Source: Owenia fusiformis (taxonomy: Eukaryota; Annelida; Polychaeta; Sabellida; Oweniidae). Taken from it: DNA of 64,000 nucleotides. Where the stretch lies: NCBI GenBank assembly GCA_903813345.2, contig CAIIXF020000004.1, positions 13,724,196-13,788,195 of the forward strand, given 5' to 3'. A program made the position numbers and the translations under genes. Below are positions 1-64,000 of this stretch, one piece after another. Positions within the stretch are counted from its first letter, which is position 1. The number at the start of each line of letters is the position of its first letter. The notes under the pieces are model-generated. The model was not told where the DNA came from. It saw nothing but the letters and a program-made list of their open reading frames with translations, and searched no databases.

Positions 1-972
1 AAATATACTATTAAACAATGTAATGATTTCATTTCAAAATTCATTAAGGTTTCTACGGGTAACAAGTGATATTTAACGAATAAGTATCCTTTGTACGGAT
101 GATTTTAAAGATACGGTAAATGTGATTTTTTGCTTTTTCATTTTATGAAAGTATTGTTTTTGTGGTGGTTAATTTGTGCCCATTGGGTGTTAGCTTCCAG
201 CCCAAACGCCGATTCAGTGTCTCAGAATAGAATACATTGGAGACTAGCACGGAGCCACGGAGTTTGCTTCTAGCCTCTAACATAATTTGATTATTTGGCG
301 TCTGTACCTTACGCTTTGTTAGTTACATTGATAGAACTATACTAGCGTATTGCATATGACTTTTTAGAATCCTGTTTATGATATATCTGGAAAATAGTTT
401 CAATGGTTCAATCAAATTGAAGTAATTCTGTAATAGTTCTGTTTCAATTTTTCAATGCATCTGCCCCCCCCCTGACTGTTAGTGTTATGAAAAATACGTC
501 GCCTGCATAAGGGTGAACTGTGATTTGAGTAAGTTCAATAGGTTACATTCGAGTTGTCAATGTACACTTATGATTTTTAAGTTATAGCCAAACCCTTAAT
601 ACATATTAAATCTTAATTGACCTTAATTGTGTAGTTTAAAGAAAAAACGAAAAAAATCGAGCACTGTTCGAAAATCGTTTAACGTCATAAGAAAGTTAAA
701 TGTCTTCCTCAACGAATGCACACAAAATCAAACATAAAATCCTTATTGTATTCCTCAGATAATTGTTTAAACCTACATCAAACCTACATCATTGTATTTG
801 CTTCAATTCGGTTAAATAGTGACACCGTACATCTAAAGTGTACGACAGTATATTTTGTCACTGTACATTGTCGATGGTTAGGCGTGTCTATTACTGCAAT
901 TTGACGTTTCGTCAGGATATACTCCCAAGCAAAGTGTAATATATTCTGCCGTATTGTAAACGGGATAACTTG
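1..972. other. Intergenic, no gene recognised
   Basis: AT-rich sequence with only short chance ORFs. The open stretch at 716-904 has no recognisable domain and no signal peptide. I see nothing else that can be supported. Confidence 0.5.
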
Positions 973-973
973 T
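713..973. other. placeholder for element boundary (see 973-1713)
   Basis: The left target-site TA of the foldback element lies at 973-974 and the right one at 1712-1713. The element itself is the next entry. Confidence 0.1.
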
Positions 974-1713
974 ACAGGGTGTTCAAAAAACGCAACCCAA
1001 AGAAATTGCTATATCGTGGAAAATACTTGTCTAATTGTGTTCATTTTTTCAGGAAAGAAAGAAGAGACTATGTATGTATAGCTCCTGCTGTTAGTTAGTT
1101 GTAAAACATGATGCCTTGGACCACTGCTCAAAAGACATTAGTATTAGAAAGATACGAAAGTTGCAGTCATGACGACTGCCACAGCAATAAAACCAAATAA
1201 CTTTCTAACCATAGTGTTTTGGCTATTAAAATTTGGCACAAATCATCTACATTCAATGTATGATAAATCTGTAGAGTGAAATCAAAATCACTCCATGGAC
1301 TTTACAGTTTTGGTCGAAATGCGATCAAAACTCAGTCAGACATCCTGGTTCAGCCAGACTTAAGAAGGCATTTTGACCATGACTGAAAAGTCCCTGGAGT
1401 GATTTTAATGAAACTCCCCTAATTCACTACACATTATATAAAAATAATTTGTGTCGAAACTGAAGTGCCAAAAACACCATGGTTAGAAAGTTATTAGGGT
1501 TTATTGGTCTGGAAGTCACCTCTGACTGCGTTTTTCATATCTTTCTAATACTAATGTCTTTTGAGCAGGTGTCCAAGGCATTATGTTTTACAACTAACTA
1601 ACAGCAGGAGCTATACATACACAATCTCTTCTTTCTTTCCTGAAAAATGAACACAATTGGATAAGTTCTAAGATATAGCGATTTCTTTGGGTTGCGTTTT
1701 TTAACACCCTGTA
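973..1713. mobile_element. Foldback DNA element, CAGGGTGTTC ends, TA target site
   Basis: The left end CAGGGTGTTCAAAAAACGC at 975 is mirrored by the right end GCGTTTTTTAACACCCTG at 1711. Both are flanked by TA, as expected of Tc1/mariner-type insertion. The arms pair over most of the element, for example the CAGCAGGAGCTATACATAC segment near 1603 with its complement near 1080, leaving a short loop around 1340. No transposase ORF is present, so it is non-autonomous. A transcript would fold into a long hairpin. The class assignment is inferred from the ends and target site. Confidence 0.8.
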
Positions 1714-2140
1714 TGTATTCTTGGATTTCGATTTTTCTATTTACAATTTCGATCCACTGAATAGTCTAGGAAGGCAATGTTACAGACTGTAAATTAGCTC
1801 AAAGCTGTCCAACATTTACAATTTAAAGTCTTCTGGCGGCTAGATTTTTGAATGAGGCTAGGTTTTGAATGAAGCACCAGTCTCAACATTTAGACCCTCA
1901 CTTAGATTTTGTCGACGTACATTTGTAAATGTATTATTTTGTTTCAGCAAGCATTTTTAGTTTATGTTTTATTCATTTAATTTGTCAATTTGACAAAGTT
2001 GTGAACTTATATGTGTGTCAGCTTTAGATTGCACAACAGTAGCAACCTAAGATGAAGAGTAGAACTTAATCTTGATCAAGGCTGACAATCGGAAGGAATA
2101 AACACAAATGTCATATTGATCTGCAAGCTTCACATAATTG

Positions 2141-3265
2141 TCATACGTTCGTTGTTGATGATGTACATGTAGTTGCAGTTTGATATCGTGCAGTTATTGG
2201 CGTTTTGTAACACCTTCCACAAAATAGAGTCTTCATTTTGGTGCGAAAACGTCTACCAGTCGCACAGTATAGAATAAAATTGATTCCACAATTAATGAAA
2301 TATAATTCAGTGGCAACGGCTCTCAATAGATTCATATTCGCTAGGATCTGATTCGAAACGTGTTTATCGCTTGAATTATATTTTTCGTCCAAGATATAGT
2401 ATATTGTGACCGGAAGTGTGAGAAAAATGAAAGCGAGACTAACAACAATGAGCATGACGGTTAGTGACCTTGACCTGTCATAGTGACCCGCCTGGATACC
2501 AGTTCTGACGTTCATTGTTGCTACTCTTTCTCTTCTAGACATCACGAGTCTGGTGATAATAATCACGTTTCCAATGACGATTAGTACAAATGGGAGAATC
2601 GAAGCCAAAACGAGATCGATCCAAACCCATATATGTATCCGCCAATGTCTGTACTTATCATGATTATACACGTAACACACAACGGTGTACAATTTTCCTT
2701 CCCACGTGACCTCTCCCGATCCCTGTATCCATAACAGATTTAGATTTATCCCCAATAAAACGATTGTGATTATCGTTATGTTTATCCCCGCACGTCTAAC
2801 AGTGCACCATTCCCTGGCGTGAATTGGGAGTAGTACGGTGAACATTCTCTCAAAAGTAACAGCAGCGAGTAACCACGCGCATATATGCGCAAGAAAATAG
2901 GCCAAGAATCGACTTAGGCGACAAATAATTTCATCAGTGTCCCTGTAATAAAACTGGAACTGCCTTATCAACCAATGGTTTGTAAGTGTTACGAGGAGAT
3001 TAAACGTGTCACAAACGGCCAATGCAGACAGATAAACGCTCGAGCTCGTCTTGCGCATGTTTGTGCATGTCAGTACAAGAAAGCACAGGCAGTTGAGTAG
3101 GACTCCCACGAAGAGCACAAACGGTGATACATATTTGAATAAAAAATCTCCCGCCAAATATTCTGGAAAAGTTGTATACAAATTGCCCGTATACCTGGTC
3201 GTTATGTTCGTAAATACCGTTGTCATCTCACTTGTTATGTTCGTGGTACTAGCTCTATATTTCAT
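2141..3265 (-). CDS. Class A GPCR, peptide-receptor-like, intronless
   Basis: A 374-residue seven-helix receptor in one exon. It has an N-terminal tail with NIT glycosylation sequons (residues 9 and 20), TM1 near 45-68 with conserved N58, D86 in TM2, C115 at the top of TM3 and its likely disulfide partner C197 in ECL2. ERM (139-141) replaces DRY, FLTLP lies in TM6, and NFILY (329-333) replaces NPxxY before a basic helix 8. The RKTSSSVYLSALAVCD stretch after TM1 and the NFxLYC ending resemble the large FMRFamide-receptor/GPR139-like expansions of marine invertebrates. That places it in the plasma membrane sensing an extracellular ligand, probably a peptide. The ligand cannot be assigned. No intron signal is needed, and intronless single-exon receptors are common in such expansions. 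Confidence 0.9.
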   Translation of the reverse strand: MKYRASTTNITSEMTTVFTNITTRYTGNLYTTFPEYLAGDFLFKYVSPFVLFVGVLLNCLCFLVLTCTNMRKTSSSVYLSALAVCDTFNLLVTLTNHWLIRQFQFYYRDTDEIICRLSRFLAYFLAHICAWLLAAVTFERMFTVLLPIHAREWCTVRRAGINITIITIVLLGINLNLLWIQGSGEVTWEGKLYTVVCYVYNHDKYRHWRIHIWVWIDLVLASILPFVLIVIGNVIIITRLVMSRRERVATMNVRTGIQAGHYDRSRSLTVMLIVVSLAFIFLTLPVTIYYILDEKYNSSDKHVSNQILANMNLLRAVATELYFINCGINFILYCATGRRFRTKMKTLFCGRCYKTPITARYQTATTCTSSTTNV

Positions 3266-3782
3266 CTTTAATTGTTCTTCCTTTGTGAATAACTGCTACG
3301 CTGCGTTTTCTAATAATAGCAGCTGTTTTTATATATATACTAGTCACAGTTTCGTTGATGCTCTTACTTCGTACTTGGCTGGTCAAACCTTGTTTAATTA
3401 TCCTCGATTAAGATTTATGAGAAAATAACTATTGTACTATGAAGAATGATCCATGTATTCCGTTATTCTCGTCTCCGGTGTCTTATTATACGTTCTTTTT
3501 TCTATCAACCTAATTGAGAAAGCAGGAAATTATGCTACGTCAATTTACTTATCATCCGCTGTGAAATGAGTAATGAGATTGCGATTCCTCCTGATTGTAT
3601 TTAGACTAGCAGTGTGATAGTCAACGATATTTTTAACACTTAACATTCTAAACCTCGCGTTATGCCATTCTCAACCTTAACCCTCTTCATTTATAAGGAT
3701 TTTATCTGGCCGTAACCCAAAAAGAATTGGCAGCCAGGAGTCTAACTCGAAGTTTTTGATCTTCAGGCAATGTGTTTAGTGC
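3266..3782. other. Upstream region of the GPCR
   Basis: This holds the presumed 5' flank of the minus-strand receptor. No clear TATA box or other gene was found. The plus-strand ORF reaching 3428 is mostly the antisense of the receptor's N-terminus. Confidence 0.4.
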
Positions 3783-4342
3783 ATGCATATTTCTACGGCT
3801 TCAAGGAGAATAGCCCTCTGCGTTCATTACTATACCGTATACATATTTCTATGGCTGCAAGGAAAATAGCCCTCTGCGTTCATTACTATATCGTATGCAT
3901 ATTTCTATGGCTGCAAGAAGAATAGCCCTCTGCGTTAATTACTATACCGTTTGCATATTTTTACGACTGCAAGGAGAATAGCCCTTTGTGTTTATTACTA
4001 TACCGTTTGCATATTTCTATGGCTGCAAGGAAAAAAGCCCTCTGCGTTCGTTACAATACCGAATGCATATTTCTATGGCTGCAAAGAGAATAGCCCGCTG
4101 CGTTAATTACTCTACCGTATGCATATTTCTACGGCTGCAATGAAAATAGCCCTCTGCGTTAATTACTATAGCATATGCATATTTATATTGCTGCAAGGAG
4201 AATAGCCCTCTGCGGTAATTACTTTACCGTTTGCATATTTTTACGGCTGCAAGGAGAATAGCTAGCCCTCTGCGTTAATTAGTCTACCATATGCACATGT
4301 CTACGGCTGCAATGAGAATAGCCTTCTGTGTTACTATACCGT
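3783..4342. repeat. 57-bp tandem repeat, about 10 copies
   Basis: The unit reads roughly GCATATTTCTACGGCTGCAA, then GGAGAATAGCCCTCTGCGTT, then AATTACTATACCGTAT. Copies follow one another with point changes from 3783 to about 4342. It is non-coding in all frames as far as I can see. Confidence 0.85.
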
Positions 4343-5240
4343 GTTTTCGAATAAAATGGATATGGACAGTTTTTGGGAATGTCGTCTTAAAATTACCCCC
4401 AGCCCACTTGCAAACAATTTTAATTATATTTCTGTAAGAATATTTGGGCTTGTTTGATTTCTTGTTGTGTATTTTTCCGAAATTCCCCAATGTATACTTT
4501 TTTTACCGAAAAATAAAGATTTTTACGATATGTATTATTTTTCTATAATTATGGTTACCATTCATTTTGAACTTTTTCTGGCGAATATCCTCAAGCCCAT
4601 GCTCAACTGCTACAATATTTATTTTCACTCGCTTGTTGTCATGACGAAAATTGTAATTGCTTATAAGTTTTTGCATCGACGAGATTATAATCATAATATT
4701 CATAATCATAATATTTACGGAAAATAATGGCCATTTCCAAGAAATCTGCCAAACTAATTGTTAAAAAAGTAAACTGATAATAAAATATTGTTGTTACATT
4801 GTGTCAAATAAAAGTCAATAATTGCTTCACATTTACGATTAACAAAATGACATTCTAGTGTTATTACATTTTCTTATGTACACTGCAGTGCCAACCTGTT
4901 TCATTCAGTTTAAGTCCATGTGTAGCATTATATAACAAAATCATTTGCTCATTAATGTTTTTTCATGAAATTCGCAATAAATTGAATGAAATAAGTCAGA
5001 AACATTTTAGCAGTGGGGTTGACAGAGTTTAGTCTTTTAAGATGCATAGTGCAACATTTGATGATTGACGTTTGCTAAGGAAGTGAAGGGATCGAAATCG
5101 AAAAATGACTCAAACAATTGTTAATTCATACACACACGATAGCTTGCCTGTTGCTTTGATGGTACTGATTTGCATTGACAGCCGTGATAAAAAACTAATT
5201 GATTAGAAAATCATTTTAAGATTATATTAATAGCAAAACA
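4343..5240. other. AT-rich intergenic DNA
   Basis: Short ORFs on both strands at 4284-4727 overlap each other, are low in complexity and show no domain. Nothing else recognised. Confidence 0.4.
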
Positions 5241-5242
5241 GT

Positions 5243-5405
5243 TTCATCGGTGGCGGATCCGGGGGGGGGGGGGCATGGGGCCCGACCCCCTTCCCCCTAA
5301 GTTTGGCCCAGAAAAAAAAGTTGGGCCCACTTTTCGGTTTTAGGGAAGTTTTTTCTCTGACCTGAAATTTGGCCCCCCTCCTTGTTGGTTCCTTGATCTG
5401 CCCTT
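5243..5405. mobile_element. Poly-G repeat fragment with GGCGGATCCGGGGG start
   Basis: GGTGGCGGATCC followed by a long G run and a GGCCC-rich body. It resembles 62954-63180, which has matching inverted ends, and a scrap at 11183. It appears to be one family of non-autonomous elements; the class is not assigned. Confidence 0.5.
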
Positions 5406-5874
5406 TATCATCGTAACTATTTTAATTAATATAAGTAGAAAGTAATTCAATGTTTTGTAGCTTTCGATTATGTTATCCCAACATTGATATCTTAATCTGA
5501 GATTGTTAGACAACATTGTAACGGTAACTTATTTGGCACAACACGTAAATGCTTTTGTTACTTTTAACCATCTCATAAACCATCCAGATTTATGTGTTTA
5601 TACAAGGGAAATAATTTGATTATATCATTATGTGGCAGGGAAGACGCATTGTTTCCATTTCAACCTTATGATATTTTAAAACTAGATAAAATAGAATAAA
5701 TATCGGTACGTATTTTTCAGTCTTAAAAATAAGTTTTCCATGTTCTTAGACGTTTGTTCAATTTTTGTACTCGTGAATTGCTGGAGCAGATCAATAAATT
5801 GATATCAACAATTGAAATATACAACATAGGTTTGAATTATTCGCTTTTCAGGAGCGGGACCGGATGAGTATACC

Positions 5875-6212
5875 CTGAAGACGAAGCTCTCTTTTAAGAA
5901 GTGAAGTCAAACGAATGCAAAGGGTACGTGCAGAGTCTAGTTAAACTGAAGACGAAGCTTTCTTTTAAGAAGTGAAGTCAAACGAATGCAAAGGGTACGT
6001 GCAGAGTCTAGTTAAACTGAAGACGAAGCTCTCTTTTAAGAAGTGAAGTCAAACGAATGCAAAGGGTACGTGCAGAGTCTAGTTAAACTGAAGACGAAGC
6101 TCTCTATTAAGAAGTGAAGTCAAACGAATGCAAAGGGTACGTGCAGAGTCTAGTTAAACTGAAGACGAAGCTCTCTTTTAAGAAGTAAAGTCAAACGAAT
6201 GCAAGGGTAGGA
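5875..6212. repeat. 71-bp tandem repeat, 5 copies
   Basis: CTGAAGACGAAGCT begins copies at 5875, 5946, 6017, 6088 and 6159, an exact 71-bp spacing. Copies are nearly identical, so the array is recent. No ORF runs through it. Confidence 0.92.
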
Positions 6213-6245
6213 TGAGTACAGCGTATCCATCCCAGTCATGGACCT

Positions 6246-6388
6246 TATGCCTGGGTCACATAGGCGCCGGGCGCCGGCCTATGAGTTGTCATCGGCCGAT
6301 TTCTAAATTGACCGGGCGCCAGTGACTTTTCCCCGATGTCTTGATTCCGCCGTGAGTATGGTCACATTAGTACAGGCACACTACGGCG
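6246..6388. mobile_element. Small GC-rich MITE, TGCCTGGGTCACAT end
   Basis: Begins ATGCCTGGGTCACAT and contains GGGCGCC-rich DNA. It ends near ATGGTCACAT...AGGCA. It matches the size and layout of the copy at 49607-49745. The right end is degenerate. Confidence 0.45.
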
Positions 6389-7467
6389 CCCGCAAACAAC
6401 TAAATCTATCTATAGGATATCGTACGGGTATCGAAAGTCTATCTGCCGATGACCGAACGGCACCCGCCAGGACATCGGTCGATCTACAGGACACCAAGGA
6501 GCCTCTACAGCTATTCATAATATTCATAAACAAGTTTCTTTCATTTCAGTTTCCAAAATCAATCATGCTGCATTGACTAAAGACACTTCTTTGTATGAGC
6601 TGTACATACGTACAGTTATACACATTCTATAACATTATGATTTTGAACTTCATATTAATTTATTGAAAATAATTATATCATCTGATTTATTGTAAGATAC
6701 TCAAATAAGATAAATTGTAGCTAGACTCTCGCAAAGTGTGGCCCTTGAAAAAACTATACCCACAGAAACATTTTCATATGATTTTTAATGGCATATGCAT
6801 GATTGAATCGAATATACGGATAAAAGGTATCATCCTGTTCATCAGGATTTAATGCCATGACTGACTTGCAGCTAACAAGGACGAAAGATCCATCCACCCA
6901 CACCACTACCCAAATGTGTTATTGTTTTACAATTATATTTCGTTATACTATTCGTTCTTTCATATTTTAGAAAAAAATTCTTGGCAATTATATTTCCTAA
7001 ACTTATCATATTTAAAATGTTTATATAATATTACTAATCATAATTGAGAATTATCGAACAAATCAGTGTGTAAAGTTAAATAAAATCCCTGGATGCCCTG
7101 ACGATGCCACCGGGAGTCGTAAGATAATCGTGCAATGACCGTACGGGACACGGCCGGTAGGTACCGATGAGTTTGGTAGAGAGAAAATCGCCAACATATC
7201 GGCAACTTTGGTAGGTATGTATTTTTATAGCATTGCTTGAACGATCGCGAGGATTATCAATTCTGAATCGACAGAAAATTAAACTTCATTGCAAATACGG
7301 TCACTTTAACCATCTTCGAAGCTAATGTACCCTTACTGAATTCTAACGAACATGGCAAATAACTGTAATTATGTCACATTCAAAAGGAATTGATTTAACA
7401 GCAATTATTCAAGATGACAGCTCACACCCTAGCGCACAAAGCAATTGAGTTTGATCATTATGAATTA
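6389..7467. other. Intergenic, no gene recognised
   Basis: AT-rich except for a GC-richer patch near 7090-7200. The plus ORF at 6322-6576 overlaps the MITE and has no recognisable domain. Confidence 0.4.
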
Positions 7468-7898
7468 CTCAGATGCGAGTAGGTGTAGTTTTCACTTTCC
7501 CCACCAGGTAGCTGATTCGGGGGAAATAACATGGCAGGGTATTACAAAATTCCCTTTAACTTGAATAATCATCAGTTTTAGTGGTTCATTTTTCATATTA
7601 CCCTTATGTATCTGATAGTTATACAAATTAAAATTTGCCCAGTAAAAGAAAATATTACCTGCCTAGCACAAGAAAAGATATTTCACTTTTTGTGATTTTA
7701 CAGCATTGGGTCTATGGGGAATCTCCCCGACCTAGAAGTAACATTTTCAAAGAAAATTGAATTTTGAAAGTTGATAAACTCTTTTCAAAATCACATTTCT
7801 AGATGTAATTTTACATGTAGATTCCAAATGTGACATCAGTTTGACTGAATTTTGAATTTTTAATGCAGTAAATCAAGATTATTTCTACTCGCATCTGG
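7468..7898. mobile_element. PIF/Harbinger-like MITE, copy 1
   Basis: Ends are CAGATGCGAGTAG and CTACTCGCATCTG. The interior matches 48860-49290 in inverted orientation (shared blocks around GGGGAATCTCCCCGA and the TAGATGTAATTTTACATGTA palindrome). It has no ORF. Confidence 0.75.
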
Positions 7899-10028
7899 TG
7901 TATTGGGATCAAAGTATCTCATGTATTGTTCAATCCCCTTGCGCATTCAGGCGTAACAATGATGCTTTTAATGGATCTATTTATAATGAAGAGAGAGTCA
8001 GATTTAGTTCATAGTGTGCCTAATTGTAATAAATATGATTCTAGCTGAATGATGGCATCATGATATACCATGACATCTCATTTCTTCTCAGCCCTGAGAT
8101 GTTTCAGGTGAAACAGAAAGATGCTATGAGTATCAGAATGGAATGATGGTAGAAATGTTATTCCAACTTCCCCCCCCCCGCTCAATAAGTTTAGCATTCG
8201 AATGTTCCCGTTTTGGTCACTTGTCAGAGAATGTACTTAATAATGTTTAAGTATTTAAAAAAATAATCAAAGTCATATTTTTCAAAAAGTAAGTGAGTAA
8301 CATAATTGAGATTTACGACGGATTTATGGCGTCGTATATGATATCCCAAAATAATAAAAACTTCTAAGATTTGAGCACGAATAGCTTTTAAATCATGGTG
8401 TATTTATTGGCTCGCGTGCTTCATTTAAGATTGATTCCTATTTTGAGAATGTCAATCTATTTTGAATGATTCATGCCTCGTTAAATTGTTTGTCATTCTA
8501 CTGTTGCAAATAAATTGGATCTTTAAACTGATAACATTAGGTGATATTCAATTACACGTTAGACATATAAAATTGAAGAAGTGCAAATATGTTATGAGAC
8601 ACGACATCCCTTTTATCCTACCGTTTCCAAATTTTTAATCAAGGCGCTTATTCCCTGTCAACAAACCTTAATCGGATGATTTATTCCGATACGTGGATAT
8701 AAGAGTTCTTGGAAATACACCTTCCTCCATAAGTTTGGTGACTGAAAGTTTTCATCGAATAGCATAGCATAGACTAACTGAACACACCTATCTAAAGCCA
8801 GCCGAGGGACCATCTGCATAGACAATTGCGGGTAGTGGTTTTCTCCAACCTCCAGCCGGCGCGGCAGGGTAAGAAACAGATTTTAAAAAGTAAATTGAAA
8901 GTAAGTTTTGGATTGTCTCGTGTCAGCTTTAATTTATTGCGCATGCTCAATGTTCTTTACTTGCGCATGTGCATTGGTCAAAATGGTGCAAAAATGTTAT
9001 GTGACTAAGGAGGTTATTTAAAATGGCAGACACCGATATAATTTATTTTCATCCTCAATTTTTGATTTTTCATCAGATATAGTGAGACATTTATAATCAA
9101 ATTTGAAATATAAATGGATTAAAAAGGCCCTCTCGTATATATAGTGCTATTAATCAAAATTTAAAAAAGAACATTCTAACTATAGCAACTTATGATCGCA
9201 ATAGCGGCTGATGATTTGGACACAATTTCAAATCACTTTCAAAACTGTGATTTATGATTGCTATGAAGAACAATGAAGGTACTAAAATAAGGTAAGCATC
9301 GATAGATCATACCTTGATGTACTTGTGAATCACAGTGTTTTAACCTTGTTAAGCATATTTCGTCTTTTTTAAATTGACTTTCTGGAAGACGACTTCTGTT
9401 TGTGAAACCTTGAACGGAGAGTGTATTATCGACATTGTACAATATTGAGTGTGATGATATTCTGTTGATGTTTAGAGTGAATAGGAGGATGCTCTTATTT
9501 GCATAATCATTTTCGAAATAATTGACAGCATCGCACTTTAACTAATACTTTAAAGTACACTCCCTCCATAAGTTTGGTCACCGGAAGTGACATTAGAAAG
9601 TATGTCAAAACCTGTGAATAGCTGGGCCTAAATTGTAAAAGTTAGGAAATATATTACAAAGGCGATTTTAAATACCAAAACATAAAAGTTACTCCCGATT
9701 GCAAAATATTTGGACGGTTAGTCTACGAGCCTGGAACATTTGTTTAAAGCTGCAACAAATACATCGATATTCTGATTTGATGGATACATGTTAAATACAT
9801 ATCAACTATTAAAAATATTAAAAACATAACGAGGTAGATATGACTTGCATTAATTGTTCAACTATTCAAAATAAACATAAACTCATCGATTCAGAGCTCT
9901 AGTATTTGATCAGCTTATAGTACTACAATGGATAGTTGTTTTGGAATATCCATATTAAGTGTTAATTTTGCCAATAAATGAGTTAAATAAACAAATCTAG
10001 CTTGTAATTTGCAGTGTTTGCATCAAAA
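7899..10028. other. Intergenic DNA with a dispersed short repeat
   Basis: Contains two copies of a CCTCCATAAGTTTGG motif, near 8716 and 9556 (a third is at 36205). Short ORFs at 8826-9008 and 9239-9442 show no domain. The 5' end of the mosaic protease gene, including any 5'UTR exon, should lie in the last part; a possible acceptor TTTGCAG ends at 10014. Confidence 0.4.
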
Positions 10029-13000
10029 ATGCCGATAAAGTTTAAGGAATTACTTTTTCAATTAATGGTTGTCCTGTTGAGCTGCGATGCGATTTTTGGG
10101 AGTAACGTTCGCATTTGGCGTCATTTGGAGAAAAGGAAAGCAGGGGAGCAGCCTCCTGCGGGGGAGTGCATGAATTGTAGATGGGGAGGACAAACTGGAG
10201 TTCATTTCTATACATGCTGCAATAACTGTGATGAACCTGATAATGAATGTGACGGGGTAAATAACTACTGTAATTATTCCATAAATCATAAAAAAACGTG
10301 AATAAACATCAAAAATAAATTCACATAGAGAATTAGAGATCTTTCATGACAGTTTATACCATTCAATTTGAGTATTACCCTTGGTCTGTTATTTTTAAAT
10401 AGCTTTGATTATAAACAAATGTCCTATAAACGAATGTCCTGTGAAGGTTCACCTTAACGATACATTTTCTCAAAGAACTGCTATGGGTTATATGTAAAAA
10501 AACAATGAGTCGCTTGTCTAATTAGGTGGAGTATGACAGTGCTAGCAATGGCGATTACTGTGGAAAATGTGGAGTTGATTCTGCTGATGGAGATGGCACT
10601 TGTAATAAAGGTGAAGGGGATACATTCCAATGCGGTGGCTGTGATGGCCAGACAAAGATAAAAACAAAGTACGTGGTTTACCTCTCAGTATTTACTTAAA
10701 AGTATACACTGTTTCTTTGTACTTCAGATCATTGTTTGGGATGCGTGTGCTTTACTTATTTATGAATCTTTATACTCATCAAATACTCTTTTTCACCTGT
10801 ATTAGGTCGTACCCTTTCAATGGCACATGCGATTACATTCAGTTTAATAACATCAAAGTTCAGCAATATTTAAATAAACCGAAAGACAGAACAATATCGA
10901 TAATCCACTCACTTGAACACAAGCTTTCCAATGGTACTATTGATACGAAAAAATATATTATCTAATATAATTTAGTTCATCTATGACGATTCCAATATAC
11001 TATATAATATGCATTTGTGTATTAAATTAGAATTGTTTCATTATCCGGCTATTGCTGTCTTTTACTATTCAATCAACTGATGTAGTAAACATATATGTTT
11101 CATAAAAGCGCAAGAAAAATCCATATTTATTGTTCTAGATGGTTTTCACATACGACCAAGGTTCAACCAATGCAGATATATGCACTGGCGGACCTGGGGG
11201 GAGCTATATATCTCGGAATATGATCATATTTCCAAACATCCACATTTCATGAAATCTTGAAAAATTACAGAATATTAATTTTTTAAAGCTTGAAGTGGGT
11301 AATATGTGTGTGCTTGTGTCTGGATCATGTTTAACAAGAATGTGTTTTCTTGGTTGAAGATGTGACTCAGTTTGGTTATATAGAGTCCCTGGGTTTTGCT
11401 GGGCGTGGCAGATGTGTTTCAACAAACTCTGTAAGAAGGTGCATGGTAGACGCCCTGGGAAACGTTCAACTGGAAAAATAGAGTCCATAGTAAAACGGTG
11501 AGTATTTAAAGATATACTTGTTTAAACATTTGTCATCCTTTATGAAACATGTCTACAAATTCTGTTTATAAATCAGCCAAACTGCCGATATACGGGATGA
11601 CTTTTGTGGAGATGGTGTTTGTAATCTAGATGAAACAACCACAAATTGCCCAATGGACTGTTGTGGTTTGTTAAACCCTGTGTGTATATGGGAAACATAT
11701 TTCGCCCTCTGTTTCCCTGATGGTTCATGTGACAAATGTCCGCCATTGTGCTGCAGCGAGCCTACATGTTGCGGTAGGTTGAAACAAATGTGTTTTTTTC
11801 ATTTTTTGTATGACGATTTATCTCATATTTGTAAAATATACAAGTGTAACACGTATTACAACAAACATTACCGATCTAATCAGTAGCTTAACTGTTACAG
11901 GTTCAACGATTAATAACACTACTCAAGCTGGTATAATAGAGCAAGAAGAAATGACTGGACATGTTACAACAATGGAAACAAAGAACTTAACAGATTCAGG
12001 TACAAGAACGAAACCAGGTGGAATAACAGAACAAGTTACAACAATGGAAACAAATAACTTAACAGAACCAGTTACAGGAACGGAGCCAGGTGGAATAACA
12101 GAACAAGTTATAACAATGGAAACAAAGAACTTAACAGAACATGTTACAAGAACGGAGCCAGGTGGAATAACAGGACAAGTTACAACAATGGAAACAAAGA
12201 ACTTAACAGAACCAGTCACAAGTACAGAACCAAGTGAAATAACAGAACAAGTTACAACAATGGAAACAAAGAACTTAACAGAACCAGTTACAGGAACGCA
12301 ACCAGGTGGAATAACAGAACAAGTTACAACAATGGAAACAAAGAACTTAACAGAACCAGTTACAGGAACGGAACAAGGTGGAATATCAGAACAAGTTACA
12401 ACAATGGAAACAAAGAACTTAACAGAACCAGTTACAAGTACAGAACCAGGTGAAATAACAGAACAAGTTACAACAATGGAAACAAAGAACTTAACAGAAC
12501 CAGTTACAGGAACGGAACCAGGTGGAATAACTGAACAAGTTACAACAATGGAAACAAAGAACTTAACAGAACCAGTTACAGGAACGCAACCAGGTGGAAT
12601 AACAGAACAAGTTACAACAATGGGAACAAAGAACTTAACAGAACCAGTTACAGGAACGGAACAAGGTGGAATATCAGAACAAGTTACAACAATGGAAACA
12701 AAGAACTTAACAGAACCAGTTACAAGTACAGAACCAGGTGAAATAACAGAACAAGTTACAACAATGGAAACAAAGAACTTGACAGAACCAGTTACAGGAA
12801 CGGAACCAGGTGGAATAACAGAACGAGTTACAACAATGGAAACAAAGAACTTAACAGAACCAGTTACAAGTACAGAACCAGGTGAAATAACAGAACAAGT
12901 TGCAACAATGGAAACAAAGAACTTAACAGAACCAGTTACAGGAACGGAACCAGGTGGAATAACAGAACAAGTTACAACAATGGAAACAAAGAACTTAACA

Positions 13001-16000
13001 GAACCAGTTACAGGAACGGAACCAGGTGGAATAACAGAACAAGTTACAACAATTGAATCGAATAATTTAACTGATTCAGGTACAAGAACGGAACCAGGTG
13101 GAATAACAATACAAGTAACAACAGCTGAACCAATGAATTTAACTGATTCCGATACAAGAACAGAACCAGGTGGAATAACTGAACAAGTAACAACAATTGA
13201 ACCAAAGAATTTAACTGATTCGGGTACAAGAACGAAACCAAGTGGAATAACTGAACAAGTAACAACAATTGAACCAAAGAATTTAACTGAATCAGGTACA
13301 AGAACGGAACCAGGTGGAATAACAGAACCAGTTACAACAATTGAACCCAAAAATTTAACTGATTCAGATACAAGAACGGAACCAGGTGGAATAACTGAAC
13401 AAGTAACAACAATTGAACCAAAGAATTTAACTGATTCGGGTACAAGAACGAAGCCAGATAGAATAACAGAACCAGTTACAACAACTGACCCAATGACTTT
13501 AACTGATTCAGGTACAAGAACGGAACCAGGTGGAATAACAGAACCAGTTACAACAATTGAACCAAAGAATTTAACCGATTCAGGTACAAGAACGAAACCA
13601 GATGGAATTACTGAATCAATTACGACACTTGAACCAAATAACTTAACTGGTTCAGGTACAAGAACGAAACCAGGTCGAATAACTATACAAACCACAACAA
13701 TCAAAGCACACAGATCAACTGATTCGGTTACAGGCAAGAAACTAGGTGGATCAACGGGACCTGTTGATATAACCGAATCAGTTACAACAAATGGACCAGA
13801 TAGACAAATTGAAACAAGTACAGTCAGGGAACCAGTTGGAATAACAAAACAAGATTTGACAAGTGAACAAGACCACACAATTGCTCAATTGACGACGGAT
13901 AAATTAGTTACAACAACCATACAAGGTAAACAGAAGCAAACTAGTAATTTTGATTTCAATATAATTTAGAAATTAAGTTTGATATTATTCAGCATTATTC
14001 ATGAATTTATGATTTCTTTGATCCTCCGGATATCCAATAAAAGGGATGTATAAGTTGGCATGTTTGTATTCCATTAACATAAAATTTACATGTTTTATTA
14101 ATATACGTAAGTGTATGCCTAACATTAGTATGCATATACACGGGGGTTAAGCAGACCCGATGATGCTATGAGCTTGCTCGGCGGTATCATGACTGTGTAA
14201 CGGGGCTTAATGTATAAGTGAGCTCGGCGGTAGGTTTAAACAACGCGGATCCTCAAAGCATGTGCTCATGGTATTATCGTGGCTTAACACCCGTGCATAT
14301 ACATTAAGTGATTTCGTATTTCCGCAGCCGGTGCGTGCGAATATAATGGCAAGATACGAAAAGATGGAAAGACATTCAAACATATCGATGCTTGCAACAA
14401 GTGTGAATGCTCTGAAGGTATATCTTAATTTATTTTGCATAATTCCTTACTGCTAACGATCATAAATATTATGCTCGATGTTAGCATGGTGAAAGTCTCG
14501 ATTTTCCAGTTTACTAAATTGTTCTAGTAGTGGTAAAGTGATCCCGTGTAATGATTTCTGATCATCAAGCTTGTAAAATGTTCTAGATTGACACAATTTT
14601 TGTATTCATCCCGAATGCATTCTAGTTCACCACCAACCCCTTCTCTAATTATTCAAGATTGGTCGGTATTTTGAATTGAATGTAATTAAGTCATCATTGA
14701 CATATCTCTTTGCATCATGCAAAAAACAACTCTCATATTTGAATGACATACATTGATAGCGTAATGGACAGCGAATTTCCTCTGTCACGTCCAAAAACTC
14801 CTATACTTTTTGAAGAGTGTAGATTGCATCATCACACTTAATATACATCACGGTTCACAACTCCAATCCTTCAACAGTATAATGTGCAATATCACAGTTG
14901 TTATAAGTCACTTTTCAAAAGTCAATTACTTTGACGAAGTAAAATGCATCATCATAATCTATATTCACTTTTAGGAAGAGTACAATGTTCAGACAAGAAA
15001 AGGTGCTCCAGTTGCAAATACGAACGTAAACGTCATAAAACGGGGGAATATTTTTTATCAAAGGACAAGTGCAAAAAATGCATTTGTATTGCTGGGTCGA
15101 AAAAAGCTAAATGTGAGAATATACCATGTGGTAAGTGGAATTATAACATTCAGCAAAGTAATTTACTTCACTTTGATTTGTCATGTTATTTTTTGACCCG
15201 TTTGCACCATTCATAAATTTGCGTGAGATCCCCCACTCGAGCATGGATGGGGAATTCGACAAAATTCGACATTTTGGCCCGTATAATTCCTTACCCCGAG
15301 TCCAAATAAATGTGTCAACTTCCCTACCCTTGGAGCAATAAATCTGGTCAAATATTCGCGACCCCCGGGTCCTTCCACCATTAGAAATGTATTTTTAAAC
15401 ATCAGTTATCCTCGTTAGTAGACTAATGCTCGCGAATGTTGAGGGATATACGCGCAGTACTTCGTTTATATGTCAATATTTTAATTAGACACGCCATATA
15501 GATCAAAAAGATTCTTCGCGGAAAGTCCACAACACAGGCTACAATTAATTTTTGATTGAAAAATTCCCTTACAATTTTACATATAACCAATGGAGACGTA
15601 GCGTTTTAAATGACGCAATTACCCGCGAAATTAAAAGCCAATGAGAATAGTTGTCCATTTTATGACGTTTTCGCAAATTGCCTGAAAGTTTTGACAAATT
15701 AGCCGGAAAGTACATGGTTTTACTATTGGTTTGTTTCTGTTCAACAAAAGTGGAGAACATACCTGTATGAACGATCATTTTTTGTGGAATGGGCAGGCGG
15801 ATTGTTGCGTTTGATGGGTACAGATCGGGAACAGAAATCCACATCGTAGTAATTTTCGAAAGCTCTCTTGTAATTTATGCAATGACGTGTTTTAAGATAT
15901 TGGCTTTTTTATTTTAATAGGTTACCTCCCTCCGTTTTATTCATCTATATCGAATTGATCAAATTAGAATTTGTTCGAACGTAAACTTTTCTCGGGTACA

Positions 16001-19000
16001 TGTAAATCAAATTCCTCACCCCCGGACGACAATCTTCGTCAAATTCCTACCCCTGAGCAATATTTATATCAAATTCCTCACCCTCCCCCCGTGGAGGGGT
16101 TTCATGCAAACTTTTGAATGGTCTATAATATGAGCGGTCTAGAGCACTGAACACGCTAAGCCAGGCGCTGTTGTCGTAACCATGAGGTCGTGAGACGAGA
16201 TACGTGAGCTCGTTGCGTTTATTCATATCATATTCTTATGTTTTAATATGTACAAGAGCCAACAACGTGTACTTATGGTGACAAACAATACAAGAAAGGC
16301 AAGCAATGGCTCTCTATTGACAAGTGTAACAAGTGCAAATGCAAGGAAACAGGTAAAAATCACCTTTTTGATTATAATAAGATATACAAGGTGTTCCATA
16401 TGTATGCATTTTATCTTAACTTATACATTTAGCGTTACCACTCTATCATATATCATTTTGTTGCTTATGAAAAGTTTTAGAAGATTGCAAAGTTTCAGAG
16501 TCAAGGGGTGTCCCTGTAAAAATGTACAATTAGTTATTTATTAGACATGATGTATCAACATGTCTTCCTCGTAATACTCACTGACTACATATATCGAAGT
16601 TTTTAACTTTAAAATATACAAGCAGAATTTATAGATGGCAATAGCGATTTATGAGTTGAAATAGTGATGTCTCCAAAAGCAATGAATAATACAATAACAT
16701 CTATATTATGGATCTGTGTAGTCTTCGTGAGAAAATCGTTCATGCAGCTAATATAGTTTATCAGTTGAATATCCGGATGGATAATATTGAGTTTAAATTA
16801 TGGGATTTCTAACTTGTTGATATTTATCTGCAATAAGATATTATTTTTTTCAAGTAGTCTCTGACGGGTTTTATTTCATGCCGTTGATCAATGATCATTG
16901 TATTTAAAGTAGTTGTAAACAGGATTGGAGTGCATGTACCAGTGTATTAGTTAATATGATGTCATATCATGTAGTAATTACTACTAGCCGAACAGTTCAA
17001 AAAAGCCTGAGTTAAGCTTTAATGTCCTATTTAATGTCCTGTGTATGTCCCCATGTTAATTCAATGCGCCCTTGTTAAAATCCTCATTTTCCCAAGTAGA
17101 TTGATTCCAAACAAGTATATTCATGTTGGATAGTATTGCTAGAATCCATTTTCAATAGTAAGATTGGGGGTTCTTAAACAGGACATACGGCTTGGTTTTT
17201 AGAACTTTTTGTTGGTACTTACTGTTGTATGTACATATTCAATTCCTTCATCTATTCAATAACCCGCAGTTGCACATCCACTTCATATTGGCTGTTTTAG
17301 TAAGCGGTTTGAGCGCAGTGTGTAGCGATAATAAATGGTGTAGAATGTGTGTATACAAGAATCGTAAATACAACGTTGGGGATGTATTCAAAGAGACCGA
17401 ATGCAGAAGTTGCGAGTGCCAAATCAAGAACAAGACAGCTTGCACTCCAATTTGTGGTAAGTGAACGATAATTCCCTAGGAACTGTAATATTTAGAGATA
17501 ATTTTAAAGTAAAAACATAAAAACATATTTTTCAATTGCAAATTTTTACTCAATTGTCGAATAAGGCTTTTAAGTCATGAGATGCGACGACATATTGGCA
17601 TAGCCAAAGTTTTGTCTTTGCCTTTCAATAGTATACTGTTGTCATAATGAGTTTAATTGTCGTAATGGCAACATAGCTTAATTTTAACTTTACTCCTTTT
17701 AGATAACTGTAAGCCGAATGATATTAGTTTCTATTGCACGAAATGTTTGATACATACACCCCTACAAAATGAATAAGCCCTTTTAATCGGAAAATGTTAA
17801 CACTTTGTTCAACGTAGCTAATTTTATCGAGTCTCTTTGATGGTAATCTTTATTCATTTTAGATTACTGTAAGGCGAATGACAGACGATATCTTTCAGGG
17901 GAACAATGGAGACACCCTGATAAATGCAACACTTGTAGATGTAAAGAAGGTGAACGAATACTTCTTGTGTCATATTTCAATTTCTAGTTTATATTTACCC
18001 GAATCTCAGGAGGATTTACAATCGAGGTATAAAAGAGACGAGGTATATTCCGTATGCAGAATTTAAAGAGAGAGTATTACTCATGTTTGGTACACCGGCC
18101 ATTTTGACGGGTGTCTAATTTGATTCAATGTTTTACAATCTTGGTCATACAACCATCCCGAAAACCAACAATCATATAGTTCACAATCACCTCATTCTTC
18201 GTCAATCATCACCATCAACCAAATTATTGGTCAATTTGGATTTGATGTATATATGACCATCCATAACATTCAGGTTATACAAAATACTGTTTGCTGGGCA
18301 ATATTTTTCTTTTTTTTGTCGTGTCATTTTTAATAGTCGTCATTATTATGTTTTTGTTAATATTTAGGATTAGTTAAATGTTCCAACCTTGGAAAATGTA
18401 TGAAGTGTTTGGTTGGCGGAATTACATATAAATTCGGCGAAGACTTCCTGTTAGATGGCTGTGTCGAGTGTAAATGCGTTTCAACTAACCGTCTGGACTG
18501 CTGGAATAGATGTACAGGTACGATAATTTTGTCATACAGTGATGACCTGTTATTGCTCAGTTGATCGATTGAAAGAAAGCCGCCTCCAAATGCTACATCT
18601 AGTCTACTGACCTCGTCTTCGCTCATTTGATCTCATAAATCATAACGCTCGTTTTTGCTCATTTAACCTCTTAAGGGACCTCTTGCAATCATTTCATGTA
18701 GTATACTGACCTAGTATTTGCTAATTTGACCTCTTGAAGGAAAGCCGCCTGCAAATGCTACATGTGGTGTGCGTCCTGACATTGGACAAAGCAGAATCAC
18801 AGGGGGTACTGTTGTTGACCCAGCATTCAGCTGGCCATGGATGGTTACTATAAAGGCTCGGCTTAATGATGACGATGATCTCCGTCATGTCTGTGGTGGT
18901 GCTGTAATTAACAGGAACTGGGTAATAACTGCATCGCATTGCTTTACCAACAAAAAGATTGGGTATGTAAATTGTAGGGTATTTGATAGCCTTGCCCCAA

Positions 19001-22000
19001 GTCGGTCTCTTTTACTTATCTTGATTTCTATTATGACCGCCTGCCCTTGTACCAAAGAGAAAGCCACGTGCTTTACCGACAGTTTGTTTATGTCGGTGAT
19101 TTTGACCAATAGCACGCGATCTTTCAATGTCTAAATTTAGGTTACAAACACACGAGGTAATACAGTTGTTGATTTTGCTCCAATCAGCAATTTAGTATTG
19201 GAACCTTTGATAGTGGCATTGTGGGAAGTCCTACCTCGCTTTACTTTCATCAGCTAGCAAAACTGAAAATGACCCTCGCAAAATCGATAAACGTTTTATT
19301 TGCTAAATATAATTGAAAGTAATTTGAATGTAGTGAACCGATTTAATATCAGAAAGTTGATGACTGATCAGTTCACATATAAACACTTATAGTTATGCTG
19401 TGAAAAGGATAATGAAAAGTTATTATGGTTCTGGTGAATGCGTTTTATTTGTAAGGGAGATGCCTGGATTTGCAGACTGCAAGCATGCCGCATATAACTT
19501 CACAACCGCATGGCGAACACGTGGATTTATTTATTGATTTTTGTGTATGACTACCGCTATTGGCTAATGCTATAGGGCACGCGTAATAGTTGGTGCATAA
19601 TTTATCATAATAACAGTGGAGATGTATCGGATTACACAAGGCGGTAATAATTCAAGATCAGATAAAGTAAAAAATACCGACTTGGGGCAAGGCTAGGTAT
19701 TTGATATAATCTGAAAATCAATTTGTGCAAAATATATTATTGAGCAATTGAGTCTTATATTTCTTTGGGACGTGCTGTTCTTGTTGCCTGATGTGCTGCT
19801 ACTTTTTCTTGCAATGTTTGCCTTAAACCATGTACTTTACATGTTTCTATTACATTTTTAGAAGAAACCCAGACGATTTTATATTATTCTTTGGAAAGCA
19901 CCATAGGACAGAAATAGAACCTGGTGAAATGTCTCGAGAGGTTGAGCTCATTATAACACATGAGGAATTTGACTTAGCCAGCAATCTAGACAGTGATGTA
20001 GCCCTGATTAAGCTAAAAGAGCCCCTTAATTACACGACCCATATCCAACCTTTATGTCTTGGGAAAACAAATGCCACGTTTTGTGTTATGGCCGGGTGGG
20101 GTTCAACAGGTAACTTATATCTTTGAGAGTGTGACTCGTATATGTCAGTTCACAAATTATTAGAAACTTAACACCACACGAATCGCATAAACATCATATT
20201 GTCTCTTCATTATTTACAAACGTATTTCAAGATGTCATATCATAGTACTAATGTTTTAATAATGTTACAGATATTTTCATTGAAATTTATCTTTTGAAAT
20301 TTTTGAAGCAATATCTAAATATTACAACATTCAAATTAACCATTGGATTTTTGCTATCCATTGACAAATACGTAAACAAAAAATGTTTGCACCACACAGA
20401 ATGTAGACCCAGGGTTTCTTTGTAGTGACTTTGATTTAATTTTAGAGAGAGGACTGATTACCAAAGATATATTCTTTAAAGTAGAACTATCTACGTATCT
20501 ACATCAGGTAAATTGAAGTTTAAATCATATTAAGGAGGCTAAGCTTCAATATTTTGATTGTTTTCCAATTGAAAAGGGGTGGTAACATTTTGTTTATAAT
20601 ATTACAGGTTAACGTGTATTTCTAGAGAGCTTTCGATATAAGTTATTTTGAATGCTTATACACAAACCTGTACTTGTACAAGTCAGGTATAGCACTGGGG
20701 AGGAACTCTTGAAACGAAATAGGATGCTTTCATCCTTCAAGTCACAAAATATTCGGCAAGTATGTAGTTCGTGAGTTCTGGTTTCAAAATATGATTACAA
20801 CTTAGAAATTAATTATGCCATTGCCGGGATATTCACAAATCTATTTCCAGGATAGGGGAATGAGGAAAACTTTTCTAATGAAATGTACTTTCCTGGTTTC
20901 TTTGAGAAACCGTCCTCCCCAGTGGTGTTTACGTCATTTAAAAGTTAAAATTGCAGTTTAAGTTTGGCTGAAAACTTATATTCAAAGCTCTCTACCATGA
21001 CATCAAAACTTTGAAACTCTATCGAACAGGTAAATATTGAGGATGACAGAACTAGCCAGAACCATACTTCTACATGTTCAAGTTGTCTAAAGAATGCATA
21101 GCATCATCTCTTCAATGTATAGTTTAAAAGTAAAATTGTAATTAATTTTTATATTTTATAATTGAATTGTAAGACTGACAACTATAAATAAATAAATAAA
21201 CTTAACTATACTAAAACTAAACTATGCAAATTAAAAAGCAAATATAGACCTCACGGATAATTGTCTCTGTTCATATTGAAGGTCATCGTTCCCTTAATTG
21301 ACACCAGTATATGTAACAGAGAAGATTGGATGGAGGGAAGAATTAGCAACAATATGATTTGTGCTGGTTTTGAGAAAGGTGGAAAGGATGCATGTATGGT
21401 AAATTTTATTATATTTTAACAATGACTTTGATTCCAAAATGTGTTTTTCGATTCAAAATGGAACAAATAGGATCAGAAAGGCTAATAACCAAATCCATCC
21501 AAAAATCATTAAATAATCTAGATGGAGCGATGTTCAAATACACTTTTCCTTTGAAGGAAAAATCAAATTGTCATAAGTCGCTGATGTCAGCACAAGATAC
21601 TCCAATGAGGTCACTAAATGTTTATGTCACGAAGATGGTTGAATATTCTTCAGGGAACTAATCAAATTACTTGAAAGGTCTAGGTTTCGCTATTCGGCTA
21701 ACGTCGGTTGTAGCCCAAAAATGTTACTCAGACATATTTGATAAGCTGTATAAACATCTCATTTAGGGTGATAGTGGAGGACCAATGTTCTGTGCAGACA
21801 ATCTTAACCAGTGGACATTGAAAGGTAATTTCTATTTACATCTGAAAATTTATGACACGTCGACAATTTATCTTAGAGATGGACCTGAAACTAAAAAATG
21901 TTCTCCCCGTCAAAGTTTGTTCTGTTTTAACTTGTGTTTTAGTGAGTCAGAAACAAACATGTTGTCACTTCGACTATCTTGTTATCTATCAAATTCCAAA

Positions 22001-22841
22001 ATATTATCATTTAAAAGCTCATTATCGTCATTACACTCAATAAAAACATTGATTGAGTAAATTTTACGATTACAAACATCATTAGGGCCAATATATTCAA
22101 ATATGACCACTGTTTTGTCAGTTTTTACAACTTTACATTAGACATTAAATTGAACTAAAACTGAAACAATACATACACATACTTTTTAGTACGGCTTAAA
22201 TATGGACATCTTTGAAATATTACATCAAATCAGAGTAAGATTGTGAGGCTATTATCTATTTATTCAAACATATTTGGCTGAGATGATGCTGTATCAATAT
22301 TTGAAAATCAGTGGTATATTTCAATTAGTAATTGCAAGTTGGGGTATAGACTGTGGCATTCCTGAGAGACTATGATGTATCAATATTTGCATATCGTTGA
22401 TACTTTCAAGAATTGCAAGTATAGGTATAGGATGTGGCATCCCTAAAAGACAGTGATGTATCTATATTTGCATACCGTTGGTACTTTCAAGAATTGCTAT
22501 TGGGGTATATGCTGTGGCACCCTAAGAGACTATGATGTATCAATATTTGCATATGTTTTATACTTTCAGGAATTGCAAGTGGGAATATAGCCTGCGGTAA
22601 CCGTAAGATACTATGATATATCAATATTTGCATATCGTTTATACTTTCAGGAATTGCAAGTGGGAATATAGCCTGCGGTAACCGTAAGATACTATGATAT
22701 ATCAATATTTGCATATCGTTTATACTTTCAGGAATTGCAAGTTGGGGTTTAGGATGTGGCATTCCTAAGAGACCCGGTGTGTACACTAAAGTGGAGAACT
22801 TTTTAGACTGGATAGATGAAAAGATTCAAATACACGGATGA
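10029..22841 (+). CDS. Secreted mucin-VWC-trypsin mosaic protease, 17 exons
   Basis: Predicted 1427-residue protein. Exons: 10029-10256, 10526-10668, 11360-11497, 11577-11773, 11901-13925, 14328-14417, 14975-15130, 16257-16352, 17301-17456, 17863-17949, 18368-18517, 18740-18962, 19862-20109, 20446-20507, 21282-21398, 21767-21824, 22732-22841. All junctions are GT-AG with matching phases, and the total (4284 nt) is a multiple of three. Order: signal peptide (about 1-24), Cys-rich head (to about 235), 24-residue mucin repeats (about 236-910), six VWC-like modules (about 911-1155), then a trypsin-family domain to the C-terminus. Such a protein would be secreted, heavily glycosylated and activated by cleavage at SR-ITGG, tethering a protease in mucus or matrix. 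The substrate is unknown. I chose ATG 10029 because it starts a good signal peptide. A polyA signal lies at 22889. The weakest joints are exons 2 to 3 and the mucin-to-VWC step. Confidence 0.8.
10805..10965 (+). CDS. Possible alternative 3'-terminal exon (short isoform)
   Basis: An acceptor TATTAG precedes 10805 and the phase fits exon 2. The frame then reads [12 protein letters not shown]... and ends at a stop at 10963-10965. Splicing exon 2 here instead of to 11360 would yield a short secreted Cys-rich protein without mucin, VWC or protease. No AATAAA follows closely, so this could also be chance. Confidence 0.35.
11183..11200. mobile_element. Scrap of the poly-G element family
   Basis: CACTGGCGGACCTGGGGGG matches the ends of the elements at 5243 and 62954. 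It lies in the intron before exon 3 of the mosaic gene. Confidence 0.35.
11901..13925 (+). repeat. 72-bp coding minisatellite: 24-residue mucin repeats
   Basis: One 2025-bp exon encodes about 24 clear repeats and a degenerate tail. The consensus is [20 protein letters not shown] followed by EPGG. Nearly every unit carries an N-L-T sequon plus many Thr, so both N- and O-glycosylation are expected. Units 5-8 and 9-12 repeat the same order of endings (GTQPGG, GTEQGG, STEPGE, GTEPGG), showing a 288-bp block duplication (12297 against 12585). The second part shifts to an NLTDSGTRT variant. The donor CAAG/GTAAAC at 13925 is in phase 1 and fits the VWC exons; read-through would end at a stop at 13969. 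Confidence 0.9.
14131..14302. mobile_element. Small inverted-repeat element in intron
   Basis: GTATATGCACGGGTGTTAAGC-type ends: ATATACACGGGGGTTAAGC on the left pairs with GCTTAACACCCGTGCATAT on the right. About 170 bp with no ORF. It sits just upstream of the first VWC exon. Confidence 0.55.
15202..16128. mobile_element. Inverted-repeat DNA element in VWC intron
   Basis: The left end ACCATTCATAAATTTGCGTGA near 15207 pairs imperfectly with the right end TTTGCATGAAACCCCTCC read in reverse near 16125. Subterminal CAAATTCCTCACCCC-type repeats occur inside. About 0.9 kb, no intact ORF. Confidence 0.5.
16125..16215 (+). repeat. Possible tRNA-derived SINE remnant
   Basis: TGAGCGGTCTAGAGCACTGA resembles an A box, and GGTCGTGAGACGAG resembles a degenerate B box about 50 bp on. 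There is no cloverleaf I can close. Weak call. Confidence 0.2.
16985..17190. repeat. Dispersed repeat shared with 23654-23930
   Basis: Both carry AGAATCCATTTTCAATA followed by GGGTTCTTAAACAGGACAT. The copy near 23654 also has inverted GAACTCAAGTTGATCGGACTC ends. It lies upstream of the exon at 17301. Confidence 0.5.
17703..17777 (+). pseudogene. Decayed duplicate of the exon at 17863
   Basis: TTTTAG/ATAACTGTAAGCCGAATGAT copies the acceptor and first 20 bases of the real exon (TTTTAG/ATTACTGTAAGGCGAATGAC) 160 bp downstream. The frame reads D-x-C-K-x-N-D and then departs, ending at a stop at about 17775. If spliced it would truncate the protein before the protease, so an alternative terminal exon is possible. 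Confidence 0.6.
18560..18739 (+). pseudogene. Partial tandem duplicates of the exon 12 splice boundary
   Basis: GAAAGCCGCCTCCAAATGCTACAT near 18579 copies the first bases of exon 12 (GAAAGCCGCCTGCAAATGCT at 18740). Surrounding TTTGACCTCTT and CTACTGACCT blocks recur two or three times up to the true acceptor. The upstream copy breaks off after the shared bases. Confidence 0.7.
18978..19704. mobile_element. Inverted-repeat transposon with 9-bp target duplication
   Basis: Element 18987-19695 has ends TAGCCTTGCCCCAAGTCGGT and ACCGACTTGGGGCAAGGCTA and is flanked on both sides by GGTATTTGA (18978-18986 and 19696-19704). A 9-bp duplication suggests a Mutator-like non-autonomous element. It landed only 24 bp past the splice donor at 18963. 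It encodes no transposase that I can see. Confidence 0.85.
22329..22731 (+). repeat. 81-bp tandem duplicates of the terminal-exon splice acceptor
   Basis: Five units start at about 22330, 22410, 22491, 22570 and 22651; the sixth, at 22732, is the real last exon. Each contains ACTTTCAG/GAATTGCAAG plus about 40 bp of exon-like sequence (glycine, tryptophan and GCG-type codons decayed), then stops in frame. The two units before the real exon keep a perfect TTTCAG/G acceptor. The tandem 81-bp spacing is nearly exact. Confidence 0.9.
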
Positions 22842-22888
22842 AATCCTAAATATATTATCAATAACTTAGTTTAGTTTAGTTTTATCTA

Positions 22889-22894
22889 AATAAA
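22889..22894 (+). terminator. Poly(A) signal of the mosaic protease gene
   Basis: AATAAA, 48 bp past the stop codon. Confidence 0.6.
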
Positions 22895-23308
22895 TGGTTA
22901 TGAGTTTTACTACATGTTTATTTTTACACCTTATAGGGACATATTTATATACATACTTTCGACAGATATCCTCGTCTAGTGTATTGTACATGTAGCATCT
23001 GGTCCCTTTGAAAACGTTCAAAGTCAAAACTGAAAAGTGTTTTGATTAAATGTTTTGGTCCTGACAAATTACATCTATATAAATACATATATGTTATGTT
23101 AAATTATTGTTAGATTTCTAGCAACATATTTTTTCACACATCCTGTATTTCTACTTCAATAAATTAAATTATTATTTATTCAACATTAAACAAGTATCAT
23201 TTGTGCGTTAAACTACATTTAATATTTATACAATATATAAATAATATGCGAAACTAAAATGTATCGGTATCATTAGACTTCCGATAATAAGCACTGTTGG
23301 GTGAAGGT

Positions 23309-24733
23309 ATGAATTTGAGAGCATTAATATGCATACTGGGCCTATGCCTCACGCAAAAAGTGAAGAAAAAGAAGCCATGTAAAATGCCAACACTATCACA
23401 TGGAAATGTCAGTTATGATAAGAGAACCGTCGGAGGAATAGTTACATTCTCATGTCACAATGGCTTCGAACTAGTAGGACCAGAAACAAAAACTTGTAAA
23501 GAGAAAGGAAATCGATTTAGATGGTCACCAAGACGACCAATCACAAAATGTCAAAGTGAGTAAAACCTGCAAAACGTTCTACAATCAAACCTAATGTACT
23601 TTTGAAAATGGGTCCTACCAACACCCTCCCAAATGAATCTACGTGTACTTGTTCAGGACTCGATCAACTTGAGTTCTTCTTTATTTAAGCCGGGGTGCCA
23701 TTGACTAAACGTGGGCATGTAATTTACCCTGCGTAACTACATTCACACAATGTACATATGCAGAATTAAGGTAAATTGCGTCCCCATTTAAGTCAATAGT
23801 ACCCTTGCTGAAATTCTCGTATTCTCAGAAGAACTCAAGTTGATCGGACTCAACAAGAAGATTCATATGGGACAGTAATGTTAGAATCCATTTTCAATAT
23901 TAAGAATACGGGTTCTTAAACAGGACATCCAAGCTTATTTAAGACCTTTTGAAAATTTTGGTTAATACTAATAGTCAGTAAGTGTTGTCAAGAATTGCTC
24001 GTTTTGTAAATGTCACTCATATTGGACAACAATGAATTTAAATTCCAATTCAGTTTCAAACATCTTGAAATATCATTGCAGCATTGAAATTAATATTGCA
24101 TGGCATCTATAGTTTCAGGTAAGAGATCTGAACCAAGCATTACAACTGAACCAAGCGCAGAAACTTTGCAAGGTAACATATTAACTAGACTCTGTTAAGC
24201 TAAATGTACTGTATATGAAATGTACTTCATAAAATACTGAGCTATTTTGAAGAAAGCCGGTCAGTATGTTTGCATTGCCCATTTCAGTTACATCTTCATT
24301 GATCTTAAAATGGTAGTTTGGGATCGATTGGTTATGATTTAGATTGTATTATATATAAGACTATACAGTGTATAATTCCCTCCCAACTAATACAACTCAA
24401 GTATTATGGAAATATAACAAAGACAACAGTAACATGAACAACAACAACATCATCATGAAAAGTTCGACTGGATACAAAAACACTTCAGTAAATGCCTATT
24501 AGAATAAGCTTCAGTTTGTATTAGTAATATACAATGTTAGATACAATTTAAGCCATTAACCAGTTTTTTTTTATATCGGACATAGACCAGACAATATGTT
24601 AAGTAAATTGACTTTTCGATGTTAACAATATTAATATGAGTCTGCTATCTTTTACATATAAATTTATCTAAACTAATATTGTGCAGGAAATGAGACGATA
24701 TCAATGCAATATGTTTCAAATGACGACCATTAA
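23309..24733 (+). CDS. Small secreted single-Sushi (CCP) protein, 3 exons
   Basis: Exons 23309-23555, 24119-24172 and 24687-24733 join in phase 1 into a predicted 115-residue protein. It has a signal peptide (MNLRALICILGLCLTQ), a basic KKKK stretch, then one complement-control (Sushi) module: CKMPTLSHG, GGIVTFSC, FELVG, KTC, W and C, the usual four-Cys plus Trp pattern. A short Ser/Thr tail follows and the last exon adds GNETISMQYVSNDDH. Sushi modules mediate protein binding; no partner is indicated. The last exon is the least certain part. Because exon 2 ends in phase 1, it could instead splice to 25293 and make a Sushi-sulfatase fusion. Confidence 0.65.
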
Positions 24734-24842
24734 CTTTCGATAAAAACAGCAATATATTATATAAACCTTATATATCTTCATATTTCCAAACGTTAAATTC
24801 GTATTGCATATTTGACATTTCAATTGGAATTCACATGCTATT

Positions 24843-27800
24843 ATGGAAACGAAAATGCTTGCGCTCACCGCTGTTTTCGTTGCATTATTTTCCGTCGAAT
24901 GTCAAGGAAAACTTAAAGGTAAAGAATTTTCCTACAGGAATTGTATTATTTTATACCACCTGTGGAATCATTGGTATTTGATCATTGCTAATATCACGTG
25001 TCTCGATTTTTTCATCAATCGTTTAATTGCATTTCTGGGGTCATGTTTTTTATGAGCTAAAATAATTAAAATGTGACGCCGTTGATGAAGTTTCAAAATT
25101 GAAAAAAAAACATCTCCTCTAAGTAAATCATAATTCAAATTGTCTTAAATAAATTCATGAAAATTCAAATATAATTAAAACGAACATGTGTTTATTGATT
25201 TTAAAGTACAAAGTGTATCTTAATTATTTGATTACACTTTATATTATTTTGCTTTATGCATACAATGGCTCTGTAATATTATTCCATAAAAGCTCCAAAC
25301 ATTGTTATCGTAATCGCTGATGCACTTGGTTACAATGACGTTGGGTTTAGGAACCCCAAGTTTGTGACACCCGTCATAGATACCTTGTCAAAAGAAGGAA
25401 TCCGCCTAGACAATTACTACGTTGAAGCATTTGCAACCGGTTTTAGAGCAAGTCTGATGACTGGGAAGTACTTCGTAAGTACATAAAAGGAACCTTATAT
25501 ATAACAGGACAGCACATCCCTAAGACAACTCTTCACGTGGGCATCTCATCCAGAGACAACTCATCCCGAGATATCTTATCTGATCTTGAAATATAACAAA
25601 ACAGTGTACAAGGAATTTAAATATTTAAACTTATATTTGAAAAATAGTGTATCAACTGATGTTCATCAATTACAACAATGGTTGGACATGGACTTTCCTT
25701 GGCATATATATTAATATTAGAAAAGAGGTCTCTTTGAGAAAAGCTTGTTCTTATACATTTAGGTATCCAACGCTGTTTTGGATTGCTTTTTAAGAATTTA
25801 GTTTTTTCGGGCTAATTTTGCACTCAAATTAATGTTTAAACAAAAAAAATATGTATAACAATAATCTATTTATCCATCTCATAACTGGGATGAATGGTCT
25901 TGTTTGGAGTTGTCCGAGGGATGAGTTGTCTTGGGCTTAGTTGTCTTAGGGATAAATTGGATATCACATTCAGTTAGACAATACGACTTTACGACCTTTT
26001 CAAAGTCCTACACATCTTTGTTTTGTAAAGCATTTCTCTGCTTCAAATGAATCCGTGCTGTTTTATCGTCCTAAACAAGTCGAGGGTAGAAAAACATCAA
26101 GACTTCAGAATTCAGCTGGAATTCAGTATTAAGAGGGATAAAAAACTAAATTTGATTACTTTTCCAGCCAAACACTGGATCAATGGCATTTATCCAGAAT
26201 GCCGTAGACAATTGTGTTCCCCACGATGAACTTAATCTGGCTGAGAGGTTACAACGTGTTGGTTACTCTACGTCTTTCATTGGTAAATGGCAGATGGGAT
26301 ATTCAAGGACGTCGTGTTTACCTAGAAACAGAGGATTTGATTACTTCTATGGTATTGTAGTGTCTGTATTATAGTATGTTCAAACTCACATGGTCTAATT
26401 CTTTGCCACGATGCCTGATTTGATACACAATGTAGGGATCATATGCTTAATTCTGGGCTAAAAAATGAAGTACTTTCACGAACGTAATCCGATAACGATA
26501 CATTGATCATATCATTCAAAACTGAATAACTACGGTATCAAAAGTCATTTTTGTCTGGAGAGAAAAGAGGTCTTCAACCGTATAGTACAACTTGGCACAA
26601 ATACGGATTTTAATACACTTATACAATTTACAGGTAGTTTTATGGGATGGAGGGGCAGCTACTTTGAACACACAAAAGCAGTTTGTGTTAAAAGGGGAAA
26701 TGAGACGACACAAGGGAAAATATGTTGTTATGAAAGGGCTGCTGACATCAGAGATTGTTTGAAATCCTGTCAAAGCAAGGCATATGTTCTCAGAGGTAGT
26801 GTTTATATTGTATCACAAACCACTATGGTTGAGAAATAGGGATCGAAACCAGCCATAGTTTTCTCCTGATGACCATTGTGAATTGTTGTGTTTTATGGAT
26901 TATGATGACGGCTTTGCGAACGGATGTTGACCCTTTGGATTGCCTATGGACTTCGAGACTGGATTGTATCTATCCCGCATCATTTGAGACTGAATACTCT
27001 ATCTTTTATGAGTACTAGTATCTACAACTATTTTTGATGTTATAAATATTGGCTATCAATTTTTTCAATTTTTCTTCAACATGTACGTATTGTAATGACT
27101 TCAGTATGAATGAAATGTCCCTTGGTGTTCTTGTCCTGGATTGTGATATTGGTTCTCGATTGGAAGGGAGAGGGGAATATTAGACACTGTTTCTTTTCAC
27201 GTTAGATTATGGTTTTGGGATATATAGGGTCTACTTTTCTTATGACAGATTTACACTTACACTTTGCTTTTCTTGTTGGGTTTCTTTAAAGTTTTTAGTC
27301 ACCCTTCCCTTTGGCATTTGTGCTTATATATTCGTACATTTGCCCAATTGGTTGCAATAAAATTCAAAACTGTTGTGTTATTCTCACTTCACATAATGCC
27401 AACAGTTTCCTTCTTTAACATATGGTCATTAAATCTACTTCAAGCTACTTTTAGTCCTGGGCTTAACGAACTCCTAATGCAATGATTCCTGTATTGTTTT
27501 TGTAACACAGGACTTGATTTTTGGGAAAACGACGAACCAGTTCTTGACGCCGATGGAGAATTTGGAACAGATCTGATAACATCAAAGGCAATCGAAAGGA
27601 TTGAAATGCAAGACGACGACAAGGTACGACAATGTTCCAATTCTACTTAATACAAAATACCAAAATACAAAATATATTTCGGAATACTATTTTTGGATCC
27701 CTTCTACACCCTATGATCTCGTGTAGCTCTTAACTGTTTGTACGCTTCTTATTTGTAGGCATTGTTTTTGACTGTGGCATATGAAACTCGAAAGCCAGCT

Positions 27801-30800
27801 AATCCGCCAGAAGAATATAAAAATAAAATTATTGATATACCAGATGGCAAACTTGGTCCTCTCAAAAGTCCAAGGAAGGACTTTGCAGGTATCTTATTAT
27901 TGATGTCTATATATTTTCAAACATTTGTGGACAATACTTCTGAAAAGTTCATTAGTATAACGAAAGACTTGTATAGTGTATTGTGTAATATGATATACGG
28001 TCGCTTGCAAATTATGCTAATCCACCCCTTGAATTCTATTTGAAGTTTCATAACCGAAGTGTTTGTATTTATGTTGCATATACGCTTGCTTTTCCATTTA
28101 AAGGTCCATGTGCAGTATCGCAAGTGATTTTGGATAGTCATATCTTTCACCAGAAGTACTTTCTGGCAATAAATACAGTGTTTTTTATTAAATCAATATG
28201 TTTTCTTTCAAGTTAAGTCCCCATGTTAATAAAAAATCAATCCAACTCTCTGAAAAATTATGGATTAGAGCCCAACCTTGGCACTTTTAAAAAAATGTTA
28301 TGCTCATTTTATAAAACAGGCTCTTGTTTTTCTCGATTTAAACATATTGAAAGTTTCTCCTACACTTTATTAACAATTTCCGAGAAGGGGATAGGTATTG
28401 AAATGCGTTAAAGTTAGAAACCACATATCCCATGCTATTTTCCCATAGGGAAAACTCGTGCTATCCATTGTATTCAGCATAATTTTGGTCATCGAAAATT
28501 AATATCTTCGAAACTAGACTTTCAATACCATTCTTTTTTGAAGATGTTTTAGACCCCTTGTTGAATAATATTTCCATGCAATAAAAATCAGAAAAAGAAG
28601 ATCCTCTTTTAAAAAAAATGTTGACATAATTTTTTGAATTGTTTGATCGAAATTTTTATCATCATGGGTACAGTAACTTGAAAGAAAACATATTGTTTTA
28701 ATAAAAACCACTGTATTTATGCACAGAAAGTTCTCATTGTGAAAGATATGACCGTCTAAAATCACTTGCCATACTGCACATATTCTTTTCTCAAAAAATG
28801 TTTATTTTAGACACGATCGTAAGAACACGTGTAAATTAATTGTTGACCAAATTTAGTGTACCGTCCTTACAGATGTAAAAGATACAAATGCTCTAACTTC
28901 GATAGATTTACCTGTTGTGATATGAAATTGCTACAGATTGTAGAATGACATTTCAACAATATATCCTGTAACTGTCATGACAAATAGTTTCAAAATGAAA
29001 AAGTTATGGTCGTTATGGTAACAGGAGTTGGTGGTATGTGGAGCAGCGTCACAATTATTTTTTATTGTCTTTTATGAATCTTTATCCTACTCATATCATC
29101 GTGGCACTCAACCATTTGTTCCTATAAAACATCACAGTATGTCCCACAACAGCATAAGGATTAGTACTCTAATGTTATTTTATCATTTTACATGACTATG
29201 ATTATCCAGTATTATGTTTTCCCCTGATTATCTATATGTTTGTGGTGCATTCAAAGACCAGAGATTCAAAGACCGGACAAGACCGCTGCTATTTGTCTTC
29301 AGATTGCTGATAACATTCGCTTCCAGTTGAGTCTCATTTGAATACTGAACTTCTAACAAATAACGCTTTGAGATGCTCATTAAGGTTAAAGTCTAAAGGG
29401 GGTTTTTTTTTCAGGTAAATATTGGGCATTGTACAAAAAGGTTTAGTGTCAAGACACTCCATTTTGAGATTTGTTGGCTTTGCTTTGTGAATTGGTGCAT
29501 TGTGGAGGTGCAATATTGACTTTCCTTATTAACCCAGGGAACTTTTATTTTAAGCACTTGAATAATATTTCTTTGATTACACTGATGACGTAACATAGTT
29601 CTGACATGTATCAATGACACCATCATACATAAGAGAACATAAAAGCAACAATAATACAGTATTGAAGAAAAGAAAACATTGATAGAAAACACAATGATAA
29701 ACACTCTTACAAATGGTTATATTTTAGCAATTAATCTGATTTTAGCGATGTTCTGGAACTGCTCCACATACCTCTCACTTCCGTAACAATGACAACCGTA
29801 ACTTTAACCAGTTTAGACTATATGCAATGAGAGTTGGTTGACACATTGTTATAATGTTTCTCTACGATCTGTAGCAATTTCATTGCAAAAATCCTAAATC
29901 CCTTAAAATTAGAGTATTTGTATCTTTACTTTCCGGACACCCTGTATCTTTTTGAGTTAAAAAGAACGGTTCCCTTGACCTGGTCAAAGTATCTTAATTT
30001 AAGAATAAGCCGGGTGTCGATGTTTAATGCGTGGAACTTGCAGTAATGCTTATATTTAAATATCAGTTAATGACACAATTATTGTGAGCCATTCGTTTTT
30101 TAATCTTACAGCCATGGTAAATGCAGTTGATACAGGGTTGGGGAAAATCATCCAGAAGCTAAAAGACAAAGACCTTTGGGAAAACACAGTCCTCCTGTTT
30201 ACACCCGGTTCGTATATCTGAGTTAACTAGGGTCGGTACAATATGGAAAAAAAGCGGACGCGTTCATAATATGCGAGTATTCATGATAACTTTCTATGTT
30301 TTTAAAGTGTGCTTTATTTCTATACTAGCAACGAAGGATCAACTCGCTGTGTAAATTTTTATAATTTTATAACGGTCATTTGTGAATGAATAATATATTG
30401 ATATCATTTCCTTTGTTTCTGTCTCCTCATCCTCCGAACGCAGGGTTCCAGACATCATCCACAAAGTTCCTTGCTACTTCCTGGAAGAAGGAGGTACGAG
30501 TTCTGGAGGCCTGTGTTCGGAGGATGCTGTCTCCTTAACCCATGTCGATGTGTCATTTTAAAAATATGACTTGCTTTCAGACAAAGGCGGGAACAAGAAT
30601 GTGCAAAACAATTGGCCGCTAAGGGGGGCAGGAATGAACTACTTCGAGGGCAGAATACGCGGTTTAGGTATACTAGCCGGTGCCATAACTCATGGCGGTA
30701 AAGGTAAGTGGGTGAATGGGACAGTAGATCGTCGAGGGGAGCTAAAGAAAATTCTTCGATTATTAGCAATATTTGGACTTGGATATAGCTGACGCGGAAT

Positions 30801-33800
30801 ATGGCATATATTCATGGTTGTGCGGTATTTGGGATACGGGTGAATATGTCATACTCACCTGCGGTATATGACATATTCCGCAGGTTAGTATGGCATATTC
30901 CGCAGTGCATATGCGATACATTGACTTAAGTGAATACCAGATACTCACTGCGGAATAAGTCATACTCTCCTGCGGAATATGGCATACTCAACTGCGGAAT
31001 ATGCCAAATACTGCAGATGAAAACGCGATACAGAAACCCTCGATTTGATTGGTCAAAAGAATCGATCCTAAATGGAAAACTACGCTGGATTACCAATATA
31101 GTTAGCGCTTCGAGTACTAATATAAATGAATGCTGGATTGATTAAGTACGATTATTATGCGTAATTGCTAAATGATACTCCTGAAAGTATCAGAAATGTA
31201 TATATCGTGATTGCCAATACAACAATATATAAACACTCGTGACTTTTTAGGTTTTTATCTGACTTTTGTCAATATTGATTTGGTTATAAAAGTCACATAT
31301 AAGCTTCAAAAGTGTAAGTTCGTTTATTTATGCGTCATAATGTTTCCGTTGAAGTGTGTTTTTGCGTGTAACACTAACACAAACAGCCTCAAACAAACCG
31401 GTACCGTACTGGTGTATGTTATTCAATTGTATTAGTTGATATATTCAATGCACTAAGATGTTGATTCAGTAATCATAATAATAATTCATAAACTTTAGCA
31501 CGTTCGTTGAATCAATGTAATTGACAATTGTGTACTTCCGTATCGCGTTCTCATTGGTCAATGTGTATGCCGTATACCACAGGTGAATCTGGCATATGCA
31601 ACAAGTGAATATGCCATATTCGTAACGGAATATGACATATATTTGTATCGTGTTTACCGCGTAACAATTTTTGATAAATGTTTGTCGCTGTAAGGGGATG
31701 GCCTTACTATAAAGCACTGTGGTCAGTCATTCTGCCTCTCATTCTGTCTGTCTGCCTGAATATACCCTATACCGCTTGACCTTCAAACTTAAACATACTA
31801 AGTGGCTCAGTGGGCATTCTACGAAGGTCACGTTCATTCCAAGGTAAAAGGTCAATATCTAGGTATTAAGGTTTTTAAGACACTTGGTCATTGCTAAGAC
31901 CCTTCACGACCCATGATTAGGTGACCTTAGGTCACAGTCAACGTTATGGGCCAAGGTCATTCAAAGGGAACAGGTAAATATCTTGATATTTGGCGTAAAC
32001 TTCATTTTGGGGCTGTTGTGAACCTTGGCGACCCAAAGTTCAATATTTAGGTACTTTGGTGATATAATATCATTAATCCTACGGTGACCCATGGCGAGCA
32101 ATGCTTAGGTACCACTCGAAAATTTCAACAAAATAATCTTGAAAACGTTTTATTCATCACGAGACTTACATATTTGCCTTTTAATCAGGAATATGTGATA
32201 CCATTTTACCAGTCAGATTCACATAGTTAGTTCTTGTTCTTCATTCCCAATAACTATGATTTCAAATTTTAGGCAAAGATTTACCCAAACCTTACAGTGG
32301 ATTAATCCACATGACTGACTGGTACAGAACTTTCCTATCCCTAGCTAAGGCAGATATAGGTAACTCCGGTGTTGACTCGTATGATGTCTGGAATTCTATC
32401 CGGTAATTAAAATATATATAAATCAGGGAGATTTCCTTTCAAAAACTCCAAAATAAATCGTTCGTGCCTAAAACCTGCCCAGAAGAATGACTAAATGAAT
32501 GACTTACCCTAGTCAAAAAGACAGAGCCTGAATCGTAGTCTTAACCAAAAGTAAATTGAAATTGAAATTTTGTTTTCAAAAAAAAGTGATTTTTGTCAGT
32601 AATGATATTCATCAAAGATAAACCCCTATCATCTCCATGTAGGGATAGACCTCTAAGGTTCTCTTTATATTGAGATCATTGCAACATCAAAAGCCCTACT
32701 AAATGTATTGCATTTAAAATTTCATAGTTCAGTTTAGAATAAAATGGGGTAACATCAGTTCCCTCTTTAATGCGGGATAATGTCTTATCATATGTTTACA
32801 TGATTGATGCAAGTAAGTCATGTATTGATAATATGTTCAAGATACTTACATTTAATCATCATTTTTAATTTAAGTCGATTCCAATTGCAGTCTCTCTAAA
32901 CCATTTTCAATTTAAGTTGATTTTAATTGCAGTCTCTCTAAACCATTTTCAATTTAAGTTGATTCCAATTGCAGTCTCTCTAAACCATTTTCAATTTAAG
33001 TTGATTCCAATTGCAGTGTCTCTAAACCATTTTCAATTTAAGTCGATTCCAATTGCAGTGTCTCTAAACCATTTTCAATTTAAGTTGATTCCAATTGCAG
33101 TCTCTCTAAACCATTTTCAATTTAAGTTGATTCCAATTGCAGTGTCTCTAAACCATTTTCAATTTAAGTTGATTCCAATTGCAGTCTCTCTAAACCATTT
33201 TCAATTTAAGTTGATTCCAATTGCAGTCTCTCTAAACCATTTTCAATTTAAGTTGATTCCAATTGCAGTCTCTCTAAACCATTTTCAATTTAAGTCGATT
33301 CCAATTGCAGTGTCTCTAAACCATTTTCAATTTAAGTCGATTCCAATTGCAGTCTCTCTAAACCATTTTCAATTTAAGTCGATTTTAATTGCAGTCTCTC
33401 TAAACCATTTTCAATTTAAGTCTATTTTAATTGCAGTGTCTCTAAACCAAGCCCAAGAACTGAGATACTTCATAGTTTGAACCCGGAAATACCCAGACTC
33501 GGGAGCCCCCTCTACCCAGATACATTTGACAGTTCGATCCAAGCTGCGATTAGGATAGAAAAGTATAAACTACTCACCGGAAGTAAGTTAATTGTTGTCA
33601 AAACGCCTTCGAATGGGCGACTATATAGTAATAGGTTGTTATTAAAACTTATCAAAACGTGACTTGCCATTTTTTGTTATTTATCGGTTGGGTTCCTTGA
33701 AATGTGAAATATGAGCATGCACCGCTATTTACAGCAAACAGAATCCCTATATAGAATAGCACAAGGTTTTTTGATATGTCATTATTATAGAAGGTCGCCC

Positions 33801-35238
33801 GTAACTTGGCCGTAGGAACCTTAATTTCCATGTTAACCATAACATCAGTTTTGCATCGTTTTGTAAAGAATGAGTTTTTCAGTGACATTGACTGTTCTGT
33901 TACTTATCATCGTTTAGTATAGCTATTTTAACTAAAAAGTCAAAATATCGTATGAATCACGATTTTGAAGACACTTTTTATATCTTTCCGTACACTATGA
34001 ATGGGAAAAGTAAAATATGAAACTAAAAATGCCTAAACAAATTTCTTCTACGATAGACCAAGAAGATCCAATGTCAATGACAAATTGTCATCTTTAGGGA
34101 TATATTATAATGGAGCGTATGGTGGTTGGGTTGCTCCTGCTGAATACCCTGAACTTGTGACTGTCGAACCAGATCTTAATGACACAAGCAATGTACATCT
34201 GTACAACATTAAAGACGATCCAGAGGAGAAGATAGAATTAAGTTCAAAGATGCCAAATAAGGTTTGTTGGCTTACTACTTATGCATTTGATGGTCGAAAA
34301 AGTGGAAGATGCATTTGTCAACTAAAATGGAACAATATTTTCATAATAGAACTCACCTACCATTTGTATCGTATTTCTAGCCAATGTTTTGGTAATAACC
34401 CTCTTGTGCTGTATAAACAGATATGACTATACCCAATTTGCTAATTGATATGAAATATTATCTTATATTAAGATTAATATTTGCACCAGCACGAAATGTT
34501 ATGTTCTCTCCAATTAGCAAATGAGCAGATCATGGAAAGACACACAAATCAAAACTCGTATCATTGGAAGCGTCGTGTCAATCCTAACTCCTATTCACAA
34601 ATAGAGAATACCAAAGTGCAATCGATACGTTCTAAAAGCGTCCAAAATAAACAGTTTGATTAATCAGCAGCAATATATTGTTTACGTGAATTGGGTAATA
34701 TTACGAATTTTCTAGTTTTAAACGATCGTATGTACTTCTGCACTTAATGGTACAATTGACTAAATTCTGTTCGTGAAACATTTGATGTGTTTGAGTGAAC
34801 AAAATTTGTTTGCGACATTTTATTAAATTCTCCACTTTTGGACCACACTGCGTAAGTAAAACGAGATGATTTTCTGACAAAATAGTCTAATTACACGCTT
34901 AATTGCACTAACGTAGTTTATCAAACTTGTGGAAAATGCATGTTATTGTTGATCAAGGAGATGCTAGATAAACTATAAGACGGGATTAACCCTGAACCCC
35001 TGTCCTTACCCTGTTGGTCCCCCGAACCTAGTGTATGAATGCAACGAGGTTCTTGTATGTTCTGCTGTAGGTCAAGGAAATGCTAGATAGGCTAAAAGAG
35101 CTACAACCATTGACTAAACCTGAACCATACCCCTGCCCTGACCCTGTTGGTGCCCCTGCACTTGTAAGTGAAGGCGCCAATGACAGTCCAGAAGATGACG
35201 TTTATGCATGGAAACCGTGGATTGTCGATACAAAATAA
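24843..35238 (+). CDS. Arylsulfatase-B-like pseudo-enzyme, 11 exons
   Basis: Exons 24843-24918, 25293-25474, 26168-26351, 26634-26795, 27511-27623, 27759-27888, 30112-30207, 30581-30703, 32273-32402, 34057-34261 and 35071-35238 join in matching phases to 522 residues, near the family's usual size. A signal peptide ([16 protein letters not shown]) precedes PNIVIVIAD. Family landmarks persist: [51 protein letters not shown] and [10 protein letters not shown]. The catalytic core is lost: the formylglycine motif CxPxR is ATGFR (73-77), ADDLG is ADALG (35-37), GKWHLG is GKWQMG (Gln128), TDNGG is PDKGG (315-318), and the Lys after RG-x is Gly332. The fold is likely kept for secretion or glycan binding, without sulfatase activity. 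Absence of in-frame stops argues that selection maintains it. Confidence 0.85.
28110..28785. mobile_element. Foldback element in sulfatase intron 6
   Basis: TGTGCAGTATCGCAAGTGAT at 28110 pairs with its near complement ending TACTGCACA near 28785. Arms continue through the GATATGAC and TATGTTTTCTTTCAAGT blocks, about 110 bp each. Confidence 0.7.
28868..29946. mobile_element. Foldback element with CACCCTG end, sulfatase intron 6
   Basis: The right end GGACACCCTG/TA at 29944 and a decayed left end TA/CAGATGTAAAAGATAC at 28870 pair inward through GATACAAATNCTCTAA, GAAATTGCTACAGAT and TGTGGAGCAG blocks. The TA flanks match the element at 973. No transposase ORF. Confidence 0.7.
30788..31645. repeat. 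Dispersed TGCGGAATATGGCATA repeats in sulfatase intron 8
   Basis: Short units such as CTGCGGAATATGGCATACTC recur in both orientations from 30793 to 31016, with a second patch at 31565-31645. They sit 85 bp after a coding exon. Function unknown. Confidence 0.55.
32866..33450. repeat. 42-bp minisatellite, 14 copies, in sulfatase intron 9
   Basis: The unit runs GATTCCAATTGCAGTCTCTC then TAAACCATTTTCAATTTAAGT. Because 42 is a multiple of 3, it leaves an open frame of 187 codons (14-residue repeats) by chance. Each unit holds a pyrimidine-rich CAATTGCAG resembling a splice acceptor. It lies between exons ending at 32402 and starting at 34057. Confidence 0.93.
34953..35069 (+). pseudogene. Decayed tandem duplicate of the sulfatase terminal exon start
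   Basis: GATCAAGGAGATGCTAGATA at 34953 copies GGTCAAGGAAATGCTAGATA at 35070, 117 bp downstream. The following CTGAACCCCTGTCCTTACCC block copies the real exon's CTGAACC...CCCTGCCCTGACCC. An in-frame stop follows at once. Confidence 0.75.
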
Positions 35239-35254
35239 ACATATCATAAGCATA

Positions 35255-36060
35255 TCGATATTTATTTATTATTTATTTATTTATTTATTTATTACACCTT
35301 TAAAACGGTGGCACACCAATACTGGGTGCTCTTACAAAAATGTACATAAAATACAAAACATATTCATTTGTGGTATCATTGAGATTAGGGTGAAACAAAT
35401 GCATTAGATAAAAATTGTTTGATACTTCAAAACTTCAATCTCATGCCCATAAACACTATGTATATCATTGCCCAGTAGCCATTGTAATTTGCCCTGAACA
35501 TTAAGAGATATAAAATGGTTAAAAACATGTTCATTATTGCCTTCAAGTGCACTCTTTATGTTCGAAAATAAGACAGAACGATGGGAGGTGAAATATGGAC
35601 ATAATAGTAGGCGGTGGGAAAGATCATCAATCCCTGAATTACAAAATTTGCATAATCCATCACTATGGCCCCATCTTTTCAAATCTGCACCAACCATGTA
35701 ACATCCTGTCCTAGCTCGAAACTTTAAAACAGCAAGTCTAAAATCATTTGAAATGTGCATGTAACGTTCAAGACCCCAATTCGTTTTAACCTGTTTATAA
35801 ACGTTTAGTGAGGATTTTACATTTATTGATTTAGATATATCAGTTTTCATTTGGCTATTTGTGATGGCTTTATATGTCTTCATCCAGGAAGTGTTAGGTC
35901 TAAACATAACATCATCCAGTCCTCTATCTTTCATAATTGAGTGGATGTTTCTCATATATGGCCAACACAAATTTTTATTAAGCCTATGGTGTTCTAACAT
36001 ACTTTGAAAAACAATGTTTAAAAGATCATTCCTATCATTTTTTACAAGGTACGATATCAA
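35255..36060 (-). mobile_element. 5'-truncated LINE, ORF2 C-terminus and (TAAA)n tail
   Basis: The minus-strand ORF 35404-36060 encodes 218 residues ending a non-LTR retrotransposon ORF2. It lacks the reverse transcriptase core but has the C-terminal zinc-binding motif C-x2-C-x8-H-x4-C (CKFC...SHRLLLC). Downstream on the same strand is a short 3' UTR and a TAAA repeat tail (35261-35292). The element inserted antisense about 17 bp after the sulfatase stop, so it would form part of that gene's 3' UTR. The frame is intact over 218 codons, so the insertion is fairly young. Confidence 0.85.
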
Positions 36061-37212
36061 AGTAAATTCTCATTGATTGATTTGTGCAATGTTTAACTTT
36101 GAACAAAATAAAGATCAATGCATTTTTGTACTTCTTATTATTTATATGGCAATGCGTCTGATTGTATCATGGTTTGATCACAATGTGCCCGATTCATAGC
36201 CAAGTTACACTCCCCTCCATAAGTTTGGCAACCTTAGCTCCCCCATTGAACTACGTGTTAAAGCCCCTTCACGCTTAAATTTTTGTTTACTTACCCTGCG
36301 ATCAAATTACTTAAAATATTGATGGAAACGTAACTTGACTTTATTTCCAATACTCCAAATTTTCCCAATTTTTTCCTCAATTACAATAGGTCGAACATTT
36401 ATAATAAATTTGATGACTTTTTGAAAATCGTCATTCCCATGTAAACCAATGGGAAATGGTTGGTTCGGGGCAAATCAGAAATCATGATATCTATTTAGTA
36501 AAAGATTCAGCAAAAAATAATTTCACATAGAAAATTGAACTGTCTAACTTTTTGTACAATAAGTGTTTAGTTTACTTGATTAATACTAAAGTTACAGAGC
36601 TTCAATGTCATTTTTGGAAAATCATTTTTCGCCTCCTGTGTTATTTCAATGGGAGACTTTTTTTGTAAACAATTTTGACTTTAAAGACGACTTTGTTGAA
36701 CTTGAAAAAACGTATCACTTTTTTGTAAAATAAAGTTTGCAAATATAATTGCCTACCTAACTTGTATTTTTTGCAAGGACTCGAATGGATGGATATTCTG
36801 TTGATTCCGCCATTTGTGACAACGGTATCTGACTTTACCGTTGTCGGGCTATTCCGGTGTGAGCATAATATAAGCTTGACATGGTATCTCAGTGACACAG
36901 CAAATGGGTTTCTAGAACATCCCTTTGAAAGCATCTATCCTAAGTTATGTCCCGTTTGCTCCCAACATTAGTTAATATAGCTAATAATTCAGTTGGTGCC
37001 CGAACTGTGGTAAAGATGTTACACTTTTCATATATATTCTAGTCGTAATTCAACACAGGAGATGTTCACTGGCTAAAGTATATATCCACAGTAGCACATA
37101 ACCGAGTTCCCTGTTTTTAAAGTTTTGAAAACAACTTGTACTTCATGGAAATTGTATTACTAATACCAATAATCTTTAAGTCATCATCTAAATCAGGAAC
37201 ATTTGTTTTTTA
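36061..37212. other. Intergenic, no gene recognised
   Basis: Contains the third copy of CCTCCATAAGTTTGG (36213) and AT-rich DNA. Short ORFs at 36641-36971 on both strands overlap and show no domain. Confidence 0.4.
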
Positions 37213-38345
37213 CTAGAGAGTGCAACCAGGTTGTGACATCGGGTCTACATCTGATGTGTGTCTTAGATATGCCTTATGTACATCGTAGACTTTGAATTCT
37301 CCCAAAACATTAAGCTCAATATGAGAAGAGAATCTTTGAAGTGAGTGAATATTTTCACTGGTTGAAACCAAGGCTTGGGTATTGTCTTTAGTTTTGAATT
37401 TTTGAATCAAGGCATTACGGAATTTTGAGTGACTGAAAGCGTAAAGAATGGGATTCACGCTACTGTTTGCAAAGAGACCATAGGCTCCAATATGGTATAT
37501 CAATCCATTGAAGTCCTTGACAACCCAAATATTGTACAGAAAAAAGTAGGTTTGGTTCCAAGTCCAGCATAAAACATAACATACAGATACAAGTATCAGT
37601 GTACGAATAATGTTGGATCGGGCTCGAAACATGTGTCTGTCTCTTTGGACTGATCTGGTATGACTCTTCTTCATTTCTACATGAATCTTAAATGCAAGTC
37701 TTCCATAACAATATATCAATATAGCTATCGGTACAAAATACTCCATTATTACTAAAACTATTCCAAAACAGCGCTGGAAAAGTTCACTTGGCCATTCAGT
37801 CCACAGTGAGCAAAATTGTCCTTGTAGTTCAGTTGTTAATATCTCATATGTATTGATTAAAACTCCTGGAATCCACACACATAAAATCACAATCTTTATC
37901 TTTTGTTTGCTGACCAAACGTTTGTGCGATAAAGGATGCATTAGTGCTAAGTATCGCTCAATTGTCAGGGCGACTAGGTTTGCTGTGGATGTGATTATAC
38001 AGACCCAAAGCAAATACTGCGATAGCCAGATTTTACAATACATTGTCGCCAAAGGGCCTGTCTCTACTATCCATCCCATATCATCAAACAATTTATTTAA
38101 GATAATCAAAACTGATGCAAACATGTCTATGAAACTTTGATTTATAAGTAACATGTTTGAGATTTGTCGCTAAGTTTCGGAGATTTGAGAAAAATATACA
38201 CAACCAGTGCATTTCCAATTAAGCCTATAGATCCTATTGTGCAGCATGTGATTTTCTCAGTCATTGTTGCAGAGTAACTTGAATTGAATATTGTCCTGTT
38301 TGTAATTATGCCATCTCTGTTTCCTATGAGGGTGGTGTTGTTCAT
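37213..38345 (-). pseudogene. Class A GPCR, frameshifted in ICL1
   Basis: An N-terminal ORF (38142-38345) covers the extracellular tail and TM1 up to SPKLSDK, then shifts frame. The rest (37213-38154) covers TM2 to the C-tail in another frame. Against the paralog at 42303, an AAAA run is AAA here (about 38163-38165), a one-base loss. The remaining receptor is otherwise normal: ERY at the end of TM3, LCWTW in TM6 and NPILY in TM7, with basic ICL3. It looks like an invertebrate neuropeptide-type receptor; the ligand is unknown. Because everything else is open, the shift could be a sequencing error or a very recent mutation. Confidence 0.8.
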
Positions 38346-38690
38346 CTTTATAATAAAACTATCTACTTGTTGTGTATCTGTTTCTTCCTAGCATTTATTT
38401 AATCATAATTTTTCAAAATTAGTAAATTCAATATGACACTACACAATCGTGCAGTTTCCGTTGCATTCACGCTTTGCTTTCTGCCAGTTAAGACCAACGC
38501 GTTCAGAAATATCCAATCTCTAGGCGTACTCTGGTGAATACATCTTTTCAATAAGTTGCGCATAACACTTTTAATTGAGAATTGTAATAATTTGTTTGTG
38601 TTGTAATTGTATTAAATCCTGTCGTTTTGCCACTTTGTCCCTAGTAGGTATCTTCCTTCGTAAATGTAATGTTCTATTAAACATATTTTT
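38346..38690. other. Duplicated 5' flank of the GPCR pair
   Basis: Blocks here match, in inverted orientation, 41890-42200. Examples are AGTGTCATATT-AATTTACT next to the gene and GTTGTAATTGTATTAAATCCTGTCGTTTTGC further out. The duplication therefore includes upstream sequence, perhaps the promoter. Confidence 0.65.
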
Positions 38691-39479
38691 TGAATATTGT
38701 TGATAGACGCTTTGTGGTAGAGAAATGTGAACAGCTATTACTATTGATCCTCTTAGGGTTTATGTTGATATTGAAAAATGTTAAACATTGCTCTTGTAGT
38801 TATTCAGAATAATTTCTGTGCATACATAAAATGCTTTCATGTCGTTTACTCCGCAAGCATCAGATACTTAGAAACAAAACATTTAAAAACAAACAGTTTA
38901 TGAGTTGTGAAGATGAGCAGTCAAGACACAAAATAAAATAAAATCTCCACAATCAGGATGTTTGATGTCATAATTTTGTCCAGTCTAGTATACAGCTACC
39001 AGTGATGACCAAATTTCAAAAACGATTAAATTACAATGCTATCCATCAATCTGTCGTTTTTTCATTCTAATCGTGCTACGATTTGCTTTATCATTCTAAG
39101 AAATTCGACAGATGTATTGAAATGGAGATAACGTTTATTAAAAGTATAATTACAAACATTAAAAAGCAATTTAACCCACTTCTATTTTTGAATAACTACA
39201 AATATAAAGACAATATTAAAACATTTGGAATAACAAAATCAAGAGACATAAGTTTTAAGAAGTTTCAACTTATACCCCACCGATCCACACTCTGAAGTCT
39301 CATACAACACCGTTTGAGTGTGAAACCTTTGTAGTCTGACATTTTCATTGTTGAAAAATGTCGAGATTGCATTCCGCGGGCCAATCCTCCTTGACTCGAG
39401 GAAATTATTCTAAACGTACACTCATATGTTTGGTCAATAATGTCCCAACGTAATTTAATTAACAGTATACCATGTGGGC

Positions 39480-40470
39480 ATATGGGTCGTATTTCGGCAC
39501 CTGATATCTCGATATCCCTCTCACATCTACTTTTAAAATCTAAAAACTTGCACGTGTGAAACTAGTTATCTTGTCTCCCTGATATAGAAATTAATTTTAG
39601 TCTTATTCTTTCAAAATCAAAAACATGAGTCAAATCCGCATGTTCCGGATAATTTCAATATGACGTCAATCCTTGTAACACTTGAAACATTTATCAATTG
39701 GTCTTCCATCTTCTCTGAAGACGTTACACAAATGTTTATTCATGAAATGTTTGAGTTTCAAATGTACTTTAGTCTTTTGTTCAATGTTCAAGGTAATAGC
39801 TTGATACAGAGCTTTGATTAAAGCAAATAATCCTTCGCCACCAGATGTTGAATTACTAAGGTCTTTGCTGAAGGTATTGGTCATTGGAGGGAACATAATA
39901 TGTTACCCTAACGCATGACGTCCAATTTGCTAAAATATATGTTCACTTCACAGTTTTTGCTTCACGATGTGCAACCCAAACGCTTCTAAATCCACTCTGG
40001 AGCTTTTAATTCACTCTGAAACGCTCCCGAGCTTAAAAAAGTGGCGGGGAAAGAAGATTGCATATGGCCGTACTTATTTGTTTCACATGCTTCTCTTACA
40101 TGTCATACTTTAGGGTAACATATTTTGTGTCGTTCGATGACCAATGCCGTTAGCAAAGACCTTAGTTATGGTGGCGTTATCAAATCTCCGTATCAAGCTA
40201 TTACCCTGAAAATTGTCACTCAATCAATTCCTGAAAAAAGGACCAATTGATCAATTTTTCAAGTGTAACAAGGATTGACGTCATATTGAAATTATCCGGA
40301 ACAAGCGTCTTTGACTCATGTTTTTGATTTTGATCTCATTATCAGAAATTTGAAAGGATAAAACTGAAATTTTGTTTTTTTATGTGGAAAATAAGTGGTT
40401 CTTCAAGTGCAAATTTTTAGAAGTAGAGGTAAAAGGGTTATGGAGATATCAGACGACAAAGTAGGGCCAC
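39480..40470. repeat. Large imperfect palindrome (foldback), about 1 kb
   Basis: Left-arm blocks GGTCTTTGCTGAAGG, GGTAATAGCTTGATAC, ATTGACGTCATATTGAAA (complement) and CACCTGATATCTC pair in mirrored order with right-arm blocks at 40160-40460. The centre is near 39970-40060. The short minus ORF 39666-39896 lies wholly in the left arm; its right-arm counterpart is broken. It lies in the loop of the inverted GPCR duplication. Confidence 0.75.
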
Positions 40471-40722
40471 TTTTTTACGCCCACCCGGTTTTCAGAATAA
40501 AGGACGGTACTATACTCAAACGGTATTGTACTGTACCATGGGGTTAATTGTATAATTGTATATTTTAGTGATATTTTATATATGATGTAATTGTTTTATA
40601 CATGTATTTATTATATAACCCATGACACTTTAATAAAATTTTACAATACAATACAAATACCATACGCTGAATGTGGATTAAGAGTGTGGATTGGGGTGTA
40701 TCAATTGAACCTTCTTGCATTA

Positions 40723-41296
40723 TACAAGGGTTGTCCCAGAAGTAATGCACTATATGCTCCAACTTTATCAATATGTTGATATTTTTCCATGAAATTTTCA
40801 GTAAATGTTCCTTAGAGACATTTTGATTATTCTAAAAAATGTCATGTTGACTGATAAAACTGTATTGATGTTATAATAAAATCCAGTTGGTGAGTTTGGG
40901 TAGGGTGGGGCGGGTCAAAAGGAATAAAAAAATTGAAAATATGAAATAATTAATCAACAAATACCATTTTCTGTAGCTAAAAGAAGTATGCTCAAAAATA
41001 CATTTTAAGATACTAAATTACTATGAGCACATCCTAGATTTAATGGATGTATATTGCACAGTGTCCCATTTCACATTTTCTCAAAATATTGCCCTTTGCA
41101 TGTTATGTACTTTTGTACCCCTACCCCCATGTTGTTATAGCAACCATATTTAGACTTAATATTATTGTTTGATGCTGACACTTCAGGATATAATAGATAG
41201 AACTTCAATTGTTATATACACAAAATTTCAGCTGAATTGACGAATATTAAAGAAAGTTAGAGCATATAGTGCATTACTTCTGGGACGACCCTCGTA
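40723..41296. mobile_element. Mariner-type MITE, GTCCCAGAAGTAATGCAC ends
   Basis: Ends CAAGGGTTGTCCCAGAAGTA at 40725 and TACTTCTGGGACGACCCTCG at 41294 are inverted repeats of about 40 bp (through GCACTATATGCTC), flanked by TA on both sides. 570 bp with no transposase ORF. The end sequence is typical of Tc1/mariner relatives. Confidence 0.85.
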
Positions 41297-42302
41297 TACT
41301 GTGTATAACATCTTTTTCTTGTGCCAAATGTTTTAATTTTGGCTTCCAAACTAGGAGTGGGTTGAATTGCTTTTTAATGTGTATTATACTGTTATTGGAT
41401 ATCATCTCCATCTCATTAATGCATCTGACAAATTACTTAGAATGATGAACCAAATCTAAATACGACTAACATGAAAAACAATTATGTATAGTGATCAATT
41501 AAATCGTTTTTGAAATATGCTCATGATTGTTGTCTACTAGACTAGTCAAAATAATGACGTTTAACATTTAGATAAAGGAGTTTTTACATTGTTTTGTGTC
41601 TTGATTGCTTATCTCGACAATGTATATCCTGAGTGTTCTGAAATTATTTTTATGTATTATTTCTGTGTATATGCTACTTGCGGATCTAATGTAGATATAC
41701 AAGCACGGTATGTGTGCACAATAATGATATTTAATTACTTTGAATAACGACACGAGTTAACAATGTAAAGCAAGCTATCAATATCATTATAACAAGCTCC
41801 CAATAGGATTATTAGATCGTCTGATTACATAGCTATTCAAATATCTCTTCCACAATGCATCTGTCAACGATGTTTAAGAAATATTTTTAATAAAACTTTC
41901 ATTTACATTTACGAAGGAAGACGTTTAGGAATAACGCGCAAAACGACAGAATATAATACAATTACAACACAAAATTATTACATTTCTCAATTTAGATTTA
42001 TGTTCAGCTTATTGGTTTCTTATGTGACAGAGTACGCATAGAGATCGAAACTATCTGAACGCATTGAAATTGACATTTAGTGGCAGAGAGAAATGCGTAA
42101 CTATCAACCAATTCGGAAATTTTGCGGAACCTACATGTGAAGTGTCATATTAAATTTACTGATTTTGGAAAATTATGATATGATATGGCCTATTGAGATT
42201 AAAGAATTTCGAATCAACAACAAAAAACTTTGTACATCAAACAATTTATTATATTGAAATAATTAATGCATGGAGAAGTAGATAGCTGTACTATTAATTA
42301 AG

Positions 42303-42974
42303 ATGAACACAACCATCGTTATGGGAAGCAGAGATGGCACAACTGAAAACATAGAAGTATTCAACACAAGTTACTCTGCAACACTTACTGAGAAAACCAC
42401 ATGCTGCACAATAGGATTTATTGGCTTCATTGGAAATATATTGGTTCTGTATGTTTTTCTCAGTTCTCCAAAACTTAGCGGGAAAATCTCAAACATGTTA
42501 CTTATAAACCAGAGTCTCATTGACATGTTTGCATCATTTTTTATTATCTTGAATAATGTTTTTGATGATATGGGATGGATAACAGAGACGGGCCCTTTGG
42601 CGACAATGTATTGTAAAATCTGGCTATCGCAGTATTTACTTTGGAGCTGTTTGAGCGTATCTACAGTCAACCTAGTTGCACTTACATATGAGAGATACTT
42701 TGCACTTATGTATCCTTTATTACACAAGCACAAAGTCACCAAACAAAAACTCAAGGTTGTGATTGTGAGTGTTTGGATGTTTGGGTTTGTTTCCAAACTA
42801 AGTGAGATATTTTCTACTGAATTACAAGGAAAATTTTGCTCGCTGTGGACTGAATGGCCAAGTGAAATTTTTCAACACTGTTTTGGAATAGTTAATGTCG
42901 TTATATTATTTTTTATTCCAATAGCTACACTAGTATATTGTTATGGAAGACTTGTGTTTTGCAAGTTTGCTTAA
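42303..42974 (+). pseudogene. Class A GPCR paralog truncated after TM5
   Basis: 223 residues closely matching the receptor at 37213-38345, in inverted orientation. It has the extracellular tail, TM1, uninterrupted ICL1, MLLINQSLIDMF in TM2, ERY after TM3 and LVYCYGRL at the end of TM5. Homology stops abruptly at 42951 (GGAAGACTTG), and unrelated sequence adds VFCKFA and a stop. Without TM6 and TM7 it cannot signal as a GPCR; such truncated receptors can sometimes act as dominant partners, but a pseudogene is simplest. A spliced continuation was not found nearby. Confidence 0.8.
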
Positions 42975-45469
42975 ACTTCGCCAAATTTGCTTTTTTGCAA
43001 AATCTCCTTGATTTTACCAAATTAACTGAAGTTTTGCCTGTACTTGTCCTGCAAGTTTCTGTCATATTGCCTCGAGTATGGCAAAAAGTTGTGCTTGATT
43101 ATATCCGAAAGTCCTGCAGTTAAGTTCAGTTTACAGTATAGTTGTGTTATATTAGTGTGACAAACACATTTAGAGAAGTGCTTGTCAGCTAATTGTATTT
43201 TATATTAAACAGTTCTTATAGTATTTAGATTTACAACGTTTCGAAGAAGTGTACGTTTGCTTTTGTTGGGAAACCAAAGTGCTATAATCCCTTGAATTGA
43301 AGTGAATGATAATATCTACATTAACTGGAGAAGTAGAATATGTACTTCGACACATAGGGATATTATCTTTGATTTGATTAGATACTTTCGCATCGGAAAT
43401 ATTCATATCCGTGCTTATTAGAACTTTGGACTCATTAAAAGGTAGCTTATAACATTAAAGACATGGGTGGTTTGTATATCGCTTATCGGTAATTAATGAG
43501 TAGATAGGTATTTTCATGATGAACGATCTTTCGGATAAGGAAGGATTATCGGCGGAGTTTTGACGAACATGAAAACCTCTATGTGAAGGCAAAATGAGTG
43601 AATTTGAATTAAAATTAGCTCTAAAAGACGCGAAAATGAATAAGTTCTGGTTCTGGCAGGTTTTGTGTAAAAAGATTTCTGTAAGGATATAAGTTCAGTT
43701 TTACTTAGGCCTAAATCATTTAATGAATCTAAAATACGTTTTAACTCCTGTTTCCCCTAGTCTGATTGGCTAAATAAACACCAGCTTGAGTATGTAAGTA
43801 TTATTGGAACTGTTTACAGAAACACTTAATCAGAGAGACGATAGGGGTCATTGTTGCAATCTGAATCATTGAAGGCATATGCTTTTGAATAAGCAGTATA
43901 AAAACACGGTCAATATCATTCAACTGAGCTTTTTGGAATTTATTATTTTTTTAAATCCACAGTTAAAGTATATGTCGCTGGTTAACCATATTCTTTGTTT
44001 TATGACTGAACTGGCATGTGTCAGGTAGATAGGGTTTATAGCGAGGGTATCCATTCCTCCATCATCACTGTGTCCTAACAATGCGCTTTTCCATCATGGA
44101 TAACCTACTTTGTGTCCCAACACCACCCCCCCCCCCCTCCCCTATTCTAGTGGCGTCAAACTTTATCCAGATCACCTTTATTTTGTCCGGATGGGTATGT
44201 CCTTCAGCTTGTTCTTCAAATAAAGTATGTTAGCTAAATCCAAATTTTGATTGTCCATTCCTCAGAACAACCTAATTTAAGGTTAATCTAGTGACTGGCA
44301 ACGGTAAAGAAGACAAACTCATGCTAAAAACAATGTTTAAATATAAAACCGACTCTTCGCTAATGCTTGTTAAAACACATTCGAACATATTTGATGGGCT
44401 GGTAAACTAGACGAAGATGCTAATTTTAAGAGAACCCCACCTGTACGTTAGCGAGTAATCTTTTGACCCACGTTGATTACTGTCCCGCTCTCAATTTACT
44501 TTTCTGAGGATCTCATTACAATTATTTTCCGTATACCTTTATATAATACTTAATCGATCAAATAAACATACAAATGGTAAGACTAATGAAAAAACATAAT
44601 TCTGTACGTTCACGCACACGTTTTTAAAAATTCTCCCTATACATGTACATGCTGTATAGTAATCTCACGTGTCTATTTATACTGCATATTGTCTATGAAT
44701 AGTTAGATTTTGTTTCATTTCTTTTATTTGCTGTATATTTTGCCATGGTGATTAATTAGTATGAGTGCGTACACAGTTTGTATATTTTGGCGAATATTTA
44801 CGAGTTAACATGTGAATTATGACGAGTGAATAAATTGTTCAGAGGTGATCCTCAATTTACAAACAGTATCTGCACCGATTCGCCGACATATTTATATCTA
44901 TCTTATCTTATTTTTCAAACTTTTAATTGACCTCACTGGTAAATAAAAATAAGATTATCGTCCTTCTGGACAGTACAAATTAAAAAGAGGGTAAATAAAT
45001 ACCAACTCTTAAAAACATGTTTAAACCCCACGTCAAATAGATACGTATGTACGTGAAAGATGACCTTTCAAATGCGCAAGTTTTTACAAGAATCAAAATA
45101 TTCCGACCAGCCTTGTAAGTTAAATAAGAACAAAGTTGGTTAAAATACAGTATTATTATCGCTATTCGTTAATATTCATAATCTTGAACTTTTTCAAACG
45201 GGTCTAAAAAGTGTCAGTTCATGAAATACTGGGAGGATGCAAATAAGATAGGGTGTACTTTGAGATGACGTTCAAAGGAGGGATTTTTATGGCAGTTCTT
45301 CATTTTATGACGCGTGTAAAACGTCTTTAGAACGCAAGCATGGGAAATGTAGGCCAACATATTGAAACATTTAATTTTCAGTCGTCAAAATGGCATTGTA
45401 TAAATAAGACATTTTTATGAAAAAAAGAAACCTTTATATTAGCTTTGATTAGGTGAAGTCAATTCAGAT
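42975..45469. other. Intergenic region upstream of the first membrane mucin
   Basis: No gene recognised. A poly-C run lies at 44125. The conserved CTTCATTTTATGACG motif near 45298 is given separately. Confidence 0.45.
45298..45312 (+). promoter_or_regulatory. Conserved upstream motif of the mucin family, copy 1
   Basis: CTTCATTTTATGACG lies about 170 bp before the start codon. The same string occurs about 220 bp before the second paralog (51271) and about 300 bp before the third (63376). It may be a shared promoter element, or merely duplicated flank. Confidence 0.45.
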
Positions 45470-47328
45470 ATGGATTCGAAGACGGATTATCTCCGCCTTT
45501 TATCACCTAGCAACAGTGCTACCAGCAGCAGTACCACAGCAACTTGTATAAGCGATAGCAACGACGTTGGCAATGCCAGTACCACCAATACCAGTATCGT
45601 ATATCAAATCTCACAACAAACCTGGAACATCGATGATATTCCCCATAAGGGGCGTGGTCGTTCTTGGAGCACTTATGAGCCTAACTGGCTCAGCCTTACC
45701 GGTGCGGCATATGATACAAATGAGGACGAATTAAACCTTCCTAAAATAACGAGCGAAAGAAAAAGCGGGTCAATAACCGCTGTTCCAGGCGTTATAGACG
45801 ATCAGGGAATACCCGCTGAACTAGACTGTAACTCAATTGGAGAAGGATCGCAATTTAATGTTATTCCACCATTGGTGATTCCACTGAAGGAAGATACAAA
45901 ACAATGTTGTGATGCTCAGACTCAAACTGACAAAAGGAAGAAATCAAAATGGTGGATCTTACTCCTATTGCTTCTCTTATTATTGTTGATAGGTGGCGCT
46001 CTTACGATTGGACTGTATTTTGGAATTGTATGGCCAAACTGTAGGTTATATTTTAAGTCTTATAGAATTGATAAACTACCTATTTGGTACTAATATATAG
46101 TAAATTAATAGCTTGCCCGTCGTCAGTTTTTACCAATGGGGGGGGAGGTCTTACCAAGGGAGGAACTTTTTTACAGTTTGGGCCAAAAAATTAGAAAAGT
46201 GCCAGGAATGGCCGGAAAACTGCATGATTTTGAAACAATTTCTAGCCATGAATATTTACGCTTGAAGAATAATACAGATTAGTGAAATATCAGTTCAATG
46301 ATGTAATATTAAACGTAATCGAAAAAGCCTCCGCCTATTATATATTTCTAATTCTTTTTCAGCACCAGATACGCAACCAAGAGAGACAACTACCTCATCA
46401 AGATTACTGACTGCGATATCATCAACAGGTACATATTCAACACAACGTTTTACCATGACAACAAAGCAACACGTCACCGAAACAGAACTGCCAACAACAA
46501 CCCCCCTTTCAACGCTGACAGCACACACAACAGAGGTAACTACGGAAGTACAGACAACAGAAGCTAGTACGACAGAAAAACGAACGGCAGAAGTTTCAAC
46601 AACAAAAACACAAACAACAAATGTACACACAACAGGAATACATACAACAAAAGTACAAACAACAGAGTTGACAACGACAGAAGTGCCAACGACCGAAATC
46701 CCAACCACAGAAGTATCGAAAACAGAAGTTCCAGCAACCAGTAAAACTCCAGTAACAACTGATTATGTTACCACAACGGTGGTCACTCTTTTCCCAGATT
46801 TGTGTAAGTTTGAGGCTGATAACATTTTAAGATAGTTTGACTAATCTCTGCTTGATTGATTTTGTCTCTTGTTCATATAATAGTAAGAATCAACCAAAGT
46901 AAGTCACTCATTTTCGAATTGATAGACATAATTTGAAATCAAATCCAAAGAAATTGTGTTAACTTTAATCAACCAAAATTATCCAATATGATTTTATTGG
47001 CTACTAGTATTTCAACCCAGTTTCATATTGTTTGTTGGAGTAAGGGCAAACCTAAAATCAGCTAAACTACATATAACTTAATCCCGTGATCACAACTATG
47101 CACCAACGCTTTAATGCATTTGCTTGTTTCCTTTCAGCGGATTACTGTTTTGGAGAACCAGATGGGACGAACGCCCATCCACACATGTGTAGACAATTCA
47201 TCACGTGTCGAAACCAAGAGACTCTCATTCAGACATGCGCAATAACAACATGTTATGATGAAGGAATGGGCGTCTGTATACGTTGTGAGGCAGTCGACTG
47301 TGGGTCTAGGTCGACTGATGAACCGTGA
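45470..47328 (+). CDS. Type II membrane mucin with chitin-binding domain, paralog 1
   Basis: Exons 45470-46040, 46363-46803 and 47138-47328 join in phase 1 to 400 residues. There is no signal peptide. A Ser/Thr-rich N-terminus holds RSWSTYEPNWL (64-74), followed by TQT (151-153), a basic KRKKSK and a Leu-rich transmembrane anchor (161-188). Basic residues on the N side predict N-in, C-out (type II). Exon 2 encodes a Thr-rich stalk of about 147 residues with TTEV repeats, surely O-glycosylated. Exon 3 is a CBM14/peritrophin-like module (DYCFGEPDG...HMC...FITC...TC...GVC). The protein should hold chitin or a chitin-like glycan at the cell surface. It belongs to a tandem family with the genes at 51494 and 63674. 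I know no described family with this layout. Confidence 0.85.
46133..46215. mobile_element. Poly-G repeat scrap in intron 1
   Basis: A GGGGGGGGGAGGTC run followed by TTTGGGCCAAAAAATTAG resembles the body of the elements at 5243 and 62954. Confidence 0.3.
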
Positions 47329-47513
47329 CAATGATAGAAAGAAGAATTAACGATACAAAATCGTCCACAAATTATAATATGCATTTGTCGATTGAATCAA
47401 CTCAAGTACCCTAACAATATGGAAATTATATTTCAGAATAATTCAAGACAAATAATGTTCTGGTTCGCATACATGCCAGCATGGGGCGTAGTTTGGAATT
47501 TCTACATTGATAA

Positions 47514-48159
47514 GTCAACCGTTGACGTGTGGCATATATAAGTCAATCGTTGACGTGTGGCATATATAAGTCAATCGTTGACACGTGGCATGTAGAAATC
47601 AACCGTTGACGTGTGGCATATATAAGTCAACCGTTGACGTGTGGCATATATAAGTCAACCGTTGACGTGTGGCATATATAAGTCAACCGTTGACGTGTGG
47701 CATATATAAGTCAATCGTTGACACGTGGCATGTAGAAATCAACCGTTGACGTGTGGCATATATAAGTCAACCGTTGACGTGTGGCATATATAAGTCAACC
47801 GTTGACGTGTGGCATATATAAGTCAATCGTTGACGTGTGGCATATATAAGTCAATCGTTGACACACGCATGTAGAAATCAACCGTTGACGTGTGGCATAT
47901 ATAAGTCAACCGTTGACATGTGGCATATATAAGTCAACCGTTGACGTGTGGCATATAGAAGTCAACCGTTGACGTGTGGTATATAGAAGTCAACCGTTGA
48001 CGTGTGGCATATAGAAGTCAACCGTTGACGTGTGGCATACAGAAGTTAACCGTTGACGTGTGGCATATAGAAGTCAACCGTTGACGTGTGGCATATAGAA
48101 GTTAACCGTTGACGTGTGGCATATAGAAGTCAACCGTTGACGTGTGGCATATAGAAGTA
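47514..48159. repeat. 28-bp satellite, 23 copies, with 140-bp higher-order period
   Basis: The monomer is GTCAACCGTTGACGTGTGGC plus ATATATAA. Variant monomers (ACACGTGGCATGTAGAAATC) recur at 47581, 47721 and 47861, exactly 140 bp (5 monomers) apart. The 3' third uses a third variant (ATATAGAAGT). Every monomer holds the near-perfect palindrome GTCAAC-C-GTTGAC. It begins about 190 bp after the first mucin gene's stop. Confidence 0.95.
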
Positions 48160-48856
48160 AGACGTGTAATAAGACCGTTGTTTGTGTATCCCACAATTGT
48201 CCATTTTCACCTGTTATAATACAGTTTCACATAGGGTTAGATAATGTTATCACTTGATGAATGCAATATCCACATTGGAGATACAGAGGTCACCTCGTGG
48301 ACCACATGTGGCGTTCGGCGATCATCGGAACTACAACTTTTACTGAATATAGGGAAAATAATCTATTTGCCTACACGAGTTAAACAACTTCTTTAGCATA
48401 TTTGAGTTGAAAAAACATTGCCTTGCTTGATATAAATATGAGCTATAACACATTAGAGTATAAACATAACCGTTACGGTAAATTTAATATATAAAACTAA
48501 TAAATATGATATAAATTAACAAATAAAAAATATATGACCGGGGAAATATGATATACATTCCACTGTACGAAACGCCATCTGGGAAGTATGCTATTTAATT
48601 CAGTAGATATAGACAGGGATATGCAGTGTTTCAAATGTTTTTATAACGTAACACTGCAGGAGACATTTATAATGTCTTCTTATTTCCGAGTCTCACAGGG
48701 GCACTAGCTAGATGTTGAAATTAGCCAGATAGAAAATAATATACATATACAGGTACGTTTAAATCAAGTAAAACACGTCTTCGTCCAAGTAGGACGATTG
48801 CACTTTTATTGTTTGAACAAGGCACGGGTTATCAGTGTGTGAAATTTAATTTCCAA
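48160..48856. other. Intergenic, no gene recognised
   Basis: AT-rich DNA; nothing recognised. Confidence 0.4.
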
Positions 48857-49293
48857 TAACCCAGATGCGAGTAGAAATAATCTTGATTTACGTCATTAAA
48901 AATTCAAAATTCAGTCAAAGTAATATCATATTTGAAATCTACATGTAAAATTACATCTAGAAATGTGGTTTTAAAAAGTGTTTATCAACTTTGAAAAATT
49001 ACTTTTCTTTGAAAATGTGACTTCTAGCTCGGGGAGATTCCCCATAGACCCCATGCTATAAAATCACAAAAAAATGAAATATCTTTCCTTTTAGTGGACA
49101 GATAATGTTTTGCTTTACTGGACATATTTTCATTAGTATAAGTATTAGACACATAAGGGTTATATGAAAATTGAGCCACTTAAATTGATAATATTCAAGT
49201 TTAAGGGAACTTTCTTATATACCTGCCATGTTAACTGACCCGAATCAGCCACCTGGTGGTGAAACTGGTAACTACCTACTCGCATTTGGGTAA
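48857..49293. mobile_element. PIF/Harbinger-like MITE, copy 2
   Basis: Element 48860-49290 has ends CCCAGATGCGAGTAG and CTACTCGCATTTGGG and is flanked by TAA on both sides, as expected of PIF/Harbinger insertion. It is the inverted homolog of 7468-7898. It encodes no transposase. Confidence 0.8.
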
Positions 49294-49606
49294 TTAGCTC
49301 TATGCCGGTAAATCGAACTGACGAACAGGTAGATACTTGTATATTTAGAGGACATTTAGTGTTTAAGTGGCTATACACAGGGCGGTAACAAAAGTCTCTC
49401 CATTGCTTAATTTATTGGATCAGATTATCAATGTCCATATTTGAGAGGCAATTATTTGATAATTCAATAGTCATATAATCTGTTAAGTGAATAAGCAGGG
49501 GATGAATGTTAACTGACATTTCTAAATGTACATTTTTGACTGTCATATCAGAATACTATGACCATTTATCGAATAGTTTCACTTCACTATGCGCATCGTC
49601 TACATT

Positions 49607-49745
49607 ATGCCTGGGTCACATTTGCTCCAATCCATCGGCCAGCGCCCGGCCGATTGAGTGTTTTTTTCAATATTGTATTCAATTTTGAACAAGATACTCG
49701 GCCGGGCGCCGTAGTGAAAATCTGAGCATATGTGACCAAGGCATC
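49607..49745. mobile_element. Small GC-rich MITE, TGCCTGGGTCACAT ends, copy 2
   Basis: ATGCCTGGGTCACAT at the left pairs with ATGTGACCAAGGCAT at the right. The interior is rich in GGCCGGGCGCC palindromes. 139 bp. Confidence 0.7.
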
Positions 49746-51493
49746 ACTGTGTGATGTAAAATGTAAACCTATGATATTCGTTAGTTTGAAAAACAAATCA
49801 TAAATAAGGCTTGAATTGACATCAATGTTTCACGCACGTATTTGTCAGAAGTATTTTTTAATTTAATCAAAATAGAATTCTTTATTAAATTTGATTTCGA
49901 AAATAATGTAATTCTTGTACAAATTGGCATTTTTTGTAAAATACATCACAAGTCTAATACGAAATCGTTAAGCCTGTTTAAAAATGTCGACTACCTTGGT
50001 AAAATATGGTTATCTGCATCTGATTTGTAACATGGTATTTTGGGTTTTAGCCTTCAAATCTGCCAATCCTTCGTGTTATACGAAACAATGATCAGTGCTT
50101 CAAAATAGTCAATTCCAACCACTTCAAGCTCTTAAAATGTCATAAGAAGGGTATCGCAACGTGATTTAATAAGCCTGCACACTAATAACTACAATTGTGA
50201 AATTGAACAAAGTTCAATTTAAAACTCCAGATTCTGACTTTTCTTGGCCTTGATTCGACCTAGGTCTTAACCTTGATCATGTTGACTTTGATTATCATTT
50301 TTGCCTTCTTCGATAGTTTAAAACTACCTGTAGTTTAAACTAATAAAGATAGTCATTTCATTAAAATTGGAGACATTTTGGTTGACCTATATTTGGATAC
50401 CATATCTCAAAACTGGGTTAAACACAATAATCTGATGGCAAGACCATTAGCTTCATCTTGTATATTAGTGAACAAGGTTTCAAAGAAAGATATGTATATC
50501 ATCTTGGTCCTCTTGAATCATTTTAAGCTACTTGAAACAAAGACATTCCAATTTGGATTCTATATCCGGAATCCCGATGAAATGCCCCATCAATTTTATA
50601 CCAATATCATTAAATTATGTAGACCTAATTTCTGGACACGAACGTCTCAAAATTCGATGGTGAAAGGCTTGCATACCCTTAGCTAATGTGCCCACTTTGT
50701 TATTTTACTTGTAATTATAATATGTAAAAAAAAATAACGTAACATAACATAACAACATAACATAACAGCATCTATATGCTTTTCAAAGAAAATTATATCA
50801 GTGAAGCGATGGTGATTTGACCTAGATTTTGACCTTTGGATGGAAGTGTCCAAAATTTGTGTCAATGTAACTTTATGGGTGCTCTTCCGTTATTGACTAT
50901 ATCTTATTTTATTTGTATTCAGTTTGTATCTGCTATTTTTCCATTCATATTTTTCTTCGGCGCCATTGAGTTAACATGGTGATATCATCATTTCGATTCT
51001 TCAAGAATTCAAAAGGTCATGGAATCGTAGCAGAGATCGCATCTAAATCATGATTGCAGATCAGGAATTCTAAGAGAACTTTACATCACTTTGATACCAA
51101 TAACATTTTGACACGTTTCGCTTGCCTAAGTTTTGGACAATGACATCTAGAAAAAGGTAAAAGTAATCAAAAAGTGTCTGTCCATCGAACTGGCAAAAAC
51201 AATAGACAAGCCAATTTACAATCTGGAGTCTCATAAAAAGATTGTCAGGAGGTAGAGTATTATTGGACCACTTCATTTTATGACGATTATTTCAAATCGT
51301 TAATCTGAAATTGATTGGGTGTCGTGAATTATGTAATTATACTAACATGGACGTAACCGTACAATAAAGAGACATGGGGTTGGTAAACTAGTTGTTTTGA
51401 AGGATCGGACAAAAAATACAACCTACACATACGTAAAGAGGGGAAAGGACAATTGAAACTTTCTGTTTTCCAAGTGGACACATCTACAAAGAC
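49746..51493. other. Intergenic region upstream of mucin paralog 2
   Basis: The plus ORF 50378-50686 (102 codons) has no recognisable domain. DNA at 49378-49500 shares blocks (CTCCATTGCTTAATTTATTG) with 62388-62500, suggesting that the tandem gene duplication carried over 1 kb of upstream flank. Confidence 0.45.
51271..51285 (+). promoter_or_regulatory. Conserved upstream motif of the mucin family, copy 2
   Basis: CTTCATTTTATGACG, preceded by AGGAGGTAGAG-TATTATTGGACCA, which is similar to AGGAGGGAGCCGTTTTATTGAACC before copy 3. Confidence 0.45.
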
Positions 51494-54400
51494 ATGTATG
51501 ACCATCTTGGCTTGCTGTCACCTAGAAACAGCACTAGTAGCAACAGTACCACTGATACCAGTATCAGTGATAATGTCACGGATCCAACCATGCAAAACAC
51601 CGAGGATGTATTCTTCAGGAAAAGTAGACGTTCTTGGACCACATACGAGCCGAATTGGCTTGGGATGAGTGTCACGACAGGTGATGCAAACGACATTGAT
51701 TCTAATTTACATCAAATAGGGGGGATAAGAAATAAGGTGTCGAGTAGCGCTACTGACTCAACTATTGTAGAATTTCAGGATGACCAATACTGTAGTTTTG
51801 ACTCTGAAAGGCCATCAAAAGATATTCTCTCGGGGGCCGGTTCGATTACAGGAGAACGTCAATTTTGTGATGCTGAAACCCAAACTGTCAAAAGGAAGAA
51901 ATCAAGAAGGCGAATTGTATTATTGCTGCTCCTACTTCTGATGCTAATCATAGGTGGCGCTGTTTTGATTGGATCGTATTTCGGAATAGTTTGGCCTAAC
52001 GGTAAATTTTGTTTAGGATGTTGTTGGATAAAAAAAAGTAAAAAGTTAATTGAAAAATTTGTATAATGTTCATAAAAATACAATTATTTTTTTTTATTTC
52101 GGGAATAAACGAAACGTGGTCGGTTTCGGCCAGTGTTAAACCGTTACACATGCCGATTTTATCGAAAACAAGGTCACGACGATACCCAGATCTTGACAAT
52201 AAAAGTTGCGTTTGGTTTTGTTTTCCAGAACAGCATTTCATAGTCACTTCATAACATTTCATATTGTATATGTCAATTTGATTTAACAACCGTATTGGTA
52301 AATATCCTTTAGTGGCCTTCTTGGGCTCATCACATGAAAATAATAAGAAAAAAATTTGAATCTCGCTTTGGCGGTTTAGGGCCCCGTGCAAAAAAATCTC
52401 GAAACTTGTGTATACTTATTTAAGACAAAATTTGACGATCTTCCTGAAAAAAAACTATAAAGAGTTTTGTGATCGAGTGTCTTAACGGTACGATTTTGAA
52501 TACTTCGTTTACAATAGTTTACTCGGCTGAGAACTTCAACCCCTTACCCGTTATTGGTATGAAAATGCAAATTAAGTGAATATGAAATAGAATAGAAGAT
52601 AAACACGTTTTCAAGCAGAACGATCTATTTTTATAAAACGACAAACAAAACGATACCAAAATATTTTACTGATATTTTTTAAAAGTCCTCTTCTAAAACA
52701 CTTGACATGGGTTATCATGGATTGAGCTTATAGCCTCGGTGAACATGATACGAGTCACACTCATGACAACGATTAGTAAATGCTTTTTAATTCACTAGAT
52801 TGTAGTATAACAATTATTTCAGTACCTATTCAGATTACAAAATACCGGTTTTGAACATTTTTTAGTATAAAATATCAATGTATGAATGTTCAAAGGGACG
52901 CCTGCATTGTTGCGCAGCAGTTACAAAAGCGTAGAATACAAATAGATAAATAGAAATAGGAATATCGATAATAAACAGATATCAGTAGTGCATGTAGTAT
53001 GACCTATGACATAGTTAAGGAAAGAGGGTTGATAACAGAGTGTTTAAAACAATCCTGAAATTGTGATTAATCACAACAATTGCAATAAAACTATAAACAC
53101 TGCACAGTGGATTAAGTAGGCGATATAAAAACAAAAGCTAAAAGGATGAGTGTCATAACACCCATAAAATAAAGGGACTTTTGAAAAATAAAATTTATTT
53201 CTTATTGTTTATCAAATCTTAATTAATGTTAAGCATACTTGATAATTTTTGCAAAGTGCATTAAACGTGTCCATAACAAGTGGCCGCCATTAAATATGAA
53301 CCCCTTTCTCGTTTTAATAGTACGTGCAAAAAAACCTATTTTGTTTTAGTGTTTTAACGTCATTGAGATGCATTTTAGTTATATTGTGTTTTATTGTGAA
53401 GACGCACCTGTGAAGGTATGCCGCTGGTACAAAAGCGCGGTTCTAAATAAATAAATGAATAAATATTTAAAAAATGAATTAATTAATTAATAAATGATAA
53501 ATAAATATATAAATAAGTAAAAATATATACTATATATATAAATAAATAAATAAAATTATCGAGATTTCAAAACTATATAGAAATTATTCTATTGGCTTAA
53601 GATTCATTTCCCAAAAGTCGACATTCACTGAATAGGGGATTCAACATTTTCTAAATGCAATACGTGATTTATCTATACCATTAATATATCAATATCGATT
53701 AAAAAACATAAATTAATGTCATCTTAAGATACTGACTGTTGAAGTACAAGTTTTATTTTTAAAAATACTCTGCTGTTATCAATACTAACAATATCGTAAA
53801 GAGGACTAAAAATAAATTTCGAATTTAAACATTTATGAATTTCATCGTGGATATTTTGACAAGGAACTCTTTAGATAATCGTAACAAATCACAATAAATA
53901 AAACGTCTCTTATGTGTACTTGCAACCACTTGGTATATAATCATGGTTCGGATAATTGGTTGTCTTGACTATATTGAACTTTCGTAGAAATTCGTAGATA
54001 CAAGTTCTGAATGTCCTACATGAAGTTCAGGAACTCAGAACACTATTATACAGAGTGACACAAAAATGCCTCCCACTTATTTTGGAATAACTTTCTCAGT
54101 AATGAAGAAACCTTCATGATTTTTATGTGTAGATAGAGTGTTCAATGGAAGGGGGATTGGTATGCTTGCATAGCATCAACAACTTGAAATTAAGAAATAT
54201 CTCATTTTCCGCGGAGGCATGATCTGACACAAAATCACTCAAATATGGAAATAAAACAATCTGTCTTTCTAAAATTTACACAATGAACCAGTCAGTTCAT
54301 TAAATAACAAAATTGTTTAAGAAAAATGGGAAGGTGTGACATATAAATTATAAATTATGTGGAAGGAATCCAGAAATGACTTAAATAATTGCTAAGACAG

Positions 54401-57400
54401 AAATCCCATTTTCAGAAAATTGTATTTTTTAACATCTTCACAATTTCACCGAGAGCATACCTGGACAAAAAACGTGATATCTCTAAATCTCAAAGTTGTT
54501 GATGCTACACAAGTAGAACAGTCTTTCTCCCATTGAACACTCTACACGCATTTTTATGTCACCCTGTACGTACAGTAAAACCTGCCTAATCCGAACACCA
54601 CTAGGGCTGGCTAATGTTTGAATTAACAGGTCATCAAAGGAACCCGAGTTGTTTGTAAAATGAATCTTTAGGATTATATGGTGCAATCTTATAGTCAATA
54701 AAATGTTTTAAAGTGTATTGATGTTTTTAAGATAGAAAACAAGAAGAAGTCATCGTGAGGTACTAGTAACTGTGACAGGTTTTATGTTTTCATGTTTTCA
54801 AATTTTCTTTACTATTAGATAGACATCCAAACAACGAGACAACTACAACATCAGAAGAACTGCCGACAACAGCACAAACGCGATTGAACTCCCCTCAGCT
54901 AGTATCAGTTGCCTCCCACAAACCAGACACCCCAACACCGGTCACAGTATTGTCATTTATTTCTCAATCGCCCCCAGTTACAACAAAAGTGACTTTTACA
55001 GAAGTTACTGAGACAGAGGTATCGACAACAGCAATAAAGGCAACAGAAGTACCAATAACTACAGGTGCTACGACAGAAGTACATACAATAGTAACTACGA
55101 CAGATATACCAACATCCACCATAACTACGACAGAACTACCAAAACTTACAGCAACTAATACAGAAGTAACTACAACTATAGTATCTATAACAGAAGTACC
55201 TACAACTATGATAACATCAACAGAAGTACCTACAACTTTATCAGCTACGACAGAAGTACCTAAAACTGCAATAGTTACGACAGAAGTACCTACTACTGTA
55301 ACTTCGACAAAGATATCCGCAACTACAGTAGCTACGACAGAGATGCCAACATCTTCAGTAAGTACGAACAAAGTACCTACAACTGAGGAAATTACAACAG
55401 AAGTACCTACTACAGTAACTACAACAGAAGTAAATGCTTCTGCAACTTCAACGGAGGTGCCCGCACCTACCGTACCTCAGACAGAAATATCTACAACTGC
55501 AGTAAATGCAACGAAAGTACCTACAATTGAAGTAAATTTGACAAAAGTAGCTTCAAATACAGTAACCAGTGCCGAAGTACCTACAACTACGGAAACGACG
55601 ACAGAAACAGTATCTACGACAGAACTTCTACCAACAACTTCAGGGGACACGATGGAAGTATCAACAATTGCAGTAGCTACAACAGAAGTACATACATCTC
55701 AGGGAATCAAGACAGAAATATCTACAACTGGAGTAACTACGTCACAAATACCTTCTACTATTACTTCGACAAAGACTCCCACAAATACAGTAACTATGAC
55801 AGAAGTACATACTACTGTTACTTCAACAGAGGTTCCAACAACGACAGTAAGTACGACAGAAGTGCCTTCAAGTGCAGTAACTATGACAGAAGTACAAACT
55901 ACTGTAACTTCAGCAGAGGTGCCCACAACAACAGTAAGTACGACAGAAGTGCCTACAACTGCAGTAACTACAACAGACGTACCTAAAACTGCAGTAAATA
56001 CGACGGAAGTGCATACTACTAAAACTTCCAAAGAGGTGCAAACAACTTCAGTAAGTATATCAGAAGTACCTACAATTGCAGAGACTACGACAGAAGTACT
56101 TACAACAGCAGTACTTTTAACAGAAGAACCTACAACTGAAGTACCTATGCCAGAAGCACACACTACTGTTACTTCGATAGAGGTGCCCACAACGACATTT
56201 AGTACGACAGAAGTGCCTTCAAGTGCAGTAACTATGACAGATGTACATACTACTGTAGCTTCAACAGAGGTGCCCACAACAACAGTGCGTACACCAGAAG
56301 TGACTACAACTGCAGTAACTACAACGGACGTACATAATACTGCAGTAAATACGACAGAAGTGCATACTACTGTAAATTCGAAAGAGGTGCAAACAACTTC
56401 AGTAAGTTCATCAGAAGTACCTACAACTGCAGCAACTACGACAGAAGTACCTACAACGGCAGTAAATACGACAGGAGAACCTACAACTGCAGTACCTATA
56501 TCAGAAGTACATACTACTGTAACTTCGATAGAGGTGCCCACAACGAGAGTAAGTACGACAGAGGTGCCTACAACTGCAGTAACTATGACAGACGTACCTA
56601 AAATTGCAGTTAATACGACAGAAGTACATACTACTGTAACTTCGATAGAGGTGCCCACGACGACAGTATGTACGCCAGAAAAACCTACAACTGCAGTTAC
56701 TGCAACAAAAGTACCTTCAACTGCAGTATCTTCGACAGAAGTACCTATAACTGCAGTTACTATGACAGAAGTACCTACAAATACAGTAAGTACAACAGAA
56801 GACAATATTACAGTAACTTCTACAAAAGTACTTACAACTTCAGTAAGTACAATAGAAGTATCTACATCTTCAGTAACTACGACAGAAGTACCAACACTAG
56901 CAGTAACTTTAACAGAGGTACCTTCAACTGTAGTAACTACCACAGGAGTATCTACAAATTCAGTAAAGACAACAGAAGTATCTACGACAGCAGTAACTCC
57001 GACAGAGGTACCTACGATTGTAACTACATCAGAGATACCCATAACTACAGTATCAACGATAGAAGTACCAACTACCATAACTACAACTCCAATTCCAGGT
57101 AATGCTTGCAACATGATACTTAAGAATGATAGCAAGAGATCATATGATATTGGATTTACATTAATTCAGGAAAAAGATTCTGGCTACACACCAAGAAAGA
57201 TTTTACAAACAATTTAGTCGCCAGGGATGCAAACCACCAACACAGAAAACGGAGACCATAAAACTTAAAGTACAACTAAAAATGAACATGTTTTTGAGGG
57301 ACCTTATTATGCATATTGAAAGAGTTTCACTTAGTCTAAAGCGCTATTAAACATTGGGAGTTTCCACATACATGTGTGAGTATTCATATATTTCAAATTT

Positions 57401-57735
57401 GAGATGAGATGGTTGGTAAGCAAGTTTTGAAGAATTCAAGTTAAAAAGTAACCACCCAAGTCACGTTGTCGCGCACAATCGGTCCATTTTTGGTAGCTGC
57501 GTATATCAAGGATGTTAATACTATCTATATTCTTCTTAGTTGTACTTATCTGTATAATTTGTTCTGTTTAGATTGCGAAGCAGAATGTGCTAAAAGAGGC
57601 GACGGTGTGTATATTCATCCTAGCAAGGGTTGTTCCTGGTATTGCCAATGCCTTGACACCCAGTGGTGGGAAAGGCCTTGTCCTGAGTCGACATGCTTCA
57701 ATGAAGACATACGGGCGTGTGGACACGCTCCCTAA
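51494..57735 (+). CDS. Type II membrane mucin with chitin-binding domain, paralog 2
   Basis: Exons 51494-52001, 54819-57098 and 57572-57735 join in phase 1 to 983 residues. The layout matches paralog 1: Ser/Thr-rich cytosolic region, RSWTTYEPNWL (46-56), AETQT (127-131), basic KRKKSRRR, and a Leu-rich anchor (141-167). The Thr-rich stalk is about five times longer (about 760 residues), built from a roughly 10-residue unit near EVPTTAVTTT. The C-terminus is a CBM14-like module (DCEAEC...GCSWYCQC...WWERPC...TC...AC). Type II topology would display the chitin-binding tip far from the membrane. Start chosen as the first ATG in frame, matching the other paralogs. A transposon sits in intron 1. Confidence 0.85.
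53437..53560. repeat. AAAT-rich microsatellite, possible retroelement tail
   Basis: AAATAAATAAATGAATAAAT and related runs follow GGTATGCCGCTGGTACAAAAG, which could be the 3' end of a LINE. Intron 1 of paralog 2. Confidence 0.45.
54049..54568. mobile_element. Foldback element with CACCCTG end in mucin intron 1
   Basis: Element 54051-54566 starts CAGAGTGACACAAAAATGCC and ends ATTTTTATGTCACCCTG, flanked by TA. Arms pair through GAGTGTTCAATGG and GCATCAACAACTT blocks. Same end type as 973-1713. Confidence 0.8.
54571..54625. mobile_element. Tigger/pogo-like terminal fragment
   Basis: TACAGTAAAACCTGCCTAAT followed by CCGAACACC resembles the terminal repeat style of pogo/Tigger elements. Only one end is visible. 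Confidence 0.3.
54819..57098 (+). repeat. Thr-rich stalk exon with 351-bp higher-order repeat
   Basis: 2280 bp, open throughout, in units of about 30 bp. The segment starting at the HTTVTS codons recurs at 55808, 56159 and 56510, exactly 351 bp (117 codons) apart. The stalk therefore grew by block duplication. The open frames on the minus strand here are by-products of the codon pattern. Confidence 0.88.
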
Positions 57736-58957
57736 GAGGGATATAAAAGTTGACAGTAGAATTACATTCCGGTGTCAGAGTAAATATAGTCTCCCTGGAT
57801 ATATGGTCCGATGGACCATACACCCCAGGACACCAGTTTCTCCATACCTGGTGTCCTCGGGTGTGTGGTCTTAACCGGACCATATGTTCTGTATTGGTAA
57901 ACAATATGACCCACTACTATATATACTGACGACTATAAATATGTTAACAGCAGTGAACGAATAGATTGTCCGGCTAGATTTTGGTCCTATCTGTTATCTT
58001 TATTTTTAAATGTATAGATGTCGAAAGAGGATCTAATGACACAAATTTGAAACAAATTTCCCTACCATTATTCATCTTTGCGAAATTAGCAATTTAAGGT
58101 GGCATATAACCCTGTTTATTTTTTCGTGAAGCCACTCAGCAAAATTACGATTTCTCTGCATCCTGATGTCCAATCAAGATCATTCGAGTATCTATATCAC
58201 TCTATCAGTGAAATAGGAAAAACAAAAAGGTGTGATATTCTTTCAGGATTGCTTATACAGTATTAACTATTTACAAAAATGTTCCCGAGACACAAATCTA
58301 TTTAGGTAAGGGTTTGTTTTAAAGTCAGAAAGCCCCAATGAGACAATACAAACCCAGAGAAAACCCGAAAACAAAGTTAAGAAAACAAGTAAAGTACACC
58401 CAATCCCCATATAAAACACTGGCCTACGTGACATGTACTAACATTTTCAAACTGTATTATAGAACCTTTTCAATATGGCATTTGCTTCCATGTTCTGTAT
58501 ATCCCTCTACCAGCTTAATAAGGCAAATAAAACCTTAGCCAAGTAGATAAGAGTCTATGGAACACTTTTGTAAATAGTTTTCACAAGCAATTTTGTTTGT
58601 GTATCTCAAATTTTGTCTTCCCGATTTCAGTCATACATTACGTCAATATAGCCTGCAAACTCTGTGTTGACGTTGTCATTCTCGAATGCCCAAACGTGTC
58701 AGGAGCACAAAGATACTCAAATGATCTTGATTGGACATCATGGTGCAGAGAAATCGTAATTTTAATGGGTGGCTTCACGAAAAAATAAACAGTGTTATAA
58801 GCCACGTTAATCTCGGTTTCCTTTTTTGAGACACCCTGTACAGGGCTTAACGCTTAACCAATACTGTATTGTAAAATTGTAAAATGTATGTTTACCATGT
58901 AACTGTATTGTAATTGTTTTTTGCAATTGCTTTAACATGCTTATTCTTTGAAATAAA
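57736..58957. other. Downstream of mucin paralog 2, no gene recognised
   Basis: Holds a local inverted repeat near 57790-57890 (ATGGTCCGATGGACCAT and CACCAGG/CCTGGTG) and, at 58839, a CACCCTG/TACAGGG junction where two element ends abut. Small ORFs at 58338-58538 and 58597-58788 have no domain. Confidence 0.4.
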
Positions 58958-58959
58958 AA

Positions 58960-59960
58960 AATATATAAAATAAAAAATAAAAAAACACGCAATAAGTAGT
59001 TATCTCGTAAAATCACAAAACTAGTGATGACTACATCAATTTCATTTAATGTACCATAAAGCCATGTCTCTCCTCTTTGCAATGATATGTCATTCATTCA
59101 CATGTGGTAATGGTTGGGTGAGAAATCCTTCCATTTGCACAGTGGGTCAAAATCGGCTTTGCGCCAAGTTTTAGATATTGAAAAAATTAGTGCAAGGGCT
59201 AAGTGCCAATGGAAGTTCCCCTGATTTGAATTGTTATAACTTTTTCTTTTTGGATCTATCTCAGGAGCATCTGTGCTCACAATTCCTCCACCAGATATTG
59301 CAAAACCTCGAGAAAGATTTGCCCATGGGCTGCTTTTCTTTGCTTTAACCCACACATGATTCAGGGCTGAACCATGCATGACGTGGACAGATGAGCGCAT
59401 CTTTATAGGCAAGGAAGTGGTGGCAATTTGGAGGGGTATATGATGTATTCTTGCAAGAGTATGAGTATGAACACTTTACTGTCTATGCCATACCTGTCAC
59501 ACCTTCTTCAAATAGCCCCTATGCCCCTTGTACTGACTTTTGCAATGTTTTTAACTTGGCTCCGTGCTGAATTTTGCCCCACTTTGCAAAATTATGATTA
59601 TTCGGCCAGAGATGACTCCCTGTGAATGAATGATATTCCATTGTAAAGAGGAGTAATTTGGCGTACATTGAAGTAAAAGGATGCAGTCAGCATTGGTTTT
59701 ATGTTTTCGTCCAATATTGCATCGGGTTCCGTACACTGACTTTTGCAATGTTTATAACTTGGCCCGAAGCTAATTTTGGCCCACTTTGCAAATGGAATGA
59801 TTACTCACCCAACCATGACTAAATATCAATGAATGATATATCATTGTAAAGAGGAGACACATGGCTTTATGGTGCATTGAATGAAATCAATGCTGTTATC
59901 ACTGGTTTTGTGCTTTTCCAAGATAACAATCTGTTGCGTTTTTTTTTGATACGCACTGTA
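58960..59960. mobile_element. Foldback element, about 1 kb
   Basis: The left arm (ATTTAATGTACCATAAAGCC near 59045; CAATGATATGTCATTCATT near 59080; GGTTGGGTGAG near 59110) pairs in mirrored order with the right arm (59780-59890). The right end CGCACTGTA is at 59960; the left end is lost in an A-rich tract. Internal copies of TGCAATGTTT-AACTTGGC also repeat (59536 and 59740). Confidence 0.7.
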
Positions 59961-60209
59961 TAGTAGTACTGTAATATGTACTTATTTGATATCTTATCGA
60001 TGAATTAAAAACACGACATAATTGCACTCGATTCACTGATTTGAATCATTACTAGGGATATAGCACCACGGGAATCATCAAGCCCGTTTGATTTTTTTGT
60101 TTGTGAAAGAATAAAATAATGGTGATGGGTGACATAGCAGTATTACATGAACGGTCTTGTATGTCAATGAACTATTAATTATACAAAGACTTCATTTATA
60201 TACATGTGC

Positions 60210-60297
60210 ATGGACATTTATGACCAGAAAATATGGTCCGGTGTAACTAGTTGGACATTTATAATCAGAAAATATGGACCGGTGTGACTAGTTAGAG
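60210..60297. repeat. Tandem duplication, two units of about 41 bp
   Basis: GGACATTTATGACCAGAAAA then TATGGTCCGGTGTAACTAGTT is followed directly by a second copy with three changes. Confidence 0.75.
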
Positions 60298-60950
60298 ACC
60301 ATAATTTAGTGTTTAAAGTCCGCCCCGGACACCCAGTTCTAGCAAACGGACTAAATACCTAAGGAAATATAGTTCACCAGCCTTGTTATTCTAGATAATT
60401 TAGTCCTGGAAATTATTTTCCAGGACTTATAGTCTACGGGACCATATTTAGTACGGTCTATATAAACGTTGACACCTGCTGGCTTATAGCGAATGTGACT
60501 GAGGCTTCCATACTGCATATTTCCCTTGGTTTTCAAATGTAGACACTATGTCATGTCCAGAAATATTGTATTTTGTAAAGCAATTGACTATGTCGTGCTG
60601 TAATGTATAAAATCTGAATTCCCAAAAATATTTTAACTAATGACATGATGTGAATTGAAAACTAAAACATTATTATAATTTTTAATAGAAACTAAAAATT
60701 TGAATTTCACAAAACAGTTGCTTTAACATTTGCAAAAAGATGGCATGATAGTCGTAATGTTTTTAGCAGCCGTAAGTACTTGAAACATGTTGGCATAATG
60801 GTGCATTCTCTGCACAACGCTCAATTACATTGATAACAGCATCGATGGCTTTTTAGGGGCAAGCAGTATCTTATTTGACAGAAACATTATCTATTGTTAC
60901 ACATCATCAGTCACTGGGCTCGTGTGGTTTCACTTCAACATTTTCATTAC

Positions 60951-61210
60951 AGGCCTCCTAGACTATCATCAACGCGAACAGCAGATCTGACATCGCGAAC
61001 TACGATCCTTGCACTCAAACCAAACCACGATCGGGCGTGTGGTTCGCGAGCACTGATCTCTGTTCGCAAGTGGAGAAATATGTTCGGGAGCGAGGAAATG
61101 GTGGTGCACGACTGAAGATTTCACGTTCGTGATGTGAGAATCGTGAGTGCAAGGAACGTAGTTCGCGAGGTAAGAACTGATGTTCGCGTTGATGGAAGTC
61201 TAGGAGGCCT
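60951..61210. mobile_element. Palindromic MITE, AGGCCTCCTAGAC ends
   Basis: AGGCCTCCTAGACT...CATCAACGCGAACA on the left pairs with TGTTCGCGTTGATG...AGTCTAGGAGGCCT on the right, and GATCCTTGCACTCA with TGAGTGCAAGGAAC inside. 260 bp. The superfamily is not assigned. Confidence 0.85.
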
Positions 61211-62953
61211 GCATTATTTATTTAGATTAGTGAATCACAATGTCATGATAGTATCAGTCAATATATTCAAACACCTGGGCAACTAGCGTCATTATGTATA
61301 AAGGATAAACGATGAGCCTTGGGTATCATGTGAAATAATAGCCAAGGCTATTTTCTCACTCATAGGACCAAAGGCGAATTGTTTATCTAACTTTAAAGGC
61401 CCACTTCGCGTAAAGACTTACATTTGAGTTTCATTGTATTTCCAGTGTATTGATAAGAACCTTATCTTTCATTTGACACCAACAACAGCTCAAACGGACC
61501 ATATGAAAGCTTACAATAAATTATCAAAAAACATTTTCGATCAGTCAAGCTTTATATAGCAACTTTTTATCAATGTCATTGAAAGATGGCGCAGGTGTTT
61601 ATATTACATGATACATTAATATTAATAGAAGTGTTGCCATCTTTTAAATCAAGAGTAATTAATAATATGCTCTTTGTTTAGCATGAGTATGGACCACTAA
61701 TGATCTCTGAACTTCAAATATTTTTTCTTTGCGAGTTTTTTTTTCTTGGTTCAATATTAAAGCAAATCAAACTTTGTGTCATATTTGAGCGAGTGTGTGA
61801 GTAACATGTTTCAATGATTTTTTTCTTGACTCTTTGTGAAAGGTAAATGATCCATGATCTAATCTGATTCAACCGTAGGCATTATGAGTTGATGTATGTA
61901 ATATAAGTGAGCGAGTGGGCTATATTAGTTCAGCTTCAGTACACTGCATGTAACAGGCCAGATTTAGTGTAAACTTTGATTTCGTTTTTATTTGTTATTC
62001 AACTATTGGGTAAGGAAAGAAGGGTGTACAGTGTAATTTGTTTAGCATCAGTACATTGTATATGACAGTCCAGACGTAAATATTGAGTTTGAATAGAGCA
62101 GGATATTTGTAAGCTTAGATCAATAATGTAGATAGCAACACAAATAATTGATAAATTGTTGCGAAAAGGGTACATGCTAATTTCTCTTGTTTTTAGGGGA
62201 TGGAAACTATCAAAAACTGTCAGTCGTCATTTGTGACACAAATACACGTCTGTGTTGGTTGCTTATGAACACCAAATGCAAGGTTTAGTAGAGTGATAAA
62301 GGCAGATCGACCTGACTGAAAGGTGGATACTTTCATATTTATTGGCGACTTATTGGCCAAGTGGTCAATACTCCAGGCGGTAACTTAAATTGAAGTCACT
62401 CCATTGCTTAATTTATTGGATCAAATGATCAATTACCAAATAGGAGAGGCTTTTCAGTAATTTTTTATAAACATAAATAAACGTTTATTTGTTTTTATGT
62501 GTTCAGTGAAAAAGCCCGAGATGAATGAAAGAAAATGTTCTGACCATTTATTAGGTAATCTAGAACAGTGTTATATTCTACTCATTTTACTTATTTTGTA
62601 ATGAAAATATATAACAGTATTGTCCATCTGTACTTTTAATTGCAAATGGTTGAGAAAATATATGTGAGGTGCAAATAGCATATTGAATAATCCTGTGCAC
62701 ATTATTGTATATTTTAACGTTGCCACACAAGAGTTCGCGAAGAATGAGCTTTGAGAGGATTTTGATTCCTAGATTTTACTTTAGTTTCGCTCTCAACTTT
62801 TCTGAAAATTCTCAGCAAAAAGTGGAAAAACGAACATTAATTGTATGCGGAAAGCATTAATTCTTATAGTTTCATTTGAAATTCTTTGCAAAAGTTGAAA
62901 TTTCTTGCACTCGATATTTGCAACACGATGCTATTAGTTATCTTTCAAACATG
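61211..62953. other. Intergenic upstream of mucin paralog 3
   Basis: No gene recognised. 62388-62500 resembles 49378-49500, as noted under that region. Confidence 0.4.
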
Positions 62954-63180
62954 CTTAAGCACTGATGGTTCCAGGAGGGGGGGGGGCTTTTTGTTGGCCC
63001 AGAAAAATTGTGAGGGTCCCAAATAATTTAGACCTTTAAAAATGGTATGGCCTCAAAAATGGGCCTTTTGGGGCACAATTTGGCCTTTTGGCCAATTTGA
63101 GGGCAAATTATCAAAAAAATGGGCCTTGCAGTTTTAAAATTTGGGCCCAACTTGTTAGCTTCTGGATCCGCCAGTGCTTA
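62954..63180. mobile_element. Poly-G non-autonomous element with inverted ends
   Basis: The left end AGCACTGATGGTTCCAG pairs with the right end CTGGATCCGCCAGTGCT. It has a G run and GGGCC-rich body. Related to 5243-5405. Confidence 0.7.
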
Positions 63181-63375
63181 GTTTACATATGTAAAAGTAA
63201 AGAAGACCAGTGCTTTTAAACAAATTAAAGTATATTCATTTGTCATTTTCAATCACTTTAAGAATCTTAAAGTTCACAAAAAGGGTACCATGCCATCATC
63301 TTGGAGGATTTGATAATCTTTTCAACCTACACACCAATAATAAGGTTGTTAGGAGGGAGCCGTTTTATTGAACCT

Positions 63376-63390
63376 CTTCATTTTATGACG
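63376..63390 (+). promoter_or_regulatory. Conserved upstream motif of the mucin family, copy 3
   Basis: CTTCATTTTATGACG about 300 bp before the third paralog's start codon. Confidence 0.45.
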
Positions 63391-63541
63391 GGTATAATCT
63401 TTCTAATTTAAAATGCATAGTGTTGGATTATGTTAATCAGAGAAAATATCAACATAGACCATAATGAAATCAGTTGGTGGGGGTTTATTCATTCATAAAA
63501 ATCAGACGGAGAATAGGCGTATAAGCTTTATATCCTAGAAA

Positions 63542-63601
63542 AAGAGGGGTGGAAATTGGAAATACGATACACAGAGGGGTGGAAATTGGAAATACGATAC
63601 G
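63542..63601. repeat. 30-bp tandem duplication
   Basis: AGAGGGGTGGAAATTGGAAA plus TACGATACAC occurs twice in a row, 73 bp before the third paralog's start. Confidence 0.85.
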
Positions 63602-63673
63602 CAATTTTGTTAGAAACAGTCTTGTATGAAAAGTGACAGTTTTTTGGTTATAGTGGACACGTTCTTATAAGAC

Positions 63674-64000
63674 ATGACAGCCGAGATTGACCATCTTAGC
63701 CTCCTGTCCCCTAGCAACAGCATCAGCGACAACAGTACACCTGACACCAGTGGCAGTGGTAACGTAACGAAATCAATCATCCATAACATTGAAGACATAT
63801 CCATTAAGAAAAGTAGACGTTCTTGGATAACGTACGAACCGAACTGGCTTGGACTGATCGGGACGGCACGCGATGATAGCGATCTTGATTCTTATATACA
63901 TCAAAAATCGGAGAGAAGAAATAGCGACTCGATAAGCGCCACTGACTCAACGATTGAAGAGTTTATGGACAAGCAATACTGTGATTTTGATTCGGAAAAG
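63674..64000 (+). CDS. Type II membrane mucin, paralog 3 (cut by window end)
   Basis: 109 codons are visible, open to the window edge. The start is MTAEIDHLSLLSPSNS, matching LLSPSN/LLSPRN in the other two. RSWITYEPNWLGL follows at about residue 56, then a YIHQ...SATDSTIEEF stretch shared with paralog 2 and a QYC-FDSE motif. The anchor, stalk and chitin-binding exons should lie beyond the window. It is closer to paralog 2 than to paralog 1, so the array probably grew by unequal crossing over. No break is seen in the visible part. Confidence 0.8.
   Translation, partial: MTAEIDHLSLLSPSNSISDNSTPDTSGSGNVTKSIIHNIEDISIKKSRRSWITYEPNWLGLIGTARDDSDLDSYIHQKSERRNSDSISATDSTIEEFMDKQYCDFDSEK

Follow-up and report, generated by a model that had tools for sequence, protein, structure and literature searches.

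A putative secreted mosaic protease of Owenia fusiformis with a VWC-trypsin part that also occurs behind an intradiol dioxygenase

Does the segment between positions 10029 and 22841 of a 64,000-nucleotide stretch of Owenia fusiformis DNA (the window) hold a single gene, and what would its product be? An earlier note on this DNA had described 17 phase-matched exons and an open frame of 1427 codons. Splicing of the plus strand reproduced this model: the joined exons amount to 4284 nt, encoding 1427 codons plus a stop, with all 16 introns bounded by GT-AG and phases in agreement throughout. The order that the note had given to the parts (Cys-rich head, 24-residue repeats, six VWC modules, trypsin) was borne out by Pfam and Tandem Repeats Finder. 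Three above-cut-off matches to the Pfam family Eryth_link_C, the linkers of annelid haemoglobins, agree with an annelid source. Judging from the sequence, the locus is probably a single gene whose 1427-residue product would be a secreted mosaic zymogen, one of two cases in which a VWC6-trypsin cassette appears to have been fused behind unrelated secreted heads.

The head is encoded on the plus strand by exons 1-4 (10029-10256, 10526-10668, 11360-11497 and 11577-11773). It aligns with two homologues on contig 10 of the same genome (C10:9523379-9526882 and C10:9530548-9532567), both of which contain the same four-exon Cys-rich head with a phase-1 intron at its end; identity with the locus is 125/218 and 99/219 residues, respectively, and dS between the heads is undefined. 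The N terminus resembles a signal peptide, and the Cys-rich domain comes after a dibasic KR site (residues 35-36) common to the three aligned heads. No Pfam or NCBIfam family matched this domain. A longer alternative of 18 exons and 1466 residues, which inserted 10806-10933 as an exon and used an acceptor at 11371, was rejected on the evidence of the contig-10 genes: in both, exon 2 is followed immediately by the counterpart of the exon at 11360. Past the head, these genes part from the locus. The 436-residue product of C10:9523379-9526882 continues into a C-terminal domain beginning near TGDPH, for which Pfam gave nothing at E up to 1; the whole protein had no NCBIfam match, and its best PDB match gave an E value of 0.68. 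In C10:9530548-9532567, a gene not assembled to its stop, the head is followed by a stretch related to the TGDPH-type domain (28% over 150 residues). A search of the window for remains of this contig-10 type of C-terminal domain found none, the best tblastn match having an E value of 0.25.

Exon 5 (11901-13925, plus strand), with a phase-1 intron on either side, encodes about 24 copies of a Thr-rich 24-residue repeat. Tandem Repeats Finder placed the array at 11959-13683 (period 72, 24.0 copies, 90% match). Serine and threonine make up 30.7% of the residues, cysteine and aromatic residues are absent, and there are 25 N-glycosylation sequons, most repeat copies containing the sequon N-L-T. Phase-1 GTs also occur in the repeat unit; exon 5 has 11 of these, with scores of 5.8 to 7.1 bits. 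With 150 of 292 candidates scored, all matches to the repeat elsewhere in the genome carried between 5 and 10 stops. A Pfam match of the exon to RFC1 (25.9 bits, cut-off 23) was set aside as a compositional artefact; no single stretch passes alone.

The next six exons (6-11, plus strand: 14328-14417, 14975-15130, 16257-16352, 17301-17456, 17863-17949 and 18368-18517) encode six VWC-like modules. The Pfam profile PF00093 matched in six stretches (E 3.9e-21; 75.5 bits against a cut-off of 27.6). A unit of two exons and two modules occurs three times in the region, and the introns between the exons are of phase 1. The modules are short, with 36 Cys over the whole six-module stretch, and a PDB search with this part returned no relative at E up to 1. 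Identity with pacifastin inhibitors, which if true would mean a self-inhibited protease, was rejected at 14.7 bits, below the Pfam cut-off of 27.9.

Exons 12-17 (18740-18962, 19862-20109, 20446-20507, 21282-21398, 21767-21824 and 22732-22841, plus strand) encode a trypsin domain of the S1A type (PF00089, E 2.2e-57). The complete catalytic triad and the Asp189 listed in the earlier note were confirmed: His57, Asp102 and Ser195 are residues 1222, 1275 and 1375, and Asp189 is residue 1369, within DACMGDSGGP, which predicts trypsin specificity. By sequence, the closest solved relative is plasma kallikrein (E 2e-50). The zymogen activation site, GQSR/ITGG (R/I-x-G-G type), is the same in the locus and in the paralogue described below. 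The trypsin part has ten Cys, one of which matches Cys1 of chymotrypsinogen. As the Cys expected to pair with Cys122 is retained in both copies, the protease should stay linked to the strand after activation. Five tandem decoy copies of about 81 bp each lie within the last intron (22330-22731, plus strand) and copy the 3' splice site region and the 5' part of the last exon. Besides this intron, number 16, decayed exon duplicates were also seen by eye in intron 9.

The most telling fact is that the same VWC6-trypsin part stands behind a dioxygenase elsewhere in the genome, 11 Mb from the locus (C4:2271970-2283654). All 12 shared exons agree in length and phase between the two copies, 391 of 516 residues are identical, and the VWC profile matches the paralogue in six stretches (62.8 bits). 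Over the VWC and trypsin parts, NG86 gave a dN of 0.152 and a dS of 1.294. The dN/dS ratio was 0.148 by YN00 versus 0.117 by NG86 overall, and 0.385 versus 0.126 for the VWC part. In place of head and repeats, the paralogue has a start resembling a signal peptide, followed by an intradiol ring-cleavage dioxygenase (Dioxygenase_C, PF00775, E 1.6e-18; PDB relatives at E 2.2e-16). Tyr87, Tyr115, His125 and His127, which we take to be candidate Tyr/Tyr/His/His iron ligands, are invariant in three dioxygenase copies. The dioxygenase frame of the paralogue extends 17 to 19 codons further than those of three other copies, into a phase-1 donor of 6.0 bits; of 491 open frames with 60 codons or more that served as a control, 34 reach this score. 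The predicted junction with the first VWC exon joins C4:2272594 to 2273568. This putative dioxygenase-protease fusion is the more surprising part of the finding.

The critical intron of the locus is the one leading from the repeat exon to the first VWC exon (402 bp, 13926-14327, plus strand). Its donor at 13925 scores 9.2 bits, a value reached by 0.9% of the GTs in the window, the accepted donors of the model ranging from 3.2 to 10.8 bits when each is left out in turn. In a rough control, a phase-1 donor at least as strong and no more than 60 nt before the stop occurred in 10 of the 491 open frames. Given the phase-1 GTs of the repeat unit itself, the strength of a donor carries little weight on its own. 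On a matrix of 26 sites, the acceptor at 14328 received -0.8, less than any site left out in turn (1.1 to 10.4), and did no better than 56% of the window's 3336 AGs; the sole support for this border is homology, the paralogue having an exon of equal length and phase. The earlier note's interpretation is partly supported: its claim of one gene is backed, or at least uncontradicted, by frame, phases and paralogue, but the claim is inferred and this acceptor is weak.

It appears unlikely that the locus holds two genes, one for a head-plus-repeat mucin that stops at 13969 and another for an independent VWC6-trypsin protein, with a start exon that was missed. The parts are separable, because each occurs without the other in the genome: the contig-10 heads have no adjoining VWC or trypsin matches, and the contig-4 VWC6-trypsin part lacks this head. 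If exon 5 is left unspliced, its frame closes at 13969 and one AATAAA follows at 14036, making an independent head-plus-repeat transcript possible, and the weakness of the acceptor at 14328 points the same way. The earlier note had said that transcripts starting between 13926 and 14328 would speak against a single gene. A start exon before the first VWC exon was sought in this gap and in that of the paralogue, and no good one was found in either. The gap of the locus is just 402 bp long; its best candidate (14046-14106) is poor in donor (phase-1, 3.6 bits) and in hydropathy, which peaks at 1.70, whereas five starts in these families that resemble signal peptides reach 2.44 to 3.23. It is nonetheless possible, because 3.6 bits slightly exceeds the weakest accepted donor (3.2). 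In the paralogue gap, no ATG exon with a phase-1 donor above -5.5 bits was found; a hydrophobic ATG peptide at 4847 of the joined L002+L003 stretch (peak 2.88) has a sole phase-1 donor of -5.5. Exon 6 encodes no Met, and when its frame is followed upstream, a stop comes before any ATG in both copies. The two gaps share no sequence above control (best local score 22, against a maximum of 30 in 20 shuffles), so no conserved hidden exon is seen, although a fast-evolving signal-peptide exon could escape such a comparison.

One promoter might instead give two products, the full protease form and a protease-free head-plus-repeat mucin that retains intron 5, stops at 13969 and uses the poly(A) signal at 14036, the paralogue likewise making its dioxygenase alone or with the protease. 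In both copies the frame does stop soon after the donor (after 42 nt in the locus, after 30 nt in the paralogue) and the intron that comes next contains an AATAAA (nearest in the paralogue at 4692 of L002+L003), and in-frame splicing would also be possible from the phase-1 GTs within the repeat exon. We consider this improbable: chance alone predicts stops and AATAAA in AT-rich introns, and A[AT]TAAA occurs 2.3 times per kb on this strand, so that AATAAA is not rare. It is very hard to believe that the locus, or its protease part, is a relic no longer making a functional protein. The decayed exon duplicates of introns 9 and 16 would fit such a fate, but the frame is open throughout, the triad is complete and dN relative to the paralogue is far below dS across the VWC and trypsin parts.

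How does a single mosaic protease gene compare with known systems? Plasma kallikrein, factor XI, plasminogen and hepsin have the S1A catalytic domain in common with the locus, as seen in solved structures. In these proteins, the active enzyme remains disulfide-bound to N-terminal modules, which are apple, kringle or SRCR modules, with no mucin-like strand. Gel-forming mucins share a Ser/Thr-rich repeat strand with the locus, where its glycosylation is predicted, but not the polymer-forming domains: no VWD, C8 or cystine-knot domain was found in head, repeats, VWC or trypsin parts (Pfam, E up to 1). The earlier note's picture of a protease in a glycosylated matrix or mucus strand is reasonable as regards the tether, whose Cys is kept, while the domains that form mucin polymers are absent. 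The note had also known of no described protease with this order. A literature search, with most subscription journals outside its range, yielded no paper describing a head, repeat, VWC and trypsin architecture; the idea is, however, less isolated than the note supposed, as insects have secreted multidomain trypsins with low-complexity and chitin-binding parts (PMC1761132). Honey-bee SP23 and Drosophila Tequila are, like the locus, large mosaics with modules ahead of one C-terminal S1A domain and contain low-complexity or repeat stretches. They carry chitin-binding, SRCR and LDLrA modules, and the available part of the source mentions no VWC array, 24-residue repeat strand or such a head; of mosquito Sp22D, the source says only that it binds chitin and is similar to SP23 (PMC1761132). 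None of these three module types was detected in the four parts of the locus (Pfam, E up to 1), which is not of the Tequila/SP23 type. Mosaic trypsins are already known, and the locus adds another arrangement of that kind. As for the paralogue, spider mites have secreted intradiol dioxygenases of the same family, acquired from fungi, with an activity called unique in animals; no protease or VWC part is mentioned in the available text (PMC9167512). Tardigrade genomes also hold clusters of intradiol dioxygenase genes, according to the part of PMC5531438 at hand.

We propose that the VWC6-trypsin cassette is an old duplicate with no start of its own, which could work because it is joined at phase-1 introns behind a gene already having a secretion signal. 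Its hosts would be the head plus repeat strand at the locus and the intradiol dioxygenase in the sister copy, each presumably transcribed together with the cassette. The protein of the locus would comprise, in order, a signal peptide, a short propeptide ending at KR, the Cys-rich head, the Thr-rich strand, the six VWC-like modules and the S1A domain. It would be secreted as a zymogen, and cutting after R1174 would expose the ITGG N terminus. A predicted disulfide between Cys1164 and Cys1295 would keep the active domain attached, which would make it act locally on Arg/Lys sites of its neighbours, while head, strand and VWC modules would hold the protease within an extracellular mucus or matrix layer. 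More tentatively, the startless cassette may have been captured twice by unrelated secreted genes, giving a protease on a mucin-like strand and a two-enzyme protein of catechol-cleaving dioxygenase and trypsin. Both would work within one secreted material, mucus or tube, that is perhaps cured by catechols, and the head would determine the location of the protease.

If the single-gene reading is true, one protease cassette has been fixed behind two unrelated secreted partners by joining at phase-1 introns, a natural two-case experiment on the origin of extracellular mosaic enzymes. An intradiol dioxygenase and a trypsin in one protein would be unusual for an animal, the activity of the former being described as unique among animals in the portion of PMC9167512 available. 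A protease chained to a glycosylated strand could explain local processing in mucus or tubes.

Assembly of the window gene returned the structure described in the earlier note, namely seventeen exons between 10029 and 22841 on the forward strand joined in an uninterrupted 1427-codon frame. The spliced sequence is 4284 nt long with a single terminal stop; all introns are GT-AG and all phases match. A model of eighteen exons and 1466 residues, in which 10806-10933 was counted as coding, was disfavoured by the homologous heads of two genes on contig 10 (C10:9523379-9532567). Both of these have exon 2 joined directly to the next Cys-rich exon, as does the window gene with the acceptor at 11360. 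The seventeen-exon model is thus the better supported.

The predicted protein opens with a Cys-rich head (residues 1-235) comprising a hydrophobic N terminus, 29 Cys and a KR site common to the three aligned heads (its own and the two on contig 10); searches of Pfam and NCBIfam gave no family match for it. Exon 5 (11901-13925) encodes about 24 copies of a 24-residue repeat, with 30.7% Ser+Thr, 25 sequons and no Cys. Six VWC-like modules span the following six exons, which are three copies of a two-exon unit (lengths 90/156, 96/156 and 87/150). The intron before the VWC exon at 17863 contains what appears by eye to be a decayed copy of that exon (17701-17750). A full trypsin domain occupies the last six exons; among solved structures, its sequence is nearest to plasma kallikrein (E 2e-50). 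The catalytic triad and Asp189, already claimed from a first reading, were all found there, together with an activation site and ten Cys. The stretch 22330-22731 contains five decoys in tandem, each of about 81 bp, that copy the last exon's first codons and the region of its 3′ splice site.

Relatives were sought across the 498-Mb assembly, where three places proved informative; counts of family members are lower bounds. A paralogue on contig 4 (C4:2271970-2283654) shares the VWC modules and the S1A domain, with 12 of 12 exons identical in length and phase and 391 of 516 residues identical. The NG86 estimates (dN 0.152 against dS 1.294) indicate that both copies of this part have been kept by selection as protein. 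Their introns have diverged: of 12, 2 had a best local score above that of every one of 20 shuffles, and the intron preceding the first VWC exon did not belong to these. The part of the paralogue that precedes its VWC exons begins like a signal peptide and includes an intradiol dioxygenase domain (Pfam E 1.6e-18; PDB relatives E 2.2e-16); the whole is a predicted protein of 725 aa in which this dioxygenase comes before six VWC modules and the trypsin. The dioxygenase domain has at least five matches in the genome, four of them covering most of it. In three copies other than the paralogue's, the frame ends right after the domain; these count as two cases, because both contig-8 copies encode an identical protein. 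The paralogue's frame runs 17 to 19 codons beyond the sister stops to a phase-1 donor, which leads in frame into the first VWC exon. The contig-8 frames (C8:37481192-37481728 and C8:37579897-37580433), about 99 kb apart and identical over 193 residues from the first Met, either arose by duplication recently or were duplicated in the assembly. Among bacterial and archaeal species genomes, a scan gave 63 pattern-matching stretches; 15 loci encode relatives, 34 to 39% identical, mostly in Nitrospirae and Rokuibacteriota.

Judged from the sequence, the parts on either side of the 402-bp gap (13926-14327) between exons 5 and 6 quite probably belong to a single gene, whether or not a short form is also made. 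The donor at 13925 scores 9.2 bits, a value equalled by 0.9% of GTs in the window. A phase-1 donor as strong within 60 nt before the stop occurred in 10 of 491 open frames, and the same control gave 34 of 491 for the paralogue's donor (6.0 bits), the control being rough since it includes real exons and overlapping frames. A separate downstream gene starting in the gap would have, as its best candidate for an ATG exon ending at a phase-1 donor, one with 3.6 bits at the donor and a peak hydropathy of 1.70, as compared to 2.44 to 3.23 among five starts from these families that resemble signal peptides; no such donor in the paralogue's gap scores above -5.5 bits. Exon 6 (14328-14417) has no Met, and in both copies a stop interrupts its frame upstream before an ATG is reached; therefore, a leader-spliced downstream gene would have neither start nor secretion signal there. 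Other scores speak against a single gene. The weakest accepted donor (3.2 when left out) is slightly lower than that of the 3.6-bit candidate, and the acceptor at 14328, at -0.8, ranks under every one of the 26 accepted sites when these are omitted one by one (1.1 to 10.4), being no better than 56% of the window's AGs. The predicted exon border at 14328 rests on homology with the paralogue. A short alternative form, in which exon 5 is left unspliced, is possible within the single gene: translation would reach a stop at 13969, with an AATAAA at 14036, and the paralogue likewise has a stop after its donor and an AATAAA.

The two contig-10 genes are in tandem, and the first, assembled to its stop, continues from the head into a different C-terminal domain, for which no family match was found; the domain after these heads begins near TGDPH or RDPHF. 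Neither a VWC match (80 of 80 candidates scored) nor a trypsin match (142 scored of 373) was found beside them. A weak head match lies at C12:12763788-12763928 (E 1.1e-4, residues 5-51). On contigs 2 and 6 (C2:16906624-16908797 and C6:6718225-6719888), trypsin occurs with a TSP1-like part, both read as frames; upstream exons resemble the VWC array weakly (E 3.0e-4 and 0.384, respectively) and score below the pacifastin cut-off at both loci. The contig-6 locus also has a sub-threshold Lustrin_cystein match.

A further Thr-rich repeat frame of 813 codons in the window (54776-57732), accompanied at 57445-57732 by a chitin-binding frame (CBM_14), is perhaps a second mucin-like gene. Downstream of a Sushi-domain exon (23309-23555), a sulfatase-like gene starts from 24843 (one exon matches Pfam Sulfatase, E 8.7e-07). 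Rhodopsin-type receptor frames (7tm_1) lie at 2144-3295 and 37216-38169 on the minus strand and at 42282-42971 on the plus strand.

Mosaic trypsins are an old kind. A survey of the honey bee describes its SP23, said to resemble mosquito Sp22D, as a protease domain preceded by low-complexity stretches and by chitin-binding, SRCR and LDLrA modules; Tequila is described with the same modules plus repeats (PMC1761132). In the literature searched, no description was found of head, repeats, VWC array and trypsin in one protein, nor of an intradiol dioxygenase with trypsin; the dioxygenase-protease paralogue departs furthest from anything found.

From established knowledge of S1A zymogens, we infer that the protein would be secreted, possibly losing a short propeptide at KR, and that after cleavage behind R1174 the catalytic domain would be retained through what we take to be the Cys1-Cys122 pair. 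Pacifastin-type self-inhibition by the modules was weighed, their score falling below the cut-off; the VWC array may bind matrix or regulators. Since exon 5 donors above 3 bits are all in phase 1, splicing could shorten the strand with the frame intact, an option that is allowed rather than observed. The repeat strand could plausibly bear N- and O-linked sugars, and the protease would act wherever that strand is held; from an annelid-like marker and the strand itself, our guess is a tube or mucus setting.
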